From Paenibacillus antibioticophila (GTDB lineage Bacteria; Bacillota; Bacilli; Paenibacillales; Paenibacillaceae), in assembly GCF_000455265.1 (NCBI RefSeq), contig NZ_HG005140.1:640751-704750 (forward strand): 64,000 nt of DNA, read 5' to 3'. A program made the position numbers and the translations under genes. Below are positions 1 through 64,000 of the stretch, piece by piece. The notes under the pieces are model-generated. The model saw only the letters and a program-made list of their open reading frames with translations. It was not told where the DNA came from and did not search any database. Position 1 is the first letter of the stretch; each line of letters starts with the position of its first letter.

Positions 1-546
1 AAATATAGTGAAATTTTTGTACTTAAAGTGGACTAAAACACGGGTTTGGCTAGTTACTGGCGATCTAAGGTAAGTTTTTTCACTAAAAGTGGGTTCGTGC
101 GTCGAATGAAGATTTTAAGGGAAGTAATTTCACTAAATCGCGACCGGATGTGCATGAGCAGAAGAATGAGTTGCTCATATCGTCTTGTAGGCGATTGAAG
201 TTCGGAGCAAGATTGGAATGCCAGTAGGACAAGTTAATTTTGGAGAAAAACTTCAGTACTGGCAGGATAGGCAGAGGCAAAGTTTCGGTGCAAAGGCGTA
301 TTTATCATGAGGCGGAGGTGCAACTTTAGGCGCGGCAGGTCATTGACGTCGTGCATAAGCTATCGCGCAGGCTGCCGTTCGGGCTTAGCCCAAGGCCGTG
401 CTTAGTCTCCTGCTTGAATGCCGCAAGGAGGTAAGTTAATAGCAGTGCAGTTGAACTCAATAAGCGCGATAGTTAGGGCAAGAGTGTGAAAGGTTTTGAA
501 ATAAAATCTTTCTGTAAGAAAGCTGCATCGGGAGCATAGACTCGGA

Positions 547-652
547 GCGTTCGCCTTTGTGAGCAGATTTCCCCCTTGTGAGAAATTAGTCCGATCATAG
601 AAGTCCGCGAACAACAGCGATTGTAGGAACATTTCACACGGCTGCCCCTCTA
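547..652 (+). repeat. Dispersed palindromic intergenic repeat, copy 1
   Basis: This copy shares a continuous, gapped alignment with 4047-4144: blocks such as GCGTTCGCCTTTGTGA, a central variable part, and CAACAGCGAT followed by a TTTCACACG...TGCCCC tail. The flanks GTGA(G/A)C(A/G)GATTTC and GAA(A/G)TC(T/C)G(C/T)GAACA are partly inverted copies of each other, so the RNA or DNA could form a hairpin. No coding capacity is apparent. Confidence 0.65.
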
Positions 653-862
653 ACTCGCCCTCCGATGTTTAACTGTCCTTTGTGCTATTGCACATTTTCA
701 TGTAAGTATGCACCACCGCTGGCTATTCAGCAGATTCTGCAAGATGCGGCGAAGTACGCATGTGTACATTTCGCACCGACCCCGGATCCAAGCGCGCGGT
801 GTCTCACAGTATGATCTCAGAACAACAACAGGCTTCGGGGATTTCAGCTTCGGGAATTTAGC

Positions 863-891
863 TTGCAATTTATTAGTGGATGGCATATAAT
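863..891 (+). promoter_or_regulatory. SigA-type promoter of the tRNA-Arg gene
   Basis: A TTGCAA -35 box (863-868), a 17-base spacer and a perfect TATAAT -10 box (886-891) lie about 37 bases upstream of the tRNA 5' end, the right distance and orientation for its transcription. Confidence 0.7.
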
Positions 892-928
892 CATTTCTGC
901 ACGTTAAAAAAGCTGCTATTCAAAACAT

Positions 929-1003
929 GCGCCCGTGGTCCAATGGATATGACGTAGGCCTCCGGAGCCTGAGATCGAGGTTCGATTCCTCGCGGGCGCG
1001 CCA
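929..1003 (+). tRNA. tRNA-Arg (anticodon CCG)
   Basis: The sequence folds into a full cloverleaf: a 7-bp acceptor stem (GCGCCCG with CGGGCGC), a short D stem (GTC/GAC), a 5-bp anticodon stem around the loop CTCCGGA giving anticodon CCG, and a T arm with the invariant TTCGATT loop closed by CGAGG/CCTCG. The discriminator base is G and the CCA end is encoded (1001-1003). It reads CGG arginine codons. It stands alone, with its own promoter and terminator. I saw no integrase or duplicated 3' end suggesting use as an attachment site. Confidence 0.95.
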
Positions 1004-1042
1004 TTTTATCTTTTACAATGCATAATGCTTTTCAGGTTGAAT

Positions 1043-1061
1043 GCCCGGTTGGGCTTTTTTG
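1043..1061 (+). terminator. Intrinsic terminator after tRNA-Arg
   Basis: A compact GCCC-GGTT-GGGC hairpin is followed by six T residues, 40 bases after the tRNA. Confidence 0.75.
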
Positions 1062-1071
1062 TTACCCAGAG

Positions 1072-1088
1072 TTTGACTATCTTTGACT
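1072..1088 (-). promoter_or_regulatory. CtsR operator upstream of clpP
   Basis: Read on the minus strand the 17 bases are AGTCAAAGATAGTCAAA, a perfect match to the class III heat-shock regulator consensus (A/G)GTCAAANAN(A/G)GTCAAA known from Bacillus. The right heptad covers the -35 box of the clpP promoter, so CtsR bound here would block RNA polymerase. This implies heat and protein-stress induction of clpP through McsB/ClpC-dependent loss of CtsR. Confidence 0.9.
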
Positions 1089-1111
1089 TTCTGTTTGAAA
1101 TTGATTATGAT
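1083..1111 (+). promoter_or_regulatory. SigA-type promoter of clpP
   Basis: TTGACT (1083-1088), 17-base spacer, TATGAT (1106-1111). It overlaps the CtsR operator. Transcription would start near 1118, leaving a leader of about 180 bases before the GTG start; I could not assign a function to that leader. Confidence 0.8.
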
Positions 1112-1301
1112 GAGGTTAATATTTCTCGATTCCGTCAATTCTTATAGAGTTGAGGAACATTTGCACATTGTCGAGTCACCGTATGAATTATCCTTTCATA
1201 CTATTGCCCACCCTTGTGCCAATGATCGAACCCTTATAAAGTTGGCAGACTCGAGAAGCATGGAGTTATAAACTATTGGATAAAACAGGGAGGTTTTTTC
1301 G

Positions 1302-1901
1302 GTGAGCTATATACCTATGGTCGTTGAACAAAGTAACCGGGGCGAACGCGCTTATGACATCTATTCCAGACTGCTGAAAGACCGGATCATTTTCCTCGGT
1401 TCGCAGGTAAATGATGTTGTGGCCAACGCGATTATCGCACAGATGCTGTTTCTGGATGCGGAAGACCCTGGAAAGGATATCCATCTGTACATTAATAGCC
1501 CTGGCGGTTCCATTACGGCTGGGATGGCCATTTTTGATACGATGCAATTCATTAAGTCCGATGTATCTACCATCTGCGTAGGACTCGCGGCTTCTATGGG
1601 CGCTTTCCTGCTGAATGCAGGCGCACCAGGCAAGCGTTACGCGCTACCGAACAGTGAAATTATGATTCACCAGCCGCTCGGCGGAGCAGAAGGCCAGGCA
1701 ACGGATATTGAGATTCGTGCCCGCCGGATTCTCAAGATGCGCGACAAGCTGAACAAGATCCTCGCTGAACGGACAGGACAGCCGCTGGATCGGATCGAGA
1801 AGGATACCGACCGCGACTATTTCATGAGTGCTGCTGAAGCGAAGGACTACGGCCTGATCGATCGTGTTATCGAGAAGACACCGATGCCGGACAACAAGTA
1901 A
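1302..1901 (+). CDS. clpP: ATP-dependent Clp protease proteolytic subunit ClpP
   Basis: This is the serine peptidase core that forms the tetradecameric chamber and degrades substrates delivered by ClpC, ClpX or ClpE. The 199-residue length is that of bacterial ClpP. The catalytic triad is visible: Ser98 in GLAASMGAF, His123 in MIHQP and Asp172 in DRDYF. The SPGGS oxyanion-loop motif lies at 66-70. The start is GTG, chosen because AGGGAGG sits 8 bases upstream and because the product begins with the usual [10 protein letters not shown]. The gene is monocistronic between a CtsR-controlled promoter and its own terminator. Confidence 0.98.
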
Positions 1902-1922
1902 TTTTTATAAAATCAACTACAG

Positions 1923-1968
1923 GACTGCTGTTCCCGGATTGTTTTTGATCTGGGGGCGCAGTCTTTTT
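1923..1968 (+). terminator. Intrinsic terminator of clpP
   Basis: GACTGC (1923-1928) pairs with GCAGTC (1958-1963), with further inner pairing, and a T-run follows directly. Confidence 0.75.
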
Positions 1969-2062
1969 GCTTGCATTTCAAGGCAATCAGTGAAAAAATA
2001 ATGAAAATATATGAAGCATTCCGAAATATTCTGAATACTGAAAATTCAAGGAGTGAAGCAGG

Positions 2063-3868
2063 ATGTGTGCAAGCCGAAGAAAGAAGCTTCCAGAAGTCAG
2101 CCGGGTGCTGGCAGAGGTTGCTACCGGCAGTAGAAAAGCAGATTTAATTATTCTGGACGGTACGCTGGTCAATGTGTACACGGGCAAGCTGCAGCCCCAT
2201 ACAGATGTGGCAATTGCGGCTGGCCGCATTGCCTATATCGGCTCAGCCGCTCATCTGGCCGGCCCTGATACCGTTCTCGTCCATGCGAAGAGCAGATACA
2301 TCGTTCCAGGCTTGCTGGATGGACACATGCACGTAGAGAGCACCATGCTGTCTGTAACGGAATTCGCCAAGGCTGCCTTGGCAAAAGGAACGACCGGGGT
2401 ATTTATGGACCCGCACGAGATTGCCAACGTCTTCGGCTCGGAGGGCGTCCGCTGGATGCACGAAGAGGGCCAGCAGCTGCCGCTGAAGGTCTACACCACC
2501 TTTCCGTCTTGTGTTCCTTCCACCGATGATCTGGAGGATGCCGGAGCCTGCTTGCATGTCTCCGACATTGAGGAGGGTATGACCTGGGAAGGCGTGGCCG
2601 GACTGGGCGAAGTGATGAATTTCCCCGGCGTCGTGCACGGTGATCCAAAAATGGCTGGAGAAATTGCCGCTACGATTAACGCTGGCAAGACCGTGACCGG
2701 GCATTTCCCTAGTGACTCAGATTCCGAGCTGCAAGCTTATATCGCCTCCGGAGTATCGTCCTGTCACGAGACCGTAACCCGGGAACAGGGTCTGCGCAAG
2801 CTGGAGCTGGGCATGTATCTGATGGTGCGCGAAGGCTCTGCCTGGCATGATGTCAAGGAAGTGATCAAGGTCGTTACAGAGGACGGGGCGGATTCCGCCC
2901 AGGTTCTGCTGATCACGGACGATGTATACCCGCAGACCTTGATTGAGAAAGGCCATATGAATCATGTCGTACGCCGGGCCATCGAAGAAGGCGTAGATCC
3001 CGTCAAGGCGATTCAGATGGGCTCGATCAATACGGCCCGTTACTTCCGGGTCGACGGTGATGTCGGGGGCATCGCCCCCGGCAAATGCGCCGATGTGCTG
3101 CTGATCGGCGATCTGGGCCGGATGGAGCCGTCCACGGTCATTGCGGACGGCGAGATCGTGTGGGAAGACGGCGAGCTTCGCGCCGGCTTCCCGGTGTACG
3201 AATACCCGGCGCATGCACGGGATTCGGTACGCCTCGCCCGGCCGCTGGTACCGGGCGACTTCGCGGTGCCGAGCACGCTTGGCGCAGCCAGCGGCGGCAC
3301 CGAGGTCCGCGTCATTCGCGCGATTGAAAATAGCGCGCGAACCGGACGCGGAACCGCCCGCCTCGAGGTGGCGGGCGGGTACATCCAGCCGAGCGTGGAG
3401 CAGGATGTGCTCACGCTCGCGTGCATTGACCGCCACCATGGGAGCGGTCAAATCTCGTTGGCCTTCGCGCAAGGCTTCGGCCTTAAGCGCGGTGCCGTGG
3501 CGTCGACGGTCGCCCACGACAGCCACAACCTCCTCGTCATGGGCGCCAGCCACGAGGAGATGGCCTTCGCCGCCAATGAGCTGGCGAAGCTCGGAGGCGG
3601 CATGATCGCCGTGCTGGACGGCCAGGTGCTGGCGGCAGTGCCGATGGTCATTGCCGGCCTGATGTCCGATCAGCCGCTCCCTACCGTCGCCCGGCAGGTT
3701 CAGGAGCTGGAGCAGGCCTGGAAGACGCTCGGCTGCACCTTGAACGCGCCGTTCATGACCTTCTCCCTGATCGCCCTGCCGGTGATTCCCGAGCTGCGGA
3801 TCACCAACCGCGGGCTCGCCGATGTCGACCAGTTCCGTCTCGTTCCATTGGAGCTGGGGACAGAGTAA
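2063..3868 (+). CDS. ade: Adenine deaminase
   Basis: Hydrolyses adenine to hypoxanthine and ammonia in purine salvage and nitrogen recovery. The protein has 601 residues, the normal size for the Ade family of amidohydrolases. The metal-binding HMHVEST motif lies near residue 88, followed by FMDPHEIANVFG, a conserved GHFPSDSD segment and a C-terminal adenine-deaminase domain (RHHGSGQI, HDSHNLLVMG, GGMIAV). The start ATG has AAGGAG 9 bases upstream. It is a single gene between clpP and a strong terminator. The 3' half is distinctly GC-richer than the 5' half, which produces long meaningless open frames on the opposite strand. No purine riboswitch was seen in the 160-base leader. Confidence 0.96.
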   Translation: MCASRRKKLPEVSRVLAEVATGSRKADLIILDGTLVNVYTGKLQPHTDVAIAAGRIAYIGSAAHLAGPDTVLVHAKSRYIVPGLLDGHMHVESTMLSVTEFAKAALAKGTTGVFMDPHEIANVFGSEGVRWMHEEGQQLPLKVYTTFPSCVPSTDDLEDAGACLHVSDIEEGMTWEGVAGLGEVMNFPGVVHGDPKMAGEIAATINAGKTVTGHFPSDSDSELQAYIASGVSSCHETVTREQGLRKLELGMYLMVREGSAWHDVKEVIKVVTEDGADSAQVLLITDDVYPQTLIEKGHMNHVVRRAIEEGVDPVKAIQMGSINTARYFRVDGDVGGIAPGKCADVLLIGDLGRMEPSTVIADGEIVWEDGELRAGFPVYEYPAHARDSVRLARPLVPGDFAVPSTLGAASGGTEVRVIRAIENSARTGRGTARLEVAGGYIQPSVEQDVLTLACIDRHHGSGQISLAFAQGFGLKRGAVASTVAHDSHNLLVMGASHEEMAFAANELAKLGGGMIAVLDGQVLAAVPMVIAGLMSDQPLPTVARQVQELEQAWKTLGCTLNAPFMTFSLIALPVIPELRITNRGLADVDQFRLVPLELGTE

Positions 3869-3900
3869 TCCATAGAGTTCCATAGAGTAATCCATAAAGA

Positions 3901-3962
3901 AGCCTCCCGCTGTATCGGCTATCTCCGTCAAGGAGACGCTGATGCCATGCGGGAGGCTTTTG
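3901..3962 (+). terminator. Intrinsic terminator of ade
   Basis: A perfect 10-bp stem, AGCCTCCCGC (3901-3910) with GCGGGAGGCT (3949-3958), followed by a short T-run. Confidence 0.8.
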
Positions 3963-4046
3963 CGGTTTTATTTAACCTGATATAAGTTGAACTAAGTAGC
4001 TGCGCAGAAAGGACATAAGGGTGAAGTGTGCTGATGAAGCGTCAGC

Positions 4047-4144
4047 GTTCGCCTTTGTGAACGGATTTCTACCCATCTATGGGTTAATTTAATCATGGAA
4101 ATCTGTGAACAACAGCGATCTTAAGCACACTTCACACGTTGCCC
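4047..4144 (+). repeat. Dispersed palindromic intergenic repeat, copy 2
   Basis: Second copy of the element at 547-652, same orientation, lying between ade and the DUF3298 gene. Core words: GCGTTCGCCTTTGTGAAC, GAAATCTGTGAACAACAGCG, CACTTCACACG and TGCCCC. Confidence 0.65.
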
Positions 4145-4159
4145 CAGCGCGTACAATTA

Positions 4160-5308
4160 TTAATTCGACTTGTATAACTCCGGGAACGGGAAATAAAATT
4201 CCGGGAACCCGTAGGCATACGGCAGGTAGTCATAGAGCTGGAAGAAGATGACCACCCCGTTATTTTTCAAATAGTAATCCGGGTTGCTGCCGATCGTCTT
4301 GAAGCCGCCAAAGTAACCCTCGATCTGCTTCAGCTGCTTGGCGATCGACGGGTCGACGATTTTCCGGAAATCAGGATTCTTCCGCAGCACCTCATCCAGC
4401 GTCAGCAGCTTGCCGTCACTCAGGCGGAAGGTCAACCCTTCCCGCACGCTGATTCCGTGCGCCCCTCCTGTATAAGCATAGGTCTGCTCCAGAATGCTCA
4501 GCAGTCCTCCCCGGTTAAAGGTCACCGTATAATTCCCCAGATATTCGTAAGGGCTGCCGTTCGGAGATGGCTGATTCTCCTTGGTTTCCTTAAGCGCCCG
4601 CTCTACAAAAGAATTCGCTCGTTCCTGCAGCAGCGCATTGATCGAAGTTTCAGCCGTCTTATTGCGCAAACCGCTGATTTGAGGATACTCTACCTTGATC
4701 GAGGCTTCCGGAATGACCTTTTCCAGCCGCTGGGTAGTGATCTTGACATCATTCAGCTTATGCGGAACCAGGTTCAACGCATCTTTGGCTTGATTCCAAT
4801 TCGACGTTACCCCCAGGTGGTCGACTACCACATTCACCGATACATATGGCTTGCCGTCGATCACCTTCCATTCATAGGGCAGAAGCTGTTTGCTGCCGTT
4901 CACCACCGCCTCGGCGCCATTCTCTCCCGGCTTAAGCTCCACCACTACATGACGGCGGGTCAGCGTGTACACACCAGCGGACGGATCATGCTTCACTGGA
5001 ATTTTCAGACTCTTCTGAATAAATTCCAAGGGAACCAGCACATCCTCTTCTCCCTGCCGGCCTTGCCAGCGTACAGCCTTATCCTTGACGGTTAGCTTGA
5101 CGGCCTGCCCCGGATTGAGCTTGGGGGTTTGCTGCTGTGTCTGAGCCGGAGCCTGGGTCAGCGTAACCATATTCGATTCATATCCTGCAAGCTTTGATCC
5201 TGTCACAGCCGCAGTCTGAAGGTTATCCGCCGTTGCCGCGAGTGCGCCTGTGTTCAGCACGCTCGCCGCCAGCAGCAGCGAACCTGTGATGACTATCCAT
5301 TTCTTCAT
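4160..5308 (-). CDS. Exported DUF3298 (RsiV-like) protein with copper-amine-oxidase-like N-terminal domain
   Basis: A secreted or surface-held protein of unknown substrate. Residues 1-25 form a signal peptide (MKKW, hydrophobic core, ALA-A cleavage). Residues about 65-185 resemble the stalk domain named after copper amine oxidase that is common in Paenibacillus exported proteins (VPLEFIQKSLKI, YVSVNVVVDHLGV). The C-terminal part carries the DUF3298 signature YAYTGGAHG...TFRLSDGKLLTLDEV, as in the RsiV and PdaC proteins of Bacillus, which recognise lysozyme or peptidoglycan. There is no cytoplasmic anti-sigma domain and no sigma-factor gene next door, so an anti-sigma role is unlikely. The longest frame starts at GTG 5320, but AGAGGTGAT supports the ATG at 5308. 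Confidence 0.85.
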   Translation of the reverse strand: MKKWIVITGSLLLAASVLNTGALAATADNLQTAAVTGSKLAGYESNMVTLTQAPAQTQQQTPKLNPGQAVKLTVKDKAVRWQGRQGEEDVLVPLEFIQKSLKIPVKHDPSAGVYTLTRRHVVVELKPGENGAEAVVNGSKQLLPYEWKVIDGKPYVSVNVVVDHLGVTSNWNQAKDALNLVPHKLNDVKITTQRLEKVIPEASIKVEYPQISGLRNKTAETSINALLQERANSFVERALKETKENQPSPNGSPYEYLGNYTVTFNRGGLLSILEQTYAYTGGAHGISVREGLTFRLSDGKLLTLDEVLRKNPDFRKIVDPSIAKQLKQIEGYFGGFKTIGSNPDYYLKNNGVVIFFQLYDYLPYAYGFPEFYFPFPELYKSN

Positions 5309-5766
5309 GATCCTGATCACCTCTTCTTGGAGTTACCCCAATTATCTCCCATCGGCTATCAAATCATGCTCCTACCCTCCAAAATTGCGCAAGAGGGACG
5401 CTACGCTATCGTACGCTGCATACCGCTTCCCCTTACTCTCCAGCATTCTATCTTACCATCGTTTCATCTGCCTCCAAAATAGTTGTACAAAAAGTATTTA
5501 TTCCTCCAGTTAACCTATCATCCGGTACAATTAGTTGCCCAAATTACAGCTATTCCACCTTGCTTCACTGCGTTTTGGATCGAACGACGATTCTAAGTGT
5601 GTTTCGAGCAACTAAATCCTCTTATTGAGCTTGAATAACCAGAAATAGGTGTATAAATGCACCTATTCGCTCGGAGTCCTTGGGTTCTAGTAGTATATGA
5701 ATGCCTCAGCCAGCTAGAAAGGCTACCCCTCCAGCCGCCGAACACGTTACTCTTTAATACTGCCTG

Positions 5767-5838
5767 CTCTTACTCTCACTCTCACTCTTGCTCTTGCTCT
5801 CACTCTTGCTCTCACTCTTACTCTTGCTCTTACTCCTG
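5767..5838. repeat. Tandem hexanucleotide array, CTCTYR x 12
   Basis: Twelve consecutive six-base units of the form CTCTTA, CTCTCA, CTCTTG or CTCCTG run without interruption, giving a pure pyrimidine-rich strand broken by one purine per unit. The minus strand is the matching purine-rich tract. Such simple-sequence arrays are rare in Bacillales and can change length by slippage. It lies downstream of the potD terminator, so no gene is obviously phase-controlled. Confidence 0.85.
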
Positions 5839-5911
5839 CTCTCTTGTATTTGCCTTCTCTTCCTTTAGGCTTATCCCTATATCGCTAACGTCTCCTTGCT
5901 GTCCCCGACAA

Positions 5912-5966
5912 TTAAAAAGAGTGATATACCCGCGCTGCAGCCTGCAACAGGGACATATCACTCTCT
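5912..5966 (-). terminator. Intrinsic terminator of the potABCD operon
   Basis: On the minus strand AGAGTGATAT (from 5964) pairs with ATATCACTCT (to 5918), followed by TTTTTAAT. It lies 22 bases after the potD stop. Confidence 0.85.
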
Positions 5967-5987
5967 TATCACTTATCTTTAGTTCTG

Positions 5988-7034
5988 TTAGCGTCCGCTC
6001 TTCAGCTCCGTCCAGAAGCGGTCGTAAAGCTGCAGCTTGTCGCCAACATCGCCAAGCCATTCCGTGCGGGACAACTCATCCTCCGACAGATTGATCATCT
6101 TGTCATTGTTGTACTCCTCGCTGTGGAACTCCTGTGCCTTGGTGTTCGGGTCACTGTAACCGATTGATTCATAGTTCTTGGCACTGTTCTCCGGATCCAG
6201 CATGAAGTTGATGAACTTCTCCGCCAGCTCCTGATTTTTAGCACCCTTTGGAATCGCATAGTTATCGGACCAGATCGTTCCGCCTTCCTTAGGCACCACG
6301 AATGCGACATCCGGGTTATCCTTCGCGATATAAGAAGCGTCGCCGGACCAAACCGTTCCGATCCAGCCTTCTTCCTGAATCATCTTTTGCTTAATGTTGT
6401 CTGTATCAAAAGCCAGCACGCTTGGAAGCAGGGCCTTCAGATCGTCAACCGCTGCAGTAATCTCGGATTCCTCCGTAGAACTGTTGGAGTGTCCTGCCTT
6501 TTTGAGTGCCATTCCGATCACTTCCCGGTTGTCGTCCAGCAGCAATACTTTACCTTCATATTCCGGATTCCAGAGGTCTTCCCAGCTGTCGATCTCATCC
6601 TTCACATACTTGGTGTTGTAGGCAATCCCCGTTACACCTGAAGTATAGACGATAGAATACTGGTTCCCCGGATCATAAGAAGGATCCTTATACGAATCAG
6701 AAACATATTCAAAGTTCGGAATGTTGTCTTTGTTGATCGGTGCCAGCAAATCCTGCTTAATCATCGTTGCCACCATATAATCGGACGGCTGAATCAGGTC
6801 ATAGCCGCTGCCGCCGGCGTTAATCTTCGCCAGCAGGTCCTCGTTGTTCGCAAATACATCATAGTTGATTCTGACGTCGAATTCCTGTTCAAATGCCGCC
6901 AGCACATCGGCGTCAAAGTTGTCCGCCCAGCTGTAGATGTTCAATGTTTCCTTGGAAGAACCGCCGCAGCCCGACAATACGGACAGTGCCAGTCCAGCAG
7001 CCAGCACGATGCCGGCCCATTTCATTTTTTTCAA
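5988..7034 (-). CDS. potD: Spermidine/putrescine ABC transporter substrate-binding lipoprotein
   Basis: Captures polyamine outside the membrane for the PotABC importer. A lipoprotein signal peptide ends in VLSGC (lipobox), after which the mature part shows the PotD/PotF pattern: LNIYSWADN, EFDVRINYDVFANNEDLLAKI, YDLIQPSDYMV, TGIAYN, and a DNYAIPKGAKN segment. The mature length matches the family. I place the start at TTG 7034, 8 bases after GAGAGGAG; ATG 7025 is possible, whereas the longer frame to 7091 has no ribosome-binding site. It is the last gene of the operon, separated from potC by 192 bases containing a small hairpin (GCTTTCTGTAAGAAAGC at 7153-7169) that might tune its expression. 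Confidence 0.93.
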   Translation of the reverse strand: MKKMKWAGIVLAAGLALSVLSGCGGSSKETLNIYSWADNFDADVLAAFEQEFDVRINYDVFANNEDLLAKINAGGSGYDLIQPSDYMVATMIKQDLLAPINKDNIPNFEYVSDSYKDPSYDPGNQYSIVYTSGVTGIAYNTKYVKDEIDSWEDLWNPEYEGKVLLLDDNREVIGMALKKAGHSNSSTEESEITAAVDDLKALLPSVLAFDTDNIKQKMIQEEGWIGTVWSGDASYIAKDNPDVAFVVPKEGGTIWSDNYAIPKGAKNQELAEKFINFMLDPENSAKNYESIGYSDPNTKAQEFHSEEYNNDKMINLSEDELSRTEWLGDVGDKLQLYDRFWTELKSGR

Positions 7035-7226
7035 TTTAGGATCTCCTCTCTTTCCGCAAATGAAGTCCGTAAGTGCTCTGAGAAAGAGCATTTACTTCTT
7101 TGCCAGTACATTTTTAAATGGGCATGGGCTTACGCTTTATGCTTTCGAAGCAGCTTTCTGTAAGAAAGCTTTTAGCCCTTCACTCTTATGCCCTTTCTAC
7201 GCAGTTTATATAGTTATAGCGTGCCC

Positions 7227-8039
7227 TTAAAACGGAAGCACCGATTGTTTTTTCTGGCCTTTACCTCTATTTAATACAAATTGAGCCAAGAAAATCAAGG
7301 TAACACTCACAAGAATCAATAGGGTACACAAGGCGTTAATTTCCGGGGAAATACCCCGTTTGACTTGTCCGTAAATGTAAATCGGCAGTGTCGTGGAGCT
7401 CGGACCGCTGACAAAGAAGCTGACCATGAAATCATCCAGGGACATGGTGAAAGCGATCAAAGCCCCGGAAATGATCCCCGGCGTAATCTGCGGCAGCGTC
7501 ACATGCCGGAAGGTTTGCCAAGCGTTCGCGCCCAGATCCTGCGCCGCTTCCTCTAACTGCCCGCCCATACCCGCAAGGCGCGTCGAGACAATCACATAGA
7601 CATACGAGATACAGAATGTAATATGCGCGATAATGATCGTCAGCTTCCCAAGCGGAATATGGAATTGCGTGAATAGCACCAGCAGGGACAAGCCCATAAT
7701 GATATCCGGAATAATAATCGGCAAATACAGCAGTCCGCCCATTCCGGCCTTGGTCTTGCGTCCTACTTTACCGATCGACAATGCAGCCAGCGTGCCCAGC
7801 AAGGTGGATACTACCGTAGCAGCTATTGCAACCGTTAACGTATTGCCCAGCGCCTCCATCACCCGCCGGTTGTGGAACAGGGAAACGTACCAATCCAGCG
7901 TAAATCCGCTCCAATCGGCAGCCAGACGCGAGCTGTTGAAAGAATAGGCAATGATAAAGCCGATCGGCACATAGATGAAGATCATCACCAGCAGGGAGTG
8001 AATTCCCAGCAGCGGATGGTTTTTTCGCTTCGTATGCAT
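7227..8039 (-). CDS. potC: Spermidine/putrescine ABC transporter permease PotC
   Basis: Inner-membrane permease, 270 residues with six predicted membrane segments, the first right after a basic N-terminus (HTKRKNHPLLGIHSLLVMIFIYVPIGFI). The EAA loop that contacts the ATPase is at about 165-185 (LEEAAQDLGANAWQTFRHVTLPQI). Its start overlaps the potB stop (TGATG), so the two are translationally coupled. The C-terminus is short and basic (RGKGQKKQ). Confidence 0.94.
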   Translation of the reverse strand: MHTKRKNHPLLGIHSLLVMIFIYVPIGFIIAYSFNSSRLAADWSGFTLDWYVSLFHNRRVMEALGNTLTVAIAATVVSTLLGTLAALSIGKVGRKTKAGMGGLLYLPIIIPDIIMGLSLLVLFTQFHIPLGKLTIIIAHITFCISYVYVIVSTRLAGMGGQLEEAAQDLGANAWQTFRHVTLPQITPGIISGALIAFTMSLDDFMVSFFVSGPSSTTLPIYIYGQVKRGISPEINALCTLLILVSVTLIFLAQFVLNRGKGQKKQSVLPF

Positions 8040-8893
8040 CAGCGTCCCTCCTTTGCAGCGAGATGCCTGGATGTCATCGCCCTGTTGAACAGGGCAATCA
8101 GCACCAGCGAGGTAATCACAAAGATGACGGAGAGCGCCGCACCGAACGGCCAGTTGCGTGCACCTAAGAACTGGCTCTGAATGATGTTACTGATCATCGC
8201 CGACTTGGCTCCGCCAAGAATATCGGTGACTACGAACATGCCGCTGGTGGACACATAGACAAGCACGGAGCCCGTCATGATGCCCGACTTGGTCTGCGGC
8301 AAGGTGATATGCCAGAACGATTTCCATCTGGTCGCACCCAAGTCGTCTGCCGCCTCCAGCAGCCGCTTGTCCATTTGTTCGAGCGCCACGTAGATCGGGA
8401 GCACCATGAACGGAATAAAGGTATACACCATCCCCAACAATACGGCTCCCTTAGTATATAGCAGCTGCAGAGGCTCATGGATCCATCCGAATTGAATCAA
8501 CAGATTATTCACCACGCCCTGCGTCCGCAGCAACAGCACCCAGGCATAGGTCCGGATCAGAAAGTTGATCCAGAACGGAATCGTGATTAACGCAAGCCCC
8601 CATGTCTGCATCCGCGGCCCGGCATTGGCAATGTAGTAGGCCAGCGGGTAGCTGAACAGCAAACACAGAACCGTCGTTACCACAGATAATACGATGGTAT
8701 CCCAGTAAATACCCAGGTACAGCGAATCAAAAAAGGTAGCATAGCTGCTGGCCTGGAATGTAAATACGACATTACCCAATTCATCGCGGCCCATAAAGGA
8801 GATCACGACAACAATCAGCATCGGAACAACGAGAAACAAGCTCAGCCAGAACAGGACCGGCAGCAGCCCCAGGCCAGATCTCCACCGTCTCAT
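8039..8893 (-). CDS. potB: Spermidine/putrescine ABC transporter permease PotB
   Basis: Second permease of the importer, 284 residues with six membrane segments. The EAA loop is LLEAADDLGATRWKSFWHITLPQT at about 190-213. The gene overlaps potA by four bases (ATGA) upstream and potC by one base downstream. Together with PotC it forms the heterodimeric channel. Confidence 0.94.
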   Translation of the reverse strand: MRRWRSGLGLLPVLFWLSLFLVVPMLIVVVISFMGRDELGNVVFTFQASSYATFFDSLYLGIYWDTIVLSVVTTVLCLLFSYPLAYYIANAGPRMQTWGLALITIPFWINFLIRTYAWVLLLRTQGVVNNLLIQFGWIHEPLQLLYTKGAVLLGMVYTFIPFMVLPIYVALEQMDKRLLEAADDLGATRWKSFWHITLPQTKSGIMTGSVLVYVSTSGMFVVTDILGGAKSAMISNIIQSQFLGARNWPFGAALSVIFVITSLVLIALFNRAMTSRHLAAKEGR

Positions 8894-9858
8894 GGTCCGA
8901 TTACCACCTCATCCCCGGTCTTCCAATTCACGCCTACCTTCTCGCCGATCGTCCATGGGCGCTCATCAGAAATGTCCAGAATAATGGATACGGTCATCGG
9001 CTCGTCCTCCAGCTGTACGATCAGCTTGTGAATGCTGCCCAGATAGAGCACATCCATCACTTCACCGACGCGCTTGCAGCCCTCCGGGTTCCGCTCGACC
9101 GATAGCTTCTCGGGACGCACGGCAAACAGCCGCCCATCCAGCGAGAAAATGTTATTCTCTCCCACAAATGTAGCGGAAAACAAGGTCTTTGGCGTGGCAT
9201 AAATCTCGCGCGGCGTGCCGATCTGCTCGACTTTTCCACTATTCATAATGACAATCCGGTCGGACAGCATCATCGCTTCCTCTTGATCGTGGGTCACATA
9301 GACGAACGTGATCCCGAGACTCCGTTGCAGATGCTTGAGCTCGGATTGCAGGTTTTTGCGAAGCTGCAGGTCAAGCGCACCAAGCGGCTCGTCCAACAGC
9401 AGCACCTTGGGCTTGTTGGCAATAGCGCGGGCAATCGCAACCCGCTGCTGTTGTCCGCCGGATAGCTGGTGCGGATATCGCTTTACCAGTGCGGTAAGCT
9501 GAGTCATAGCTACAGCTTCATCAATACGCTTACGCTGCTCCTTGGGCGGCAGCTTCTTCATCTTCAGGCCGAATGCAATATTATCTTCAACGGTCATATG
9601 GGGAAACAAGGCATAGTGCTGAAATACCAGGTTCAGGTCCCGGCGATTGGGCGGAAGGCTTGTCAGATCGGTGCCATCCAGCAGAATCTGTCCGCTGGTC
9701 GGTTGCTCGAATCCGGCAATCATGCGCAAAATCGTCGTCTTGCCGCAGCCGCTCGGGCCCAGCAAGGTTAGGAATTCCCCTTCCTTAATGGTGAGCGAAA
9801 GCGGATGCACAACGACTTGTCCCGCAAATTGCTTCTCAACGCCGGACAATTCAATCAT
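8890..9858 (-). CDS. potA: Spermidine/putrescine ABC transporter ATP-binding protein PotA
   Basis: Energises polyamine uptake. The 322-residue protein has Walker [10 protein letters not shown] (about 34-42), Q-loop [11 protein letters not shown], signature [14 protein letters not shown], Walker [13 protein letters not shown] and the H-loop VTHDQEEA, followed by a C-terminal TOBE-type domain (about 235-322) of the kind that regulates MalK/PotA ATPases. It is first in a four-gene operon read leftwards. The GGAG-containing ribosome-binding site lies just after a terminator-like hairpin in the leader, described separately. Confidence 0.95.
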
Positions 9859-9891
9859 CGTAGCATCAACTCCTTCAATAGGGTGTCTTTA

Positions 9892-9926
9892 AGAAAAAAA
9901 AGCCATATCCATTGGTATGGCTTTTC
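9892..9926 (-). terminator. Terminator-like hairpin in the potA leader (possible attenuator)
   Basis: On the minus strand GCCATA and TATGGC enclose a short inner CC/GG pairing and are followed by eight T residues, so this is a good intrinsic terminator. It lies inside the leader, downstream of the only good promoter and 34 bases before potA. A 25-codon frame (ATG at 9954 to a TGA just ahead of the potA ribosome-binding site) crosses it, but lacks a clear ribosome-binding site. Confidence 0.6.
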
Positions 9927-9956
9927 AGGTCGATCGATTCATTTTTTTGCATATTC

Positions 9957-9985
9957 ACTATACCTTGTTTTGGCGGAGGATACAA
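9957..9985 (-). promoter_or_regulatory. SigA-type promoter of potABCD
   Basis: Read on the minus strand: TTGTAT (9985-9980), 17-base spacer, TATAGT (9962-9957). Transcription would begin near 9950, giving a leader of about 90 bases. Confidence 0.65.
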
Positions 9986-10044
9986 TACCCTTTCATTGAA
10001 TCCTGTTCCGGGCGCCTATAATAGGAAGAAACCACCACATGACA

Positions 10045-10086
10045 ACACCCGGAAACAGCGAATCCAAGCTCGCCATTTCCGGGTGT
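10045..10086 (-). terminator. Hairpin downstream of the SIMPL-domain gene
   Basis: ACACCCGGAAA pairs perfectly with TTTCCGGGTGT 18 bases after the stop codon. There is no strong T-run, so termination efficiency is uncertain. Confidence 0.5.
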
Positions 10087-10104
10087 GTCTAAACCGTCAT
10101 GCTG

Positions 10105-10866
10105 TTATTTCAATTCATAAGTAACACTGACGTTCGCCTTCAGCGTCACTTCACCAGCTTCAAGCGAGGTGGAGCCGCCGGTATCGGCTGCGGCTTTGCT
10201 CATCAGCATTTCATTTTGCATATAGACCGGAGTCTCGCCTCCGCCGGACAAGGTTACATTAACGACCACGCCCAGCGAACGGCCAGCCGACTTCGCAATG
10301 GCGGAGGCCTTGAGCTTGGCATTGCTCATCGCCTTGTCAATCACTTGCTCCTGATATTGATCGGTGTTTTCCGTACTGAAGCGTACATCGGAAATCCGGT
10401 TTGCTCCGGCCTCCGAAGCGGCGTCCAGCAGCTGTCCAACCTTGGTCAGATCACGGTAAGTAACGTTCAATGAATGATACGCTGTATAGCCCTTCACTTT
10501 CTGGCCTTCCTTTTCAGAATAGCTATAGTTCGGCTGTACATAGAATTGTCCGGTTTGAAGATCCTTGGCATCGACCTTCCAGGTATCCTTCAGAACGCTT
10601 TGGATTTTTGCCATTTTGGCGCTGTTGGCGCTCTGTGCTTCCTTCGCGGTTGCGGCTTCCGTCTCTACGCCAATCGTAAGCGTGACAATATCTGGCTTGA
10701 CGGACAGCTCTCCTGATCCCGCAACATTAACGACATTGCGCAATACATCACCCTCTGCAGCCTGGACCTGCTGTGCCGGACCTGCTGTATTGGTCAGCAG
10801 AGCCGCTCCAGTCAACAATGTGCCGGCGATTGCAAATGCACTAACAGACTTGACCCATTTATTCAT
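10105..10866 (-). CDS. Exported SIMPL-domain (DUF541) protein
   Basis: A secreted protein of the SIMPL/DUF541 family (YggE, BP26/Omp28), whose members are linked to oxidative-stress protection or channel-like oligomers but whose biochemical role is unclear. A signal peptide (MNKWVKSVSAFAIAGTLLTG) precedes VVNVAGSGELSVKPDIVTLTIGVETEAATAKEAQ, the family hallmark. Later blocks GYTAYHSLNVTYRDLTKVGQLLDAASEAGANRI and KASAIAKSAGRSLG also match. The start is the ATG at 10866, 8 bases after GGAGG; the longer frame from 10881 uses an ATG that overlaps this site. It stands alone between potABCD and the HPr-like gene. Confidence 0.9.
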   Translation of the reverse strand: MNKWVKSVSAFAIAGTLLTGAALLTNTAGPAQQVQAAEGDVLRNVVNVAGSGELSVKPDIVTLTIGVETEAATAKEAQSANSAKMAKIQSVLKDTWKVDAKDLQTGQFYVQPNYSYSEKEGQKVKGYTAYHSLNVTYRDLTKVGQLLDAASEAGANRISDVRFSTENTDQYQEQVIDKAMSNAKLKASAIAKSAGRSLGVVVNVTLSGGGETPVYMQNEMLMSKAAADTGGSTSLEAGEVTLKANVSVTYELK

Positions 10867-10950
10867 TCCAATGACCTCCATTTTCCTTCATAATATTGGT
10901 GATTTTATCTTCTTAACGCAAAAAAGAGATTGATAGTTGCAGGCAAACAA

Positions 10951-10991
10951 AAAAAATGGGAATGAATCGTAAATTCCGATCCATTCCCATT
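10951..10991 (-). terminator. Intrinsic terminator of the HPr-like gene
   Basis: AATGGGAATGGATCGG pairs imperfectly with CGATTCATTCCCATT on the minus strand, followed by a long T-run. Confidence 0.85.
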
Positions 10992-11029
10992 CTCGTCCCT
11001 TTACCCGGGTCATAACCGTCTAAAGGATT

Positions 11030-11299
11030 TTATTGATTCTCAAGCTCTTCCTTGCTGACAAGATTGATTAAAGCGCTTGCGGCCTGCTCGGCATCCGCAC
11101 CCTCTGCGCTTATGTAAATCTCGGTGCCCGTGCTGATCGCAAGGCTCATAATTCCCATGATACTTTTGGCATTCACTTTTTTATCATCCTTCTCAACAAA
11201 AATCTCAGAAGAATATTTGTTGGCTTCCTGAACAAAAAGCGCTGCCGGCCGGGCATGAAGCCCCGTCTTAAGACGAACGGTTACCGGGTTTCTTACCAT
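11030..11299 (-). CDS. HPr-family phosphocarrier at the crh locus, with both His15 and Ser46
   Basis: An 89-residue HPr-fold protein. It sits where Bacillus subtilis has crh, downstream of whiA. Crh of B. subtilis carries Gln at position 15 and cannot take part in sugar transport, but this protein has TGLHARPAALF with His15 at the canonical place, and Ser46 in NAKSIMGIMSL, the HPr-kinase site. It may therefore act both as PTS phosphocarrier and, when phosphorylated on Ser46, as CcpA corepressor. Whether another HPr exists elsewhere in the genome cannot be seen. It ends in a strong terminator and is separated from whiA by about 115 bases. Confidence 0.92.
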   Translation of the reverse strand: MVRNPVTVRLKTGLHARPAALFVQEANKYSSEIFVEKDDKKVNAKSIMGIMSLAISTGTEIYISAEGADAEQAASALINLVSKEELENQ

Positions 11300-11414
11300 C
11301 TATCCTTACCCCCTAATACTTGATCCACCACGTGTCCACCATTTGTGAACATTTATAATTAAATCCATTATATCATACACCGACATCGGCACACTAGCAA
11401 AACCGAAAACAACT

Positions 11415-12344
11415 TTAACTGCCCCGGATTTTTTCCGCCAGCTCGTCGATTTTTCGCAGTCGATGATTGACGCCGGACTTGCTTACCGGGTTTTTTAACA
11501 TCTCTCCGACTTCCTTCAGGTTCATATCCGGATGCGCCAGACGAATTTCAGCCACCTCACGCAGCTTATCGGGCAGATTTTCCAAGCCCATTTCCTTCTG
11601 CAGCAGCTTGATATTATCGATCTGCCGGACGGCCGCCCCAATCGTCTTGTTCAGGTTGGCGGTCTCGCAATTGACGATGCGGTTGACCGAGTTGCGCATA
11701 TCCCGCATAATTCGTACATCCTCAAACTTGAACAGTGCTTGATGCGCTCCGATAATGTTCAGCAGCTCGATAATCTTTTCGCCTTCCTTGATGTAAAAAA
11801 TAAAGCCCTTCTTCCGCTCAATGCAGCGCGCGTTCAGATGAAATTCATTGGCCAGGGTCACGAGGGCTTGGCAATGCTCTTCGTACATCGACGAAATTTC
11901 CAGATGGTATGAGGAGCCTTCCGGATTGTTGACCGAGCCGCCGGCAAGGAACGCTCCCCGCAGGTATGCGCGCTTGCAGCAATTTTTCCGGGTGAGCTCT
12001 TCATGAATCCCCGGCGTAAAGACAAAGCCTTCGGAGACAATGTGCAGCTCTTTTAGGATTTCCTGAACACGGGCAGGTATTCTCACGATATATACATTAT
12101 TTTTCTTGAGCCGCATTTTCTTACGGACCAAGAGCTCGGTATGCACCTGAAAATGCTTCTTCAGGAGAGAATAGATCCGCCTTGCTATCGCAGCGTTCTC
12201 CGTAGAGATATCGAGCACGACCTTCTTGTTCGTCAGCTGTACCGACCCGTTCATCCGGATCAGCGCGGAGAGCTCCGCTTGTTCACAGCAAGCGTCAGCT
12301 TCGATCATGGTCAGTTCTTTTTTGGTTTGCGCCGCAAACGACAA
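11415..12344 (-). CDS. whiA: DNA-binding protein WhiA
   Basis: Homologue of the sporulation/cell-division regulator WhiA (YvcL in B. subtilis), a LAGLIDADG-homing-endonuclease-derived scaffold with a C-terminal helix-turn-helix. Recognisable blocks are [77 protein letters not shown] and the [16 protein letters not shown]. The upstream gene yvcK overlaps a GTG at 12353 by four bases; I favour TTG 12344, because AGAGG lies 8 bases before it and the product then starts [11 protein letters not shown], like the Bacillus protein. Translationally linked to yvcK. Confidence 0.95.
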
Positions 12345-12349
12345 CGGAT

Positions 12350-13339
12350 TCACCTCTTTCTGCTAATCCAGTCTTGCACCAGCTGATAAATGTGTTGACT
12401 CAGCTTGTCAGCGTCATGCCGCAGGTAACGGCGGAACAGGACCAACGTATCGGCGATCATCTTGTAGCCCCTGCCGGTCACGACATCCCAATCCACCTGG
12501 ACGGGCTTGGCGCCCTTCTCGGCGTAGAAGTCCTGTACCTGAGCCGGAATTTCACCGTCATTCACAATGACATAATCAAACAAATGATGCCCTACATGCT
12601 TGTAAATCGCCTCTAAATGATCGCTTACCGTATAATTATCGGTCTCCCCGGGCTGGGTCATAACATTGCAGACAAATATTTTAATGGCATTTTCATTCTC
12701 CAGAACGGCTTCGGCCAGCTTGGGCACGAGCAGATTTGGAATAATGCTGGTATAAAGGCTTCCCGGACCGATCAGTATGGCATCCGCTTCACGAATCGCC
12801 TCGACGGCTTCAGGAAGCGGCTCCACTTCTTCCGGCTCAATGAAGATCCTGCTGATCTTGCCGCCTGCTTCAGGAATCTTCGATTCCCCCGTCACAATCG
12901 AGCCGTCCTCCATTTCCGCCTTCAAGATCACAGCCTGACCTGCGGCCGGCAGAACCCGCCCGCGAACAGCGAACACCCGGCTCAGTTCCCGGACTGCTGT
13001 CACGAAATCTCCGGAGATATCCGTGATCGCAGCAAGAATCAGATTGCCAAGACTGTGGCCGGCCAAGCCGGAACCATTCGAAAAGCGATAACTGAGCATA
13101 TCCGATAACAGCGGTTCCACATCGGCCAATGCTGTCAATACGTTGCGGATGTCTCCGGGCGGCGGCATTTGCAGCTCGCTGCGGAGAATACCGGAGCTCC
13201 CTCCGTCATCGGCAACGGTAACAATAGCCGTAATGTCGAGCGGCTTCTCTTTCAACCCTCGCAGCATGACTGACAAGCCGGTTCCCCCGCCCATCACGAC
13301 AATCCGCGGCACTCTTTCATTCTTGATCCGATGGATCAC
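12350..13339 (-). CDS. yvcK: YvcK-family gluconeogenesis/cell-envelope factor
   Basis: YvcK (GlmR) is needed for growth on gluconeogenic carbon sources and for normal cell shape; it binds UDP-GlcNAc and belongs to the CofD-like superfamily. The N-terminal [20 protein letters not shown] nucleotide-sugar loop, [13 protein letters not shown] and PPPGDIRN blocks are intact, as are [15 protein letters not shown] and [15 protein letters not shown]. The GTG at 13339 has AGAGG 8 bases upstream and is preferred over the longer frame to 13369. It lies 30 bases after rapZ and overlaps whiA. Confidence 0.95.
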
Positions 13340-13369
13340 CAAACTCACCTCTGTCTTTCTGAGCAGCAA

Positions 13370-14263
13370 CTAATTCCGGTCCCGGCCCTCATCCCGATGG
13401 CTGACGCGAACGGATTCGGTCTCGCTCGCTCCAAGCATTCGGCCCAGATACTCGGCGATGGCGACTGAACGATGCTTGCCGCCGGTACAGCCGATTCCGA
13501 TAATGACCTGGCTCTTGCCCTCTTTATGATACTGGGGCAGCAAGAAATGGAGCATATCAAGCAGCTTGGTCAGAAACTCCTGGGTTTCCGGCCACTTCAT
13601 AACATAATCATATACATCGCTGTCTTGTCCCGTGTGTGGACGAAGCTGGTCAATATAATGAGGGTTCGGCAGGAATCGGACATCGAATACCAAATCGGCA
13701 TCAATCGGTATTCCGTATTTAAAGCCAAAGGAAGTGATATTCACAGACAGGTGATTGCTTTCTAAGTGGGAAAAGCGGGAAATGATCTTCTCCTTCAGCT
13801 GGGCCGGCTTCATGTTGCTCGTGTCGATGACTTGATTTGCCGACATTCTTAGCTCATCCAGCATTTTACGCTCCAGCTTGATCCCGTCTAACGGCATCCC
13901 GTCCGGCGCAAGGGGGTGGCGACGGCGGCTCTCCTTGTAGCGCTGCACCAGGACAGCATCCGTTGCATCCAGGAACAGAATATCACTCTTGATCGTGAAA
14001 TGATCCTTGATATAATTCAGCGATTCCGACAGCGCAGTGAAAAACTCCCGGCCCCGCAAGTCGATGACCAGCGCTACCTTGGCAATTCTACCCTTCGACT
14101 GTTCAATGAGCTCGGCGAATTTGGGGATCAGAACCGGCGGCAAATTATCGACGCAGAAAAAGCCGAGATCCTCCAGACTTTTTACGGCAACCGATTTGCC
14201 TGCCCCGGACATCCCGGTAATAATGATCAGATTCGCGACAGAAGCTTCCTCTTTTTTAGGCAT
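13370..14263 (-). CDS. rapZ: RNase adapter/nucleotide-binding protein RapZ (YvcJ)
   Basis: P-loop protein of the RapZ/YvcJ family: GMSGAGKS Walker A near residue 20, Walker-B-like LVIDLR, and the C-terminal domain with [22 protein letters not shown] and [16 protein letters not shown]. In E. coli RapZ guides RNase E to the GlmZ RNA; in Bacillus YvcJ hydrolyses GTP and affects competence. The ATG at 14263 follows AGGAGGGAG; the longer frame to 14281 has no better signal. First gene of rapZ-yvcK-whiA. Confidence 0.95.
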
Positions 14264-14340
14264 TCTGCTCCCTCCTAACAATTCCCCCAGAAATTCCTGG
14301 TCTATATAAATTTACCTAAATTAGATTTGCCTTGGAGATA

Positions 14341-14415
14341 CCGTTGCGAGTAGAGGTGTCCCTACGATCGCTGTTGCTCACAGATTTCTCTTATTGGTTA
14401 TTTTCGGTAGAAACA
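14341..14415 (-). repeat. Dispersed palindromic intergenic repeat, partial copy 3
   Basis: On the minus strand this contains GAAATCTGTGAGCAACAGCG and TCGTAGGGACAC, matching the right half of the repeat at 547-652 and 4047-4144, in opposite orientation. The left half is poorly conserved. Confidence 0.5.
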
Positions 14416-14429
14416 GGAATGCTGAATTA

Positions 14430-15374
14430 TTACAAGAACAAGCCGGCTGCGCCGACCGTACCCGCATCATTGCCCAAAGTAGCAGGCACGATTCGCAGGC
14501 CTTTTTGCACGGGCTCCGGTGTCAGCTTGGCAAATACGCTGCGGATCTCATCGAACAGAATATCTCCCGCATAGGAAACACCGCCGCCGATGATAAACAG
14601 CTCCGGATTCAGAATGACCGCTGTAGCCGCCATCGATTTACCGAGATAGAATGCCGCACGGTTAACGATTCGAATCGCCGCTTCATCACCCAACTTCGCT
14701 GCATCAAATACATCCTTCGCCATAATGTTCTCCACTTGGGCTAGCGAAGTACGTTCGCCTCGAGCTACTGCATCCTTGGCCATCTTGATAATACCGGTTG
14801 CCGAGGAGACTGTCTCCAGGCAGCCCATCTTCCCGCAGCCGCACTGAATCGCCTCCAGGTCCGGGACAACCGATACGTGTCCCAGCTCGCCCGCCATACC
14901 AGAGAAGCCTTGATAGATTTTCCCGTTAATAATAATACCGCCGCCAACGCCGGTTCCAAGCGTATAGCATACGCAGTTCTCGACACCCTTGCCTGCGCCG
15001 CCCCAAGCTTCGCCCAAGGCTGCTACATTAGCATCATTGTCGATCTTAACCGGCTTGCCAAGGCGTCCCTCAAGAATTTCGCGAATGTGCAGATCCTTGA
15101 GTCCAACATTGGGCGCAAGGATAATAATGCCTTCCTTTACATTGGTGAAGCCGGCTACTCCGGCACCTACTCCGGCAACCTGATCCCATTCGAACGGAGA
15201 TTGCTCGACTACGAGCCGGACGTATTTCTCAATATTGCCCACCACGGTATCCGGACCCTTCTCCTTTTCCGTAGGTCCTTCATACGTATGAAGCAATTGT
15301 CCTTCCTCACTGCAGATGCCGACCTTGATCGCTGTGCCGCCAAGATCCACGCCAATGTAAATTTTTTCAGACAT
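14430..15374 (-). CDS. glcK: ROK-family glucokinase
   Basis: Phosphorylates glucose to glucose-6-phosphate. The 314-residue protein has the N-terminal phosphate loop IGVDLGGTAIKVG, the sugar-binding/catalytic block VKIDNDANVAALGE with its Asp, the second phosphate loop LGTGVGGGIIINGKI, the ROK signature GELGHVSV, and zinc-ligand cysteines CGCGKMGC. Size and order match GlcK of Bacillus. The start at ATG 15374 follows AAAGGTGG by 8 bases; the longer frame to 15410 is rejected. It lies upstream of rapZ with a 166-base gap containing a repeat. Confidence 0.93.
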   Translation of the reverse strand: MSEKIYIGVDLGGTAIKVGICSEEGQLLHTYEGPTEKEKGPDTVVGNIEKYVRLVVEQSPFEWDQVAGVGAGVAGFTNVKEGIIILAPNVGLKDLHIREILEGRLGKPVKIDNDANVAALGEAWGGAGKGVENCVCYTLGTGVGGGIIINGKIYQGFSGMAGELGHVSVVPDLEAIQCGCGKMGCLETVSSATGIIKMAKDAVARGERTSLAQVENIMAKDVFDAAKLGDEAAIRIVNRAAFYLGKSMAATAVILNPELFIIGGGVSYAGDILFDEIRSVFAKLTPEPVQKGLRIVPATLGNDAGTVGAAGLFL

Positions 15375-15538
15375 TTCACAAGCCACCTTTATAAAATTAA
15401 TTAAAATCAATCTATTCCATACTCCTACGTACCCACTATAAGCGAACCCTTACATTCGGTCAAGAGAAGTGGACTGCGTCTGGAAATGCAGGAAGGTCAA
15501 GGGATTACGGGGAGTATGACATGCATCATAGCCTCTGA

Positions 15539-15592
15539 AAAAAAGCACCCGCGTAGACCGCTCGATGACCATGAGCAGTTCCCGCGGGAGCC
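15539..15592 (-). terminator. Intrinsic terminator after the hemerythrin-PAS gene
   Basis: CCCGCG/CGCGGG stem with extended imperfect pairing on the minus strand, followed by seven T residues. Confidence 0.7.
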
Positions 15593-15603
15593 GTACAATT
15601 TCC

Positions 15604-16590
15604 TTATGACATGATCCGTTTCTGTCCTTCCAGCGCACGAATCGGAGCAATGTTCTGAGTGAATTCGAGGGTGCCCATGTAAGTTCCGTCCTCTGCTCTT
15701 ACAGCGAAGTAGCGGATATAGACGAACTTGTCTTTGAACGGGATCCAGAAGTCCTCAACATCTTTCTTTCCGGATTTGAAATCAGCCAGCAGCTGCTCAA
15801 CGATGTGCACGCTTTGCGGAGGATGGCAGTTCTGCACGGTCCGGCCGATCACCGCCTTCGTCCGGGCGAAGATCCGTTCCTTGCCGTGGGAGAAATACCG
15901 GACAACATCGTTCTCATCGATAAACGTCAGGTCAACCGGCAGATGGTTCATAATGCCCTCCAATTGAGCCACAGACACCGTACCTGTCTCGAACCGTACG
16001 AAGCCTTGCGGTGTAGCTTGCTCTTCCTCTCCTTCAGCTGTCTCCGCTGCTGCCTCGGCAGGAAGCGGAACACGTTCCGGAATCCATTCCTTGTCGGGAG
16101 CCGTCAGACAGAAGCCGATTTGCTCACTCTCCTGGGCAATTTTCAACCACTCATCCTCAGTCAGCTTCTCCAGCGCCATCGGCAGCAAAATATGTTCTTC
16201 CTTAAATATCATCTCGTTCACTTCTTGAATAACCCGCTCCAGATCCATGCAGAGCGTCTCTTGGTCGCCTTGCCCGGGAACCAGCTTGGCCTTGACCTCT
16301 TTGATCATTAGGCGGATGCCGTCATCCACTCCCCACATGACCTTGGTCGGACCGAAAATTCCGTACTTCTCCAAATAAGGGAACAGCAGATTTTCCTTCC
16401 GGCTGTAGTGCTTATCAAGATCAAGCAGCAGGCTCAGATCCTCCAGCAGCTTGTATCGGATCTCGTCTGTATCCTCTTTGCGGAGCTTATCCAGGTGCAG
16501 GCGAATTTTGAAGTTGGTCAGCTTCTCAATTTCTCTGTTCTCCAGCTTGAAGGTATACACCGGATGTCCGGGCTGCTCCTCCGGCTTCAC
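15604..16590 (-). CDS. Hemerythrin-like HHE domain protein with C-terminal PAS domain (DUF438 partner)
   Basis: Residues about 20-160 form a hemerythrin HHE-type four-helix bundle with His/Glu iron ligands (FKIRLHLDKL, DKHYSRKENLLFPYLEKYG, EEHILLPMALEKL). Residues about 205-320 form a PAS domain (GIMNHLPVDLTFIDENDVVRYFSHGKERIF, GRTVQNCHPPQSVHIVEQLLADF, FVYIRYFAVR). A non-haem di-iron plus PAS protein suggests an O2, NO or redox sensor or repair role, but its output is unknown; no enzymatic domain is present. In many bacteria these domains and the DUF438 domain form one protein. Here DUF438 is a separate upstream gene overlapping by four bases (GTGA). Confidence 0.88.
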   Translation of the reverse strand: MKPEEQPGHPVYTFKLENREIEKLTNFKIRLHLDKLRKEDTDEIRYKLLEDLSLLLDLDKHYSRKENLLFPYLEKYGIFGPTKVMWGVDDGIRLMIKEVKAKLVPGQGDQETLCMDLERVIQEVNEMIFKEEHILLPMALEKLTEDEWLKIAQESEQIGFCLTAPDKEWIPERVPLPAEAAAETAEGEEEQATPQGFVRFETGTVSVAQLEGIMNHLPVDLTFIDENDVVRYFSHGKERIFARTKAVIGRTVQNCHPPQSVHIVEQLLADFKSGKKDVEDFWIPFKDKFVYIRYFAVRAEDGTYMGTLEFTQNIAPIRALEGQKRIMS

Positions 16591-16874
16591 AGAACGGGTA
16601 GCATGATATCTTCAATGGATCCTTTGAAAATAGCGGTATGCACGGAACAAAGCCGCTGCACCTCACTGACCGGAATCCCCTCTTCTTCCATTAAAGCATG
16701 CTCCAGCGCAGAGATCTCCGATACGGTTACATCACCGACAGCTTCCTCAAAGCGTGCCTTTACTTCCTCTACGCTCTTCCCTTGATGCAGCTCCTTGATG
16801 ATCTCCTTGAGCATTTCTTGTCTGTGCGTCTGCTCCTGAGCCTGATGCTCACGATTATTGATAAATTCGCTCAT
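16587..16874 (-). CDS. DUF438-domain small protein
   Basis: A 95-residue protein that corresponds to the N-terminal DUF438 domain of larger DUF438-hemerythrin-PAS proteins: QEMLKEIIKELHQGKSVEEVKARFEEAVGDVTVSEISALEHALMEEEGIPVSEVQRLCSVH is characteristic. It ends with SIEDIMLPVL just where fused relatives run on into the PEEQPGHPVYTFKLENREIEKL segment that begins the next gene. The start has GGAGGAACAAGC upstream. A natural domain split with coupled translation, or a frameshift in a formerly fused gene, are both possible. Confidence 0.85.
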   Translation of the reverse strand: MSEFINNREHQAQEQTHRQEMLKEIIKELHQGKSVEEVKARFEEAVGDVTVSEISALEHALMEEEGIPVSEVQRLCSVHTAIFKGSIEDIMLPVL

Positions 16875-16940
16875 GCTTGTTCCTCCTTCAACTATTAATC
16901 TATAATGTCGTAGTCGTTATTCCCTTTTCGAATGTGTCGT

Positions 16941-16955
16941 TGAGAATGGTTCTCA
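16941..16955. promoter_or_regulatory. Fur/PerR-like palindrome
   Basis: TGAGAATGGTTCTCA is a perfect 15-bp inverted repeat with the 6-3-6 shape of Fur-family operators and matches 11 of 14 defined positions of TGATAATNATTATCA. It lies between the FNR-type box and the DUF438 gene. The assignment to Fur, PerR or another regulator is an inference. Confidence 0.4.
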
Positions 16956-16988
16956 TGCTTAGAACGTATCATAGGCCGACTAGAGATT

Positions 16989-17006
16989 TTGTGACTGGAA
17001 TCACAA
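16989..17006. promoter_or_regulatory. FNR/CRP-type operator
   Basis: TTGTGACTGGAATCACAA is an inverted repeat, TTGTGA-N6-TCACAA, matching the Bacillales Fnr consensus TGTGANNNNNNTCACA. On the minus strand a TATGAT -10 box follows at 16973-16968, so the site sits close to the class II activator position for the DUF438-hemerythrin operon. This predicts oxygen-limited expression of that operon. Confidence 0.75.
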
Positions 17007-17106
17007 AACAAATCCCGATTGTTTGACGGTTTCTCGTCCTGGACTTTGGGCGGTTTTCTTTTTCCCTGAAATTTGCAACAATAGGGTTCGAAAGGAATGG
17101 TTGATC

Positions 17107-17796
17107 GTGAATAAGGTGCAAACGCAAGTGCTATATATTGAAGATGATCGCGAGATTGGGGAATGGGTCTGTGCGGACCTCAAGGAGCGCGGGTACCGCG
17201 TGACCTGGCTAACCAGCGGCGAACAGGCGGTCGAGGAAGCAAAGGACTGCCGTCTGGCGATCCTTGATGTCATGCTGCCCGGGCTGGACGGGTTCACGGT
17301 GGGACAGCGGCTGAAGAAGCAATACCCGAGCCTGCCCATCCTGATGCTCTCTGCCCGGACTTCCATCGACGATAAGCTCCAGGGACTGGAATTCGCCGAT
17401 GATTATCTGACCAAGCCCTTCCACCCGGACGAGCTGGCTGCCAGGCTGGAGGTTCTGCTTCGCCGGGGCGGTACGGTTGCCCTTGAGAATGAACCGCTGC
17501 GTCTGGGTCATCTGCTGATCTTTGAACGGGAGAACCGGATTGTTGTTGAACCTACTGGAGAGGAAGTCGTGCTGACCGGCAAGCAGTTCTACATTTTTCA
17601 CTTCCTGCTTCGCCATCTCGGTCAAATCCTGACCAAGGAGCAGATCTACGAGGCGGTCTGGGGCGAACCGTATCTGGATGGGGACAAGACGCTGATGGTT
17701 CACATCCGTCACCTCCGCGAGAAGCTGGAGATCAATCCGGCGGAACCTTCTATTATTGAGACGATCCGCGGTATCGGATACCGGGTGAAGTCATGA
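17107..17796 (+). CDS. OmpR-family response regulator
   Basis: Receiver domain (residues 1-120) with acidic pocket IEDD, phosphoacceptor Asp54 in AILDVMLPG and Lys in LTKPFHP, followed by an OmpR-type winged helix (about 130-229) with VVLTGKQFYIFHFLL, EAVWGEPYLDGDKTLMVHIRHLREKLE and IRGIGYRVKS. GTG 17107 is chosen because AAAGGA lies 10 bases upstream and the receiver starts right after it; the open frame to 17023 extends too far upstream. The stop overlaps the kinase start (ATGA). Target genes are not evident from sequence. Confidence 0.94.
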   Translation: MNKVQTQVLYIEDDREIGEWVCADLKERGYRVTWLTSGEQAVEEAKDCRLAILDVMLPGLDGFTVGQRLKKQYPSLPILMLSARTSIDDKLQGLEFADDYLTKPFHPDELAARLEVLLRRGGTVALENEPLRLGHLLIFERENRIVVEPTGEEVVLTGKQFYIFHFLLRHLGQILTKEQIYEAVWGEPYLDGDKTLMVHIRHLREKLEINPAEPSIIETIRGIGYRVKS

Positions 17797-19256
17797 GGAA
17801 GAAACAAATACCAAGCTATAAGCAAGCATCTTCCGGATTCAGAAAAGGCCCTCGCTTTCGAAATTCACTGCTCTCCCGATTTGTGATTATTGTCGTCATT
17901 GCCATGGTCCTGCTCCCGATCGTGCTTCCCCTGACCTTTTTAGCCTCCTTGGCCATCAGCAGCCTGCTGTTTCATTCGCCCCAGAAGGAATCAGCCGAAA
18001 CAGAGCTGCCCAGTTACGGCTCCGGGATAGCAATTGAACGAATGTGGCATCAGGAAGCACTGGCACTGCAAGGAAAATCCTCTGCCGATAAGGACCAGGT
18101 ACTGCAAAGGATTCATGAGAAATATCCCGAGGCCACTCTGTTCTGGGTCGACTCCGACGGCCAGACTCAATTGAAGCTGCCTCAAGCCTCTGAGGTGCCT
18201 GAATACTGGTCCACGGAAAAAGTGGTTGCTTATATGAAGCAAGCCCTTGATTCCGATCCATTTACGACGGTTGCCATTATTGGAGGCGGCGAACAGCCGA
18301 CGGATGAAGGTTTTATGGTGTTGGAATTACCAAGAAAATATATGAACCATACTCCGTCTTCCAACAATAATGACGGCCGGTTCTATGGTATGTATTTCTT
18401 CATGGTGATTTTCGGACTCTTCCTGCTTCTCGCCTACTGGTTCTTCCGCGATATTCAGAAGCGGCTGCGCTTGCTCGAGTTCGGGATGACGGTCACCGGG
18501 AAGGACGGTCTGCCTGCACGGATTATCGAAGGGCGGCCGGATGAGATCGGCCGGCTGGAGCAGGCGTTCAATCATATGGTAGATGTGCTGCATGACAGCC
18601 GCCGGAAGGAGCAAGAGGAAGAAGCACTGCGGAAAAACCTGATCAGCAACCTGTCACATGATCTGAGAACCCCGCTTACCGTCTTAGGCGGACAGTTATA
18701 TTCCTTCCGCAAGGAGCCTTTGTCTCCTGCAGGGAAGGAAACGCTTGAGCTGATGGAGGGGAAGATCAATGATCTTGGCGGTCTGATCGACCACCTGCTC
18801 TCTTATAACCTGCTTACCAGCGGAAGATACTCCATGAAGCCTGAGGAGCTGGATGTGCTGCGCATTGTGCGAATGAGTGCGGCAGCCTGGTATCCGCTAT
18901 GGGAAAAGGCAGGCATGGAAATCCACATAGAACTGCCGGAGGAGCCGCTGATCTGGCGTATCGATGAGCAAGGCTTCCGAAGAGTGCTCGACAATTTGTT
19001 CCAAAACACGATTCGGCATGCCCGATCCGGGGGCTACATCGGTATTTCAGTCCTCCTTGGCGAAGCTGGTAAGACTGCACTCGTGATCACCGATCATGGA
19101 CCCGGTATGAGCGCGGAGTCGCCCGCAAAGGGGGCAGGGCTCGGCCTCCAGGTCGTAGACCTGCTGCTCCGGGAAATGGGATTGGTGCGTCAAGCGGTAT
19201 ACGAGAATGGGACACGGGTGGTTATTTCACATGATATAATTAATATAGGGAGGTAG
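17793..19256 (+). CDS. Sensor histidine kinase
   Basis: Membrane kinase of 487 residues. Two membrane segments (about 24-60 and 192-214) enclose an extracytoplasmic sensor region of about 130 residues without a named fold. A HAMP-like linker (about 215-265) leads to the H-box NLISNLSHDLRTPLT with the phosphorylated His, and to the ATPase domain with N box DEQGFRRVLDNLFQNTIRHA, G1 ITDHGPGMS and G2 GAGLGLQVV. Cotranscribed with the response regulator. The ligand is unknown; the linked exported SurA-N-like protein may be part of the same response. Confidence 0.93.
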   Translation: MRKKQIPSYKQASSGFRKGPRFRNSLLSRFVIIVVIAMVLLPIVLPLTFLASLAISSLLFHSPQKESAETELPSYGSGIAIERMWHQEALALQGKSSADKDQVLQRIHEKYPEATLFWVDSDGQTQLKLPQASEVPEYWSTEKVVAYMKQALDSDPFTTVAIIGGGEQPTDEGFMVLELPRKYMNHTPSSNNNDGRFYGMYFFMVIFGLFLLLAYWFFRDIQKRLRLLEFGMTVTGKDGLPARIIEGRPDEIGRLEQAFNHMVDVLHDSRRKEQEEEALRKNLISNLSHDLRTPLTVLGGQLYSFRKEPLSPAGKETLELMEGKINDLGGLIDHLLSYNLLTSGRYSMKPEELDVLRIVRMSAAAWYPLWEKAGMEIHIELPEEPLIWRIDEQGFRRVLDNLFQNTIRHARSGGYIGISVLLGEAGKTALVITDHGPGMSAESPAKGAGLGLQVVDLLLREMGLVRQAVYENGTRVVISHDIINIGR

Positions 19257-19261
19257 TGAAA

Positions 19262-19882
19262 ATGACCAGAAAAAGATTATTTATAATCTCCTTTATAGTA
19301 TTGCTTTTAGCTGTTAGTTCATCTTTATATGCCTCAGCTACCGATAAAAATACAGGCGCGAGTGAACAAAAAAGGCTGATTACTATGGCGGGAGATATTG
19401 AAATAAGTGAATCCGAATTCGAATTCTATAAAGCAAATATCAAGCTCATAAACCAATTAAATGAAGCGGAAGGCAATTTCTCATTTCAAACCGGTATCCC
19501 ATCTGATCAAGAATTAGTCGATGAAATGCTGAAAAAGCGACTTTCAGTACAGTATGCCAGAAATTCAGGTATTACTGTTGATGAAGATGAAATTATTGAA
19601 GTTGTAAATCGGGAGAAAAGCATCCTTAACAGTAGTAATTTAGATATTGAAAATCAAGCCCTTATTCAAGAAATAATGAAGCAAAGAATTAAATTAACGG
19701 GGCTTTCTGAGGAGGATTTTTGGAAAAGTGACTTCGTGCATAAAGAATATGAAAGTGTTCTTTATATAGATAAATTATTTAAGGATCTAATGGAAAAAGA
19801 GGAGATTTCTAATATCCAAGACTTTGAAAAATTGCAGATTCATCTACTTGAACAATATAAAGATACCTTCGGAGAACATTGA
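19262..19882 (+). CDS. Exported SurA-N-like (peptidyl-prolyl isomerase-type) protein, no PPIase domain
   Basis: A 206-residue exported protein. A signal peptide (RKRLFIISFIVLLLAVSSSLYASA) is followed by a SurA/PrsA-type N-terminal chaperone region: ISESEFEFYKANIKLINQ, SDQELVDEMLKKRLSVQYARNSGITVDEDEI. No parvulin catalytic domain follows, so it may chaperone or sense misfolded exported protein rather than isomerise prolines. The ATG at 19262 has GGGAGG 8 bases upstream, within the end of the kinase gene, so it is the third gene of the two-component operon. Its codon use is clearly more AT-rich than its neighbours, suggesting separate acquisition. Confidence 0.75.
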   Translation: MTRKRLFIISFIVLLLAVSSSLYASATDKNTGASEQKRLITMAGDIEISESEFEFYKANIKLINQLNEAEGNFSFQTGIPSDQELVDEMLKKRLSVQYARNSGITVDEDEIIEVVNREKSILNSSNLDIENQALIQEIMKQRIKLTGLSEEDFWKSDFVHKEYESVLYIDKLFKDLMEKEEISNIQDFEKLQIHLLEQYKDTFGEH

Positions 19883-19934
19883 AAAGGTGCTGCTATTTCT
19901 CACCTGCTCATTCTCCGGGCATCTACCCACGAAA

Positions 19935-19975
19935 ACCAAAAACACCCTCCTGATATTCAGAAGGGTGTTTTTGAT
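19935..19975. terminator. Bidirectional intrinsic terminator
   Basis: AAACACCCT and AGGGTGTTT flank a 14-base loop, with A-rich sequence on the left and a T-run on the right. It can end the rightward two-component operon and the leftward receptor/pheromone operon. Confidence 0.85.
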
Positions 19976-20022
19976 GTTCTTTTCACCTCGCAGCTTTCCA
20001 AGAAAAACAGAATTCCCCGGGC

Positions 20023-20133
20023 CTAGCCTCCCAGCCCATGAATCAACGGTTTAATGATGCCCGAATCAGCCAGCAGTCCAACAGCTACTGCCAAGCTGAA
20101 CGCGCTCATCAACAAGAAGCTTCGTCTCTTCAT
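20023..20133 (-). CDS. Putative secreted signalling pre-peptide (Phr/AloP-like)
   Basis: A 36-codon frame overlapping the last 68 bases of the XRE-TPR receptor gene in a different frame. It begins at ATG with GGGGTGAAAAAGG upstream, encodes a basic start (MKRRSF), a hydrophobic core (LLMSAFSLAVAVGLLA) and a polar/aliphatic tail (DSGIIKPLIHGLGG), then stops at TAG 48 bases before a strong terminator. This is the architecture of pre-pheromones paired with RRNPP receptors: exported by Sec, cut by extracellular proteases, then re-imported. In Paenibacillus polymyxa the AloR/AloP pairs have this arrangement. The mature peptide is probably within the C-terminal tail. Direct evidence is limited to gene structure. 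Confidence 0.65.
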   Translation of the reverse strand: MKRRSFLLMSAFSLAVAVGLLADSGIIKPLIHGLGG

Positions 20134-21496
20134 CCTTTTTCACCCCGCATATCAAATTTTTGTATTGCTCGCGTCGACTTTCAGATGCCTCTTGCCTATA
20201 TTGTTCAAATAGTCGAACACACTGGATCAACATGGACTCATGGTTATAACGCATGGCCCATTCCAAGCCCTCAAGCAAATACCGAAACCCCGTTTCATAC
20301 CGCTGGGCTCTCAAATGATAAAGCGACAGCTCGGAAAGATACCGAATATATTGATTCGCAACAATTTGCGCATTATAGATTCCCAGAAGAGAGCTTCGTT
20401 TCTCAAACAACAGATTTATTCTGCGGGGTTCAAGTAGATGATCCACATTTAAGCCAAACCGATTCGCTGCCTGTAAAATGCGATACATGGCCGGGATTCT
20501 CTCCTCCGCACGATGCACGACATATTCTGCGTAATTCGCTAATATCTCAACCTCACCCGACATCAGGCGGTACAAATAGGCATTGCCATCCCCCCACTGC
20601 CGAAACTGCCGCACTACTTGCTGCTCTGCCTCACTTAACTTCTCGACTCCCAGGAGCTTCACATTGCTATATAAATTCACATACTGTAAAGCCTTATCAT
20701 ACTCCTGGTAAGCATCACAGACATTAGCCATTAGTAAATAGGCATAAAGCAGGTAAAACAACAGCTCTCTGGATGGCCCGTCCTCCACTGCCTCCTTACG
20801 CTTGCGCTTCAGACGATGACGATACTGTATTAAAGATTTATGCTCTAACTTCTCGGCAAAAAACTGAACCCGATCCCAACGATGCAACGACGCATATACA
20901 TCAGCCAAATCCTTAAGCGCATCCAGCTGATTTGACTCGTCCAGACGATCAACATATTCCTCGAACCAGGCTGCGGCACGCAAATTACTCTCCTGATCAT
21001 TGCCAAGCTCAATGGTAAATAGTCGATATCGGCTCAGCGCCAATCGTTCGGAGTGCTGATACTTCTCACATTGTGCAACGCACAAATATAACACAGCGGC
21101 AGCATCCATCTTCCCCTCATTCCAGAGCAATTCTGCCATATCAAATAAAAGAGGAATATAGGCCAAATGATCAGCCAAAGCATGAACAAGGCGTTCAAGG
21201 CAATCCAGCTTGTCTAGCTCGGCGCAACGATGGATAAATGGCCCCATCCGTCTCCAGTCCGGAGGCGAGTTGAGCAGGCAGCCTTTCAGGTAGGCTTCAT
21301 AAAGAGAGCCCTCTGCTAAGCCCATACCCCTCGTTAAACGATCTAAATTGTGCATGGAAATCCGGCGTTGTTCATTTAGCATCGCGCTGAGGGTCCCTGC
21401 ATTAATTCCGCAAATATCAGAGAACTGCTTCAAAGTCATCCCTGTCACGCTCAGGTACTCCTTTAGCTGCTGACTAACCGTAGGTTCAGGTTCCAT
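20066..21496 (-). CDS. XRE-TPR regulator, candidate RRNPP quorum-sensing receptor (AloR-like)
   Basis: A 476-residue cytoplasmic protein: helix-turn-helix of the XRE class at about 8-62 (LKEYLSVTGMTLKQFSDICGINAGTLSAMLNEQRRISMHNLDRL) and then an all-helical repeat region to the end with TPR-like units (for example WEEYVDRLDE..LKDLADVYASLHRW, LMANVCDAYQEYDKALQYVNLY, YRYLSELSLYHLRAQRYETGFRYLLEGLEWA). This is the domain order of RRNPP receptors. A signal-peptide-bearing ORF overlaps its 3' end. Its promoter faces that of an XRE gene, and a perfect ATACTA/TAGTAT inverted repeat lies just upstream of the -10. What it regulates is unknown. Confidence 0.85.
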   Translation of the reverse strand: MEPEPTVSQQLKEYLSVTGMTLKQFSDICGINAGTLSAMLNEQRRISMHNLDRLTRGMGLAEGSLYEAYLKGCLLNSPPDWRRMGPFIHRCAELDKLDCLERLVHALADHLAYIPLLFDMAELLWNEGKMDAAAVLYLCVAQCEKYQHSERLALSRYRLFTIELGNDQESNLRAAAWFEEYVDRLDESNQLDALKDLADVYASLHRWDRVQFFAEKLEHKSLIQYRHRLKRKRKEAVEDGPSRELLFYLLYAYLLMANVCDAYQEYDKALQYVNLYSNVKLLGVEKLSEAEQQVVRQFRQWGDGNAYLYRLMSGEVEILANYAEYVVHRAEERIPAMYRILQAANRFGLNVDHLLEPRRINLLFEKRSSLLGIYNAQIVANQYIRYLSELSLYHLRAQRYETGFRYLLEGLEWAMRYNHESMLIQCVRLFEQYRQEASESRREQYKNLICGVKKDEETKLLVDERVQLGSSCWTAG

Positions 21497-21567
21497 GGAA
21501 GCCCCTCCTTGATATATACAAAACTGCCAAGACTAAATTTCCATATTTCCCTACTTCCCCCTTCATT

Positions 21568-21587
21568 ATACTACGTATAAATAGTAT
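21568..21587. promoter_or_regulatory. Inverted repeat in the receptor promoter
   Basis: ATACTA and TAGTAT are separated by 8 bases; on the minus strand the repeat overlaps the start of a TATAAT -10 box for the XRE-TPR gene. It could be an operator for that protein or for the divergent XRE protein; this is a guess from position. Confidence 0.35.
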
Positions 21588-21663
21588 TTTGTATATAAAA
21601 AACTAAATTTGGTGCCCTGCATAATATTTTCCAAGTCACCTAAGCTTATATTGAGGTGATGAA

Positions 21664-22008
21664 ATGGCCGCATTGCGCAATTTTCTAGGAAATCGAATCC
21701 GGGCTATACGAAATGCTAAGGGCCTCACGCAACAAAATTTGGCGGATTTATCCGGTCTGGACTATAGATATATCGGAGCTATTGAACGGGGAGAACGGAA
21801 CTTTACCATTGATACTTTGGAGAAAGTGCTGGCAGCTCTGCAGGTCTCGCTTCGCGAGGTGGCCTACTTCAATACTGAGCAAATCCGAGAGGATTCGCCC
21901 CGTTGGGAAGCCATCGATCACTTTGTTGTGAGCACAGAGGGATTGACCGAGGAACAGATTGAGACCTTGCGGCGGGTGAATCAAGAGGTTTTAAGGGCAT
22001 TTAAATGA
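21664..22008 (+). CDS. XRE-family transcriptional regulator
   Basis: A 114-residue repressor-like protein. The helix-turn-helix spans about residues 6-62: LGNRIRAIRNAKGLTQQNLADLSGLDYRYIGAIERGERNFTIDTLEKVLAALQVSLREV. The C-terminal part (LTEEQIETLRRVNQEVLRAF) is a short helical tail without a named domain. The start has GAGGTGATGAA upstream. It is transcribed away from the XRE-TPR receptor, sharing a 167-base AT-rich promoter region, so cross-regulation is plausible. Confidence 0.88.
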   Translation: MAALRNFLGNRIRAIRNAKGLTQQNLADLSGLDYRYIGAIERGERNFTIDTLEKVLAALQVSLREVAYFNTEQIREDSPRWEAIDHFVVSTEGLTEEQIETLRRVNQEVLRAFK

Positions 22009-22109
22009 GGACGGAGAAAGGATAAATCTGAGGGAACCTTTACTTGAGAGTTGCTTAGAAGTTGCTTAAGAGTCTTAATAGTTGCCTGAGCCTGCTTCCT
22101 TTCCCGCCC

Positions 22110-22320
22110 CTTCACGATTTAGTGAAGTTTTTTCCATTACATTCTCCATCCAACGCCAAAACTGACTTCTAGTGAAAAAAACACCTTAAATCTCCAAAAA
22201 CTAGCCAAATCCATGCTTTAGCCAACTTTAAGCGAAAAAATTTCACTATATCCGCATTTCCACCAATTCCCCTAAATGTAGAGTAATTTTCTTCACTACA
22301 GCCTGCGAATAGGAGTTGCA
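22110..22320. repeat. Intergenic patch of recurring TTTCACTA/TAGTGAAA words
   Basis: No gene is seen in the 330 bases between the XRE and MazG-like genes. The words TTTAGTGAAG, CTAGTGAAAAAA, TTTCACTATA and CTTCACTAC recur at roughly 45-70 base intervals, as they do in the first 140 bases of the window. This looks like a degenerate dispersed intergenic repeat family. Confidence 0.5.
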
Positions 22321-22338
22321 CTACCAAACGATCATTCC

Positions 22339-22671
22339 CTACAACTCCGTATACTTAGTCATTGTCCCGAAGGACTTGTCCACCGGATATTTGGCAGCGT
22401 TCTTCTTCATCTTGTTCCGAATGATCTCTTCCATGTTCAGATCCAAGGCTTCGGCCAGAAAAAAGGCATAAATCAGCACATCGGCCAGTTCATCCGCCAA
22501 CTCTTGTCCTTTCGCAGCCACCGTCTCTTCCGAAGACTTCCATTGAAAATTTTCCAGCAGTTCTGAAGCCTCCAGACTTAGCGAAATCGCCAAGTCCTTT
22601 GGATTATGAAACTGCCCCCAATTACGTTCCTCCCGGAAGGCCAATAATTGCTCTCGCAGCTCTTCGTTCAC
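22339..22671 (-). CDS. MazG-like nucleotide pyrophosphohydrolase
   Basis: A 110-residue all-alpha NTP pyrophosphohydrolase of the MazG-like/RS21-C6 type, which sanitise the nucleotide pool. The metal-binding signature is visible: EASELLENFQW (ExxE) followed by DELADVLIYAFFLAEAL (ExxD-type). GTG 22671 is preferred, lying 9 bases after AGGAGG; the frame could extend to 22701 but without support. The C-terminus NKMKKNAAKYPVDKSFGT matches the family. It is monocistronic. Confidence 0.88.
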   Translation of the reverse strand: MNEELREQLLAFREERNWGQFHNPKDLAISLSLEASELLENFQWKSSEETVAAKGQELADELADVLIYAFFLAEALDLNMEEIIRNKMKKNAAKYPVDKSFGTMTKYTEL

Positions 22672-22742
22672 AATCGACTTCCTCCTACTTTTATATACCA
22701 TTTAATATGTGCCAAGATAAAACGTATGAATATCCGCTCTTT

Positions 22743-24464
22743 TTAGCTCTTCACCAGTCCCTTCGATAATACACTACGGACGAGCCACTTGCGGAAGATG
22801 AAAAATAAAATGAGCGGTGGTAGCGCAACAATTCCGCTCAGCAGGTAGATAAAGGGTGAGCCTCCCGTCCAGGCTTGCTGGAACATAAGCATATTTCCCA
22901 CGGGACTCCAATATATAGGCCTAGATGAATACAGCCACGAGGGGAGAACTGTATTCCATACACTGACAAACTGCAATACACTCAATGCAATGATTGATTT
23001 CCAGGTTTTGGGGATAAACAAGGTGAAGAATGTCTCAAGCTCTCCCCTTCCCTCTAGCTCCGCCTGCTTCTTCAAAGGCGCATATCGGCTATTAAAGAGA
23101 CTTTTCAATACAAAAGCAGCAGCAACTGGATTCAGCCCGGTAATCAGGATCGGAATCATCGTATTAATGAGCCCCAGCTGTTGGAACGCATAATATTGAT
23201 GAATGCTGATCCCGCCCGATGCACACAAGGCAAAGATGAGCGCCAATCTGTAAAGCATCCCTCCATGTAGGCGCTTGACCGTCAGCGGATAAGCAAGCAC
23301 AGCTGCAATCATGGCAGTAATCACGCTAAGCAGCATGGCTCCGAACAGATAAGTGGCAAAGGAAGGTAAGGGTAAAGCATTCCCAACGGTCATCTCTCCC
23401 GGAAGCGCGGACAAATGAGGTCGAAGGTACATTAGATAGAGGATTGCCAGTACACTAGCCACACCAGTAGAAGCAACGATTACTCCCGCCAGGCGAGAAC
23501 CGCCAAAGGTTCTCCCTACACCGTCTTCCTGTTGGGGGAACAGATCCTTCACAAGCAAGCCACGGATTAGAAAATAGACAGCAACCATCAATAGCAGTTG
23601 TAAAATGAACCGAATGATCCAAGCGGCTGAAGACAGGCTGAAATCCACTCCAACTACCCCTTCAATAATGATAAAGAAATCAATTCCCCCATGCGCTCGT
23701 TCCATTAATGGACTAGCAAGAACGAATATTAGCTCCGGATTACTAGACAAGAGATAGGCAAGCTGCAGCACAGTAGTAGCCGCAACAGCCCTCGCTGCCG
23801 GAGCCACCGTGGAGGTCCAATAGCTGACAGAACCATGAGGCATGTCCTGCCGGATGGCTGATTGTCTGGCTGATATGGCGATTAAAGCGACCAGCAGCGG
23901 AATTCCTCCATACTGAATAAGCCTCAGCAGCAGAACTGTCAAGGTGAAGGACCCCGGATTAGCTAAGGCATCTAAAACACTTGAATGTGAAGCCGAGTCC
24001 CATACATTCAGAGCCAGTATCGCAAGCACCGCAGTCGGAATAAAGAACGGCAGCACCAACAGGGAGACAATCCATTCCTTCACACGAGCCGATGAAATGC
24101 CACTGATGGCAAGTGCTGCTCCAAAGACTATTACACTCGAGAGCAGTAAATATTCCACATTCATTCCCAACGTTAATCCCATCGCCTTGAGAAATTCGTG
24201 ATTGGTAAACAAATCAGCATAATTACGCAGACCGGCCCAGGGGCTGCTCAATAACCCGCGAACGGGATGAAAATCCTTTAATGACATGAGCAGTCCCTGA
24301 ATGAGCGGCACTCCCTGAATAACCACAATCAGAAGAATAGCTAGTATCATGATTGTATAATGCAGACCATATGAGACTTTTCTTCTCCCCCTATTCTGCT
24401 GAACAGCACCCCAGCTATTATCCTGTTCAGTTTCCGGCTGCCTCAAGATTTCATTTTGGTTCAT
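22743..24464 (-). CDS. Fused two-domain ABC-type sugar permease
   Basis: A 573-residue membrane protein with about twelve membrane segments that looks like two binding-protein-dependent permeases in one chain: the N-terminal half resembles the MalF/LplB type (VPLIQGLLMSLKDF, WAGLRNYADLFTN) and the C-terminal half the MalG type (LPSFATYLFGAMLLSVITAMIAAVLAYPLTVKRL, and the EAA-like LKKQAELEGRGELETFFTLFIPKTWKSI). No binding protein or ATPase gene is adjacent, so its partner is encoded elsewhere or it has another role. ATG 24464 follows GGAGG by 6 bases. Confidence 0.8.
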   Translation of the reverse strand: MNQNEILRQPETEQDNSWGAVQQNRGRRKVSYGLHYTIMILAILLIVVIQGVPLIQGLLMSLKDFHPVRGLLSSPWAGLRNYADLFTNHEFLKAMGLTLGMNVEYLLLSSVIVFGAALAISGISSARVKEWIVSLLVLPFFIPTAVLAILALNVWDSASHSSVLDALANPGSFTLTVLLLRLIQYGGIPLLVALIAISARQSAIRQDMPHGSVSYWTSTVAPAARAVAATTVLQLAYLLSSNPELIFVLASPLMERAHGGIDFFIIIEGVVGVDFSLSSAAWIIRFILQLLLMVAVYFLIRGLLVKDLFPQQEDGVGRTFGGSRLAGVIVASTGVASVLAILYLMYLRPHLSALPGEMTVGNALPLPSFATYLFGAMLLSVITAMIAAVLAYPLTVKRLHGGMLYRLALIFALCASGGISIHQYYAFQQLGLINTMIPILITGLNPVAAAFVLKSLFNSRYAPLKKQAELEGRGELETFFTLFIPKTWKSIIALSVLQFVSVWNTVLPSWLYSSRPIYWSPVGNMLMFQQAWTGGSPFIYLLSGIVALPPLILFFIFRKWLVRSVLSKGLVKS

Positions 24465-24604
24465 ACTGAGCCTCCATAACATTTATTCAGACAAGTAAGC
24501 AATCATTATTTTACCATATCGGTTAATATCCTCCTGCAAAAAAATATCTATTTGCGCACAAAAAGCATCGCCCATCTGCTTTATAGCAGATTGCGACTTC
24601 ATTG

Positions 24605-24653
24605 TTGACAAAAATAAATCTCGCATAATACTATAGATACCAACGGTCGGTAT
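24605..24653 (+). promoter_or_regulatory. TetR-gene promoter and palindromic operator
   Basis: TTGACA (24605-24610) and TACTAT (24629-24634, 18-base spacer) are followed at 24637-24653 by ATACCAACGGTCGGTAT, a near-perfect palindrome of the kind bound by TetR-family repressors. The operator covers the expected transcription start, implying self-repression. Confidence 0.7.
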
Positions 24654-24675
24654 TAAAAGAGGGGAGGGCAATATA

Positions 24676-25326
24676 ATGGCCAGAAACAAACATCCCGAGC
24701 AGACACTGGAGCAAATTTTGTCTGTGTCAGCGAAATTATTTACAGAGAAGAGCTATGAGAAGACGAGCATACAGGATATTATCGATGCTTTGGGAATGTC
24801 CAAGGGGGCAATTTATCATCACTTCAAGTCAAAAGAGGAAATCCTGGAGGCTGTGATGGACCAACAGTTCAGCTATGCAGCCGAAATGCTCAACCACCTG
24901 ATTGTAAACACAGAAGCACCCAATGCCAGATTAAAGCTCATTCAGATCCTGGAGAATGTATTGTCTGACCCGAAGGCCCATACCCTGGATAAGGTGCTAA
25001 GTCATCAGATCAAAAATCCACAGTTTGTCCTGACTGGCATGAAGAACGGGGTGGAGAAGGATGCTCCGATCATTGCTCAGATTATGATTCAAGGCCAAGA
25101 GGATGGATCGATTACGACAGAATTCCCCTATGAGTGCGCCGAGGTATTTATGCTGCTCATCAATATATGGATCAATCCGACACTGTTTAGACGAAATCGC
25201 GCTGAAACGATATCACGGTTAACTTTTTTACAGCAAATGATGAGAAGCTTGGGGGCCGACATTATCACTGATCAGCTCCTCCAGAAGGTGGCAGAGCATC
25301 ACTCAATCATAGGGGGCTATCAATAA
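24676..25326 (+). CDS. TetR/AcrR-family transcriptional regulator
   Basis: A 216-residue repressor with the N-terminal TetR helix-turn-helix (TSIQDIIDALGMSKGAIYHHFKSKEEILEAV, residues about 30-60) and a helical ligand-binding C-terminus without recognisable specificity. The start has GGGGAGGG 7 bases upstream. Its stop abuts the ATG of the DUF4097 gene, so the two form an operon that probably autoregulates through the upstream palindrome. Confidence 0.93.
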   Translation: MARNKHPEQTLEQILSVSAKLFTEKSYEKTSIQDIIDALGMSKGAIYHHFKSKEEILEAVMDQQFSYAAEMLNHLIVNTEAPNARLKLIQILENVLSDPKAHTLDKVLSHQIKNPQFVLTGMKNGVEKDAPIIAQIMIQGQEDGSITTEFPYECAEVFMLLINIWINPTLFRRNRAETISRLTFLQQMMRSLGADIITDQLLQKVAEHHSIIGGYQ

Positions 25327-26097
25327 ATGTCACTAATCGTGCGAAAAACGGAACCTATTCCCTGTACAGCCACTAACATCATGCTGGACTGGCTGACAGG
25401 CGACATCCATATCGAGCCTAGTGATAGCGATCATATCGTGCTTACACAGTTGGCGGATCGTAAATTCCCGGAAAAAAAGCTCTTTCAATTTCAGCAAGCG
25501 GAGAAAGAGATGCTGTCTATTGTGGATGGACGCAAATCATTTGTTAACATTGGCTTCAACTTGCGCAAAACGATTTTAAAAATCCAACTTCCCAAAATGC
25601 AATTTCATTCGATATCCATCCGTCATGTAGGCGGGCAAGTAACGGCCCAACAACTGCATACGAAGAAGCTCCATTGCAGCACTACATCCGGTCAAGCAAA
25701 GCTTTCCGGCTATATGGAAGAGCTCATACTTCATGCTACAGGCAGCCATGTAACGGGTTATGAATTAGAGATCGGGAAGCTGGAGCTGCGAGCTATCTCC
25801 TCCAAGATAAAACTTGCCGGGCAGTTTTCATCCTTAAACTTAATAGCCACGGGAAGCAACGTAGCGATCCCTTCTTCCACAGCTCCCGCTCAGATCAACT
25901 CTATCTCTACAGGTGCAAGTGTAACTGTAACCCTGCCGGAGAATGACGGGTTTGTTTTACAATTCAAAAAACGCTCTGGTCGACTTCAGAGTGACTTCCC
26001 CCTCATTCAGAAAGAAGATACCTGCACCTATATCAATGGTGTACGCACTTACCACGCTGAAGTCAGGGGCGGAAGCTTTACTCTCCGCAAATCATAA
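25327..26097 (+). CDS. DUF4097-family beta-helix protein
   Basis: A 256-residue protein with no signal peptide or membrane segment. Repeated short beta strands (LHCSTTSGQAKLSGYMEELILHATGSHVTGYELEIGKLELRAISSKIKLAGQF) are typical of DUF4097/adhesin-like right-handed beta structures. Such proteins are often cotranscribed with PadR, TetR or sigma-linked regulators, but their function is unknown. It starts directly at the TetR stop (TAA-ATG) with GGGGG within the TetR gene as its ribosome-binding site. Confidence 0.85.
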   Translation: MSLIVRKTEPIPCTATNIMLDWLTGDIHIEPSDSDHIVLTQLADRKFPEKKLFQFQQAEKEMLSIVDGRKSFVNIGFNLRKTILKIQLPKMQFHSISIRHVGGQVTAQQLHTKKLHCSTTSGQAKLSGYMEELILHATGSHVTGYELEIGKLELRAISSKIKLAGQFSSLNLIATGSNVAIPSSTAPAQINSISTGASVTVTLPENDGFVLQFKKRSGRLQSDFPLIQKEDTCTYINGVRTYHAEVRGGSFTLRKS

Positions 26098-26187
26098 AGA
26101 CCCACCAGGAAGCACCCCGCTCGCTACGTCCTTGTTGGCAGAACGTCCCGGCGAATTCGCCCGCCGACTGGGGGGAAGTCTTCAAGT

Positions 26188-26421
26188 TCAATCGCGTGCT
26201 GCTGTAGATTTCACTTCGGGATGCTGCTGCAAATGACCACACTTATCTGTGTCCGACTTGGTGGGGAACAAGGGATTTTCGGCAAATTCAACCTCTTGTA
26301 TCTCCATGGGACGCGACACAGGCCCCTCTTCCGTCACCGTTATCAGCATGGCAATCTCAATCCCTTTAATCAAATGACTGACCGTTTCCACGGCCTCGCG
26401 ATGCTCTTGATTGTTCATCAT
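26188..26421 (-). pseudogene. Truncated pyridoxamine-phosphate-oxidase-like (GSP26-type) remnant
   Basis: The 77-codon frame starts like general-stress protein 26 relatives (EHREAVETVSHLIKGIEIAMLITVTEEGPVSRPMEIQEVEF and FPTKSDTDKCGHLQQHPEV), with GGGGGAGGG before its ATG, but stops at about half of the usual length, after KSTAARD, and lacks the C-terminal flavin-binding part. The following DNA does not continue the homology in another frame as far as I can see. Probably a decayed gene; a functional short version cannot be excluded. Confidence 0.7.
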
Positions 26422-26457
26422 GATGTTCCCTCCCCCGCAAGACGGCAAGGGACAGCG

Positions 26458-27117
26458 CTACTCGTTCCAGATCAAAACACGAATCGGCGTCGGATTATAG
26501 GCGTTGCACGGATTGTTCAATTGAGGGCAATTGCTGATCAGTACCATCGACCGGCAGCTGGACTGAACCTCGACATAACGCTCCGGCGCCGACACGCCGT
26601 CCTCGAAGGTTAGGCCCCCCTCCGGAGTAACTGGCACGTTCATGAAGAAATTGATATTGGGCGATAAATCCCTTTTGCTATACAAATGTCCTTCGGGATG
26701 CTTGGTCAATTCCAGCATGAAGGTATCCCGGCAATTGTGCATGTACCCCTTCTCATGCGCATAGCGGACCGTGTTGCTCTGGGATGAACAGGACCCGCCC
26801 ACCGTATCGTGACGGCCGCAGGTGTCGGCAACAATCTTCACCAGCTCTTTGCCGGATTCCGCCAGCAGCCTGGAGCCCGTGGTCAAATACAGGTTGTTCT
26901 GCTCATGAATCGTCCGTACGGCACTATAGTGATCCTCCGGGTTGTCTGCATCATAAAATAGCGTATCGGCCGCCTGATTCCCCTCCATATCGACAATACG
27001 AAGCACTTGTCCCGGCTTCAACTCATGCATCCAGCCCTCTCCGGCCGGAACAACCCGGTCATAGACCGCCGTATCGGCAGATCTCGGGCTTTCCACGTGA
27101 TTAAATGCCTTTACCAT
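26458..27117 (-). CDS. cgdB: Carboxyguanidine deiminase subunit (UAAP2/DUF1989)
   Basis: One of two DUF1989 proteins formerly called urea-amidolyase-associated; as a heterodimer they convert carboxyguanidine to allophanate and ammonia. Motifs of the second subunit are clear: [81 protein letters not shown] and [17 protein letters not shown] 27117 lies 9 bases after AAGGAGG; TTG 27126 overlaps that site. It is 30 bases downstream of its partner and under the same guanidine-I riboswitch. The letter assignment cgdA/cgdB follows gene order and is tentative. Confidence 0.88.
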
Positions 27118-27147
27118 CGTCTTCAACCTCCTTCAAGTATGTGTATT

Positions 27148-27864
27148 TCAGCTTTGCAGCGCGTAATAGTTCCAGGTATTGTTGAACGCCCGCCGATTCT
27201 CGGGACGGTAATTCACACAATAATCCTGCGAATCAACAGGCAAGGCCGGCAGCACCTCCAGCTTCACCGGTACCGATGGATACTTCTTGCGTGGATCGAG
27301 CAAATGCGGTGTATTAGACAGAACGAGCAAGATATCCATTTCCGTACGTAGTGTAACTACTTGTCCCGCCTTGCAATGACCCTCGGCAAAATGCATATTG
27401 CCCTCCGCGTCACAGTAGACCTTGGAGAACCAGTTAATGGCGGGAGACAAATCACGATTGCCCAGACCACAACGGGTCAGTTCTACGGCCAAATTCTCCT
27501 GCCCGCTGCGCAGCCAATCATTACGCTGCTCCTGATAGCGGCTGACACCGTACTTCTCATCCGTCGACTCCCGTGTCGTGTAAGCGCCCAGCGGGTCATG
27601 CCAGCCCAGATCATCCTGAACAATACTGGCCAGTGCCCGGCCATTGTCGCTCATCAGCACATGCCCCTTGGTCAAATGAGCGGTATGCTGCGCCTTCAAG
27701 GTATCGGGCATATTGTACCGCTCCGTCAAATCTGCGGCGTGATATAGCAGCATCGTCACGTTAGCCCCTTCTTCCATCGCTGTCAGGCGGATCAGCTTTC
27801 CCTTACCAATCACACCGGACCACTTGCCTCCTGGATGCATCGTTTCGCTCCAGAGAATATTCAT
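27148..27864 (-). CDS. cgdA: Carboxyguanidine deiminase subunit (UAAP1/DUF1989)
   Basis: First DUF1989 subunit, 238 residues: ETMHPGGKWSGVIGKGKLIRLTAMEEGANVTMLLYHAADLTERYNMPDTLKAQHTAHLTKGHVLMSDNGRALASI is the UAAP1 hallmark, and DLSPAINWFSKVYCDAEG also matches. In known pathways guanidine carboxylase makes carboxyguanidine, CgdAB makes allophanate and allophanate hydrolase yields ammonia and CO2. The guanidine-I riboswitch directly upstream confirms the guanidine link. The carboxylase gene, usually in the same operon, is not here. ATG has AGGAG 9 bases upstream. Confidence 0.88.
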   Translation of the reverse strand: MNILWSETMHPGGKWSGVIGKGKLIRLTAMEEGANVTMLLYHAADLTERYNMPDTLKAQHTAHLTKGHVLMSDNGRALASIVQDDLGWHDPLGAYTTRESTDEKYGVSRYQEQRNDWLRSGQENLAVELTRCGLGNRDLSPAINWFSKVYCDAEGNMHFAEGHCKAGQVVTLRTEMDILLVLSNTPHLLDPRKKYPSVPVKLEVLPALPVDSQDYCVNYRPENRRAFNNTWNYYALQS

Positions 27865-27954
27865 GGCCGTTCACTCCTGTTCCCTTTGTATTCGCCTGCT
27901 GTCAGGAAGATATAACAGAAGGAGATATCTCAGGGCGCACCCTATTAGGTGCAA

Positions 27955-28060
27955 CTCTACGACATCTCCCAGGTTTTTATCCTTCCGTGTAGTCCCCGGC
28001 GTGCGGGACCGTTTACTCTCGGACCAGACTCTGTTGCCAGACGGAACCCTAGTAAACTCC
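27955..28060 (-). promoter_or_regulatory. Guanidine-I (ykkC-type) riboswitch
   Basis: Read on the minus strand, the conserved blocks of the guanidine-I aptamer appear in order: ACTAGGGTTCCG, CTGGTCCGAGAGTAAAC, ACACGGAAGGATAAAAACC and TGGGAGA. Downstream the GGGAGATGTC segment can pair with GATATCTCC, and a GCACC/GGGTGC hairpin lies between, but no T-run follows, so control may be at translation or by an unusual terminator. The aptamer ends about 95 bases before the UAAP1 start. Binding of guanidinium would switch the deiminase operon on. Confidence 0.93.
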
Positions 28061-28429
28061 AAAGTTATTCAGTTGTCGAAGCTTTTATGTTAGATAATAT
28101 AACGTCAAATTTTTAATCTTGTCAAACAGAAAAATAAAGAAGGAGTTTTTTCTTCTTTCATTTTATCTATTTTCACGACACTATTTCATAATTTGAAAGC
28201 GTTATTATATAGAAGATAAACATTTGTTTACAGCCCCTGATTAAAAGAAATTCCTTTGATTTATCAAGCATCTCCACAATAAACAGCCCTCCATTTTGTG
28301 AAGAGTTCACAAAAACAGAACAGGAATACCCTCTCATTCTAGTGAGCATTCATGAAAATAAATCCAAGCCTCTTCGGCATCTTGACAGCTTTCGACAAAC
28401 GGAAGGATAATTAGAATCATAAATTTTAA

Positions 28430-28446
28430 TGTTATATTACATGACA
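28430..28446. promoter_or_regulatory. GlnR/TnrA box upstream of allophanate hydrolase
   Basis: TGTTATATTACATGACA matches the Bacillales nitrogen-regulator consensus TGTNAN7TNACA at every defined position. A TTGACA-18-GATAAT promoter lies upstream (28382-28411), in which case the box is downstream of the start and repressive; a weaker TATACA at 28478-28483 would instead put the box near -52, typical for activation. AATGTAAT and ATTACATT at 28454-28461 and 28483-28490 form a further inverted repeat that might bind PucR. Confidence 0.75.
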
Positions 28447-28577
28447 CAAAAGGAATGTAATCTTAGAATAACTAACATATACATTACATTTAAGGTTAGT
28501 TAATTCCTTGAAATTATTGAGATGCTACTACAGTTTGAGAAACCCATGTATAGGTTTTGACAGAGAGGGGTTGCCAC

Positions 28578-30323
28578 TTGGAGAAAATGACTATCGCAAC
28601 ATTAAAGGTCATGTACCAGAACGGAACCATGACGCCGCAAAAGCTGATCCATACCATTATCGAACGGGCAGAGCGTGACCAAGCCATGAACATCTGGATT
28701 GTCCCTCCTTCTCTTTCCTTTATTCAGCCTTACCTCGACCGATTGGCAGAGAAGACCCCGGAGCAATATCCGTTATGGGGGATTCCCTTCTCCGTCAAAG
28801 ACAACATTGACCTGGAGGGCCTGCCTACGACAGCAGCTTGTCCCTCCTATACCTACAAGCCGAAGAAAAGTGCAGAAGCTGTCGCCAGACTGATTGCAGC
28901 CGGTGCTATTCCGGTAGGCAAGACGAACCTGGATCAGTTCGCCACCGGGCTTGTGGGCACGCGGAGCCCCTACGGCGAAACGCATAACTCACTGAAGCCT
29001 GAGCTGATTAGCGGCGGCTCCAGCAGTGGCTCGGCGGTGGCTGTGGCCCGCGGGCAGGCCATCTTCTCCCTGGGCACCGACACCGCAGGCTCGGGCCGTG
29101 TGCCCGCCGCGCTTAACAATCTGATTGGCTACAAGGCTTCCATTGGCGATTGGCCCGTAGACGGCGTCATTCCCGCTTGTGCCAGTCTGGACTGTGTTAC
29201 GGTATTCGCTTCGGCGCTGGACGACGTTTACCTGATCGACTCCGTCATTCGTGGTAAGCAGGGGGATTCCTCTCAAAGCCAGAGCCCGCCTCCTCCGTTG
29301 ACTATCCCGGCCAATTCCCCGAGAAAGCTGCTGCTGCCGAAGGAGCCGCCAGTCTTCTACGGAGATTACCGGGAGGCCTACCGTAAGGCATGGGAACACG
29401 CGGTCCAACGGCTGGAACGATCAGGCATTCCGGTTGAATACGTAGATACCGGCATTTTCGGCCAAGTCTCCAGCATTCTGTACGACGGCCCCTGGATTGC
29501 CGAACGCTGGGCTGATCTGGGCAGCTTTGTGGAGACGCACCCGGGACAGGTTTTCCCGGTCACGGAGCAAATTTTGCGTTCCTCCCAAGAGCGAGGATAT
29601 GATGCGGCTTCCGTCTTCACCGCACTACACCAGTTGCGGGGCTACAAAGCACAGACGGATGCCTTGATGCAGGATGCCATCCTGGTGATACCAACCTGTG
29701 GCGGAACTTACACCCGAGCCCAGGTTGCTGCCTCACCAATATCCACGAACAGCGATATGGGACGTTATACCAATCATTGCAACCTGCTGGACCTTAGTGC
29801 CATCGCTTTGCCTTCTGACTTCGCAGACGAGAATTTGCCCTTCGGCATCACCATGTTCTCCCTGCGCGGCCAGGATCACTTCCTGAAAGGAGCCGCTGCC
29901 GCCTTCCTTAACACCGAGGCGGTAGAACTGGCCGTCTGCGGACTGCATATGCGCGGATTCCCGTTAGAGAAGCAGTTGCTGGACTGCGGTGCCTCCTTCG
30001 TTCGTACCGACCAGACAGCGCCATGCTATCGCTTAATTCGACTGAATACCTTACCTCCCAAGCCGGGCCTGATCCGCTCCGAGCCGGGAAGCTCAATTGA
30101 CCTGGAAATATGGAGCATTCCGCTGCATCGGCTAGGCGATCTGCTGCGCCAAGTGCCGGCCCCGCTGGGACTGGGTAAGGTGAAGCTTCAGAGCGGCGCG
30201 GAAGTGACCGGCTTCATCTGCGAGCCATATGCCCAGCAAGAGAGCGAGGACATCACCCGTTACGGAGGTTGGGCTCTTGCAGAGCAGCACAAAGAACGAG
30301 ACAAGAACCCGGTGAAAGGGTAA
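28578..30323 (+). CDS. atzF: Allophanate hydrolase
   Basis: Amidase-signature enzyme that cleaves allophanate to ammonia and CO2, the last step for urea, guanidine, biuret and cyanuric acid. The catalytic Ser-cisSer-Lys triad has the AtzF spacing: Lys74 (SVKDNIDLEG), Ser148 in ISGGSSSGSA and Ser172 in DTAGSGRVPA. The C-terminal domain (about 450-580) with VELAVCGLHMRGFPLEKQLLDCGA is the allophanate-hydrolase-specific extension. TTG 28578 is preferred (AGGGG 7 bases upstream); the frame opens at 28557 and ATG 28587 is an alternative. First gene of a long rightward cluster. Confidence 0.93.
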   Translation: MEKMTIATLKVMYQNGTMTPQKLIHTIIERAERDQAMNIWIVPPSLSFIQPYLDRLAEKTPEQYPLWGIPFSVKDNIDLEGLPTTAACPSYTYKPKKSAEAVARLIAAGAIPVGKTNLDQFATGLVGTRSPYGETHNSLKPELISGGSSSGSAVAVARGQAIFSLGTDTAGSGRVPAALNNLIGYKASIGDWPVDGVIPACASLDCVTVFASALDDVYLIDSVIRGKQGDSSQSQSPPPPLTIPANSPRKLLLPKEPPVFYGDYREAYRKAWEHAVQRLERSGIPVEYVDTGIFGQVSSILYDGPWIAERWADLGSFVETHPGQVFPVTEQILRSSQERGYDAASVFTALHQLRGYKAQTDALMQDAILVIPTCGGTYTRAQVAASPISTNSDMGRYTNHCNLLDLSAIALPSDFADENLPFGITMFSLRGQDHFLKGAAAAFLNTEAVELAVCGLHMRGFPLEKQLLDCGASFVRTDQTAPCYRLIRLNTLPPKPGLIRSEPGSSIDLEIWSIPLHRLGDLLRQVPAPLGLGKVKLQSGAEVTGFICEPYAQQESEDITRYGGWALAEQHKERDKNPVKG

Positions 30324-30364
30324 CTACGCTCTTACTCAGTCTATATAGGAAGGAAGCGAACGCG

Positions 30365-32002
30365 ATGGACAAGACCGAACATTCCCTGGAATCAGCCGCA
30401 CTTTCTTTTCGCTGCAACGATCTGTTCCAAATGACTTCTCTTCCGGGCTTGAGAATGCTGGCTGGAGAAAGAGGACTGAACAACACCATTAGCCGCGTCA
30501 ATATTATGGAGGTTCCGGATATTGAGAATTGGGCTCAGGAGAGCGAACTGCTCTTAACTACCGGGTACTCGCATCACCACAATATGGATGCGTTCCTGGA
30601 GATTATTCCGAAGCTCGTGGACCGGGGCGTAGCTGCGCTGGGCATTAAGCCCAAGCGCTTCATTACCGAGGTCCCCAGGCAGATTATCGAATGCGCCGAG
30701 GCCTGCGGACTGCCGCTATTCGAGCTTCCCGAATCGACCATCTTCTCCAACGTCGTTCGCGAGGTCATGGAGAGAGTCATTTCGCTGGAGACAAGAACCG
30801 TCATGCTGCTGCAGCATCGGCTTGAGCAAGTCTCCGAGCTGATGCTCCATGGCCACGATATGACGCAGATTATTGAGCGTATTGAGGACATGGTCGGCAA
30901 CCCGCTCGCCATTCTCGACGCCTTCGGGCAATTGATTGCCTCGCCCAGGCACGAAGCCTACTTCCGGCCGTTTCCGGAGCGTCTGCGCAACTTTGATTTA
31001 CGCTCCTCTCCGGGCCATAGCGAGCTTCACTTCATAGATGAGGGTGTCCCGGACGGAGGCATCCAGCTACACATCTTCAACCTGTGGGAAACGGAGCGCG
31101 ACCCCATCCTGGTGCTGTTGGCCGAGGCCTACGCCCCCTGTGACGGACTGGTGCTGTCTACGGTCTCGCGCATCCTGCCGCTACTGAATATCCGGATCAG
31201 CGGCGAGAACACCTATAAGCTGGTCAAGGCCAAATACTTCGATGATTTCCTGAAAGACTGGCTGGCCGGAGTCATACCCGGACCCGAAGAATTGGACATC
31301 AAAGGCAGACTATACGGCTATGAAGCCCTATCTTCGAGCGATTACCGCATAGCTATCCTTAAATTCCATACTGATACGCCGCCGGCTCCGGATAGCGCCT
31401 GGATTGCCGAACTGAACCGTCTGGCCCCGGGCAGCGGGCTGTATACAGGAATTGGCGGCAAGATCGTCGCCCTGCTCCCGCAAGCCAAGGACCGGGATCA
31501 AGACATGTTATCTCCGGAAAATGCCGAACCGTTCATCAGGCAACTGGCCCAAATTTGCGGCACGGACGCCTTCTCCCTATGCATTGGCGAGATCAGCTCC
31601 GCCCTTGATGTGCATCAGGGCTATATTGACACCGAGAACCTGTTCACCGCTTCCTGCGTCAGCAGAACAGACTCCCGGGTGATTACTTGGGAGCAGCTTG
31701 GAATCTATGCCATTTTGAGCTTGCTTCCCAAGCATGCTAACGTCGATAAATTCCTGAACCGCTATATGAAACCCATGGTGGAATATGATGAAGCACATCA
31801 TGCCAGCCTCGTTCAGACCTTGAAGCTCTACTTCCAATACGGCTGCAATATCCGGCTTACAGCCGGGGCCATGTACACCCATTACAACACCGTCGTCTAT
31901 CGTCTCGATAAAATTAAATCCCTGCTCGGCATTTCCTTCGACGACCCGGAAGCTCGCTTAACGCTCCAGATCGTCATGAAAATTCATGAGATGGGGGAAT
32001 AA
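30365..32002 (+). CDS. PucR-family transcriptional regulator
   Basis: A 545-residue regulator with an N-terminal PucR-like domain (FRCNDLFQMTSLPGLRMLAGERGLNNTISRVNIMEVPDIENWAQESELLLTTGYS) and a C-terminal PucR-type helix-turn-helix (LVQTLKLYFQYGCNIRLTAGAMYTHYNTVVYRLDKIKSLLGISFDDPEARLTLQIVMKI). PucR of Bacillus controls purine/ureide catabolism; here it likely controls the surrounding uptake and hydrolysis genes. The start ATG 30365 follows AAGGAAG; the longer frame from 30269 overlaps atzF and has no signal. Confidence 0.92.
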   Translation: MDKTEHSLESAALSFRCNDLFQMTSLPGLRMLAGERGLNNTISRVNIMEVPDIENWAQESELLLTTGYSHHHNMDAFLEIIPKLVDRGVAALGIKPKRFITEVPRQIIECAEACGLPLFELPESTIFSNVVREVMERVISLETRTVMLLQHRLEQVSELMLHGHDMTQIIERIEDMVGNPLAILDAFGQLIASPRHEAYFRPFPERLRNFDLRSSPGHSELHFIDEGVPDGGIQLHIFNLWETERDPILVLLAEAYAPCDGLVLSTVSRILPLLNIRISGENTYKLVKAKYFDDFLKDWLAGVIPGPEELDIKGRLYGYEALSSSDYRIAILKFHTDTPPAPDSAWIAELNRLAPGSGLYTGIGGKIVALLPQAKDRDQDMLSPENAEPFIRQLAQICGTDAFSLCIGEISSALDVHQGYIDTENLFTASCVSRTDSRVITWEQLGIYAILSLLPKHANVDKFLNRYMKPMVEYDEAHHASLVQTLKLYFQYGCNIRLTAGAMYTHYNTVVYRLDKIKSLLGISFDDPEARLTLQIVMKIHEMGE

Positions 32003-32039
32003 CGCAAACCGCAAGACCATTCTAAAGGGGGAATAAAAC

Positions 32040-32843
32040 ATGAAGCCACGAACTCGGCGCAGCCTGTTCCGCATCCGGCGGGATATTCATCCGCGGCTGT
32101 TCAACACCATTATGATCGTCACCTTTATGCTGCTCATCGCGTTCTGGTACGTGGGCAGCAACTTCTCCGGCATTAACCCCATCTTTCTGCCAACGCCTCA
32201 GGCGACCTTCTCCTATTTGGGGCAAGCGCTCAGCAATGGCAGCCTGTGGGAAGACATCGCCATCAGTTGCTACCGCGTGCTCATGGGCTTCCTGATTGCC
32301 GTAGTCATCGGCGTTCCCCTAGGGCTGCTCTCGGGAGCTTATAAGATCATAGGGGCCATTATGAAGCCGCTGATCGAGTTCTTCCGTTACCTGCCGGTAT
32401 CCGCCTTGATTCCACTGATTATGGTATGGACCGGGGTCGGTGAAACCGCCAAAATCACGATCATCGTTGTAGGCGCCGTGTTCTCCATGACCGCCATGAT
32501 TGCCGATATCGTCAAGGGCATTCAGATTGACCTGATCAACACCGCCTACACACTGGGCGCTTCCCAGGGGCAAGTCATCAAGAATGTCATCATCCCGGCC
32601 ATGATGCCCAGCGTCATGGATACCATGCGAATGGTCATGGGCTGGGCCTGGACCTACCTGATTATGGCGGAGATGCTTGCTTCCAGTTCGGGGCTGGGCT
32701 ACAGCATCATGATTGCCGAGCGATTCATGAAGACGTATATCATCTTTGGCGGCATCTTCGTCATCGGTCTGCTCGGGCTGTTGTTCGACCGAATCTTCGC
32801 CATCATTAATAAGCGCCTGTTCCACTGGGCCGAGGATATTTAA
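32040..32843 (+). CDS. NitT/TauT-type ABC transporter permease
   Basis: A 267-residue permease with six membrane segments and the SsuC/TauC pattern: FLPTPQATFSYLGQAL, LIAVVIGVPLGLLSGAYKIIGAIMKPLIEFFRYLPVSALIPLIMVWTGVGETAKI, and the EAA loop LINTAYTLGASQGQVIKNVIIPAMMPSVMDTMRM. GGGGGAATAAAAC precedes the ATG. Substrate specificity cannot be read; from context a small nitrogenous compound such as guanidine or a ureide is likely. Confidence 0.93.
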   Translation: MKPRTRRSLFRIRRDIHPRLFNTIMIVTFMLLIAFWYVGSNFSGINPIFLPTPQATFSYLGQALSNGSLWEDIAISCYRVLMGFLIAVVIGVPLGLLSGAYKIIGAIMKPLIEFFRYLPVSALIPLIMVWTGVGETAKITIIVVGAVFSMTAMIADIVKGIQIDLINTAYTLGASQGQVIKNVIIPAMMPSVMDTMRMVMGWAWTYLIMAEMLASSSGLGYSIMIAERFMKTYIIFGGIFVIGLLGLLFDRIFAIINKRLFHWAEDI

Positions 32844-32861
32844 ATAAGGAGGGGTTTAGCC

Positions 32862-33665
32862 ATGCAGCAAGCCACGATGGGTCCGAAAATTTCCTGTAAG
32901 CAACTGAACAAAATTTACCGCTCCAAGCGTTCGGAAACGTTCGCGCTCCAAGACATCAACATGGACATTGCCGACAATGAATTCATTTGCGTGGTAGGTC
33001 CCTCCGGTTGCGGCAAGTCCACGCTCCTGCGCATCTTTGCCGGACTGGATGAGGCAACCTCCGGAGACATTCTGCTGGATGACCGCATTATGACCGGGCC
33101 GGGAGCCGACCGCGGCATGGTCTTTCAGGCATATACCCTGTTCCCCTGGCTTTCAGTGGAGAACAATATCCGTTTCGGGCTCAAGCTCAAGAACCTGCCC
33201 AAGACCGAAGCCGACCAGATCGTAGAGAAATACCTGGGCCTTGTGGGCCTGAGCGATTTTCGCGACCGCTTGCCCAAGGAGCTGTCCGGGGGGATGAAAC
33301 AGCGCGTAGCCATCGCCCGGGCGCTGGCCAACAACCCGGAGGTTCTGTTAATGGACGAACCCTTCGGCGCTCTGGACCCCGACACCAAGGGCAATATGCA
33401 GCTTCAACTCCGGGAGCTGTGGGAGAAGGAGAAGCACACCGTTATCTTCATCACCCACGATATTGAGGAAGCCGTATTCCTGTCCCAGCGGGTGTATGTC
33501 ATGAGCGCACGCCCGGGCCGGATCATCGCCGATATTCCCATCGACCTACCCGCCAAGCGCGATTTGGAGCTGAAGGATACCCCGGAATTCATTCAAATTC
33601 GCAAAAAGATTCACGGACTTCTGCACTCCGGAGATTTCGGAATGGAACTCCATGCAGCCAACTAG
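32862..33665 (+). CDS. NitT/TauT-type ABC transporter ATP-binding protein
   Basis: ATPase of the importer: Walker A GPSGCGKST (about 47-55), Q-loop MVFQAYTLFPWLSVENNI, signature [14 protein letters not shown], Walker B VLLMDEPFGALD and H-loop FITHDIEEAVFL. AAGGAGG lies 10 bases upstream of its ATG, 18 bases after the permease. It overlaps the following MATE gene by 14 bases, showing tight coupling. Confidence 0.94.
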   Translation: MQQATMGPKISCKQLNKIYRSKRSETFALQDINMDIADNEFICVVGPSGCGKSTLLRIFAGLDEATSGDILLDDRIMTGPGADRGMVFQAYTLFPWLSVENNIRFGLKLKNLPKTEADQIVEKYLGLVGLSDFRDRLPKELSGGMKQRVAIARALANNPEVLLMDEPFGALDPDTKGNMQLQLRELWEKEKHTVIFITHDIEEAVFLSQRVYVMSARPGRIIADIPIDLPAKRDLELKDTPEFIQIRKKIHGLLHSGDFGMELHAAN

Positions 33666-35025
33666 TCTGATCTCTACCTTTCGCCAGGATGCCCCCTTCC
33701 TGAAGAGCTTCCTCCTGCTGTCGCTGCCGATCGGCTTGCAGAGCATGATTACCAGCATCACGAACACCTTCAGTTCGCTGATGGTCGGGCAGCTTGGGGA
33801 TCTTCCGGTATCGGCCACCAGCCTGGCAGGACAAGTCTTCTTCATCCTTAATCTGATAATCGTCGGGATTGTCAGCGGGGCAACTATTTTTGTCTCTCAA
33901 TTCTACGGTAAAGGGGACCGCCAGCATCTGAATGTAGCCTCCGCACTGGCCTTCGCGCTGATTCTTGCAGTCAGCTTCCTGTTCACCTTGATTGGACTCC
34001 TCTGGCCACAGCAGGTAGTGGGTATTTTCTCACGAGAAAGTGAAGTCATTGCCATGGCTGCCCCCTATTTGCAGATTGTATGCCTGAGTTATCTGCCTAC
34101 CGGGATATCGCTGGCCTGTACGATGGTGTTCCGCAATATCGGCCGGCCCGGCTTCCCGCTGCGGGTTACGGTATTGACCATTCTGGTAGATGTCATCCTT
34201 AGCTACGGATTCATCTTCGGCAAGCTAGGTTTCCCTGAGTTCGGTGTACAAGGGGCCGCCTACGCCATCGTGGTGGCACGCCTGATTGAGATGGTCATTA
34301 TGGCCTCCATGCTGTACGGCAAGTTCGGCGAGTACGCTCCCCGCTTGGGTCATCTGCTGGCTGCTCGCAAGAAATTTCTGGCTATCTTCTTCAGAACCTC
34401 CTTCCCGGTGATCATTAATGAAACCGTGTGGAGCATCGGCTATGCCCTGTACAACGTGGTCTTCTACCATATGGGCTACACCGTCGGTGCTGCCGTCGGG
34501 ATTGCCAAGGTGCTGGAGCAGCTGCTGATCGCCTTCTTTATCGGTACTGGACAAGCCTCCGCCATCATCCTGGGGCAGACCATCGGGGAAGGCAAGCAGG
34601 ACAAGGCACCCTATCTCGTGAAACGCATGGAAGCTTATACCGCATTATTCGGTATTTTTACCGGAATTCTGCTCATTGCCGGCTCCCCGCTGCTGCTAAG
34701 CATGTATCAGGGCATCTCCGAGGAAGTGCGCAGCACGGTTACGTTGCTCTTGATCTACCTGGCGATCATTATGCCCATCAAAGGCATGAACTTCGTGCAC
34801 ATTATGGGCACGCTTCGGGCCGGGGGAGACACCAGGATGTGCTTCATCATCGATAACGTCACCTTGTGGTGCATTTCGCTGCCACTAACCTTCCTCACGG
34901 GGTACTTTCTGGACCTGGGAATCGGCATCGTCTTCCTGTTCGTCATCATCGATGACATATGCAAGTACGTACTCGTCCGGCTTCGCATCCGGAGCAATAA
35001 ATGGATTCGCAACCTGGTCAGCTAG
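33652..35025 (+). CDS. MATE-family efflux transporter
   Basis: A 457-residue multidrug-and-toxin-extrusion protein with twelve predicted membrane helices in two similar halves (FLLLSLPIGLQSMITSITNTFSSLMVGQLGDLPVSATSLAGQ; the second half begins near FFRTSFPVIINETVWSIGYALYNVVFYHMG). It exports organic cations coupled to Na+ or H+. Its placement inside an ABC importer operon, between ATPase and binding protein, is odd; exporters of guanidinium or by-products are known companions of guanidine riboswitch genes. It has only a weak ribosome-binding site and relies on coupling. Confidence 0.9.
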   Translation: MQPTSLISTFRQDAPFLKSFLLLSLPIGLQSMITSITNTFSSLMVGQLGDLPVSATSLAGQVFFILNLIIVGIVSGATIFVSQFYGKGDRQHLNVASALAFALILAVSFLFTLIGLLWPQQVVGIFSRESEVIAMAAPYLQIVCLSYLPTGISLACTMVFRNIGRPGFPLRVTVLTILVDVILSYGFIFGKLGFPEFGVQGAAYAIVVARLIEMVIMASMLYGKFGEYAPRLGHLLAARKKFLAIFFRTSFPVIINETVWSIGYALYNVVFYHMGYTVGAAVGIAKVLEQLLIAFFIGTGQASAIILGQTIGEGKQDKAPYLVKRMEAYTALFGIFTGILLIAGSPLLLSMYQGISEEVRSTVTLLLIYLAIIMPIKGMNFVHIMGTLRAGGDTRMCFIIDNVTLWCISLPLTFLTGYFLDLGIGIVFLFVIIDDICKYVLVRLRIRSNKWIRNLVS

Positions 35026-35077
35026 TCCAAGCCGGGTTTTGATCAAATACAAAAAAATGCATTGGAGGCGGGAAATC

Positions 35078-36157
35078 ATGATGAAACAAAAGAAACGCGG
35101 GTTGATGAAGCTAGGGGTCACACTACTGCTATTGATGGCTATGCTATCCGTACTGGCTGCTTGCGGCAATAACGGCGGAGCCAATCCAGCAGGCTCGGCA
35201 AATGGAAATAACACGACAGGAGCCGGGGGAAATGAGACAGCCTCGACCGCTCCAGTTCCAGTCAAAACGGCGTATGCCCCCTTTATCGGAGGCATTGGCG
35301 TATACGCGCTTGTCGACAAGGAATTTGATCTTGCGAACGGAGTGGATGTAGAGATTGGAGCCTTCGGTTCCACCTCACCGCTGATGAGCATCATGACAGG
35401 GGACGTAGACATTGCGTTCACCACACTGCAATCCTATCTCGTTTCTATTAATGCATTAATGGAAGAAGGCTCGGACATCGCGACCTTGCCAAAGATCGTG
35501 TATCTGCATAATTCCTCCACCGGAGCGGACGGAATCGTCTCGGACTCCAGCATTCAGACGGTGGCTGACCTGAAGGGCAAGACCGTATCCGCACAATACG
35601 GCGAAGTGACTCACTATATGTTGGCAAAGGCGCTGGATACCGTAGGCTTAACTATCGATGATGTCAATCTGGTGGACATGGGTCCAGGTAAAGGCGGAGC
35701 CGCCTTCGTTGCCGGTAGTGTCGATGCCGCTACGACGTTTGAGCCTTACTTGTCGCAAGGCGTCACTTCCCGTAAAGGGAACATCATCATCTCTACCGCG
35801 GATTTGGAGAACACCATTCTCGACGTCATCGTTGTCTCCGCCAAGACTGCCGAAGAGAAGCCAGCTTGGCTGCAAAACACCCTCAAGGCCGTGGAAGACG
35901 CGACCCAATACGTCAACAGCGACCTGTCCGCTGCCGCAGAATTGACAGCAGATGATCTGCAAGTGAGCGCCGCAGAAATCAAGGAAATGTTCCCGACCGT
36001 TCACCTCTATACCCTGGCCGATAACCATGAAGGCATGGATGAAGGCGGCTGGTTGTACGGAACAATGGAGGATGTAGTTGAATTCTATCATTCCATCGGA
36101 ATTATTGAAGAACCCTTTGACGTGAAGCAGCTTGTAATAGCAGATATTCTCTGGTAG
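35078..36157 (+). CDS. NitT/TauT-type ABC transporter substrate-binding lipoprotein
   Basis: A 359-residue lipoprotein: signal peptide with lipobox VLAAC, a Gly/Asn-rich linker, then an SsuA/THI5-type fold (PVKTAYAPFIGGIGVYALVDKEFDLANGVDVEIGAFGSTSPLMSIMTGDVDIAFTTLQSYLVS; DLKGKTVSAQYGEVTHYML). ATG 35078 follows GGAGGCGGG; the longer frame from 34952 overlaps the MATE gene and is rejected. It supplies substrate to the permease/ATPase pair upstream. A strong GC hairpin (36199-36221) lies after it. Confidence 0.92.
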   Translation: MMKQKKRGLMKLGVTLLLLMAMLSVLAACGNNGGANPAGSANGNNTTGAGGNETASTAPVPVKTAYAPFIGGIGVYALVDKEFDLANGVDVEIGAFGSTSPLMSIMTGDVDIAFTTLQSYLVSINALMEEGSDIATLPKIVYLHNSSTGADGIVSDSSIQTVADLKGKTVSAQYGEVTHYMLAKALDTVGLTIDDVNLVDMGPGKGGAAFVAGSVDAATTFEPYLSQGVTSRKGNIIISTADLENTILDVIVVSAKTAEEKPAWLQNTLKAVEDATQYVNSDLSAAAELTADDLQVSAAEIKEMFPTVHLYTLADNHEGMDEGGWLYGTMEDVVEFYHSIGIIEEPFDVKQLVIADILW

Positions 36158-36259
36158 TAGCATAGCCACTTCGCTGTATGCCTTAATCCAGACTTGAACC
36201 GGGCGGGGACTCTCCGTCCGGCACACTCTACTATTTTCTAATACGGAGGCGATGCTTTG

Positions 36260-36832
36260 ATGATTACGATTCCTGAAAACAGCGTGTACATTCTGGTGGA
36301 TGTGCAGAACTCAGACCCGGCGAAGGAGCCTCGCGGCAATTCAGACAAACGGGAGCGGTACTTGAAGAACGTCGAGCGTGTGACGGAATATTTCCGTGAA
36401 CGCGGGGACGTGCCCATTGTCCATATCCGGGAAATTCACCGCAAGGACCTGATCGATTACGGCCGCGAATTGGAAGGCGCAGAGAACATTCACTGCCTGG
36501 AGGGCACGCCCGAAGCGACCTACTATGAGCCTACAGCTCCCATTGAAGGGGAATATACGGTGGATAAGCGCCGATATAGCGCCTTTTTCGGGACAGATCT
36601 GGAGATTCTGCTCCGCGGCCTGAAGGCTGAGCATCTGTTCCTGGTTGGCGGCATGACCGATATTTGCGTGCATTACACCGCTATAGATGCGCACCAATAC
36701 AACTATCATGTTCATGTGTTCAAGGAAGCCTGCGGCACGCCAAGCAGTGATGAGGTGGCCCAGGCAGCACTGGACAATATCGAGTATCATCAGGCTGGCT
36801 CCATCATTTCTGTCGAAGATTTGTTCCAGTAA
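36260..36832 (+). CDS. Isochorismatase-like cysteine hydrolase, paralog 1
   Basis: A 190-residue hydrolase of the isochorismatase-like superfamily with the catalytic triad Asp14 (LVDVQNSD), Lys103 (TVDKRRYSAF) and Cys136 (GGMTDICVHYT). The family includes biuret, triuret and guanylurea hydrolases, ureidoacrylate amidohydrolase and nicotinamidase. With allophanate hydrolase in the same cluster, hydrolysis of a ureido compound is more likely than isochorismate. GGAGG lies 10 bases before ATG 36260 (TTG 36257 is possible). It is followed after 30 bases by a close paralog. Confidence 0.87.
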   Translation: MITIPENSVYILVDVQNSDPAKEPRGNSDKRERYLKNVERVTEYFRERGDVPIVHIREIHRKDLIDYGRELEGAENIHCLEGTPEATYYEPTAPIEGEYTVDKRRYSAFFGTDLEILLRGLKAEHLFLVGGMTDICVHYTAIDAHQYNYHVHVFKEACGTPSSDEVAQAALDNIEYHQAGSIISVEDLFQ

Positions 36833-36862
36833 GAGCTTGTATAAAAAAGGAGGAGATTCCCC

Positions 36863-37438
36863 ATGACCCAAATTCCCGAACACAGTGCGTTGCTAGTTAT
36901 CGATATTCAGAATGACTTTGTAACGGTAAGCGACGCTATCCCGATCATGGAAGGCGGTACGTGTATGCTCAACTCGCCGAAGGTCATCGGTCATTTTCGC
37001 AAGCTGGGACTGCCCGTGATTCAAATTCGCGAGCTGCACCGTGCCGATCATAGCGACTTCGGCCGCGAGCTCGATGGCGTGGAGAAGGTCCACTGTCTGG
37101 AAGGAACGCCTGCCGAGGAATTCCATCCGCTGACTGCTCCAATCGAGGGCGAATACATTATCACAAAACGCCGGTATAGCGCGTTCTTCGCTACGGACTT
37201 GGATCTGCTCCTGCGGTGCCTGGGCGTCAAGCGTCTGTACCTGATCGGCGGCATGACCGATATCTGCGTACGCTTCACGGCCGTAGACGCTCATCAGCAT
37301 GATTATCACTTCCATGTCGTATCCGATGCGGTGATCGGCACTAGCCGGCAGGCTCACAATATGGCGCTGCTGAACATGGAGTATCTGCAAACCGGGGCAA
37401 ATATGACGACCGAAGAAGTGCTGGCGCTGACGCGCTAA
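36863..37438 (+). CDS. Isochorismatase-like cysteine hydrolase, paralog 2
   Basis: A 191-residue paralog of the preceding protein: Asp14 (VIDIQND), Lys102 (IITKRRYSAFF) and Cys135 (GGMTDICVRFT). The two share long blocks (GRELxGxExxHCLEGTPxxxxxxxTAPIEGEY, GGMTDICV), so they arose by tandem duplication and may form a heteromer or act on successive substrates, as triuret and biuret hydrolases do elsewhere. AAAGGAGGAG precedes the ATG. Confidence 0.87.
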   Translation: MTQIPEHSALLVIDIQNDFVTVSDAIPIMEGGTCMLNSPKVIGHFRKLGLPVIQIRELHRADHSDFGRELDGVEKVHCLEGTPAEEFHPLTAPIEGEYIITKRRYSAFFATDLDLLLRCLGVKRLYLIGGMTDICVRFTAVDAHQHDYHFHVVSDAVIGTSRQAHNMALLNMEYLQTGANMTTEEVLALTR

Positions 37439-37440
37439 CA

Positions 37441-38901
37441 ATGATGGCGAACGCTCATCCCTCCCAGGAGGAGAACTCTCGCGTACAGCAAATAGCTGCC
37501 AGTATTGATCGGCTAAGCCCTCAGCTAACCGCTCTAAGCGACCATATCTGGGAGCTGGCAGAGACCAAATTCGAGGAATTTGGCTCCGCCCGGCTCCTGG
37601 CCGGCATGCTGGAGGAAGCGGGCTTTGATGTCAGCCACGGGATCGGCGGGCTGCCGACCGCTTTTATGGCTTCATTTGGGCAGGGCGATGGTCCGGTCAT
37701 CGCCCTGCTAGGGGAATATGATGCCTTGCCTGGGCTGAGCCAGAGAGATGGAGTGGTTCAGCGGGAGCCGCTGCAAGACGACAGCGGCAATGATAATGGG
37801 AATGGCCACGGCTGCGGCCACCATCTGCTGGGGACAGGCTCGCTTGCCGCCGCCATCGCCTTGAAGGAGTACCTGGCCGAGACCGGGCTTCCAGGTACCA
37901 TCAGGTACTACGGTTGTCCCGCCGAGGAAGGCGGCTCCGGCAAAACCTTCCTCGTGCGGGAAGGGGCCTTCGACGGCGTGGATGCCGCCTTGACCTGGCA
38001 CCCGGGCTACGGCAATGCCGTCGTGTCCATGACGTCGGCGGCGAACTACCAGGTGCGCTACCGCTTTGAGGGGCGCAGCTCCCACGCTGCCGCCAGTCCG
38101 CACACGGGACGCAGCGCGCTGGACGCGGTGGAGCTTATGAACGTGGGCGCCAACTACCTGCGAGAGCACGTCCCGCCCAGCGTCCGCTTCCATTACGCCG
38201 TGACCAACACCGGCGGCTTCTCCCCCAATGTCGTCCAAGCCACGGCGGAGGTCGTGTACCTCATTCGCGCTCCCGAAGTTCGCGATGTTGAAGCCGTCTA
38301 TGCCCGGATCAACGACATCGCCCAAGGGGCAGCCTTAATGACCGGAACACAGGTACAGATTCGGTTTGAGAAGGCCTGTTCCAATCTCATTCCGAACATC
38401 ACGCTGGAACAGATCATGCAGCACTGCTTCGAGCAGCTTGGCGTACCCACGTTTACAGAGAGAGAACAACGTTACGCCGCGGCTATCTCCGCCACGCTGG
38501 TGGAACAGTCGGAAGGGGGGAATGTCAACACCCCCTCCCCTCTACCCTTGCCGGAGACGCTGGATGCCTACGAGCCGGAGGCAGGCAGCATGCTAGGCTC
38601 CACCGATGTGGCCGACGTGAGCTGGATCATTCCCACAGCCCAGCTCGAGACCGTGTGCTTCGCTCGTGACACGCCGTTCCACTCGTGGCAGATGGTGGCC
38701 CAGGGGCGGTCAAGCGCCGCCCATAAGGGCATGCTGCACGCCGCCAAGGTTATGGCGGCCACCGCAGCAGCCCTGATGGCAGAGCCCTCGGCCGTGCTGG
38801 AGGCGACGCAGGAGCTGCGCCGCCGGGGCGGCATCGAAGGCTATGCCTGCCCGATCCCGGGGGATGTGCTTCCCCCGGTACATCCCTCATTGCGCGCCTG
38901 A
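37441..38901 (+). CDS. M20-family amidohydrolase (AbgB-like)
   Basis: A 486-residue zinc amidase of the M20D/AbgB type, which removes amide-linked groups from small molecules. Zinc-ligand motifs are visible: GHGCGHHLLGTG, a CPAEEGGSGKTF glutamate pair, LTWHPGYG and the C-terminal DTPFHSWQMVAQG. An inserted NDNGNGHG-rich loop precedes the metal site. It begins two bases after the previous stop and has no clear ribosome-binding site, so translation is probably coupled. Substrate unknown; likely the last step in processing the imported nitrogen compound. Confidence 0.88.
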   Translation: MMANAHPSQEENSRVQQIAASIDRLSPQLTALSDHIWELAETKFEEFGSARLLAGMLEEAGFDVSHGIGGLPTAFMASFGQGDGPVIALLGEYDALPGLSQRDGVVQREPLQDDSGNDNGNGHGCGHHLLGTGSLAAAIALKEYLAETGLPGTIRYYGCPAEEGGSGKTFLVREGAFDGVDAALTWHPGYGNAVVSMTSAANYQVRYRFEGRSSHAAASPHTGRSALDAVELMNVGANYLREHVPPSVRFHYAVTNTGGFSPNVVQATAEVVYLIRAPEVRDVEAVYARINDIAQGAALMTGTQVQIRFEKACSNLIPNITLEQIMQHCFEQLGVPTFTEREQRYAAAISATLVEQSEGGNVNTPSPLPLPETLDAYEPEAGSMLGSTDVADVSWIIPTAQLETVCFARDTPFHSWQMVAQGRSSAAHKGMLHAAKVMAATAAALMAEPSAVLEATQELRRRGGIEGYACPIPGDVLPPVHPSLRA

Positions 38902-38965
38902 CCGCCGCGAATGCAATATCGTTGTCTGGCTGGCCTCCGGGTCCAGCACAGACACCAACAACAAC

Positions 38966-39013
38966 AAAAACAGCAAGTGCCACGAGTAACTCCCCGGCAC
39001 TTGCTGTTTTTTG
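38966..39013 (+). terminator. Intrinsic terminator of the nitrogen-scavenging cluster
   Basis: AACAGCAAGTGCC pairs perfectly with GGCACTTGCTGTT around a 14-base loop, followed by a T-run. Confidence 0.85.
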
Positions 39014-39076
39014 CTACTTCTCACGGGCATGCATATTTACAAGCCTGCCCGTAAGAGAAAGCTCAGATGAAAGGGC

Positions 39077-39469
39077 CTACCTTGAAGAGTCCCTTCCATC
39101 TGAGCCAGAGCCCGTCCGCCACCGCATCAGGGCTCCCTGCAACACCACAGCATGGTTATGCTGCTCATCCTTCGCTGCATACAGCAGCGTGACAGGGCGG
39201 CCAGATTCCGCCCACTGCCAGATCCGGGCCATTTCGCCCGCGGCTGGCTCCCTGGCCAGCTCCGCTTCATAGCGTTCGGCAAATGCCGCAAATTTGTCCG
39301 GCTCATGGTTAAACCATTTGCGCAATTCTGGAGATGGGGCCACCTCGCGCAGCCAGGCATCCAGCCGGGCTGCTTCCTTGCTCAAGCCCCGCGGCCAGAG
39401 ACGGTCGACCAGAACCCTGATCCCATCAGTATCCTCAGGCGGAGTATAGACACGCTTCACTCGTAGCAT
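39077..39469 (-). CDS. DUF488 family protein
   Basis: A 130-residue protein with the full DUF488 signature: KRVYTPPEDTDGIRVLVDRLWPRGLSKEAARLDAWLREVAPSPELRKWFNHEPDKFAAFAERYEAEL and VTLLYAAKDEQHNHAVVL. Function unknown. ATG 39469 is where the family begins; the frame extends to 39520 without support. The gene upstream overlaps its 5' end. Confidence 0.88.
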   Translation of the reverse strand: MLRVKRVYTPPEDTDGIRVLVDRLWPRGLSKEAARLDAWLREVAPSPELRKWFNHEPDKFAAFAERYEAELAREPAAGEMARIWQWAESGRPVTLLYAAKDEQHNHAVVLQGALMRWRTGSGSDGRDSSR

Positions 39470-39644
39470 ATTCACTGCCCACGCCCCCTTGCTCACGGAG
39501 TCCCGTTCTGTATTTCGCATCGTGCCGCTCCTTGGGGCGCCGTCTCACCGCCGCCTCATCCTGGACGCGCACATTCGAGCTAAACAGCCCGCTATCTCCG
39601 GTGACTTTGAAGGAAGGGTATGCGGAATCAGCTTCAATCTTCAT
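39435..39644 (-). CDS. Small hypothetical protein
   Basis: A 69-codon frame with a good ribosome-binding site (GGGAGG 8 bases before ATG) that overlaps the start of the DUF488 gene in another frame. The first 30 residues (KIEADSAYPSFKVTGDSGLFSSNVRVQDEAA) look like a folded protein, while the rest is basic and low in information, so the end may be altered by a frameshift. I do not recognise it. Confidence 0.4.
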   Translation of the reverse strand: MKIEADSAYPSFKVTGDSGLFSSNVRVQDEAAVRRRPKERHDAKYRTGLREQGGVGSEYATSEACLYSA

Positions 39645-39865
39645 CGCCTCGGCCTCCCTGTTGTATAGATGTTGATGGCAATTTCAATGTCTTAATCTAT
39701 AGCTTATAATCTATCCTACTACAGAAACCCCATCCTGCCGTGTGATCGAGAATCTTGACTGTCACCTCTTTTTGTTCCTTTTCTCGCTGAATGGATCTTC
39801 GATCTTCATATTCTCATCATGCCTTCTATGTGATTTCTGTCGTCAGACCGAGGCTGTGCCCTCGT

Positions 39866-41104
39866 CTAGTCCTCATCCTGCTCCAGTAGAGTATTGAGCC
39901 ATAGTCCCGCTAAATGATTCGCCCCTCGGAAGCCCACAAAGGGCGGGTCATATGGGCTTAAGCGCCATCTTACGTCAGGGGTGCCGATTTGAAGCTCAAG
40001 ACTGCGCCCCGACCATTTCAGTGCCTCCCCCGAGGCCATTAGCACCCCCTGCTTATGTGCGACGACCACACGCGTCCACTCATCCTCCGTGTAATAGGGA
40101 ATATCTGTACTAGCCATGTCAGGAGAATCACACCAGCAAACACCCGGGCTTAGCGAAAACTCCTCGCGGGCATAAGCCAATATTCCTTCCACCACATCCG
40201 CATGTCCCCCCAGGGAAACCGTTGCTTCCTCAGGATGAGAACGAACGATATGTTGAAAGACGCGGCGGGACGGGATCAGCAGGCCCTGCGCCCGCTCGGT
40301 CTCCGCCTGCACAAATTCCCGATTGGGCTGCCGACCGCAAAGCTCCGCAATCTGCTCAATCCAACGAAGCGTTCCCTTGATGCCATAAGGTCTTGCCGGT
40401 AAATAGGGGGTTCCGAACTGCTCGCGCAAATGCTGTGCTGCCGCCTCCCCCTCGCGGCGGATTACCAGATTAATATGAGCACCACCCATCTGCTCGATAT
40501 CATGCACATGGGTATCCGAGGTAAGTATACAAAGCGGTCTCATGCCAAAGGCTCCCTCCATAATACGCACAAGCTCCTCCGCATCCGCCTGAAAGCGAAA
40601 CAGGTCCGCGCAAGAGCCTATAATATTATAGGTGGGCTGCACCGTTTTCTCCGCCTGTCGTGGCAGCGTCCGAACCAGCAATAGAAGTGCCTCCCGCACC
40701 CCCTGATATCCGAATACATCGAAGCCCCCTGCACCAAATGGCAGCAATGGCACCTCGGGGAAATCCAATTGCAGTTCCCGGCATATTGCAGGCAAATCCG
40801 TACCGATTACCGTTGGCACCGAAGAGGGCAGCAGGAATACGATCTCGGGATGATCGCGCTCTATAATCTCAGCGATTGTGCGGTGAAGTCGACCCGTATC
40901 CCCCAGTGAAATATCCGTTTCATCGATATGAGTGGAATACAACCGGCAGGCATCCACGACCCCAACCTGCTCCAGAAATACCCGTCCATACAGCATATGA
41001 CCCATGCATCCGTATTCAACCAGCGCCGCACCGCGAATAGATGCCAGCGTCCGCAGCGTTCCCATTCTACCGGACATAGGCGGCCTCAGCTTATACAGTC
41101 CCAT
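39866..41104 (-). CDS. Nitrogenase-like beta-type subunit (NifK/BchB-superfamily)
   Basis: A 412-residue member of the nitrogenase component-1 superfamily. The N-terminus has LVEYGCMGHMLYG, placing Cys33 at the second P-cluster-ligand position of NifK, but the first position has no Cys and the third is serine (LLPSSVPTVIGTDL, Ser95 in place of Cys). The fold-typical GTDLPAICREL, PLLPFGAGGFDVFGYQGV and C-terminal PFVGFRGANHLAGLWLN are present. It can therefore give one ligand to a cluster shared with the alpha-type partner, as in DPOR/COR enzymes, but not a full P-cluster. GGGAGG lies 7 bases before its ATG, inside the preceding gene (14-base overlap). Confidence 0.85.
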   Translation of the reverse strand: MGLYKLRPPMSGRMGTLRTLASIRGAALVEYGCMGHMLYGRVFLEQVGVVDACRLYSTHIDETDISLGDTGRLHRTIAEIIERDHPEIVFLLPSSVPTVIGTDLPAICRELQLDFPEVPLLPFGAGGFDVFGYQGVREALLLLVRTLPRQAEKTVQPTYNIIGSCADLFRFQADAEELVRIMEGAFGMRPLCILTSDTHVHDIEQMGGAHINLVIRREGEAAAQHLREQFGTPYLPARPYGIKGTLRWIEQIAELCGRQPNREFVQAETERAQGLLIPSRRVFQHIVRSHPEEATVSLGGHADVVEGILAYAREEFSLSPGVCWCDSPDMASTDIPYYTEDEWTRVVVAHKQGVLMASGEALKWSGRSLELQIGTPDVRWRLSPYDPPFVGFRGANHLAGLWLNTLLEQDED

Positions 41105-42386
41105 ATATATTCCTCCCGATTCGCATCCTCTGTGCCTGTTGCCAAGTCTCCAGCATGCGGTTGATTAGCAGACAGGTTCGCTCATAGCCGATTCGTCCGT
41201 ACAGCTCATATAAATGCGATATACAAGGAATTGCTCCTGTTCCGCCCGGAATCTCCCCAAAGGATAGAGCGGGGTTCATTCGTTCCAGCACCTTAGCATC
41301 CGCTTCCTCATTTACCATGTGGCATATCAACGGGTCTTCGCCGACACCCTTCAATGCCTTGGCCCACTTTCGATCATCCGGATAGAATTCCTCAACATGC
41401 AAAAGAAGCGGTTTCATATGAAGCTCGGCCAGATACAGGGCAAGCGGCAGAGGCGTCAGCGCATTTTGATGCGTAGCGATATAGCTTATCCCCTGAAATA
41501 CCTGGCGTGCTCGCTCATGCAATGAGGCAGCCTCCTTCCTCGCTGCTTCAAACTCGTCATTCCACTGAATATCCAGCGCTTCCGCTACATCCGCATAGAG
41601 ACGATCAATTCCGGGTACATCATACGTTTCGTGAAGGCTGATGTAAGGCACTCCGCAGCGCCTTTTCATAAGCTCCGCCAACGGATTCATATATGGAGAG
41701 AGCACCAGGTTCAGCCGTGCATCTCCAGCATCAATAAAATCGGCAATGTCCGATTTGGGGGCAAGCATACGCAGCCGGAAGCCTCTCTCCTTGAGCGCTT
41801 GAAGCAATTCCGGTTCAGGGACATGCTCCTCCCTTGGACTGCGCCCCAGAATGTTAACAATATCAGGGCAAGTTTCCGCCTGCTCCACCAGTTCGCCAAA
41901 GGCAGCCAAGGTCTTCCAATAGCCGGACGGATAACTGTTGCACTTGAAGTGGCCCATCAGAACAAAGCTCAGCTGCGCCTTGACCTCCGGCTGTATCTCA
42001 CGCACAATCCCTTCGATATCCTCGCCGATCACCTCCGGCACACAGGTCAGCACCAGCATAATGGCCTTGGTTCCAGTCTGGTCCATCTCCCGGATTGCCC
42101 CGATAAGCCCTTCGCGGCAGCCAAACACCACCTCATGGGCATCCAGAATATACATCCAGTGGTACACACCCTCTTTGCCGCTGGCATGCTCTACTACCTT
42201 CCGGCTGTAAATGCCGCACTCCGCCGTACCTACCACAAGCGTGGACATGCCATTGATATTCGAGCTGATCGCCAGCGCTGTATGCATCGGGCAATGGTTT
42301 CCGGGAAAAGCCGCCGGAGTCAAAAATTTAACACCGGCATTCGACCTCACCGACGACAAGCGTTTTACATGCTTCAACTCGCTCAT
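41091..42386 (-). CDS. Nitrogenase-like alpha-type subunit (NifD/BchN-superfamily)
   Basis: A 431-residue component-1 protein. Cys32 ([10 protein letters not shown]), Cys57 ([12 protein letters not shown]) and Cys115 ([16 protein letters not shown]) sit at the three P-cluster positions of NifD, and [13 protein letters not shown] matches the D..DIVFGG block. The region that holds the FeMo-cofactor cysteine of NifD (Cys275) reads [16 protein letters not shown], with no cysteine, so a canonical cofactor is unlikely. The C-terminal [14 protein letters not shown] block is retained. Its ATG overlaps the NifH-like stop (ATGA). Substrate unknown. Confidence 0.88.
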
Positions 42387-43138
42387 TCCGCTTCCCTTCC
42401 CTCCAGCAGGCGCAAGGCCAATCTCTTATAATGCTCCGCCATGTCTGAATCCGGGAAGGCCTCCACCACCGTCTTGCCCTGCGCTTCAGCTTCCTGAACC
42501 AAGGGATGGCGGGGCAGCCTGTAAATAACCGAGGCGTCCATCTCCGCTGCCGCCTGATCCACCAGTTCGTCCTCTCGCTCAATGTTCTTGGCATTCAGGA
42601 TCAGCCCTCGCAGTGAAGCATACCCGCGCTTCCCGAAGCTTTTGACCGCATGCGCAATATTGGTGGCGGCATACAAAGCCATCATCTCGCCGGAGGTAAC
42701 AATACACACCTCGTCCGCATATCCGCCCCGGATAGGCATGGCGAATCCGCCGCATACCACATCGCCCAATACGTCGTACAGAACAACATCCGGCTTGTAG
42801 ATCTCATAAGCCTCCAACTCCTCCAGCTTTTCGAAGGCAGTAATAATCCCCCGCCCCGCGCACCCGACTCCAGGCACCGGGCCGCCGGACTCCACACACA
42901 GCACTCCCGTACTGCTCTGCACCACCAGTTCCTCCAGCTCCGCATCCCCATTCTCTCGTAAAACATCCAGCACGGTTGGAATGTTGTTCCCACCGGTCAA
43001 GGTACGGGAGGAGTCGGCCTTGGGGTCACAACCAATTTGCAGCACCGTTAATCCCATAGCAGCCATGGCTGCGGATATGTTGGAAACGGTAGTAGACTTG
43101 CCAATGCCTCCCTTGCCATAGATTGCAATTTTTTTCAC
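42383..43138 (-). CDS. NifH/BchL-like iron-sulfur ATPase (reductase component)
   Basis: A 251-residue P-loop protein that would form a homodimer bridged by one [4Fe-4S] cluster and pass electrons with ATP hydrolysis to the component-1 pair encoded next. Motifs: Walker A GKGGIGKS (8-15), IGCDPKADS (switch region), Cys93 in [10 protein letters not shown] and Cys129 in [14 protein letters not shown], both cluster ligands. It is shorter at the C-terminus than true NifH. GTG start with AGGAGG upstream. First gene of a coupled three-gene operon, divergent from an AraC regulator. No nifB, nifE, nifN or ferredoxin genes are nearby. Confidence 0.92.
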
Positions 43139-43214
43139 TTATATTTGTCCTCCTAAAGTGAGTAATCAAACGGCCACAATCTCGTTCTGCATAACCTGTT
43201 TAAGTGCAACAATC

Positions 43215-43270
43215 AGTGTAGCAAACCCCGGTTCAAGTTGGAATGAACTGATCCTAAAACGAATATGAAC
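43215..43270 (-). promoter_or_regulatory. Activator-dependent promoter of the nitrogenase-like operon
   Basis: Minus strand: TACACT -10 (43220-43215), 17-base spacer, poor -35 TTCCAA (43243-43238). Two direct GTTCAT repeats exactly 22 bases apart (43270-43265 and 43248-43243) lie immediately upstream, the proximal one touching the -35. This is the usual geometry of AraC-family activation, so the divergent AraC protein is the likely activator. Confidence 0.55.
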
Positions 43271-43335
43271 GATTTCGAAATTCTGCGCTGGAAGAGAGTG
43301 CAGGAGTACCAAATAGAACACACATATATTATTAT

Positions 43336-43350
43336 TGATAATAATTATCA
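43336..43350. promoter_or_regulatory. Fur box in the AraC/nitrogenase-like intergenic region
   Basis: TGATAATAATTATCA is a perfect 7-1-7 Fur operator (TGATAATNATTATCA). It lies 20 bases before the AraC start and about 200 bases before the NifH-like start on the other strand, so it would directly repress the activator gene under iron-replete conditions. Confidence 0.92.
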
Positions 43351-43370
43351 GTGCGGGAAGGCAGGTTTTC

Positions 43371-44198
43371 ATGATGAGCATCGTGGACAAGCTAGCGGAC
43401 ATTTTTGCCGGACGATCCTATGAGCTTCACGGGGTATACCATTTGATCATTCAGCCCAAGAGCGTTCTCAGAAAGTGGAGAACCTCCCACCACGGCTTTC
43501 TGTTTGTTATACGAGGCCAGGCCAAAATGAAGGTGAATGGCACCCATTACGCCCTGCATCCGGGGACGGTGCTGCATGCCAGCCCAGGACTGGAACTGAA
43601 TGCACAGCTGCTAGGCGAGTCCGAGCTTGAGTATTTCTCCCTCTTCTACACACTTGACCATCCGGAGATGCTCAAGAGCATCGGTGAAGCCAGCGAGCAT
43701 TTCCTGCTTGAGCCAGGGCCAAGTCCATCCGTCCCCGAGCTGCTCACTATGCTTCACCGCAATATTCGTATGTCAGAGACAAGCATCGCCAAGCTCCGGG
43801 CCAAGGAGCTGTTCTTAAGCCTGATGCACCAGACGCTGGCTAACTGCCAATATCGGGCAAGCGGGAGCTCCCCCGACAAAAAGACCATTGAACAGGCACT
43901 GGCCTATATTAATGAATATTATATGAATCCACTAACACTGGATGAGCTGGCCAGCCTCTACGCCATGCCCCCCCAACGATTTTCCTACTACTTCCGTAAA
44001 TACACAGGATGGGGGCCGATTGATTATGTGATTCATTACCGTATGGAAAGAGCAAAAGAGCTGCTAAAAAACGGCACCTTCCTCGTCCGCGATGTGGCCG
44101 CCAGCGTCGGATACGCCAACCCGCTGTATTTTAGCCGGGTATTTAAGAAAAAGTTCAGTGTCTCCCCCTCTGAATATATCCGGCAGCTGGAGCCATAA
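43371..44198 (+). CDS. AraC-family transcriptional regulator
   Basis: A 275-residue activator: N-terminal cupin-like sensor (HHGFLFVIRGQAKMKVNGTHYALHPGTVLHASPGLEL) and two C-terminal AraC helix-turn-helix motifs (LTLDELASLYAMPPQRFSYYFRKYTG and LVRDVAASVGYANPLYFSRVFKKKFSVSPSEYIRQL). I use ATG 43371, after GGGAAGGCAGG; the frame opens at 43335 inside the Fur box, which cannot be the start. It probably senses a chelate or an imported metabolite and activates the divergent operon and perhaps the monooxygenase/transporter operon. Confidence 0.92.
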   Translation: MMSIVDKLADIFAGRSYELHGVYHLIIQPKSVLRKWRTSHHGFLFVIRGQAKMKVNGTHYALHPGTVLHASPGLELNAQLLGESELEYFSLFYTLDHPEMLKSIGEASEHFLLEPGPSPSVPELLTMLHRNIRMSETSIAKLRAKELFLSLMHQTLANCQYRASGSSPDKKTIEQALAYINEYYMNPLTLDELASLYAMPPQRFSYYFRKYTGWGPIDYVIHYRMERAKELLKNGTFLVRDVAASVGYANPLYFSRVFKKKFSVSPSEYIRQLEP

Positions 44199-44260
44199 GC
44201 CCCTCTTATTTCAGAATTATGCATGTCCTATTTCTGATTCGTGCATTCCCCATATGAGCT

Positions 44261-44309
44261 TTCCCTGTTACTATCATTGAGAATGATTATCAATGATAGT
44301 AACAGGGAA
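44261..44309. promoter_or_regulatory. 20-bp perfect inverted repeat enclosing a Fur box
   Basis: TTCCCTGTTACTATCATTGA (44261-44280) is repeated inverted at 44290-44309, around nine bases. The centre forms TGAGAATGATTATCA (44278-44292), one mismatch from the Fur consensus. The right arm supplies the ribosome-binding site (AGGGAAGGG) of the monooxygenase gene, so as RNA the hairpin could also hide it. Roles as Fur operator, AraC site, or terminator for the AraC gene are all possible. Confidence 0.8.
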
Positions 44310-44316
44310 GGGTTGA

Positions 44317-45630
44317 TTGACTTTGCATGTAGACAAGCAGCTATGCATTGGATTGTCTCTATCGCCAACCTGGCTCAAAGGAGCAGGCTGGCGCAGGGAG
44401 GACAGTCGTGCGGAACAAATCTTCTCAAGCAGTTTCTACACCGATCTGGCAAGACAAGCAGAGCGGGCCAAGCTGGATTTCGTATTTAAGCCGGATGTGA
44501 TGGCTCTTCCTGTAGAAACACTGGAGCGCTCTCCAGGCTTCGGTGGGCTTGATCCATCCTTGCTGCTCGCAGCGCTTGCGCAGTCCACCAGGCACATCGG
44601 TCTGGTAACTACCGTGTCCTCAACATTTACACCCCCCTACCTCGCAGCAAGGCAAGCCCAATCCCTGAATTGGATCAGCCAGGGGCGCGCCGGCTTAAAC
44701 ATAGTAACTGCGATTGATGGCGCCGCCAACTTCGGGCTTCGTGATATGCCTCCATCAGAGGAGAGGTACGCCAAGGCAACGGAGTTCACACAGGTGGTAC
44801 GCCAGCTCTGGAACAGCTTCCCCGGTGAAGCAATGATCGTTGATCGCAACGCCGGACAGTTTGCGGACCCGTCCAGAATATTGCCTATTGATCACCAAGG
44901 GAATTTCTTCCGTGTTCAGGGGCCTCTGAATTTACCTACCTACCCGGCAGGTGAAATTCCCTTGATTCAAGCTGGAGCATCAGCCGCAGGACTGGACTTC
45001 GCCGCCGCAGCAGCGGATGGTATATTTGCAGCAGCGCCCGATATGGCCGCAAGCTTCCAATTGCGTCAAAGCTTGCAGAGCCGGGCAAGAAAGATAGGAC
45101 GGTCACCGGAAGCGATCCGTGTGCTGCCGGGCATGCACTTCTTCCTTGCGCACACACGCAATGAGGCATTGGACCTGCACCGGGAGACACATGCGCATCT
45201 ATCTGTTGAGCAGCGTTATGCATCCATTCAAGCCCTGCTAGGTATAGATATGCGGCATTTCGCTCCGGACCAGCCGATAACCCTGAGCCTGCTTCCCGAT
45301 CCGCCTGTGGCTGTGCGGAGCAGAACCCATACCGACCTGCTCCGCACGCTGATTGAACGGGAACAGCCCACGGTTCAGGAACTGATCGCAAGGCCGGAGG
45401 TTGTCAATTCCGGACACTGGGTAGTCATTGGGACGGTGGAGGATGCTCTGAAAGAAATTCTCGCATGGCATGAAGCCGGGGCCATGGATGGATTCATCGC
45501 ACTGCCGGGCGGCTCTTCAACGTCACTGCAATTATTTTTCGAGGAACTGATCCCCCGGCTTGCTGAGAGAGGCTTGTTCAGACGCGAGTACAAGGGCAAC
45601 ACCCTCCGCGAACATTTGGGGATCGTTTAG
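44317..45630 (+). CDS. NtaA/SnaA/DszA-type flavin-dependent monooxygenase
   Basis: A 437-residue TIM-barrel monooxygenase of the bacterial-luciferase-like class, FMNH2-dependent group that includes nitrilotriacetate and EDTA monooxygenases and desulfurisation enzymes. Family blocks: GAGWRREDSRAEQIFSSSFYTDLARQAERAKLDFVFKPD, GLVTTVSSTFTPPYLAARQAQSLNWISQGRAGLNIVTAI, ERYAKATEFTQVVRQLW, DHQGNFFRVQGPLNLP and IPLIQAGASAAGLDFAAAAADGIFAA. TTG start with GGGAAGGG just upstream. Placed under a Fur box and before an iron-chelate importer, it may cleave the imported chelator. Confidence 0.9.
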   Translation: MTLHVDKQLCIGLSLSPTWLKGAGWRREDSRAEQIFSSSFYTDLARQAERAKLDFVFKPDVMALPVETLERSPGFGGLDPSLLLAALAQSTRHIGLVTTVSSTFTPPYLAARQAQSLNWISQGRAGLNIVTAIDGAANFGLRDMPPSEERYAKATEFTQVVRQLWNSFPGEAMIVDRNAGQFADPSRILPIDHQGNFFRVQGPLNLPTYPAGEIPLIQAGASAAGLDFAAAAADGIFAAAPDMAASFQLRQSLQSRARKIGRSPEAIRVLPGMHFFLAHTRNEALDLHRETHAHLSVEQRYASIQALLGIDMRHFAPDQPITLSLLPDPPVAVRSRTHTDLLRTLIEREQPTVQELIARPEVVNSGHWVVIGTVEDALKEILAWHEAGAMDGFIALPGGSSTSLQLFFEELIPRLAERGLFRREYKGNTLREHLGIV

Positions 45631-45690
45631 ACCTGTTCATCACGCTTTCAGGTTACTTTTACAACGAATCGAAAGGGGATCACGAAAGAA

Positions 45691-46719
45691 ATGAATAAGA
45701 GACAGTACACAAAGATGAAGTGGACAGGCCTGGCCATGCTGCTTGTCCTTGTTCTGGCAATAGCCGGATGTGGAGCACAGCAGAACAATGCGGCAACACC
45801 CGCCACTGCGAACGATACACCAGTTGAAGACGCGGGAACCAAGCAAGCAACGAGCGATACGGCATCTGATAGCGACACGAGAACCATCGAGTACCTTGGC
45901 GAAACCTATACATTGCCTAAAAATGTAACAAAAATCGTCGTCACCGGAGCGATGGAAGCCATGGAGGATGCAGCGGCGCTTGACGTTCAACTGGCCGGAG
46001 CCATCTCTGTAGGCGGACAATTCCCGGAGGTCTTCGCAGAAATCACCCGTGAGGCCGAGTCCATCGGGGAGAAGCAGCAGCCCGACTTCGAGAAGATCGT
46101 TCAGATTAGCCCGGATGTCATTCTGGGTACGACTAAATTCCAGCCTGAAGTGCTTGAGAAGCTGCAAAAAATCGCAACCACAATACCCGTATCCCACATC
46201 TCGACCAACTGGGAGGCCAATCTTCGGCTGATGGGCGAGCTGGCAGGGAAGCAGGAGGAAGCCGAGCGCATCTTGACTCAGTACAAGCGTGACGCACAAG
46301 CGGCCAATACTTCATTGAAGGCCAAGCTCCAGGGCAATACCGTCGCGGCTATCCGTATTCGCGGAGCACAGGCTTATGTATATCCTGCCGATATCTACCT
46401 GAACCCGGTGCTGTATGGCGAAATTGGTCTGGAAGTTCCTCCACAGATTAGTGCGGCCAAGACACAGGAAGCCATTTCCGATGAGCAACTGGCGGAGATG
46501 AATCCGGATTATTTGTTCATCGAATTCGCAGCAAGTGAGAATAACGAAGCCGAGAAGGCCTACGAGGAATTGAAGAAGAAGCCGATCATTCAGAACATTA
46601 AGGCCTTCAAGCAAGATCAGGTATTTGTCAATGAGTTGGACCCGTTGCTGGAGGGCGGCACTGCCTTCAGTCGGATTCAATTTCTGGAAATCGTGCAAAA
46701 TCTGCTGGCAAAGCAATAG
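45691..46719 (+). CDS. Iron-chelate (siderophore) ABC transporter binding lipoprotein
   Basis: A 342-residue lipoprotein: lipobox AIAGC, a Thr/Asp-rich linker, then a class III binding-protein fold (TIEYLGETYTLPKNVTKIVVTGAMEAMEDAAALDVQLAGAISVGGQFPEVF; FEKIVQISPDVILGTTKFQPEVLEKLQKIATTIPV; EMNPDYLFIEFA; VFVNELDPLLEGG). FhuD/FeuA/FecB-like proteins of this type bind ferric chelates or related metal complexes. Sixty bases after the monooxygenase and probably cotranscribed. Confidence 0.9.
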   Translation: MNKRQYTKMKWTGLAMLLVLVLAIAGCGAQQNNAATPATANDTPVEDAGTKQATSDTASDSDTRTIEYLGETYTLPKNVTKIVVTGAMEAMEDAAALDVQLAGAISVGGQFPEVFAEITREAESIGEKQQPDFEKIVQISPDVILGTTKFQPEVLEKLQKIATTIPVSHISTNWEANLRLMGELAGKQEEAERILTQYKRDAQAANTSLKAKLQGNTVAAIRIRGAQAYVYPADIYLNPVLYGEIGLEVPPQISAAKTQEAISDEQLAEMNPDYLFIEFAASENNEAEKAYEELKKKPIIQNIKAFKQDQVFVNELDPLLEGGTAFSRIQFLEIVQNLLAKQ

Positions 46720-46734
46720 ATAGGAGCTAAAAGA

Positions 46735-47736
46735 ATGCTGGAGTTCGGTAGAGCCATAGTCCGGATCAGCCTGTTTGCTCTCCTATGCATGGTTACCATC
46801 ATGGCCTCCGTCTCCCTGGGCTCCAAGATCATCCCCTTGGAAACGGTATGGCAAAGCTTTGTACAGTTTGACCCGGAGAATATGGATCACTTGATCCTGC
46901 AAACCTCGCGCCTCCCCAGAGGCATCGGCGCCTTGCTCATCGGTGCCTTTATGGCCGTCTCCGGCGCTCTGATGCAGGGGATGACACGGAATTATCTGGC
47001 CTCCCCTTCCATTCTGGGCGTTGCCGACGGCTCCGTATTTATCATTACCCTGTGCATGGTCTTTCTGCCCGGTTCTTCCTCTGTAACACTGATCATATGT
47101 TCACTCACCGGCTCGGCTCTAGGCGCCGCATTAGTATTTGCTATAGCGCGTGCGCTGCCAGGAGGCATGACACCACTAACCCTAAGCATCCTGGGAACCA
47201 TCATCGGAACCTTGCTTAACGGAACAGCGCAGGCGCTCGCCTCTTACTTTCAAGTGTCCCAGAACATTAGCTTCTGGTACAACGCCAGACTGCATCAAAT
47301 GGACCCCGTCCTGATCAAATGGACGATTCCCTTTGCCATCGTCGGCCTTGCTCTGGCCTTCTTGGTCCTTCGCTCCGTGGCCGCCCTATCCTTGGGCGAA
47401 GACATCGCCCGCGGGATGGGTGTTCGCGTTCCGTTGATGAAGGCCTTGATTATGCTGAGCGTTGTCATTCTGACGGGGGTATCGGTTGCCATGGCCGGGA
47501 AGATTGCTTTTGTCGGCCTGATTATTCCGCATATCGCCCGGATGCTCTTCGGAGCGGATTACCGTAAAATCGTTCCCTGCTCCGCCGTGCTCGGCGCCTT
47601 GTTCCTGGCCTGGTCGGACATTATCAGCCGCTTCCTGAATGCTCCCTTTGAGACACCTGTCGGTGTCGTTACGGCGATATTCGGCGTTCCGTTCTTTCTC
47701 TACCTGATCAAAACGAAGGGAGGAAGAAGCGCATGA
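46735..47736 (+). CDS. FecCD-family iron-chelate ABC permease 1
   Basis: A 333-residue permease with about nine to ten membrane segments. FecCD motifs: TSRLPRGIGALLIGAFMAVSGALMQGMTRNYLASPSILGVADGS, LGEDIARGMGV, MAGKIAFVGLIIPHIARMLFGADYRKIVPCSAVLGALFLAWSDIISR and ETPVGVVTAIFGVPFFLYLI. AGGAG precedes its ATG; its end overlaps the next gene by four bases. Confidence 0.93.
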   Translation: MLEFGRAIVRISLFALLCMVTIMASVSLGSKIIPLETVWQSFVQFDPENMDHLILQTSRLPRGIGALLIGAFMAVSGALMQGMTRNYLASPSILGVADGSVFIITLCMVFLPGSSSVTLIICSLTGSALGAALVFAIARALPGGMTPLTLSILGTIIGTLLNGTAQALASYFQVSQNISFWYNARLHQMDPVLIKWTIPFAIVGLALAFLVLRSVAALSLGEDIARGMGVRVPLMKALIMLSVVILTGVSVAMAGKIAFVGLIIPHIARMLFGADYRKIVPCSAVLGALFLAWSDIISRFLNAPFETPVGVVTAIFGVPFFLYLIKTKGGRSA

Positions 47737-48776
47737 ACCAGCAGAAGCAGCAGAAACAGCAGGTACGGGCCTCGCTCGTATTTTTGTTCGCTATGGCCCT
47801 GTCTCTACTAGTCATGTATATCAGCATCACGAACGGCTCCTTCGATATACCTGCGCTGGATGTCGCTCGAACCCTGCTGCGCCTTCAATCGGTCGAGCAA
47901 TACGACCTGATTATATTCGACTTTCGCTTACCCCGAATCGTCATCGGGGCTTCGGTAGGATTTGCACTGGGAACTGCCGGTGCCGTGCTTCAAGGCATCA
48001 CGCGGAACCAGCTTGCCGATCCGGGCATTCTAGGCATCCAGTCTGCTGCAGGCCTGGCCATTGTAGGCTACATGTTTTTCTTTCAAGGCACATTAAAGGG
48101 AATCGGCTGGCTGTCAACGATGATGATGCCGCTATTTGGCTGGGTCGGAGGCCTGATCGCCGCCCTGCTGCTGCTGATTTTCGCCCGCCAGCAGGGCGTG
48201 CTTGACCCCCAGAGGCTGATCTTATCGGGGATTGCCTTTAGCTCAGGCTTCGGCGCATTGACGCTGTACCTCTCTCTGAAGATGGACCCCCAGGATTTCG
48301 AGATGGCCACAGTCTGGCTGTCAGGCAGTATCTACGGTGCTAGTTGGGAGCAAATTGCCGCCCTTCTGCCGTGGATAATCCTGCTCGTCCCCTTGATCTG
48401 GATGAGAGCGCATATTCTCAACTTGCTCCATCTGGACGAGGTGACCCTATCCGGAATCGGTGTAAACAAGGCTCGTGAGAGAATGGTTCTGCTTCTGTGC
48501 TGTGTTGGATTAATCGGTGCCAGCGTATCCGTAGCAGGGAGCATCAGCTTTATCGGCCTGATTGCCCCCCATATTGCCAGACGACTGGTCGGCATTCCAT
48601 ACAAATACGTGATTCCCGTTTGCGGCGTTATCGGCATGCTCATGGTATTGCTGGGAGACCTGATCGGTAGAACCCTCTTCACCCCGGTCGAGCTGCCGGT
48701 TGGCATTGTCATCTCCATCATCGGTGTACCGTTTTTCATCTATTTACTGTTCAGATCCAAAAACAAACATTCATGA
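47733..48776 (+). CDS. FecCD-family iron-chelate ABC permease 2
   Basis: A 347-residue permease forming a heterodimer with the preceding one. Motifs: DFRLPRIVIGASVGFALGTAGAVLQGITRNQLADPGILGIQSAAG, VAGSISFIGLIAPHIARRLVGIPYKYVIPVCGVIGMLMVLLGDLIGRTLF and ELPVGIVISIIGVPFFIYLLF. No ATPase gene follows, so the pair must use an ATPase encoded elsewhere, as several Bacillus siderophore importers share YusV. Confidence 0.93.
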   Translation: MNQQKQQKQQVRASLVFLFAMALSLLVMYISITNGSFDIPALDVARTLLRLQSVEQYDLIIFDFRLPRIVIGASVGFALGTAGAVLQGITRNQLADPGILGIQSAAGLAIVGYMFFFQGTLKGIGWLSTMMMPLFGWVGGLIAALLLLIFARQQGVLDPQRLILSGIAFSSGFGALTLYLSLKMDPQDFEMATVWLSGSIYGASWEQIAALLPWIILLVPLIWMRAHILNLLHLDEVTLSGIGVNKARERMVLLLCCVGLIGASVSVAGSISFIGLIAPHIARRLVGIPYKYVIPVCGVIGMLMVLLGDLIGRTLFTPVELPVGIVISIIGVPFFIYLLFRSKNKHS

Positions 48777-48885
48777 CCCTTTTCGGGCCACAGGCTATCG
48801 GACTGCGAGTCCGGATAAAAATCTTCGTTTGTTTCGGTTGTCTTTCCGGTGCAACTGTGTGCTCCTAGCAATAATTTAACCAAAA

Positions 48886-48941
48886 TTTAAACTTGGCCAG
48901 AGCTTCCCTTTAAACTTCCCTCGGTATGATCAATACCGAGG
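48886..48941 (+). promoter_or_regulatory. Direct repeats and palindrome before the immunity transporter
   Basis: TTTAAACTT occurs at 48886-48894 and 48909-48917, a 23-base period, as expected for side-by-side binding of an OmpR-type response regulator. CCTCGGTAT and ATACCGAGG (48919-48927, 48933-48941) form a perfect 9-5-9 hairpin whose right arm includes the GAGG ribosome-binding site of the ATPase gene. Confidence 0.45.
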
Positions 48942-48950
48942 TGATTTTAC

Positions 48951-49871
48951 GTGAGTGAATGGATTATTGAAACAAAGGGTTTAACGAAAAAATACCGTGG
49001 CCGCAGCGCCGTGGATCAACTGGATCTGAATATTGCAAAAGGTGATATCTACGGCTTCCTTGGCCCGAACGGGGCCGGGAAAACAACAACCATCCGCATG
49101 CTGCTTGGACTGATTCAGCCGACGGCAGGCAGTATCTCGATCTTTGGACAGGAGCTTAACAAGCATAAGCTCGATATTTTGCGCCGAATCGGATCTCTGG
49201 TTGAGTATCCTTCCTACTACGGCCATCTGAGCGCTGTGGATAATCTTGAAGCTATCCGCCGCATTCTCAGCGTGCCCAAATCCAGAATCGACGAGGTGCT
49301 GGAGATCGTCTCGCTGACCAGCGAGTCACGGCGCCCGGTCAAGGGCTTCTCGCTGGGCATGAAGCAGCGGCTGGGCATCGCAGCATCTTTGCTTGCAAAC
49401 CCTGAGTTGCTCATTCTGGACGAGCCGACCAACGGGCTGGATCCTTCCGGGATCCATGAGATCCGTGAGCTGATCAAGAGCATGCCGGAGCAATACGGCA
49501 TTACCGTGCTGGTCTCCAGCCACTTGCTTAGCGAAGTAGAGCAAATGGCCGGGCGGGTCGGTATTATCCGCGAAGGACGCATGGTATTCCAGGATACGAT
49601 TCGGAATTTGAAAGAGCAGGCTTCGTCCGAGATATCCCTGGTTGTCTCCGATCCCGAAGCAGCGCTGTGGCTGGCTCGAGATACTGGGCTGGGCGTGGCT
49701 GGAACCGTGAAAGAGGGGGCGCTCGTGTTCCCGGGCATGGCGGACAAGAATGTTCCTTTGCTGGTTAAACGGCTCGTTGAGAACGGTCATGATATTTACC
49801 GGGTCGAGGAGCACCGGAAATCGCTGGAGGATATCTTCATGCAAGTCATCGGGGGCGGTGACCGGCTATGA
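48951..49871 (+). CDS. Peptide-antibiotic immunity ABC transporter ATPase (BcrA/LanF-like)
   Basis: A 306-residue ATPase with Walker A GPNGAGKTT (about 37-45), signature FSLGMKQRLGIAASLL, Walker B LLILDEPTNGLDPSG and H-loop VSSHLLSEVEQ; the KGFSLGMKQR form and the C-terminal extension with VEEHRKSLEDIFMQVIGG are typical of BcrA/LanF. These transporters remove lantibiotics or bacitracin from the membrane. GTG start preceded by GAGG within a hairpin. No bacteriocin precursor or modification gene is nearby, so it is likely a stand-alone resistance system. Confidence 0.9.
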   Translation: MSEWIIETKGLTKKYRGRSAVDQLDLNIAKGDIYGFLGPNGAGKTTTIRMLLGLIQPTAGSISIFGQELNKHKLDILRRIGSLVEYPSYYGHLSAVDNLEAIRRILSVPKSRIDEVLEIVSLTSESRRPVKGFSLGMKQRLGIAASLLANPELLILDEPTNGLDPSGIHEIRELIKSMPEQYGITVLVSSHLLSEVEQMAGRVGIIREGRMVFQDTIRNLKEQASSEISLVVSDPEAALWLARDTGLGVAGTVKEGALVFPGMADKNVPLLVKRLVENGHDIYRVEEHRKSLEDIFMQVIGGGDRL

Positions 49872-50581
49872 TGCTCCGCGCTTTGTCCGCTGATTTTCTC
49901 AAAATTCGCAAAAAGGGCATTTGGCTGCTGATCTTCATCGCCCCCATCGGACTTGTCGCCATGCAGGCTCTTAATTTCGGTCTTCGGCTGGATTATTTAA
50001 TGAAGCAGTATGCGGATGACTTGTGGGGCGGATTGATCGAAAATATCTCCTTCTTCGTTCCGATTTCTCTCTATCTCGGCGTAACGCTCGTCAGCTCGCT
50101 GGTAGCGGGCGTCGAGCATCAGATGAGCTCCTGGAAGCAGCTGCTGGCCTTGCCGATTTCGCGGATTTCGGTATTTAGCGCCAAATTCACCCTATGCTTC
50201 CTGGTCCTCTGTGTGTCCTGTCTGCTGCTGCCTATCGGTACGGCACTGCTTGGCCTGCTGCTCGGCTTCGGAGCTGAGCTGCCTTATCTGGATCTGCTGC
50301 GGATGGGCTTCGCTTCGTTTGCAGCCGTGCTGCCGATGCTGGCCTTGCAGCTATGGCTGTCGCTCACCTTCCGCAATCAGTCGATGCCGGTAACTTTGGG
50401 TGTAGGTGCCGCGGTAATCTCGCCGTTCACGCTTCAGCTGCCGGAGTGGTTCCCGCTCAACTGGCCGGTTTACGCCTTTAGCGGCCCTCATGCCTGGTGG
50501 TTTATGGTCGCAGGGACCCTCTGCGGTCTTGTGATTATGGTCATGGGTATGCTGCATTTTAACAGAAAGGATGTGGATTAA
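49868..50581 (+). CDS. Lantibiotic-immunity ABC permease (MutE/EpiE-like)
   Basis: A 237-residue ABC-2-type permease with six membrane segments. The N-terminal LRALSADFLKIRKKGIWLLIFIAPIGLVAMQALNFGLR and EHQMSSWKQLLALPISRISVFSAKFTLCFLVLCVSCL are family hallmarks. Its start overlaps the ATPase stop (ATGATG). Confidence 0.88.
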   Translation: MMLRALSADFLKIRKKGIWLLIFIAPIGLVAMQALNFGLRLDYLMKQYADDLWGGLIENISFFVPISLYLGVTLVSSLVAGVEHQMSSWKQLLALPISRISVFSAKFTLCFLVLCVSCLLLPIGTALLGLLLGFGAELPYLDLLRMGFASFAAVLPMLALQLWLSLTFRNQSMPVTLGVGAAVISPFTLQLPEWFPLNWPVYAFSGPHAWWFMVAGTLCGLVIMVMGMLHFNRKDVD

Positions 50582-50582
50582 A

Positions 50583-51317
50583 ATGGGAGGCCTGCTACGC
50601 GTATTGTCCGCCGAACGGCTGAAAATGTCTAAGTCCTGGATCTGGTTGATCCTGCTGGCCAGTCCGATTATTTCGGTTCCCATCGGCGTCCTTACACAGA
50701 TCCCTGAGGATGGTAACCCTTGGACCTATATTCTGGGCTCCATGGTCGTGCTTCATGCGCTTCTGTTCCTGCCCATACTGTCGGGACTGCTTCCCGCCTT
50801 TCTATGCCGGTATGAGCATACCGGCGGCGGATGGAAGCAATTGCTGGTGCTGCCGGTATCGCGCACGGCAGTCTATTTGGGCAAGCTGCTCACATCCGCC
50901 CTGCTGCTCGCCTTCTGCCAGATCATGTTTCTGGGTGCAATCCTCTTGGCCGGCTGGATTCAGCACGTCACCGTTCCGGTATCATGGGGATTGCTGGCAA
51001 CGAACCTGCTTGGCGGCTGGGTGGCTTGCTTGCCTCTGGTCGCCCTGCAGCTTGGCGTATCGCTGAGCTGGGCCAGCTTCGCTGCTCCGCTTGCCGTGAA
51101 TGTGTCATTGACCATTCCCAGCATGCTGATCATTAACTCGGCTAAGATCGGACCGTTCTACCCGTGGGCCCAGCCCGTACTGGCGATGATGCCCCATCAG
51201 GAGCGAAACTTCGGCGCCTTCAACCTGCCGATCGAGAGCTTGATGATCACAGTGGTCGGCAGCTTCGTGCTCTTCTTCGCCGCCGGGTTGATTTATTTTC
51301 GTCGGAAAGAGATTTAA
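50583..51317 (+). CDS. Lantibiotic-immunity ABC permease (MutG/EpiG-like)
   Basis: A 244-residue paralogous permease: LLRVLSAERLKMSKSWIWLILLASPIISVPIGVL, CRYEHTGGGWKQLLVLPVSRTAVYLGKLLTSALLLAF. Six membrane segments. It forms the LanFEG complex with the preceding two proteins. An alternative start at 50571 overlaps the previous gene; AAAGG favours ATG 50583 though the spacing is long. Confidence 0.87.
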   Translation: MGGLLRVLSAERLKMSKSWIWLILLASPIISVPIGVLTQIPEDGNPWTYILGSMVVLHALLFLPILSGLLPAFLCRYEHTGGGWKQLLVLPVSRTAVYLGKLLTSALLLAFCQIMFLGAILLAGWIQHVTVPVSWGLLATNLLGGWVACLPLVALQLGVSLSWASFAAPLAVNVSLTIPSMLIINSAKIGPFYPWAQPVLAMMPHQERNFGAFNLPIESLMITVVGSFVLFFAAGLIYFRRKEI

Positions 51318-51393
51318 GGGCCGAGGCGGGCGACAGCCTAAGGGCTTTTCAGCACCAGGTTATCGCCCATGTCGGGCGCACACGGCAAAGAAA

Positions 51394-51432
51394 CCCTTCC
51401 GCAGCTCACAAACCTGCCCGGAGGGGTTTTTC
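51394..51432 (+). terminator. Intrinsic terminator of the immunity operon
   Basis: AAACCCTTCC pairs with GGAGGGGTTT, followed by a T-run (GTTTTTCG). Confidence 0.7.
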
Positions 51433-51434
51433 GT

Positions 51435-53045
51435 TCACTCTATATTGCATTCGAGATCATCCGGCCAATGAAGCTGGACGCCTTGCCGCTGCAGCAACGC
51501 TTGATAGGCGCGTAGATGTGCCCGATCCGCGCGCACCTCATGCGGCGTTACTTGGTTCTGCAGCGCGTAGGCCGCCAAATATCCGGCGGATTCGCCGATA
51601 TTCCATTCCGTGGGATGGAGACGATAGCAGCCGTTCGTAATTTGCGTGGTGCCGATATTTTTGCAGGCCGGCAGCACATTTGTTACCCGAACCGGCAGCA
51701 ATGCGCCGAGCGGAATTTCATAAGGGTAGTTGGGAATATAAAATGTCCGGTTCGTGACGGTGGTCAAATGCACATCGAGAGGATAGCTGCCGACCCCGAC
51801 GCTGTCGTCGTAACGGCGGATCCCCTTGGCTCCGCGCAATTCCTTGCTGACATCCTGTTCCGTTATTGTATACAACGCGCGGATTCGCCGCGATTCGCGT
51901 ATATACGGGTATTTTGCCAGTCCGTCCTCCGTTCCTAACAGGTCCGTGCGTAGCCGAATGCCCGGAAACCCTCGTCCCCCGTCGGGACGGGGCGTTTCGG
52001 TCTGAAGCCAGTAGACGAGCGAAAGGCTCAGCTGTCTGGCATTCTTCAAATGCTCTTGCCGCTTGGCCGCAGAGACGCCGATTGTGGGGCCGAGAAAATA
52101 ATCGTTCTGCGGCCAATTAATCAGCGTGATATCTCCATCGTAGAATCCGGGCTCGAACAGAGCCGGGTCGACGATGCGCCGATACGTCCAAAGCGGCAGG
52201 ATATCGCGTCCGTTGACGTCTTTGCGCCCATCGGGAAACAGGCCGTACTCCTTCATTTGCGTCGTATCGTCGGTGTCATTGGCATACCAGCTCAGCAGCG
52301 GAAAATGCGTGTGCTTCGGCACAAATTGCCGCCAGAAATCATACTGCTCCGGCTTCTGAATTGTAAAGTCGCCGCCCTCTATATAATCGAGTGCAAAAAC
52401 ATGGGTGATCGACTGAATATCAAGCGGATTCGCTTCTTCGGGCGCATGCGGCTCGCCCGTCTCGCGCCTGGATTCCGCGCCTGTCACGTACTCCACCCCC
52501 GCTAACGGCAACACATCCCCGCATTCGGTCGCGTCAAGGAAATACGCCCCTCTTAACACCATTTCCTCGCCCGTACTCACATGCGTAACCGTTACGGCCT
52601 CCACCCGGTCTCCATTCGCAGCGGCGGCGGCAGCGGTTGGACAGAACTGGTACAGAACCGTGATACGGCCGCTGCTCACGTAAGGAGCCAGCATATCCTC
52701 GATCACGCGCAACGCCACCTTCGGCTCGTGGCATAGCCGGCTAACCCAGCCGTTTCCCGGGTTAAGCCGCTCGTTGCTTCTCGCTTCCCCGGTCATCGGA
52801 TAGTTTTGTTTATAGTACGCACGCACACGATTGCGGAACTCGCGATACGTTTGCGTGCAGCCGAATTCCTCGATCCATTGATGCTCATCCGGCGGAACTG
52901 CCTGGCTGGTCAATTGGCCTCCCAGCCAATCCGTCTCCTCCGTCAGAATTACGCGCAGGCCCATTTTGGCCCCGGCCAGCGCCGCCATACAGCCTCCCAG
53001 GCCGCCGCCGAGGACGACGATGTCCGCTAATCGTTCGTTATTCAT
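51435..53045 (-). CDS. FAD-dependent oxidoreductase (FAD_oxidored family)
   Basis: A 536-residue flavoprotein. The N-terminal Rossmann motif DIVVLGGGLGGCMAALAGAKMGLRVILTEE is followed by DWLGGQLTSQAVPPDEHQWIEEFGCTQTYREFR, a signature of the FAD_oxidored group often annotated as xanthan-lyase-associated, and DATECGDVLPLAGVEYVTGAESR. The C-terminus TTQITNGCYRLHPTEWNIGESAGYLAAYAL is also typical. ATG 53045 has AAAGGAG 8 bases upstream; the frame to 53210 is not used. Last gene of the sugar operon; it may oxidise a carbohydrate or sugar lactone, substrate unknown. Confidence 0.87.
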   Translation of the reverse strand: MNNERLADIVVLGGGLGGCMAALAGAKMGLRVILTEETDWLGGQLTSQAVPPDEHQWIEEFGCTQTYREFRNRVRAYYKQNYPMTGEARSNERLNPGNGWVSRLCHEPKVALRVIEDMLAPYVSSGRITVLYQFCPTAAAAAANGDRVEAVTVTHVSTGEEMVLRGAYFLDATECGDVLPLAGVEYVTGAESRRETGEPHAPEEANPLDIQSITHVFALDYIEGGDFTIQKPEQYDFWRQFVPKHTHFPLLSWYANDTDDTTQMKEYGLFPDGRKDVNGRDILPLWTYRRIVDPALFEPGFYDGDITLINWPQNDYFLGPTIGVSAAKRQEHLKNARQLSLSLVYWLQTETPRPDGGRGFPGIRLRTDLLGTEDGLAKYPYIRESRRIRALYTITEQDVSKELRGAKGIRRYDDSVGVGSYPLDVHLTTVTNRTFYIPNYPYEIPLGALLPVRVTNVLPACKNIGTTQITNGCYRLHPTEWNIGESAGYLAAYALQNQVTPHEVRADRAHLRAYQALLQRQGVQLHWPDDLECNIE

Positions 53046-53077
53046 GTCGCAAGCTCCTTTACCTTTATTCTGACGCT

Positions 53078-53977
53078 CTATAGCTCTATAAGCGCATTCA
53101 TCGCCAGACGAGCCGCACCGATCGCTCCCGCCCGATTGCCAAGTGATGCGGGACGTACGTCCAAGACGGGATCCAGCACGGAGAGCCGGTGCTCCAATAA
53201 GTCCCACCACACAGCTCTCGCATCTGCAACCCCGCCGCCGATGATGATGGCTTGAGGGTTCAAGCCGATATGGATGTTATGGATCACAAGCGCCAGATTG
53301 TCCGCGAATTGCTCGACGACGGCAATGACGGCCTCGTTCCCCCGTTCATAATCGGCGAACAACTCGCGTCCTGAAGCATAGTCCCGCCCTGCCGCCGTCC
53401 GGGCGAGCCGCGTCAAGGCCGTTCCGGAAATGTACTGCTCAATGCAGCCTTGCATGCCGCAATTGCAGGGACGACCGTGCGGAACGAAGACAACATGTCC
53501 CCACTCGCCGCCGTTCCAGTGGGCCCCTCGATGCAGCCTGCCGCCGATCATATTGGCACCGCCGACGCCCGTACCAAGCGTGAGCATCGTCAAATCGGAC
53601 AGACCCGCGCCCGCCCCGAGCCAAGCTTCCCCGGCCAACGCTGTGTTGGCGTCGTTATCGGCAACTACGGGCAGGCTAAACCTCGCTTCGCACCATTGCT
53701 GCAATTCGAACCCCATCCAGCCCGGCAAATTATCGGTCGCATATATAACTCGCCCCTTATCGACATCAACCCGGCCTGCTGTTCCGATGCCGATGCCCGC
53801 TGTGTCCGGATAACGCTCCAACAACTGCCGGATCACTGTTTCCGTGTGAAGAACAATATGATCTTTACCGCGCCCCGCTTCCGTCGGAATCCCGGATTCG
53901 TGCAGAGCGTCCCCGTGTTCGTTCACAACGATCCCTTTAATCGAAGTGCCGCCAATATCAATTCCGATGATGTGAAT
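53078..53977 (-). CDS. ROK-family sugar kinase with apparent ATT start (NanK-like)
   Basis: A ROK kinase of about 300 residues. The sequence begins, in frame, with IIGIDIGGTSIKGIVVNEHGD, the essential phosphate loop, but no ATG, GTG or TTG lies before it: the frame runs from a stop codon through to ATT at 53977, with GGGAGCGG 7-10 bases upstream. ATG- or GTG-initiated versions would remove the phosphate loop. Downstream motifs are intact: VVADNDANTALAGE, TLGTGVGGANMIGGRLH, GEWGHVVFVPHGRPCNCGMQGCIEQYISG (zinc ligands) and IIIGGGVADA. Following nanE, it probably phosphorylates N-acetylmannosamine. Confidence 0.85.
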   Translation of the reverse strand: MHIIGIDIGGTSIKGIVVNEHGDALHESGIPTEAGRGKDHIVLHTETVIRQLLERYPDTAGIGIGTAGRVDVDKGRVIYATDNLPGWMGFELQQWCEARFSLPVVADNDANTALAGEAWLGAGAGLSDLTMLTLGTGVGGANMIGGRLHRGAHWNGGEWGHVVFVPHGRPCNCGMQGCIEQYISGTALTRLARTAAGRDYASGRELFADYERGNEAVIAVVEQFADNLALVIHNIHIGLNPQAIIIGGGVADARAVWWDLLEHRLSVLDPVLDVRPASLGNRAGAIGAARLAMNALIEL

Positions 53978-54005
53978 AGGAACCCGCTCCCTTCGACTCG
54001 AATCT

Positions 54006-54722
54006 TCAAATCCGTTGTTCTACCGCTTTTCTGATCTCAACCGCATACCTTTCCGTAATCAATTGCGGACGGGTAATGGCTGAGCCGACAACAACGGCAT
54101 GGGCTCCGCTCAAGAGCATCTGCACCGCCTGCGCCGGCGCTTGAATTTTCCCTTCCGCAAAGACCGGAATCGTTAATCTCCGGGCCGCCTCCCGCACTAA
54201 GGCATAATCGGGTTCGGACAGCTGGGGCGAATACGGCGTATAGCCGGATAACGTCGTCGAAACACAGTCCACGCCCAGCGAAGCGGCATAGAGCCCTTCC
54301 TCCAAAGTCGAAATATCGGCCATTACCTTCTGGCCCCGTTCTTTCATATAGGCGACCAGCGATTCCAGCGACTCCCCATTCGGCCGGGAACGTCGGGTCG
54401 CATCCAAGGCAATCAAGTCGACTCCCGCTTCCATCAGTTCATGAATTTCTTTTAGCGTGGGCGTAATATAAACGGCGCTGCCGCTATACTCTCTTTTTAT
54501 GATCCCGATCATCGGCAGGTTCGTAACATTCTTAATCGCAGCGATATCCTGCAAACCGTTGGCGCGAATGGCGACGGCGCCTCCGATGGCGGCCGATTTT
54601 GCCATTTTGGCCATCGTCTCCGCTCCGTACAGAGGTTCGTCCTCAAGCGCTTGGCAGGATACGATCAGCCCATTGCGGACTTGGTCAAACAGCTGCTGCC
54701 GGTTTATCAATTTGTTTTCCAT
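54006..54722 (-). CDS. nanE: N-acetylmannosamine-6-phosphate 2-epimerase
   Basis: Converts ManNAc-6-P to GlcNAc-6-P. The 238-residue TIM-barrel protein carries NGLIVSCQALEDEPLYGAETMAKMAKSAAIGGAVAIRANG, LPMIGIIKREYSGSAVYITPTLKEI, VDLIALDATRRSRPNGE, VMADISTLEEG and CVSTTLSGYTPYS, all NanE hallmarks, including the catalytic Lys in IIKREY. It is followed by a ROK kinase; the order suggests ManNAc use without a sialic-acid lyase in this locus. Confidence 0.93.
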   Translation of the reverse strand: MENKLINRQQLFDQVRNGLIVSCQALEDEPLYGAETMAKMAKSAAIGGAVAIRANGLQDIAAIKNVTNLPMIGIIKREYSGSAVYITPTLKEIHELMEAGVDLIALDATRRSRPNGESLESLVAYMKERGQKVMADISTLEEGLYAASLGVDCVSTTLSGYTPYSPQLSEPDYALVREAARRLTIPVFAEGKIQAPAQAVQMLLSGAHAVVVGSAITRPQLITERYAVEIRKAVEQRI

Positions 54723-54727
54723 TTTCC

Positions 54728-56269
54728 TTACCCATTGCCTTTCTTTTTATTGCGTACATGCGTTTTCAAACCAACCTCGAACATCCTGCTCCAAGGCATA
54801 TAGCAATCGTCGATCACGATCTCATATTCGTCCTCTCCGTCAAGCAAACAGGTTTCGATAAAAAGATTTAATTCCGCTCTAACTTGCTCGGCTACGCGTC
54901 CCCGCTGTCCGTCGACGCCAAAATAATCGAGCCCCATCCCAGGCAATATGCGGCCTGACACCTCCCTGCGCACCAAAGCGCAATAACCCCCGTCTTCGAC
55001 ATACCGCAACGACAGGAAATCGCGGTGCTGCGGTGTGTCCCCGTAAATGGCATAAATCATGCCCTGTGCAATGCAGGTTCCGAGCGTGTTGCAGGTTGTA
55101 TTCCAGCCGGCGTATCCGGCCAATTCGAACAGCAGCTTCTTATCGCGAAGCATTTGCAGCAGCTCCAGATCGGCTCCGTTGGCGTAGGCAGTATCCGCAA
55201 TGACGCAGGGCTTGCCAAGCCGCCGAACGATATCGTCAGCCATCTCGACCAGCTCGACGAGGTTGCGGGATACCTGGTAGCTCAAATGAGGCTGCCCCTG
55301 GTTGACCGCTTCCATCATGCTGTCGCCGGGCGCGTTGATGCAAAGGGCCATATCCGCTTCCGGCAATGAAGACGCCATCAGCCCTCCGGCCGCCATAATG
55401 TGATATTTGACGGATTCGTATAACACGCGGTCTTCATATAACGGCGTGATCAGCGGGCCTTGCACGCTGGAGAAATGAACGTGCACCCGCGGCTTTCGGT
55501 GCTCGAACCGGTTGATCATCCGGGCAAGCAGCGTACAGCCGGCTTCATCGGCCCCCGGATACATATACACGGAAAATTGCTGCCGGCATGCCTTGACGCG
55601 TTCCCGGATCTCCTGCTGATCGAGCGCGGTCAGACCATAAGGAGCCGAATCGTCCTGCGGAATGACCATAAAATCAACGACCCGATCCTTCACCAATTCG
55701 ATCGCCCGCTTGTTTGCCTCCAGGTTCACGGCACGACGGCTCGTATATTCCTGCCATACCTCCTCGGGTAAAGCCTCCTCGATCTGCCGCAACTCCCGAT
55801 GCTCGTCTTCTGTCGCAATGCCAAGCTCCACACGGTGGCGAATATAGCCGCGTTGAAAAATCTCCCGGCCCCAATTTGCATAATAATCCGGTTCTTCATC
55901 GCTGCTGGAATACCGCGGACAGCGCATAACGAGTTGAAACGCGAATAGCTGCAAGGACGGATTGATTCGTTTCAGCTCGCGGACATTCTCCAATCGTTCA
56001 TTGCATTGTTCCGCCGTTATCCGGTGCAGTCTTGAAGGAATAATGCCGCCATACAACAAGGTGTCCAGGGCAATAATCGCTCCATCCGCATCGCGTGCCT
56101 GTTCGAATAACCACGCCCACAGCCTCTCGACATCTCCGGGACGCTTTTTAAGCCCCATCATGCTCAAATCGGGACGCACAACGCTATACTCGGTTCCTGC
56201 GGCAAGCATTACCGGAAACTCGTAGTTGCAAGGACGTTCGTCCAACGGAATGTAAATGATCTTCTTCAC
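54728..56269 (-). CDS. DUF4127 family protein
   Basis: A 513-residue protein of the uncharacterised DUF4127 family, recognisable by the N-terminal IYIPLDERPCNYEFPVMLA, DGAIIALDTLLYGGIIPSRLH, FAFQLVMRCPRYSSSDEEPDYYANWGREIF, VIPQDDSAPYGLTALDQQEI and YMYPGADEAGCTLLARM. No signal peptide, so it is cytoplasmic. Its place in an operon with a sugar importer, NanE and a ROK kinase suggests a hydrolase or lyase acting on an imported amino-sugar compound; this is inference. Confidence 0.88.
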   Translation of the reverse strand: MKKIIYIPLDERPCNYEFPVMLAAGTEYSVVRPDLSMMGLKKRPGDVERLWAWLFEQARDADGAIIALDTLLYGGIIPSRLHRITAEQCNERLENVRELKRINPSLQLFAFQLVMRCPRYSSSDEEPDYYANWGREIFQRGYIRHRVELGIATEDEHRELRQIEEALPEEVWQEYTSRRAVNLEANKRAIELVKDRVVDFMVIPQDDSAPYGLTALDQQEIRERVKACRQQFSVYMYPGADEAGCTLLARMINRFEHRKPRVHVHFSSVQGPLITPLYEDRVLYESVKYHIMAAGGLMASSLPEADMALCINAPGDSMMEAVNQGQPHLSYQVSRNLVELVEMADDIVRRLGKPCVIADTAYANGADLELLQMLRDKKLLFELAGYAGWNTTCNTLGTCIAQGMIYAIYGDTPQHRDFLSLRYVEDGGYCALVRREVSGRILPGMGLDYFGVDGQRGRVAEQVRAELNLFIETCLLDGEDEYEIVIDDCYMPWSRMFEVGLKTHVRNKKKGNG

Positions 56270-56297
56270 GCAGCATCCTCCTATCCTTCCGGTTGCG

Positions 56298-57137
56298 CTA
56301 TCCTTTTACCGCGCCGGAAATGCCTTCCATGTAGTAGCGTTGGGTAAATAAAAACACGATGATGATCGGTATGACCGAAATGACGGTTCCTGCGGCGATC
56401 CAACCGAAATTGTAAGCGAATTGACCGTTCAGAAAGCTAAGGGCGGATGCGATCGGGTATTTGTTCGTATCGTTAAGCACGATCATCGGCCAGAGGAAGC
56501 TGTTCCACATCCCCATAAACTCCAATAAACCGATAACGGCAATCGCCGGTTTGACGATCGGCAACGCCAATTGCAGCCAAATGCGGAACTCGCTGGCCCC
56601 GTCTACTTTGCCGGAATCGCGCAATTCATGCGGTACCCCCATAAATGCCTGTCTCATCAAAAAGACATTGAACACCGTAATCGCCGAAGGCAGCACGACC
56701 GCCAGAAAGCCGCCCATCAGTCCAAGCCCCTTCACCGTTAAGTAGTTGACCACCATGCCGGCCGCGGCAGGAATGATCATCGTCCCCACCAATAAAGTAA
56801 AAATGAGATCCCGGCCTTTAAAGCGGAATACAGCAAGCGGATAAGCGGTTAAGCAGGAGAAAAAGATGTTCATAACGACGCCCATAAAGGCAATCACGAG
56901 CGTATTTCCTATATATCGCGGGAAATTCATGTAATTCCACACCTGAACGTAATTCTCAAAATCAACGAAGGTAGGGAAAATCGCCGGCGGAAAGCTGAAC
57001 ACGTTCTTGCCGGGCATCAACGATACGCTAAGCAGCCACAGAAACGGTCCCATCATGAAGATGGCGAACAGAATCAAGCATCCGTACAGCAGTGTTAATT
57101 TTGCGAATCCCAATGATTTTCTTCTCATATCACGCAT
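56298..57137 (-). CDS. Carbohydrate ABC permease (MalG-type)
   Basis: A 279-residue permease with six membrane segments and the CUT1 pattern: FAIFMMGPFLWLLSVSLMPGKNVFSFPPAIFPTFVDFENYVQVWNYMNFPRYIGNTLVI, and EAA loop LRDSGKVDGASEFRIWLQLALPIVKPAIAVIGLLEFMGMWNSFLWPMI. ATG 57137 or 57128 may start it; neither has a strong ribosome-binding site. It is 4 bases from the preceding permease gene. Confidence 0.93.
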   Translation of the reverse strand: MRDMRRKSLGFAKLTLLYGCLILFAIFMMGPFLWLLSVSLMPGKNVFSFPPAIFPTFVDFENYVQVWNYMNFPRYIGNTLVIAFMGVVMNIFFSCLTAYPLAVFRFKGRDLIFTLLVGTMIIPAAAGMVVNYLTVKGLGLMGGFLAVVLPSAITVFNVFLMRQAFMGVPHELRDSGKVDGASEFRIWLQLALPIVKPAIAVIGLLEFMGMWNSFLWPMIVLNDTNKYPIASALSFLNGQFAYNFGWIAAGTVISVIPIIIVFLFTQRYYMEGISGAVKG

Positions 57138-57140
57138 CCA

Positions 57141-58040
57141 TCAATATGGATTGACACCGCCCTTCCGGTTGAATCTGAACACGATCACGCTGAGCGCGGC
57201 GATCAAAATGCTGACGATCAAGCCCAGTGCCGAAGAGTAGCCGAAATTGAATTTTTGAAAGCCTTGCTGATAGATATATAAACTGGACGTCAGGGTCACA
57301 TTGCCCGGCCCGCCTTGCGTCAGGACAAATACTTCGTCAAAGACGCGGATCGCGGCCATCAACGAAATGAGCGAGCAGAAGAAGACATACGGCTTTAACA
57401 GCGGAATCGTCACCTTGCGAATGGACTGCCACCGGTTCGCCCCGTCGATCATCGCCGCCTCCACCATATCCTTGGGAATGGATTGCAGGCCGGCCAAATA
57501 AATCATCATATAGTATCCAAGGCCCTTCCACATCGTAATGAACATCAGTGTCCACAGCGCCGTATGCTGGTTGGACAGCCAGGTAATCCGCTCTTCCATC
57601 AGCCCCAGGCTTGCCAGAACGTAGTTCACGACCCCATTCTGGTTTAGCAACCATCCCCAAATCAGCGCTACCGCAACCATGGAGGTGACGACGGGAATGT
57701 AATAGGCGGTACGGAACCATTTAATGCCCTTCACACTGCTGTTGACCAGGATCGCCATAAGGATGGAAAAGATCTGGATAAACGGCACAACGATCACATA
57801 AAGCAGCGAGTTTACCAGCGATGTAATAAAGTTTCTGTCCTGAAAGGCCTGCACGAAGTTGTCGAGCCCGACGAACTCCGTTTTACCGATGACAGAATAA
57901 TTGGTCAGTGCCAGTGGAACGCTGTAAATAATCGGCCAAAACACAAACAGGATCAGTAAAATCAGACCGGGTGTCATAAAAAGCCAAGCGGTAGACGCTT
58001 CAGACTTCCCGAGCCTGGAAAAAAAAGAAGGTTTACTCAC
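57141..58040 (-). CDS. Carbohydrate ABC permease (MalF-type)
   Basis: A 299-residue permease: AWLFMTPGLILLILFVFWPIIYSVPLALTNYSVIGKTEFVGLDNFVQAF, and EAA loop MVEAAMIDGANRWQSIRKVTIPLLKPYVFF. GTG start after AGGTGAATAAGGC. Pairs with the downstream MalG-type permease. Confidence 0.93.
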   Translation of the reverse strand: MSKPSFFSRLGKSEASTAWLFMTPGLILLILFVFWPIIYSVPLALTNYSVIGKTEFVGLDNFVQAFQDRNFITSLVNSLLYVIVVPFIQIFSILMAILVNSSVKGIKWFRTAYYIPVVTSMVAVALIWGWLLNQNGVVNYVLASLGLMEERITWLSNQHTALWTLMFITMWKGLGYYMMIYLAGLQSIPKDMVEAAMIDGANRWQSIRKVTIPLLKPYVFFCSLISLMAAIRVFDEVFVLTQGGPGNVTLTSSLYIYQQGFQKFNFGYSSALGLIVSILIAALSVIVFRFNRKGGVNPY

Positions 58041-58100
58041 GCCTTATTCACCTACCTTTATGACCGGACCGGGCAGGACAAGTCTGCCCGGTTCGACGTT

Positions 58101-59405
58101 TTAATTACCCAATATTTGATTGACTTCCTTCTCCGCTTCCGCCAGCTCTTTTTTCACGTCGCCATCGTTCAAGTAGATGATCTGCAAGGCCTTTGTGACG
58201 GCATTGTTCACATCGTTTGCGTTCTCGATGCCGATGTAGAAGTCTTTGGCCTGATCCAGGCTGACCGCGGACATCGACTTGGCCATGCCTTCCACGGATC
58301 CGTCATTTTCCGAGAAAAATGGATCCTTGGCGCTTTCGACGGTGGAGGGCAAAGTGTTGGCAATCTTGGAGAATTGCAGCTGATTGGCCGCGTTGGTGAC
58401 GAATACGGCGAAGTCGACCGCTTCTTGTTTATGCGATGTCGCCTCCGGCACCACGAGATTCATCGTATTGGAAAAGCGGATGCCCGCTTTGCCGACCGGA
58501 CTCGGCACGGCGATCATTTTGTTGTAAACATCCGGCGCCGCCGTTTTGATTTTGTTGATAAACGGGGAGCTGGACAAGGACATGGCCACTTGCTCGCTGG
58601 CAAAGTATTGGACTTGTTTGTCGTAGTTGATAATATCCTTCGGAATCACGCCTTCGTCCAACAGCTTAAGATTTTCGTGGATGTATTCTTCCACCTCCGG
58701 CGTATTGAAAGCGGCTTTTTTATAATCTTCGGTTAAAAATGGCAGGTTCTCTTCAAGCAGCGTACGGGCTTCCATCGTGAAAATGTAGCCATAGGCGCCG
58801 GTCTTTTCTTTGATTTGGCGGCCCCATTCGTTCAGTTCCTCTTTCGTCGCCGGCGGATTGCTTGGATCGAGTCCCGCCTTTTCCACTAAATCTTTATTCA
58901 GGAACAATACCGGCAGAGCGGTGTACCAAGGAAGCGAGTACGCTTTGCCGTCCATCTCCGTCGAAGAGTAAATGCCCGGGAAATAAGCCGCTTTTTGCTC
59001 CGGCGTAAGCGCCTGATTAAAGTCGACCAATGCGCCCTTGCTTCCCATCTGATTGGCAAATTCCGTGTTGAGATTCACCACGTCCGGCGCGTCCCCGCCC
59101 GCGATGTTGGTCAACAGCTTATTTAGCACGGCATCGTAAGGATAGTCCTTCCAATCGATCTTGACGTTCGGATTTTGCGTTTCGTACTCTGTAATCAGTT
59201 GTTCAAAATAATCGTTAAAGGTAGGCTGCAATGAAATCGTCCAAAATTCTACCGTGACCTGCTTCTCCGCCTTCTTTTCATTGGCGTTCCCGTTCTTAGC
59301 TGCCGCTCCATTGTCCGACGAACCTGATCCGCAGGCGGCCAATAGCCCTGCCATCATGATTGATGCCAGCAATAACGAGATCCATCCTCTTCCTATAAAA
59401 TTCAT
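58101..59405 (-). CDS. Carbohydrate ABC transporter substrate-binding lipoprotein
   Basis: A 434-residue family-1 binding lipoprotein: lipobox LLAAC, then VTVEFWTISLQPTFNDYFEQLITEYETQNPNVKIDWKDYPYDAVLNKLLTNIAGGDAPDVVNLNTEFANQMGSKGALVDF. First gene of a leftward operon: binding protein, two permeases, DUF4127, nanE, ROK kinase, FAD oxidoreductase. No ATPase in the operon; a shared MsmX-type ATPase is likely. Expression is probably under RpiR and CcpA (cre site at 59494-59508). Confidence 0.93.
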   Translation of the reverse strand: MNFIGRGWISLLLASIMMAGLLAACGSGSSDNGAAAKNGNANEKKAEKQVTVEFWTISLQPTFNDYFEQLITEYETQNPNVKIDWKDYPYDAVLNKLLTNIAGGDAPDVVNLNTEFANQMGSKGALVDFNQALTPEQKAAYFPGIYSSTEMDGKAYSLPWYTALPVLFLNKDLVEKAGLDPSNPPATKEELNEWGRQIKEKTGAYGYIFTMEARTLLEENLPFLTEDYKKAAFNTPEVEEYIHENLKLLDEGVIPKDIINYDKQVQYFASEQVAMSLSSSPFINKIKTAAPDVYNKMIAVPSPVGKAGIRFSNTMNLVVPEATSHKQEAVDFAVFVTNAANQLQFSKIANTLPSTVESAKDPFFSENDGSVEGMAKSMSAVSLDQAKDFYIGIENANDVNNAVTKALQIIYLNDGDVKKELAEAEKEVNQILGN

Positions 59406-59493
59406 GCCCCTTCATCCTTTCCTTTTTGTAATTGGTTGCCCCGAGAGGAAGCGGGGAAGCGGCCGTAAACATTGCAAGCTGAAGCTTCATTTT

Positions 59494-59508
59494 GGATAAG
59501 CGCTTACA
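59494..59508 (-). promoter_or_regulatory. Probable cre (CcpA) site upstream of the sugar operon
   Basis: Minus strand TGTAAGCGCTTATCC matches the cre consensus TGWNANCGNTNWCA at all but the last two positions, with the core AAGCGCTT perfect. It lies 90-100 bases before the binding-protein start, suited to repression when glucose is present. Confidence 0.65.
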
Positions 59509-59640
59509 AAACGTCCATGATCTATATGATTTCTACAAATGCTTTCCTCTCTGGCACACTCATTGTAGCATCGTTAGGAGAATATCTCCACCTTTTTTTA
59601 TGAATTGAAAGATTTATTCCTACTTTTAGGAAGCGCATAT

Positions 59641-59670
59641 AAAAAAAAGAACCCGCGAAGGGTCCTTTGC
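59641..59670 (-). terminator. Intrinsic terminator of the RpiR gene
   Basis: GGACCC-TTCGC-GGGTTC hairpin followed by eight T residues on the minus strand, separating the regulator from the sugar operon. Confidence 0.8.
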
Positions 59671-59712
59671 TTTTGCCTTACTTTTCATTAAACTGAGGGT
59701 TCGCCGTCAAGA

Positions 59713-60573
59713 CTAATACAGCTTTTCGGAAATAGACTTGGCCATGATTTCTCTGAATCTGAGCGACTCTTCCTTCATTTGCAGCGAAACAGCGACGGTC
59801 AGAATATCGATAACGGCCAGCTGCGATATTTTAGCGGAAAGCGAGCTGCCCTGCAGCGGGTTTTCGCGGGCAATCATTAACAGGACGATATCCGCCACCT
59901 TGGTGATCGGAGAGCGAGCGTTGCTTGTAATGGCTACGACGGTAGCCCCCGCTTTTTTGGCCAGGGTCAGGTTTTCAATCGTGTCCTTCGTGCTGCCGGA
60001 AATGGATATGCCAACCGCCACGTCGTCCGGGGTCATCAATGCCGCCTCCATCGCCTGGAAGTGCGTGTCTGTTTTGGCGCTGCATTGTTTGCCGATTCTG
60101 GAGAAGCTGTGCGCCGCCTGCATGGCCGTCAACCCGGATGAACCGACCCCGAAAAAATTGATGCGGCGGGCATGGAGCAGTACAGTGATTGCTTTGCCCA
60201 GCTGCTCTGAAACGACCAGTTCTCTTGTCTGCTCCAAGGTGCGGATATGGTTGGCGATAATTTTTTTGTTCAAAGCGGCAGGATCGTCTTCCTCTGTCAC
60301 CTCTTGATGCAAATGATCTATCGGTTTCACCAGATCCTGCGCCAGAGATAATTTAAAATCCTGGAATCCTTGATATTTCAGCTTTCGGCATAAGCGCAGC
60401 ACCGTCGTTTCGCCGACTTCGGATTTTTCCGCCAATTCGGTTACCGAATGATAGATAATATCGGAGGCGTTATCCAAAATATATTGCGCCACTTTTTGTT
60501 CCGCTTTGGTCAGCCCGTTTAAATGACTTTGTATACTCAGTAAAGTTTTCCCCATTCCCTGTACGGTTGGCAA
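59713..60573 (-). CDS. MurR/RpiR-family transcriptional regulator
   Basis: A 286-residue regulator: N-terminal RpiR helix-turn-helix (LTKAEQKVAQYILDNASDIIYHSVTELAEKSEVGETTVLRLCRKLKYQGFQDFKLSLAQDL) and C-terminal SIS sugar-phosphate-binding domain (INFFGVGSSGLTAMQAAHSFSRIGKQC, DVAVGISISGSTKDTIENLTLAKKAGATVVAITSNARSPI). Such proteins sense amino-sugar phosphates (for example MurR and NanR-type). TTG 60573 lies 9 bases after AGGGG and is preferred to TTG 60579. It probably controls the neighbouring ManNAc-type operon. Confidence 0.93.
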   Translation of the reverse strand: MPTVQGMGKTLLSIQSHLNGLTKAEQKVAQYILDNASDIIYHSVTELAEKSEVGETTVLRLCRKLKYQGFQDFKLSLAQDLVKPIDHLHQEVTEEDDPAALNKKIIANHIRTLEQTRELVVSEQLGKAITVLLHARRINFFGVGSSGLTAMQAAHSFSRIGKQCSAKTDTHFQAMEAALMTPDDVAVGISISGSTKDTIENLTLAKKAGATVVAITSNARSPITKVADIVLLMIARENPLQGSSLSAKISQLAVIDILTVAVSLQMKEESLRFREIMAKSISEKLY

Positions 60574-60770
60574 ACGCAAAATCCCCTTTCAATCGGCCGA
60601 TGATAGCACCCGATCTTCTTCTTGACTAATGATACTGGATTATAACACAAATGTACCATTGTTTGAGAGGTTTTAGCCAACATTTTTTGTTTTATTGGAG
60701 AAAACATTCTTTTGATTGTTCAGCACCATCCGGTGCCCTGACCATCTACGACGGCTTTCACAACGCTCTT

Positions 60771-61745
60771 TTACACGCGCTCTCCGGGCCCCGCCAGACC
60801 GCTCCAGTCATGCACCATGCTGCCTTCGAGGTATTTCTCGCAGTCCATCGCTGCCATACAGCCGCTGCCTGCTGCGGTAATGGCTTGGCGGTAGCGTATA
60901 TCCTGCACGTCCCCGCATGCGAACACGCCCTGCACGTTCGTCTTCGTCGTTCCCGGCTGAACCACGATATAGCCATGGCTGTCTATCTCGACCGCCCCTC
61001 CGAGAAATGCCGTGTTCGGCGTATGACCGATCGCCACGAATAAGCCATCCGCCTCTAGCAGCTCCTCTTGGCCACTAACATTGTTCAATACCCGCAGACC
61101 CTTGACTCGTCCCAGCTCGTCCGTTTCGACGGCCACCGGCGTCCGATTCAGCGCCCATGCAATTTTTTCATTGCTTCGAGCCCGATCCTGCATAATCTTG
61201 GAGGCCCGCAGCTCGTCCCGCCGATGCACAATGGTCACCTGTGTCGCGAAGCGTGTAAGGAAGCTGGCTTCCTCCATAGCTGAGTCCCCGCCTCCGACGA
61301 CGAGGAGCTTTTTTCCCCGGAAAAAGAAACCGTCACAGGTCGCACACGTGCTGACTCCCCGCCCAACATTTTCCTGCTCGCCCGGAATTCCCAGGTATCT
61401 GGCCGACGCGCCTGTCGACAGTATTACTGTCTCCGTCTGCAGCGTCTCTCCGCCCTCCAGTGTGATGACCCGAGGCTGCCTCGCAAAATCCACCCCGGTC
61501 ACCCAACCGCTCCGGAACTCCGCACCAAAGCGCTCGGCCTGCTTGCGCATATGGTCCATCAGCTCCGGCCCCTGAATCCCTTCGGGAAAACCCGGAAAGT
61601 TCTCCACCTCCGTCGTCGTGGTCAACTGACCGCCCGGCTGGATTCCCTCAATAACAAGCGGCGCAAGTCCCGCTCTAGCCAAGTAAATGGCCGCCGTCAG
61701 CCCGGCTGGCCCGGTTCCGATCACAATAGACTTATATATCGACAT
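60771..61745 (-). CDS. trxB: Thioredoxin-disulfide reductase
   Basis: NADPH-dependent flavoenzyme that reduces thioredoxin. FAD motif VIGTGPAGLTAAIYLARAG, ENFPGFPEGIQGPELM, redox-active CATC in VSTCATCDGFFFRGKKLLVVGGGDSAMEEA, and FVAIGHTPNT plus GVFACGDVQDIRYRQAITAAGSGCMAA are all present; 324 residues. ATG 61745 follows AAGGAGG by 7 bases. In Bacillus and Paenibacillus trxB sits between the TPR gene yvcD and the rapZ cluster; here the TPR gene remains adjacent but the rapZ cluster is 46 kb away. Confidence 0.96.
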   Translation of the reverse strand: MSIYKSIVIGTGPAGLTAAIYLARAGLAPLVIEGIQPGGQLTTTTEVENFPGFPEGIQGPELMDHMRKQAERFGAEFRSGWVTGVDFARQPRVITLEGGETLQTETVILSTGASARYLGIPGEQENVGRGVSTCATCDGFFFRGKKLLVVGGGDSAMEEASFLTRFATQVTIVHRRDELRASKIMQDRARSNEKIAWALNRTPVAVETDELGRVKGLRVLNNVSGQEELLEADGLFVAIGHTPNTAFLGGAVEIDSHGYIVVQPGTTKTNVQGVFACGDVQDIRYRQAITAAGSGCMAAMDCEKYLEGSMVHDWSGLAGPGERV

Positions 61746-61980
61746 CACGCTACCTCCTTGATGGATGACAGAAATGCATCGTCTTCACAACGACTCATCT
61801 CCCATCCTGTTCTACTATCTAAGTTTTACCCAACATGACGCCCATTTACCCGCTGCTAGCCCGCCTGTCCATTCCAAATTTGTTCGAAAAGCAGGTTAAT
61901 CCGGCTCTCACATGACATTTGTCATCTTGAAATCATGACACTCCCTACTAACGAGCTTCCGCCAGATCAGATATGCTGAG

Positions 61981-62172
61981 ATCAAACTCCCGCCAAGAGA
62001 GCAGGAGATTCTAAAGCTCGCAGCAGCCGGCTATCGCACCGGGGAAATCGCCAAGCAGCTGCATTTGTCCAGCGGGACGGTGCGCAATTACATCTCGGAG
62101 ATACTGGGCAAGCTGGACGCCAAAAGCCGGATCGAAGCGATCCGGCTGGCAGAGGACAAGGGCTGGATTTGA
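61981..62172 (+). pseudogene. Remnant of a NarL/LuxR-type response regulator (HTH only)
   Basis: In frame, 63 codons encode a complete LuxR-type helix-turn-helix, LPPREQEILKLAAAGYRTGE then IAKQLHLSSGTVRNYISEIL and GKLDAKSRIEAIRLAEDKGW, the C-terminus of DesR/LiaR-like regulators. Upstream in the frame there is no start codon and a stop (TGA) appears within about 15 codons of the HTH; the receiver domain is missing. The stop codon lies inside a terminator hairpin, which was probably that of the original gene. A neighbouring sensor-kinase gene is absent. Confidence 0.8.
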
Positions 62173-62190
62173 CGGCCCTTGTCCTTTATT
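62153..62190 (+). terminator. Intrinsic terminator of the response-regulator remnant
   Basis: GGACAAGGGC and GCCCTTGTCC form a perfect stem around about 11 bases, followed by TTTATTTTATT. Confidence 0.8.
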
Positions 62191-63954
62191 TTATTGGACG
62201 AATGGAACGGTTGGCTTCAATCGCTTCTTGACCGCACATACCTCATCAATCCGTTCCACATAACGCCGTATCAGCGATGCAGTAACCTCGTAGCGTTCAG
62301 CAAGCACTTTATAGGTGAGCGGAAGATTGTGAAGCTTGGCGACCAGATATTCCAGCGCAGCTGCCCAGCCCTCAAGGTGTTTGATTTCCGGCACATTCGG
62401 GTACATAGAGTCCAGGAACTCTATCCATAAGGATTTCAAATCCTGCAGCTTCTCTGCATCAAATTCTCCTTTGTTCTGCAGGGACACAAGATCAAGCACG
62501 GCCTGCCATTCGACCTTCCAGACCGGCAGTCTATGAGCTTCTCCTTGCAGCGCACCGGCAAGCTCACGCTCCCTCATGGACGCCGCGCATTCCTGCTCGG
62601 CACTCCAGTTCCGAAGCACAAATTGGGCAGTCTCTTTCAACTGAGGATCCTCGTCAGGATTCTGCAGGAAGGCCCGCAGCTCCAACTCCGCCTCATGATC
62701 GGCAATATGCCGGAAGGCCTCGATCACTTGCAGCTTGACATTATCATCACCATGACGCAGCGCCCAGAAGCAGGACGCCCGAACGAGCGGATTCGCCAGC
62801 AGGTCTTCTGTAAGCCCCTCTTCCGAGCCTTCCCAATGCTTCATCTGCTCCTCGAAGGGCAATTGATACTGGTAACTGATCACGGGCACAGACGAACTGC
62901 TTGTCTCATTCTCTTCCTTGTCACGGCCCAATTCTTCCTGAAAAAGCGACAGCCACTCCAGGTAGTATTCAGCAACCTTGGAGGCAGGATCAAGGCTCTT
63001 CGCTTGCCGCCACAGCTTCTCTGCGGCCTGAAATCTTCCCGTATAAAAAGCAGCGGTAGCCGCATAGTGGTACAAAGACGGCTCAGGCACGATATCATCC
63101 TCCCGGAGCAAGCGGAGGAAGTGACTGTAGGCTGCCTCGTGGTCGCCGAGAATTCCCATCGTCGTAGCCAGCTTAAACACATGCTCCTGATGAAAAGGAA
63201 CAATTTTGCCGAGACGCCCCGAGAGGGCATTCAGCGCCTCTTGATCGCCCACATGCTGACTGAAAATCGCCAGATTGCAGAGCGCATGCAAATTCCCCGG
63301 CTCCTGCTGCAGCACCTCTTCCACCATATCCAGCGCCTTTTGAAACCGGCCCAGGTAATAATAGCCCAGCGCCAAATTATTACGGGCGGAATGGAAGTCC
63401 GGCTGCTTCTCCACGATCTCCTCCAGCAGCTTGACGGCTTGAACAAACTTGCCTTCCTCCAGCCACAAACGCGCGCGGTCATGCTCGACTACACCCTCCA
63501 TGGCTTTAATACTCGTTACCTTCGTCGGACGCTCCAATTCGAATTGAAGCAAGTCCATCATCTCTTCCGCTTCCTCCAGAAACTGGCCGCTGGCATCCCT
63601 CTCCAGATATGTGACCAGTGCCTGCTCCGCCGCTTCAAACATATTCATATTCGCATAATTATTAGCCATATAAAAATAGCATTCTGTCATGTTCGGATCG
63701 ATCTCATCCAGGACGATGGACAGGGCTGCATTCGAAGCCTCGAAGTCCCCCATCTCGGATAGAATCCCCGCCAGATTGCAATGATTTACCGGATTCTGCG
63801 GCTCATACTCCGCCGCTTTGCGAAAATACTTTAATGCCTTATCATAGTGGCGACGGTCCAGTGAAGAGACTGCCCGTTCAAAGAAAAAGCCCGCATCCAT
63901 CTCAAGCGGAAGCACTTTCCCCTCCTGCTGATCCGGTTCGCTATATTCTTTCAA
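62191..63954 (-). CDS. TPR-repeat protein with C-terminal HTH-like segment (YvcD-type)
   Basis: A 587-residue cytoplasmic protein. TPR units run through the first 330 residues (for example FERAVSSLDRRHYDKALKYFRKAAEYEPQNPVNHCNLAGILSEMGDFEAS; ARNNLALGYYYLGRFQKALDMVEEVLQQEPGNLHALCNLAIFSQ). The C-terminus has a helix-turn-helix-like LTYKVLAERYEVTASLIRRYVERIDE. Position next to trxB matches yvcD of Bacillus. Function unknown; scaffold or protein-interaction role likely. TTG 63954 lies 8 bases after AGGAGG; GTG 63963 overlaps that site. The gene is complete, its promoter probably beyond the window. Confidence 0.85.
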   Translation of the reverse strand: MKEYSEPDQQEGKVLPLEMDAGFFFERAVSSLDRRHYDKALKYFRKAAEYEPQNPVNHCNLAGILSEMGDFEASNAALSIVLDEIDPNMTECYFYMANNYANMNMFEAAEQALVTYLERDASGQFLEEAEEMMDLLQFELERPTKVTSIKAMEGVVEHDRARLWLEEGKFVQAVKLLEEIVEKQPDFHSARNNLALGYYYLGRFQKALDMVEEVLQQEPGNLHALCNLAIFSQHVGDQEALNALSGRLGKIVPFHQEHVFKLATTMGILGDHEAAYSHFLRLLREDDIVPEPSLYHYAATAAFYTGRFQAAEKLWRQAKSLDPASKVAEYYLEWLSLFQEELGRDKEENETSSSSVPVISYQYQLPFEEQMKHWEGSEEGLTEDLLANPLVRASCFWALRHGDDNVKLQVIEAFRHIADHEAELELRAFLQNPDEDPQLKETAQFVLRNWSAEQECAASMRERELAGALQGEAHRLPVWKVEWQAVLDLVSLQNKGEFDAEKLQDLKSLWIEFLDSMYPNVPEIKHLEGWAAALEYLVAKLHNLPLTYKVLAERYEVTASLIRRYVERIDEVCAVKKRLKPTVPFVQ

Positions 63955-64000
63955 ACAAGGCACCTCCTATCTACCATCAAGTCTATTCTATATAAGTCTA

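Follow-up and report, generated by a model that had tools for sequence, protein, structure and literature searches.

A nitrogenase-like HDK operon in Paenibacillus antibioticophila and its conserved linkage to iron-chelate uptake genes

The HDK operon and its neighbors

The analyzed stretch of Paenibacillus antibioticophila DNA, 64,000 nucleotides long and referred to here as the window, carries three complete open reading frames on the minus strand between positions 39866 and 43138. The H gene (42383..43138) opens with a GTG codon behind the sequence AGGAGGA (43148-43154) and encodes a NifH-like, ATP-dependent electron donor of 251 residues. It is followed by D (41091..42386), a NifD/BchN-like subunit of 431 residues, and by K (39866..41104), a NifK/BchB-like subunit of 412 residues. 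H and D have an ATGA in common and a 14-base overlap joins D to K, as described in the initial annotation of this DNA, which had read the three genes as coupled. Assignment to the NifH, NifD and NifK superfamilies was upheld by Pfam, with H belonging to Fer4_NifH (PF00142, 312 bits) and D and K to Oxidored_nitro (PF00148, 236 and 172 bits), all scores being far above the cut-offs. The P-loop GKGGIGKS, Cys93 and Cys129 of H, reported earlier as intact, were found to be invariant together with Arg96 in 15/15 aligned H proteins, and the original observation of an intact nitrogenase-superfamily trio is confirmed. The H protein is 79% identical to its Sporomusa counterpart, 50% to a MarH and 49% to the NifH of the same genome.

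The surrounding genes named in the initial annotation, namely an AraC regulator, Fur boxes, a monooxygenase and an iron-chelate importer, were all recovered by Pfam and NCBIfam models and a Fur-box scan. A Fur box without mismatches (43336..43350) lies between H and the divergent gene of an AraC-family regulator (43371..44198, plus strand; PF12833, PF02311), for which ATG 43371 is a likelier start than the listed TTG 43335 adjoining the box. A second box (44278..44292, one mismatch) is centered in an inverted repeat (44261-44309). These are exactly the two matches within the 64-kb window at up to two mismatches, and no match with one mismatch or fewer arose in 40 shuffled versions of the window. 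Control of HDK by a cobalamin or other riboswitch was also considered and rejected, with no match in the window or in loci L016-L030. Further along the plus strand follow an NtaA/DmoA-family FMN monooxygenase (LLM; 44317..45630; TIGR03860, 381 bits against an NCBIfam cut-off of 280), an iron-chelate substrate-binding protein (45691..46719; PF01497, 83 bits) and two FecCD permeases (46735..47736 and 47733..48776; PF01032, 269 and 295 bits). These parts of a FecBCD-type importer all score above the Pfam cut-offs, and the best NCBIfam model for the binding protein is that of an Fe-dicitrate binding protein (68 of 320 bits), with IsdE at 47 of 299. No FecE-like ATPase gene was found beside the permeases, the nearest ATPase (48951-49871) reaching 67 bits on the operon-ATPase model vs 438-571 bits for the ATPases in place at clade A loci (the clade of the window, defined below). 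In the subset of neighbors scanned, no NifB-like radical-SAM gene was recognized beside HDK.

The initial annotation had also placed the operon outside any nitrogen-fixation locus and reported no nifB, nifE or nifN genes. The first part stands, and the second is corrected by another contig of the genome, which carries its own NifH and a NifB (609 bits) separate from the HDK of the window. The open reading frames named nifD, nifK, nifE and nifN there were assigned by gene order and tree position. Because of this separate nif cluster, P. antibioticophila is probably a diazotroph. Among the 28 genomes with HDK, NifB scored above its cut-off in six, that of the window included, and was absent at E 1e-20 from 20, although draft genomes may miss genes.

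Family placement and cluster ligands

In the tree, the D and K proteins each formed one clade with 100% support, apart from the Nif, Mar and Bch references, and were divided into clade A, with the window, and a sister clade B. The Mar references were the Chlorohelix MarD and MarK, from which D and K of both clades stood apart. Two other nif-like loci (L054 and L055) were excluded, L043 and L046 were dropped as duplicates of L030 and L026, and contig ends removed K from L028 and H from L049. CfbD was compared by model score only, outside the tree, and model TIGR03282 gave 22 bits for D and 20 for K against a cut-off of 268. Placement inside a known functional clade, such as that of the Mar or Cfb enzymes, would have spoken against the initial annotation and was not found. 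H reached 335 of the 402 bits of the NCBIfam CfbC model. It thus resembles a component of a tetrapyrrole-acting relative, which differs in having one D-type subunit and no K, whereas the window has both. The NCBIfam cut-offs for DPOR were likewise not reached, at 92 of 490 bits for K (BchB), 30 of 420 for D (BchN) and 204 of 345 for H (BchL).

Structural models gave a sharper answer for K than for D. The top 12 PDB entries for the K model by Z-score were all DPOR (Z 34.1-37.6, with BchB at 37.6; 386-401 residues, rmsd 2.6-3.8), followed by NifEN at 32.2, and by this score the model has the fold of the B-type subunit of DPOR. Ordered by Foldseek E-value, NifN came ahead of BchB, with a TM-score of 0.77 vs 0.79-0.81 for most DPOR rows. 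For the D model, the rows of DPOR, NifEN, Fe nitrogenase and Mar lay too close together (Z 26.3 to 25.0) for D to be placed by structure.

By alignment, the D cluster cysteines Cys32, Cys57 and Cys115 are present in 22/22 clade A and 13/13 clade B proteins. From the P-cluster set of NifDK (six cysteines, three per subunit), D keeps three and K none, the K positions in clade A being a gap, His and Ser/Ala. The nitrogenase cofactor ligands, which are taken here to be Cys275 and His442 in A. vinelandii numbering, are absent from D and K. No D or K protein of either clade has a residue aligned with the Cys, and at the His position the clade A D proteins show a gap, with K being variable. DPOR (BchLNB) and COR (BchXYZ) are built from H2 and (DK)2, with three D-type cysteines and a single [4Fe-4S] relay but no large cofactor; COR holds [Fe4S4] clusters only and reduces a tetrapyrrole C=C bond. 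The same plan is proposed for HDK, with differences in context and ligation: the HDK neighborhoods are not photosynthetic, and the DPOR pattern of three cysteines in N plus Asp36 in B is altered in clade A, where K His36 aligns with BchB Asp36 and Cys33 lies close by. On this alignment, K Cys33 or His36 is a candidate fourth cluster ligand. It is not a general one, because clade B K has Thr in place of His36 and, in 12/13 proteins, Pro at the Cys33 position.

Conservation of the link to iron uptake

The linkage of HDK to iron-chelate uptake genes is conserved, and HDK sits with iron-chelate importers in many anaerobic bacteria. A FecCD gene was found at 15/18 newly drawn homologous loci, counted within the DNA stretch fetched for each, where 0.45 would be expected (P about 4e-23). 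The neighbor-gene profiles were built without the five L031 seeds. The order binding protein, FecCD, FecCD, ATPase (at some loci), H, D, K occupies a single strand at 14/22 clade A loci, and an AraC gene, present at 18/22, often heads it before the binding protein. FecCD was lacking from the DNA examined at 5/22 clade A loci (L021, L025, L034, L041 and L042), and for L034 none was detected anywhere in the genome at E 1e-20. The initial annotation had linked HDK, AraC, the monooxygenase and FecCD as one neighborhood and had regarded the absence of a conserved link to iron transport as evidence against its reading. The FecCD and AraC associations proved to be widespread, but the LLM gene adjoins HDK at only 2/22 clade A loci (the window and P. 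sanguinis L016) and at 0/13 clade B loci.

Fur boxes were recovered at part of the loci. In addition to the two boxes of the window, they occur at seven operon positions elsewhere. In selected upstream regions of clade A loci scanned at up to three mismatches, the Negativicute L031 gave P values of 0.015 and 0.04. The match at L017 is at chance level (P 0.245), and at the remaining clostridial clade A regions tested no box was found at up to three mismatches. The Fur boxes noted earlier are present in the window, but none were found at most clostridial clade A loci.

Outer-membrane receptors and an esterase gene in relatives, together with binding proteins, give some indication of the chelate. 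At two Seleniivibrio loci the TonB receptor scored 570 and 583 bits on IreA, 360 and 365 on CirA, 201 and 204 on a heme model, and 178 and 185 on a B12 model, all under the respective cut-offs. The plasmid locus of Sporomusa termitida encodes a TonB receptor of 340 bits, against a siderophore-receptor cut-off of 224, and carries, at this one locus only, a PF00756 esterase gene after K that matches the enterochelin-esterase model weakly (32 of 222 bits). The first Sporomusa receptor did not favor a catecholate model, with 93 bits for Fiu (catecholate), and 114 and 102 bits for FhuA and ferrioxamine B (hydroxamate). The substrate is only weakly resolved by the importers, because none of the 11 binding proteins scanned in clade A, that of the window among them, reaches its curated cut-off. 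The clade B loci are of heme type. IsdE, a heme-binding protein, was the best model for 10/12 binding proteins scanned there (one above cut-off), NEAT-protein and sortase genes occur at three loci, and the gene directly after K, which was scanned at four loci, encodes a flavodoxin at each of them.

Known iron-releasing enzymes were also searched for. SIP was present in 0/15 and FhuF in 2/15 clade A genomes. The absence of FhuF from 13/15 is uninformative because 0/196 Clostridia drawn from the class have it, and missing siderophore reductases were dropped as support for a role of HDK. With respect to catecholate synthesis by the hosts, the DHB-AMP ligase model was above cut-off in 0/15 genomes, with weaker matches in four (best in genome G837, 544 of 724 bits). 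The HDK hosts may possibly use foreign siderophores.

Proposed function and alternatives

The separate clade and the conserved FecCD link support the initial description of an uncharacterized reductase tied to iron acquisition. The chances appear about even that HDK, rather than fixing nitrogen, is a nitrogenase-like reductase that frees iron from a chelate brought into the cell. In this reading a ferric siderophore, possibly a catecholate, is the likeliest such chelate. It would enter the cytoplasm through the FecCD importer, and there H2, with one [4Fe-4S] cluster and ATP hydrolysis, would supply low-potential electrons to a D2K2 tetramer. A single [4Fe-4S] relay on the three D cysteines and K Cys33 or His36 would deliver these electrons to a substrate that binds in the D/K cavity itself, in a DPOR-like manner and without a FeMo-type cofactor. 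Ferric iron would then become ferrous and leave the chelate. ATP coupling would be needed because ferric chelates presumably have very low potentials. The cluster content is predicted here, as are the action of HDK on the transported chelate, the identity of this chelate as a siderophore and the reduction of the iron rather than the ligand. In the best reading, the substrate of sister clade B would be heme and that of the window's clade a ferric siderophore.

The initial annotation had offered three kinds of substrate, namely a chelate, a tetrapyrrole and a thioether. The siderophore and heme contexts favor an iron chelate, and a thioether is not favored, since the proteins are missing the P-cluster and cofactor cysteines that C-S-cleaving enzymes possess. 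A different reading of the same contexts is that the organic part, for example a tetrapyrrole macrocycle, is reduced and that the iron escapes as a result, clade B then replacing heme oxygenase independently of O2 and the window's clade acting on a related or modified ligand. The proximity of the K model to BchB by Z-score and the IsdE, NEAT and sortase genes of clade B fit this reading, as does the reduction of C=C bonds by DPOR and CfbCD, which possess [Fe4S4] clusters only and a tetrapyrrole site (PMC12552129). However, the Gram-negative clade A receptors are siderophore-type and a B12 riboswitch is absent from the window and L016-L030, and ligand reduction is considered rather unlikely. 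It is distinctly unlikely that another metal chelate, such as cobalamin or another corrinoid, or a Mo/W or Ni metallophore, is moved and reduced with iron being incidental. FecCD/BtuC permeases do carry several such ligands, and permease model scores fail to separate them, but the Fur boxes of the window and of seven operon positions elsewhere, the siderophore-type and heme-type contexts and the missing cobalamin riboswitch argue for iron.

A maturase coupling metal import to metal-cofactor assembly, a role that Dos Santos et al. (2012; PMC3464626) put forward for related loci, would agree with the resemblance of the HDK proteins to NifE and NifN models in the NCBIfam profile search. This role appears improbable, since no recurrent client enzyme stands beside HDK among the loci examined, the FeMoco ligand is absent, NifB is missing from most HDK genomes at the threshold given above, and a heme or siderophore receptor context is unlike that of a cofactor factory. 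Least probable of all is a C-S reductase that scavenges sulfur in the manner of MarHDK/IsrHDK, with the LLM monooxygenase as its aerobic counterpart. It draws on the NtaA/DmoA family of the LLM protein and on the best PDB sequence match of K, which is to chain A of the Mar complex at 68 bits. The HDK gene trio is shared with MarHDK (methylthio-alkane reductase) and IsrHDK/NfaHDK. However, a Mar-type reference that matches the same chain at 475 bits takes a different position in the tree. Furthermore, the window's D and K lack the P-cluster and [Fe8S9C] (L-cluster) cysteines that Mar carries (PMC12552129), and the radical-SAM B gene included in the Mar, Isr and Nfa gene sets (PMC11423573) has no recognized counterpart among the neighbors scanned. 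A Mar/Isr-type sulfur enzyme was therefore rejected on tree position and ligand residues.

The preferred reading, iron release from a siderophore chelate, resembles the function of SIP/YqjH, FhuF, IsdG/HO-1 and the anaerobic ChuW, which free iron from imported chelates by proteins and electron sources unrelated to HDK; none of these enzymes is known to be ATP-driven. FhuF has a potential of about -0.36 V at pH 7.4 (PMC8068687), ChuW is described in PMC7242693, and heme oxygenase is present in some anaerobes, e.g., C. perfringens (PMC5026354). The Group IV loci listed in 2012 include clostridial cases in which an ABC ATPase gene precedes NifH and NifEN-like pairs, with three P-cluster cysteines in the E-like subunit and no FeMoco ligands; an ABC-transporter link was seen and no substrate given, and the main text contains none of the terms siderophore, heme, TonB, sortase, ferric or AraC (Dos Santos et al., 2012; PMC3464626). 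Matched by this description rather than by alignment, HDK and the Group IV proteins probably belong to the same wider family. The ABC-transporter link has thus been known since 2012, and a siderophore or heme link was not found in print in the open-licence PMC literature, where none of the matches listed mentions, in its title or the start of its abstract, a siderophore or heme reductase of the nitrogenase-like kind. The terms "nitrogenase" and "NEAT domain" met in one paper, in unrelated places.

Altogether, a superfamily branch devoted to iron piracy by anaerobes is suggested tentatively, with chances somewhat short of even. Clade B would be the O2-independent counterpart of heme oxygenase within heme loci of the Isd type, and the window's clade an ATP-driven reductase for ferric siderophores whose stability defeats ordinary reductases, both using nitrogenase-style, ATP-gated electron transfer without the nitrogenase cofactor. 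Such an enzyme is predicted to be iron-repressed in hosts with Fur boxes and to contain [4Fe-4S] clusters only. Known nitrogenase relatives act on N2, biosynthetic tetrapyrroles or C-S bonds, and an iron-releasing branch, if true, would add a new substrate class to the superfamily and provide a job for the Group IV proteins for which the 2012 list gave no function. It would also help to explain how anaerobes obtain iron from heme or very stable siderophores where O2-dependent heme oxygenase fails.

The HDK operon and its probably iron-responsive surroundings

The three minus-strand genes of the initial annotation, encoding NifH-, NifD- and NifK-superfamily proteins (H, 42383-43138; D, 41091-42386; K, 39866-41104; together HDK), were borne out by open reading frames and strong family matches, with the ATGA overlap of H and D and the 14-base overlap of D and K. 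The P-loop, Cys93 and Cys129 of H, described as intact, proved invariant in all 15 aligned H proteins. Family matches likewise upheld the proposed neighbours: the divergent side carries an AraC regulator, an NtaA/DmoA-family monooxygenase (LLM) scoring above the curated cut-off for its family, a Peripla_BP_2 binding protein and two FecCD iron-chelate permeases, with no FecE-like ATPase adjoining the binding-protein and FecCD genes. Elsewhere, positions 30269-38901 hold a PucR-like regulator, nitrate/taurine-type ABC genes, two isochorismatase-like ORFs and an M20 amidohydrolase (named from reading, save M20 from the scan), which looks like a nitrogen-compound uptake cluster. A Guanidine-I riboswitch match (84 bits) lies at 27964-28063 on the minus strand, with an amidase-like ORF (28557-30323) on the opposite strand.

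The Fur boxes claimed beside HDK were also recovered: exactly two matches with at most two mismatches occur in the 64-kb window, before AraC and before the monooxygenase, and 40 shufflings of the window gave none at one mismatch or fewer. Across 34 related loci (613,597 bases), nine matches with at most one mismatch were found, against two in 12 shuffled sets together. Seven stand just before an operon gene or within the first codons of its longest reading (L016 twice, L027, L030, L037, L050 and L052), a count in which L016 is close to the window and L027 and L030 to each other; the other two lie beside another AraC gene (L027) or are unplaced (L042). Two-mismatch sites, counted without shuffle control, occur 16-30 bp before H in L037, L044 and L047, and most clostridial loci of clade A, the sub-clade containing the window, showed no Fur box. 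The Fur box ahead of LLM sits in the middle of a 24-nt inverted repeat (44261-44309, 96% complementary) that stops 7 bases short of the start codon listed for LLM. Because the right arm of this repeat overlaps the probable ribosome-binding site (GGGAAGGG), folding of the RNA could additionally control LLM translation.

Phylogeny, distribution and linkage to FecCD importers

A midpoint-rooted maximum-likelihood tree was built from 35 D proteins, 34 K proteins and 12 reference sequences (Nif D/K/E/N of the host genome, the Mar-type pair of Chlorohelix, BchN/BchB of Sulfitobacter and four Treponema proteins; none from CfbD or BchYZ). Family D and K proteins formed their own clades apart from the Nif, Mar-type and Bch references, each with 100% ultrafast bootstrap, and the D clade grouped with BchN (100%). 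Aligned along almost all of its length, the Chlorohelix reference scored 475 bits against chain A of the solved Mar complex, which by sequence makes it a sound Mar-type reference. Both subunits split into clade A (22 D, 99%; 21 K, 100%), with the window, and clade B (13 D and 13 K, 86% each). On a Treponema saccharophilum plasmid (L057, 1801-12040), two nitrogenase-component-1 pairs and NifX-like genes flank an ABC transporter; the component-1 proteins branch with MarD/MarK.

Another contig of the host genome carries NifH, NifB and a series of nif-type ORFs; HDK thus comes on top of nitrogen fixation and does not replace it. The distribution is patchy: one of 35 other same-genus genomes has HDK, and its locus is that of P. 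sanguinis (L016) by sequence (D 94% identical). A pattern search of 84,980 species genomes, which detects close relatives only, returned 24 stretches, 15 encoding a relative, in Clostridia, Paenibacillaceae and Seleniivibrio. A further relative lies on the 131-kb plasmid pSPTER of Sporomusa termitida (L031), with transposase genes nearby; given both features, this operon may be mobile between hosts. Profile searches gave strong matches in three draws of genomes: 11 of 391 from the C. tetanomorphum class, 10 of 398 from the phylum of that species and 3 of 50 from the Seleniivibrio phylum. Once genomes already in the set were removed, 18 new loci were left.

The association with the importer was conserved in these new loci. 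FecCD genes lay within the fetched stretch at 15 of 18, against 0.45 expected from the FecCD count per genome (P about 4e-23, each gene treated as an independent place), and the sole FecCD match in the G088 genome falls within the HDK operon. FecCD is nearby at 13/13 clade B and 17/22 clade A loci, the latter with AraC at 18/22. The single-strand order SBP-FecCD-FecCD-(ATPase)-H-D-K, beginning with a substrate-binding protein, occurs at 14/22 clade A loci, counting L017 (H split), L019 (first FecCD broken), L028 (contig end before K) and L052 (extra ABC gene). The L017 split is a frameshift in a draft assembly, whether by sequencing error or by decay, giving two overlapping ORFs (8260-8998). 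No FecCD was found within the stretch examined at L021, L025, L034, L041 and L042, nor anywhere in the L034 genome at E 1e-20, and scanned genes around L034, L041 and L042 had no iron theme. At L052 (14397-19865), PF00664/PF00005 ABC half-transporter genes flank the AraC and binding-protein genes of the operon, a layout that we take to resemble the YbtPQ/IrtAB siderophore importers.

Predicted cluster ligands

D retains Cys32, Cys57 and Cys115 in 22/22 clade A and 13/13 clade B proteins, aligned with cysteines of BchN, NifE and Mar. In K, the first P-cluster position is a gap and the third is Ser, Ala or Thr; the second, corresponding to the BchB Asp36 ligand site, is His36 in 21/21 clade A and Thr in 13/13 clade B proteins. 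Three residues ahead of His36, Cys33 occurs in 20/21 clade A proteins, and Pro in 12/13 of clade B. In the alignment, neither D nor K has a residue in the FeMoco cysteine column, and no conserved His lines up with the second FeMoco ligand; a search at E 1e-20 detected no NifB in 20 of the 28 HDK genomes. K as modelled by AlphaFold2 (mean pLDDT 85) is nearest to DPOR BchB (Z 37.6, 386 residues, rmsd 2.6), above NifN (Z 32.2) and Mar (Z 31.5), with NifN ranked first by Foldseek E-value; the D model did not tell the superfamily families apart. Altogether, these observations predict a single DPOR/COR-like [4Fe-4S] relay, with substrate bound directly in the cavity. We infer that Cys33 or His36 of K would be the fourth ligand.

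Predicted importer substrates and proposed iron release

The Gram-negative clade A members are informative on the transported substrate. Both Seleniivibrio loci begin with a TonB receptor whose IreA and CirA scores far exceed those of heme or B12 models, all below cut-offs, and a second receptor downstream in L027 best matches a siderophore receptor (165 bits against a cut-off of 224). The TonB receptor adjoining the Sporomusa plasmid operon is by sequence a siderophore receptor of no clear type: it passes the siderophore-receptor cut-off (340 of 224 bits) but shows no preference for catecholate models over those for hydroxamates. Five kilobases farther on, beyond transposase genes, another receptor reached 861 of 924 bits for PRK13486 and 503 of 1200 bits for CfrA, the enterobactin receptor. 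The gene that immediately follows K encodes a PF00756 esterase; among named models, enterochelin esterase fits it best, though weakly (32 of 222 bits). For clade A, 11 binding proteins from 10 loci were scanned, and each scored best on the enterobactin (FepB) or dicitrate (FecB) model, always below cut-off.

Under the proposed mechanism, the importer would deliver a ferric chelate, H2 and ATP would push electrons into DK, and the relay cluster would reduce ferric iron inside the cavity, from which ferrous iron would exit. The substrate would be a siderophore, perhaps a catecholate. Ferric triscatecholates have very low potentials, near -0.75 V at pH 7. FhuF lies at about -0.36 V at pH 7.4 (PMC8068687). 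Given both values, ATP gating would be useful. As the monooxygenase accompanies HDK only in Paenibacillus among the loci examined, we guess that it may be an oxygen-dependent partner there.

In clade B, the context by sequence is heme. IsdE was the best model for 10 of 12 binding proteins scanned (exceptions L035 and L048), with L036 over the cut-off (358 of 299 bits). HDK lies among NEAT, sortase and IsdE-type genes in L036 (7818-19851), L037 (4680-13223) and L051 (8037-17017), L036 also encoding a Shr hemoglobin-interacting domain; NEAT was absent among the one or two neighbours scanned in each of L033, L040, L044, L045, L047 and L050. A Flavodoxin_3 gene immediately follows K at all four loci scanned at that gene (L033, L037, L038, L051), a possible electron donor for H. 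This heme context keeps alive the alternative that HDK reduces the organic ligand of the imported molecule, iron being lost as a consequence. With their Isd-type surroundings, the HDK genes of L036, L037 and L051 are a candidate oxygen-independent system for heme-iron release.

A 2012 study described nitrogenase-like proteins of Group IV that lack FeMoco ligands and adjoin ABC transporters, and suggested a role in cofactor assembly; its main text does not mention siderophore, heme, TonB or sortase (PMC3464626). Paenibacillus nifDK-like pairs followed in 2014, reported as having no known role and without mention of siderophore or heme (PMC3961195), and MarHDK and IsrHDK have been characterised since (PMC12552129, PMC11423573). 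The word nitrogenase is absent from the C. perfringens NEAT-locus paper (PMC5026354). Our literature search found nothing proposing nitrogenase-like release of siderophore or heme iron: nitrogenase and NEAT domain co-occurred in unrelated uses only, and nitrogenase-like with heme degradation returned a tetrapyrrole review and a carnitine monooxygenase paper, neither proposing an HDK role in the text available. The HDK family is known in outline, and its assignment to the release of iron from siderophores or heme appears to be new, as a hypothesis.
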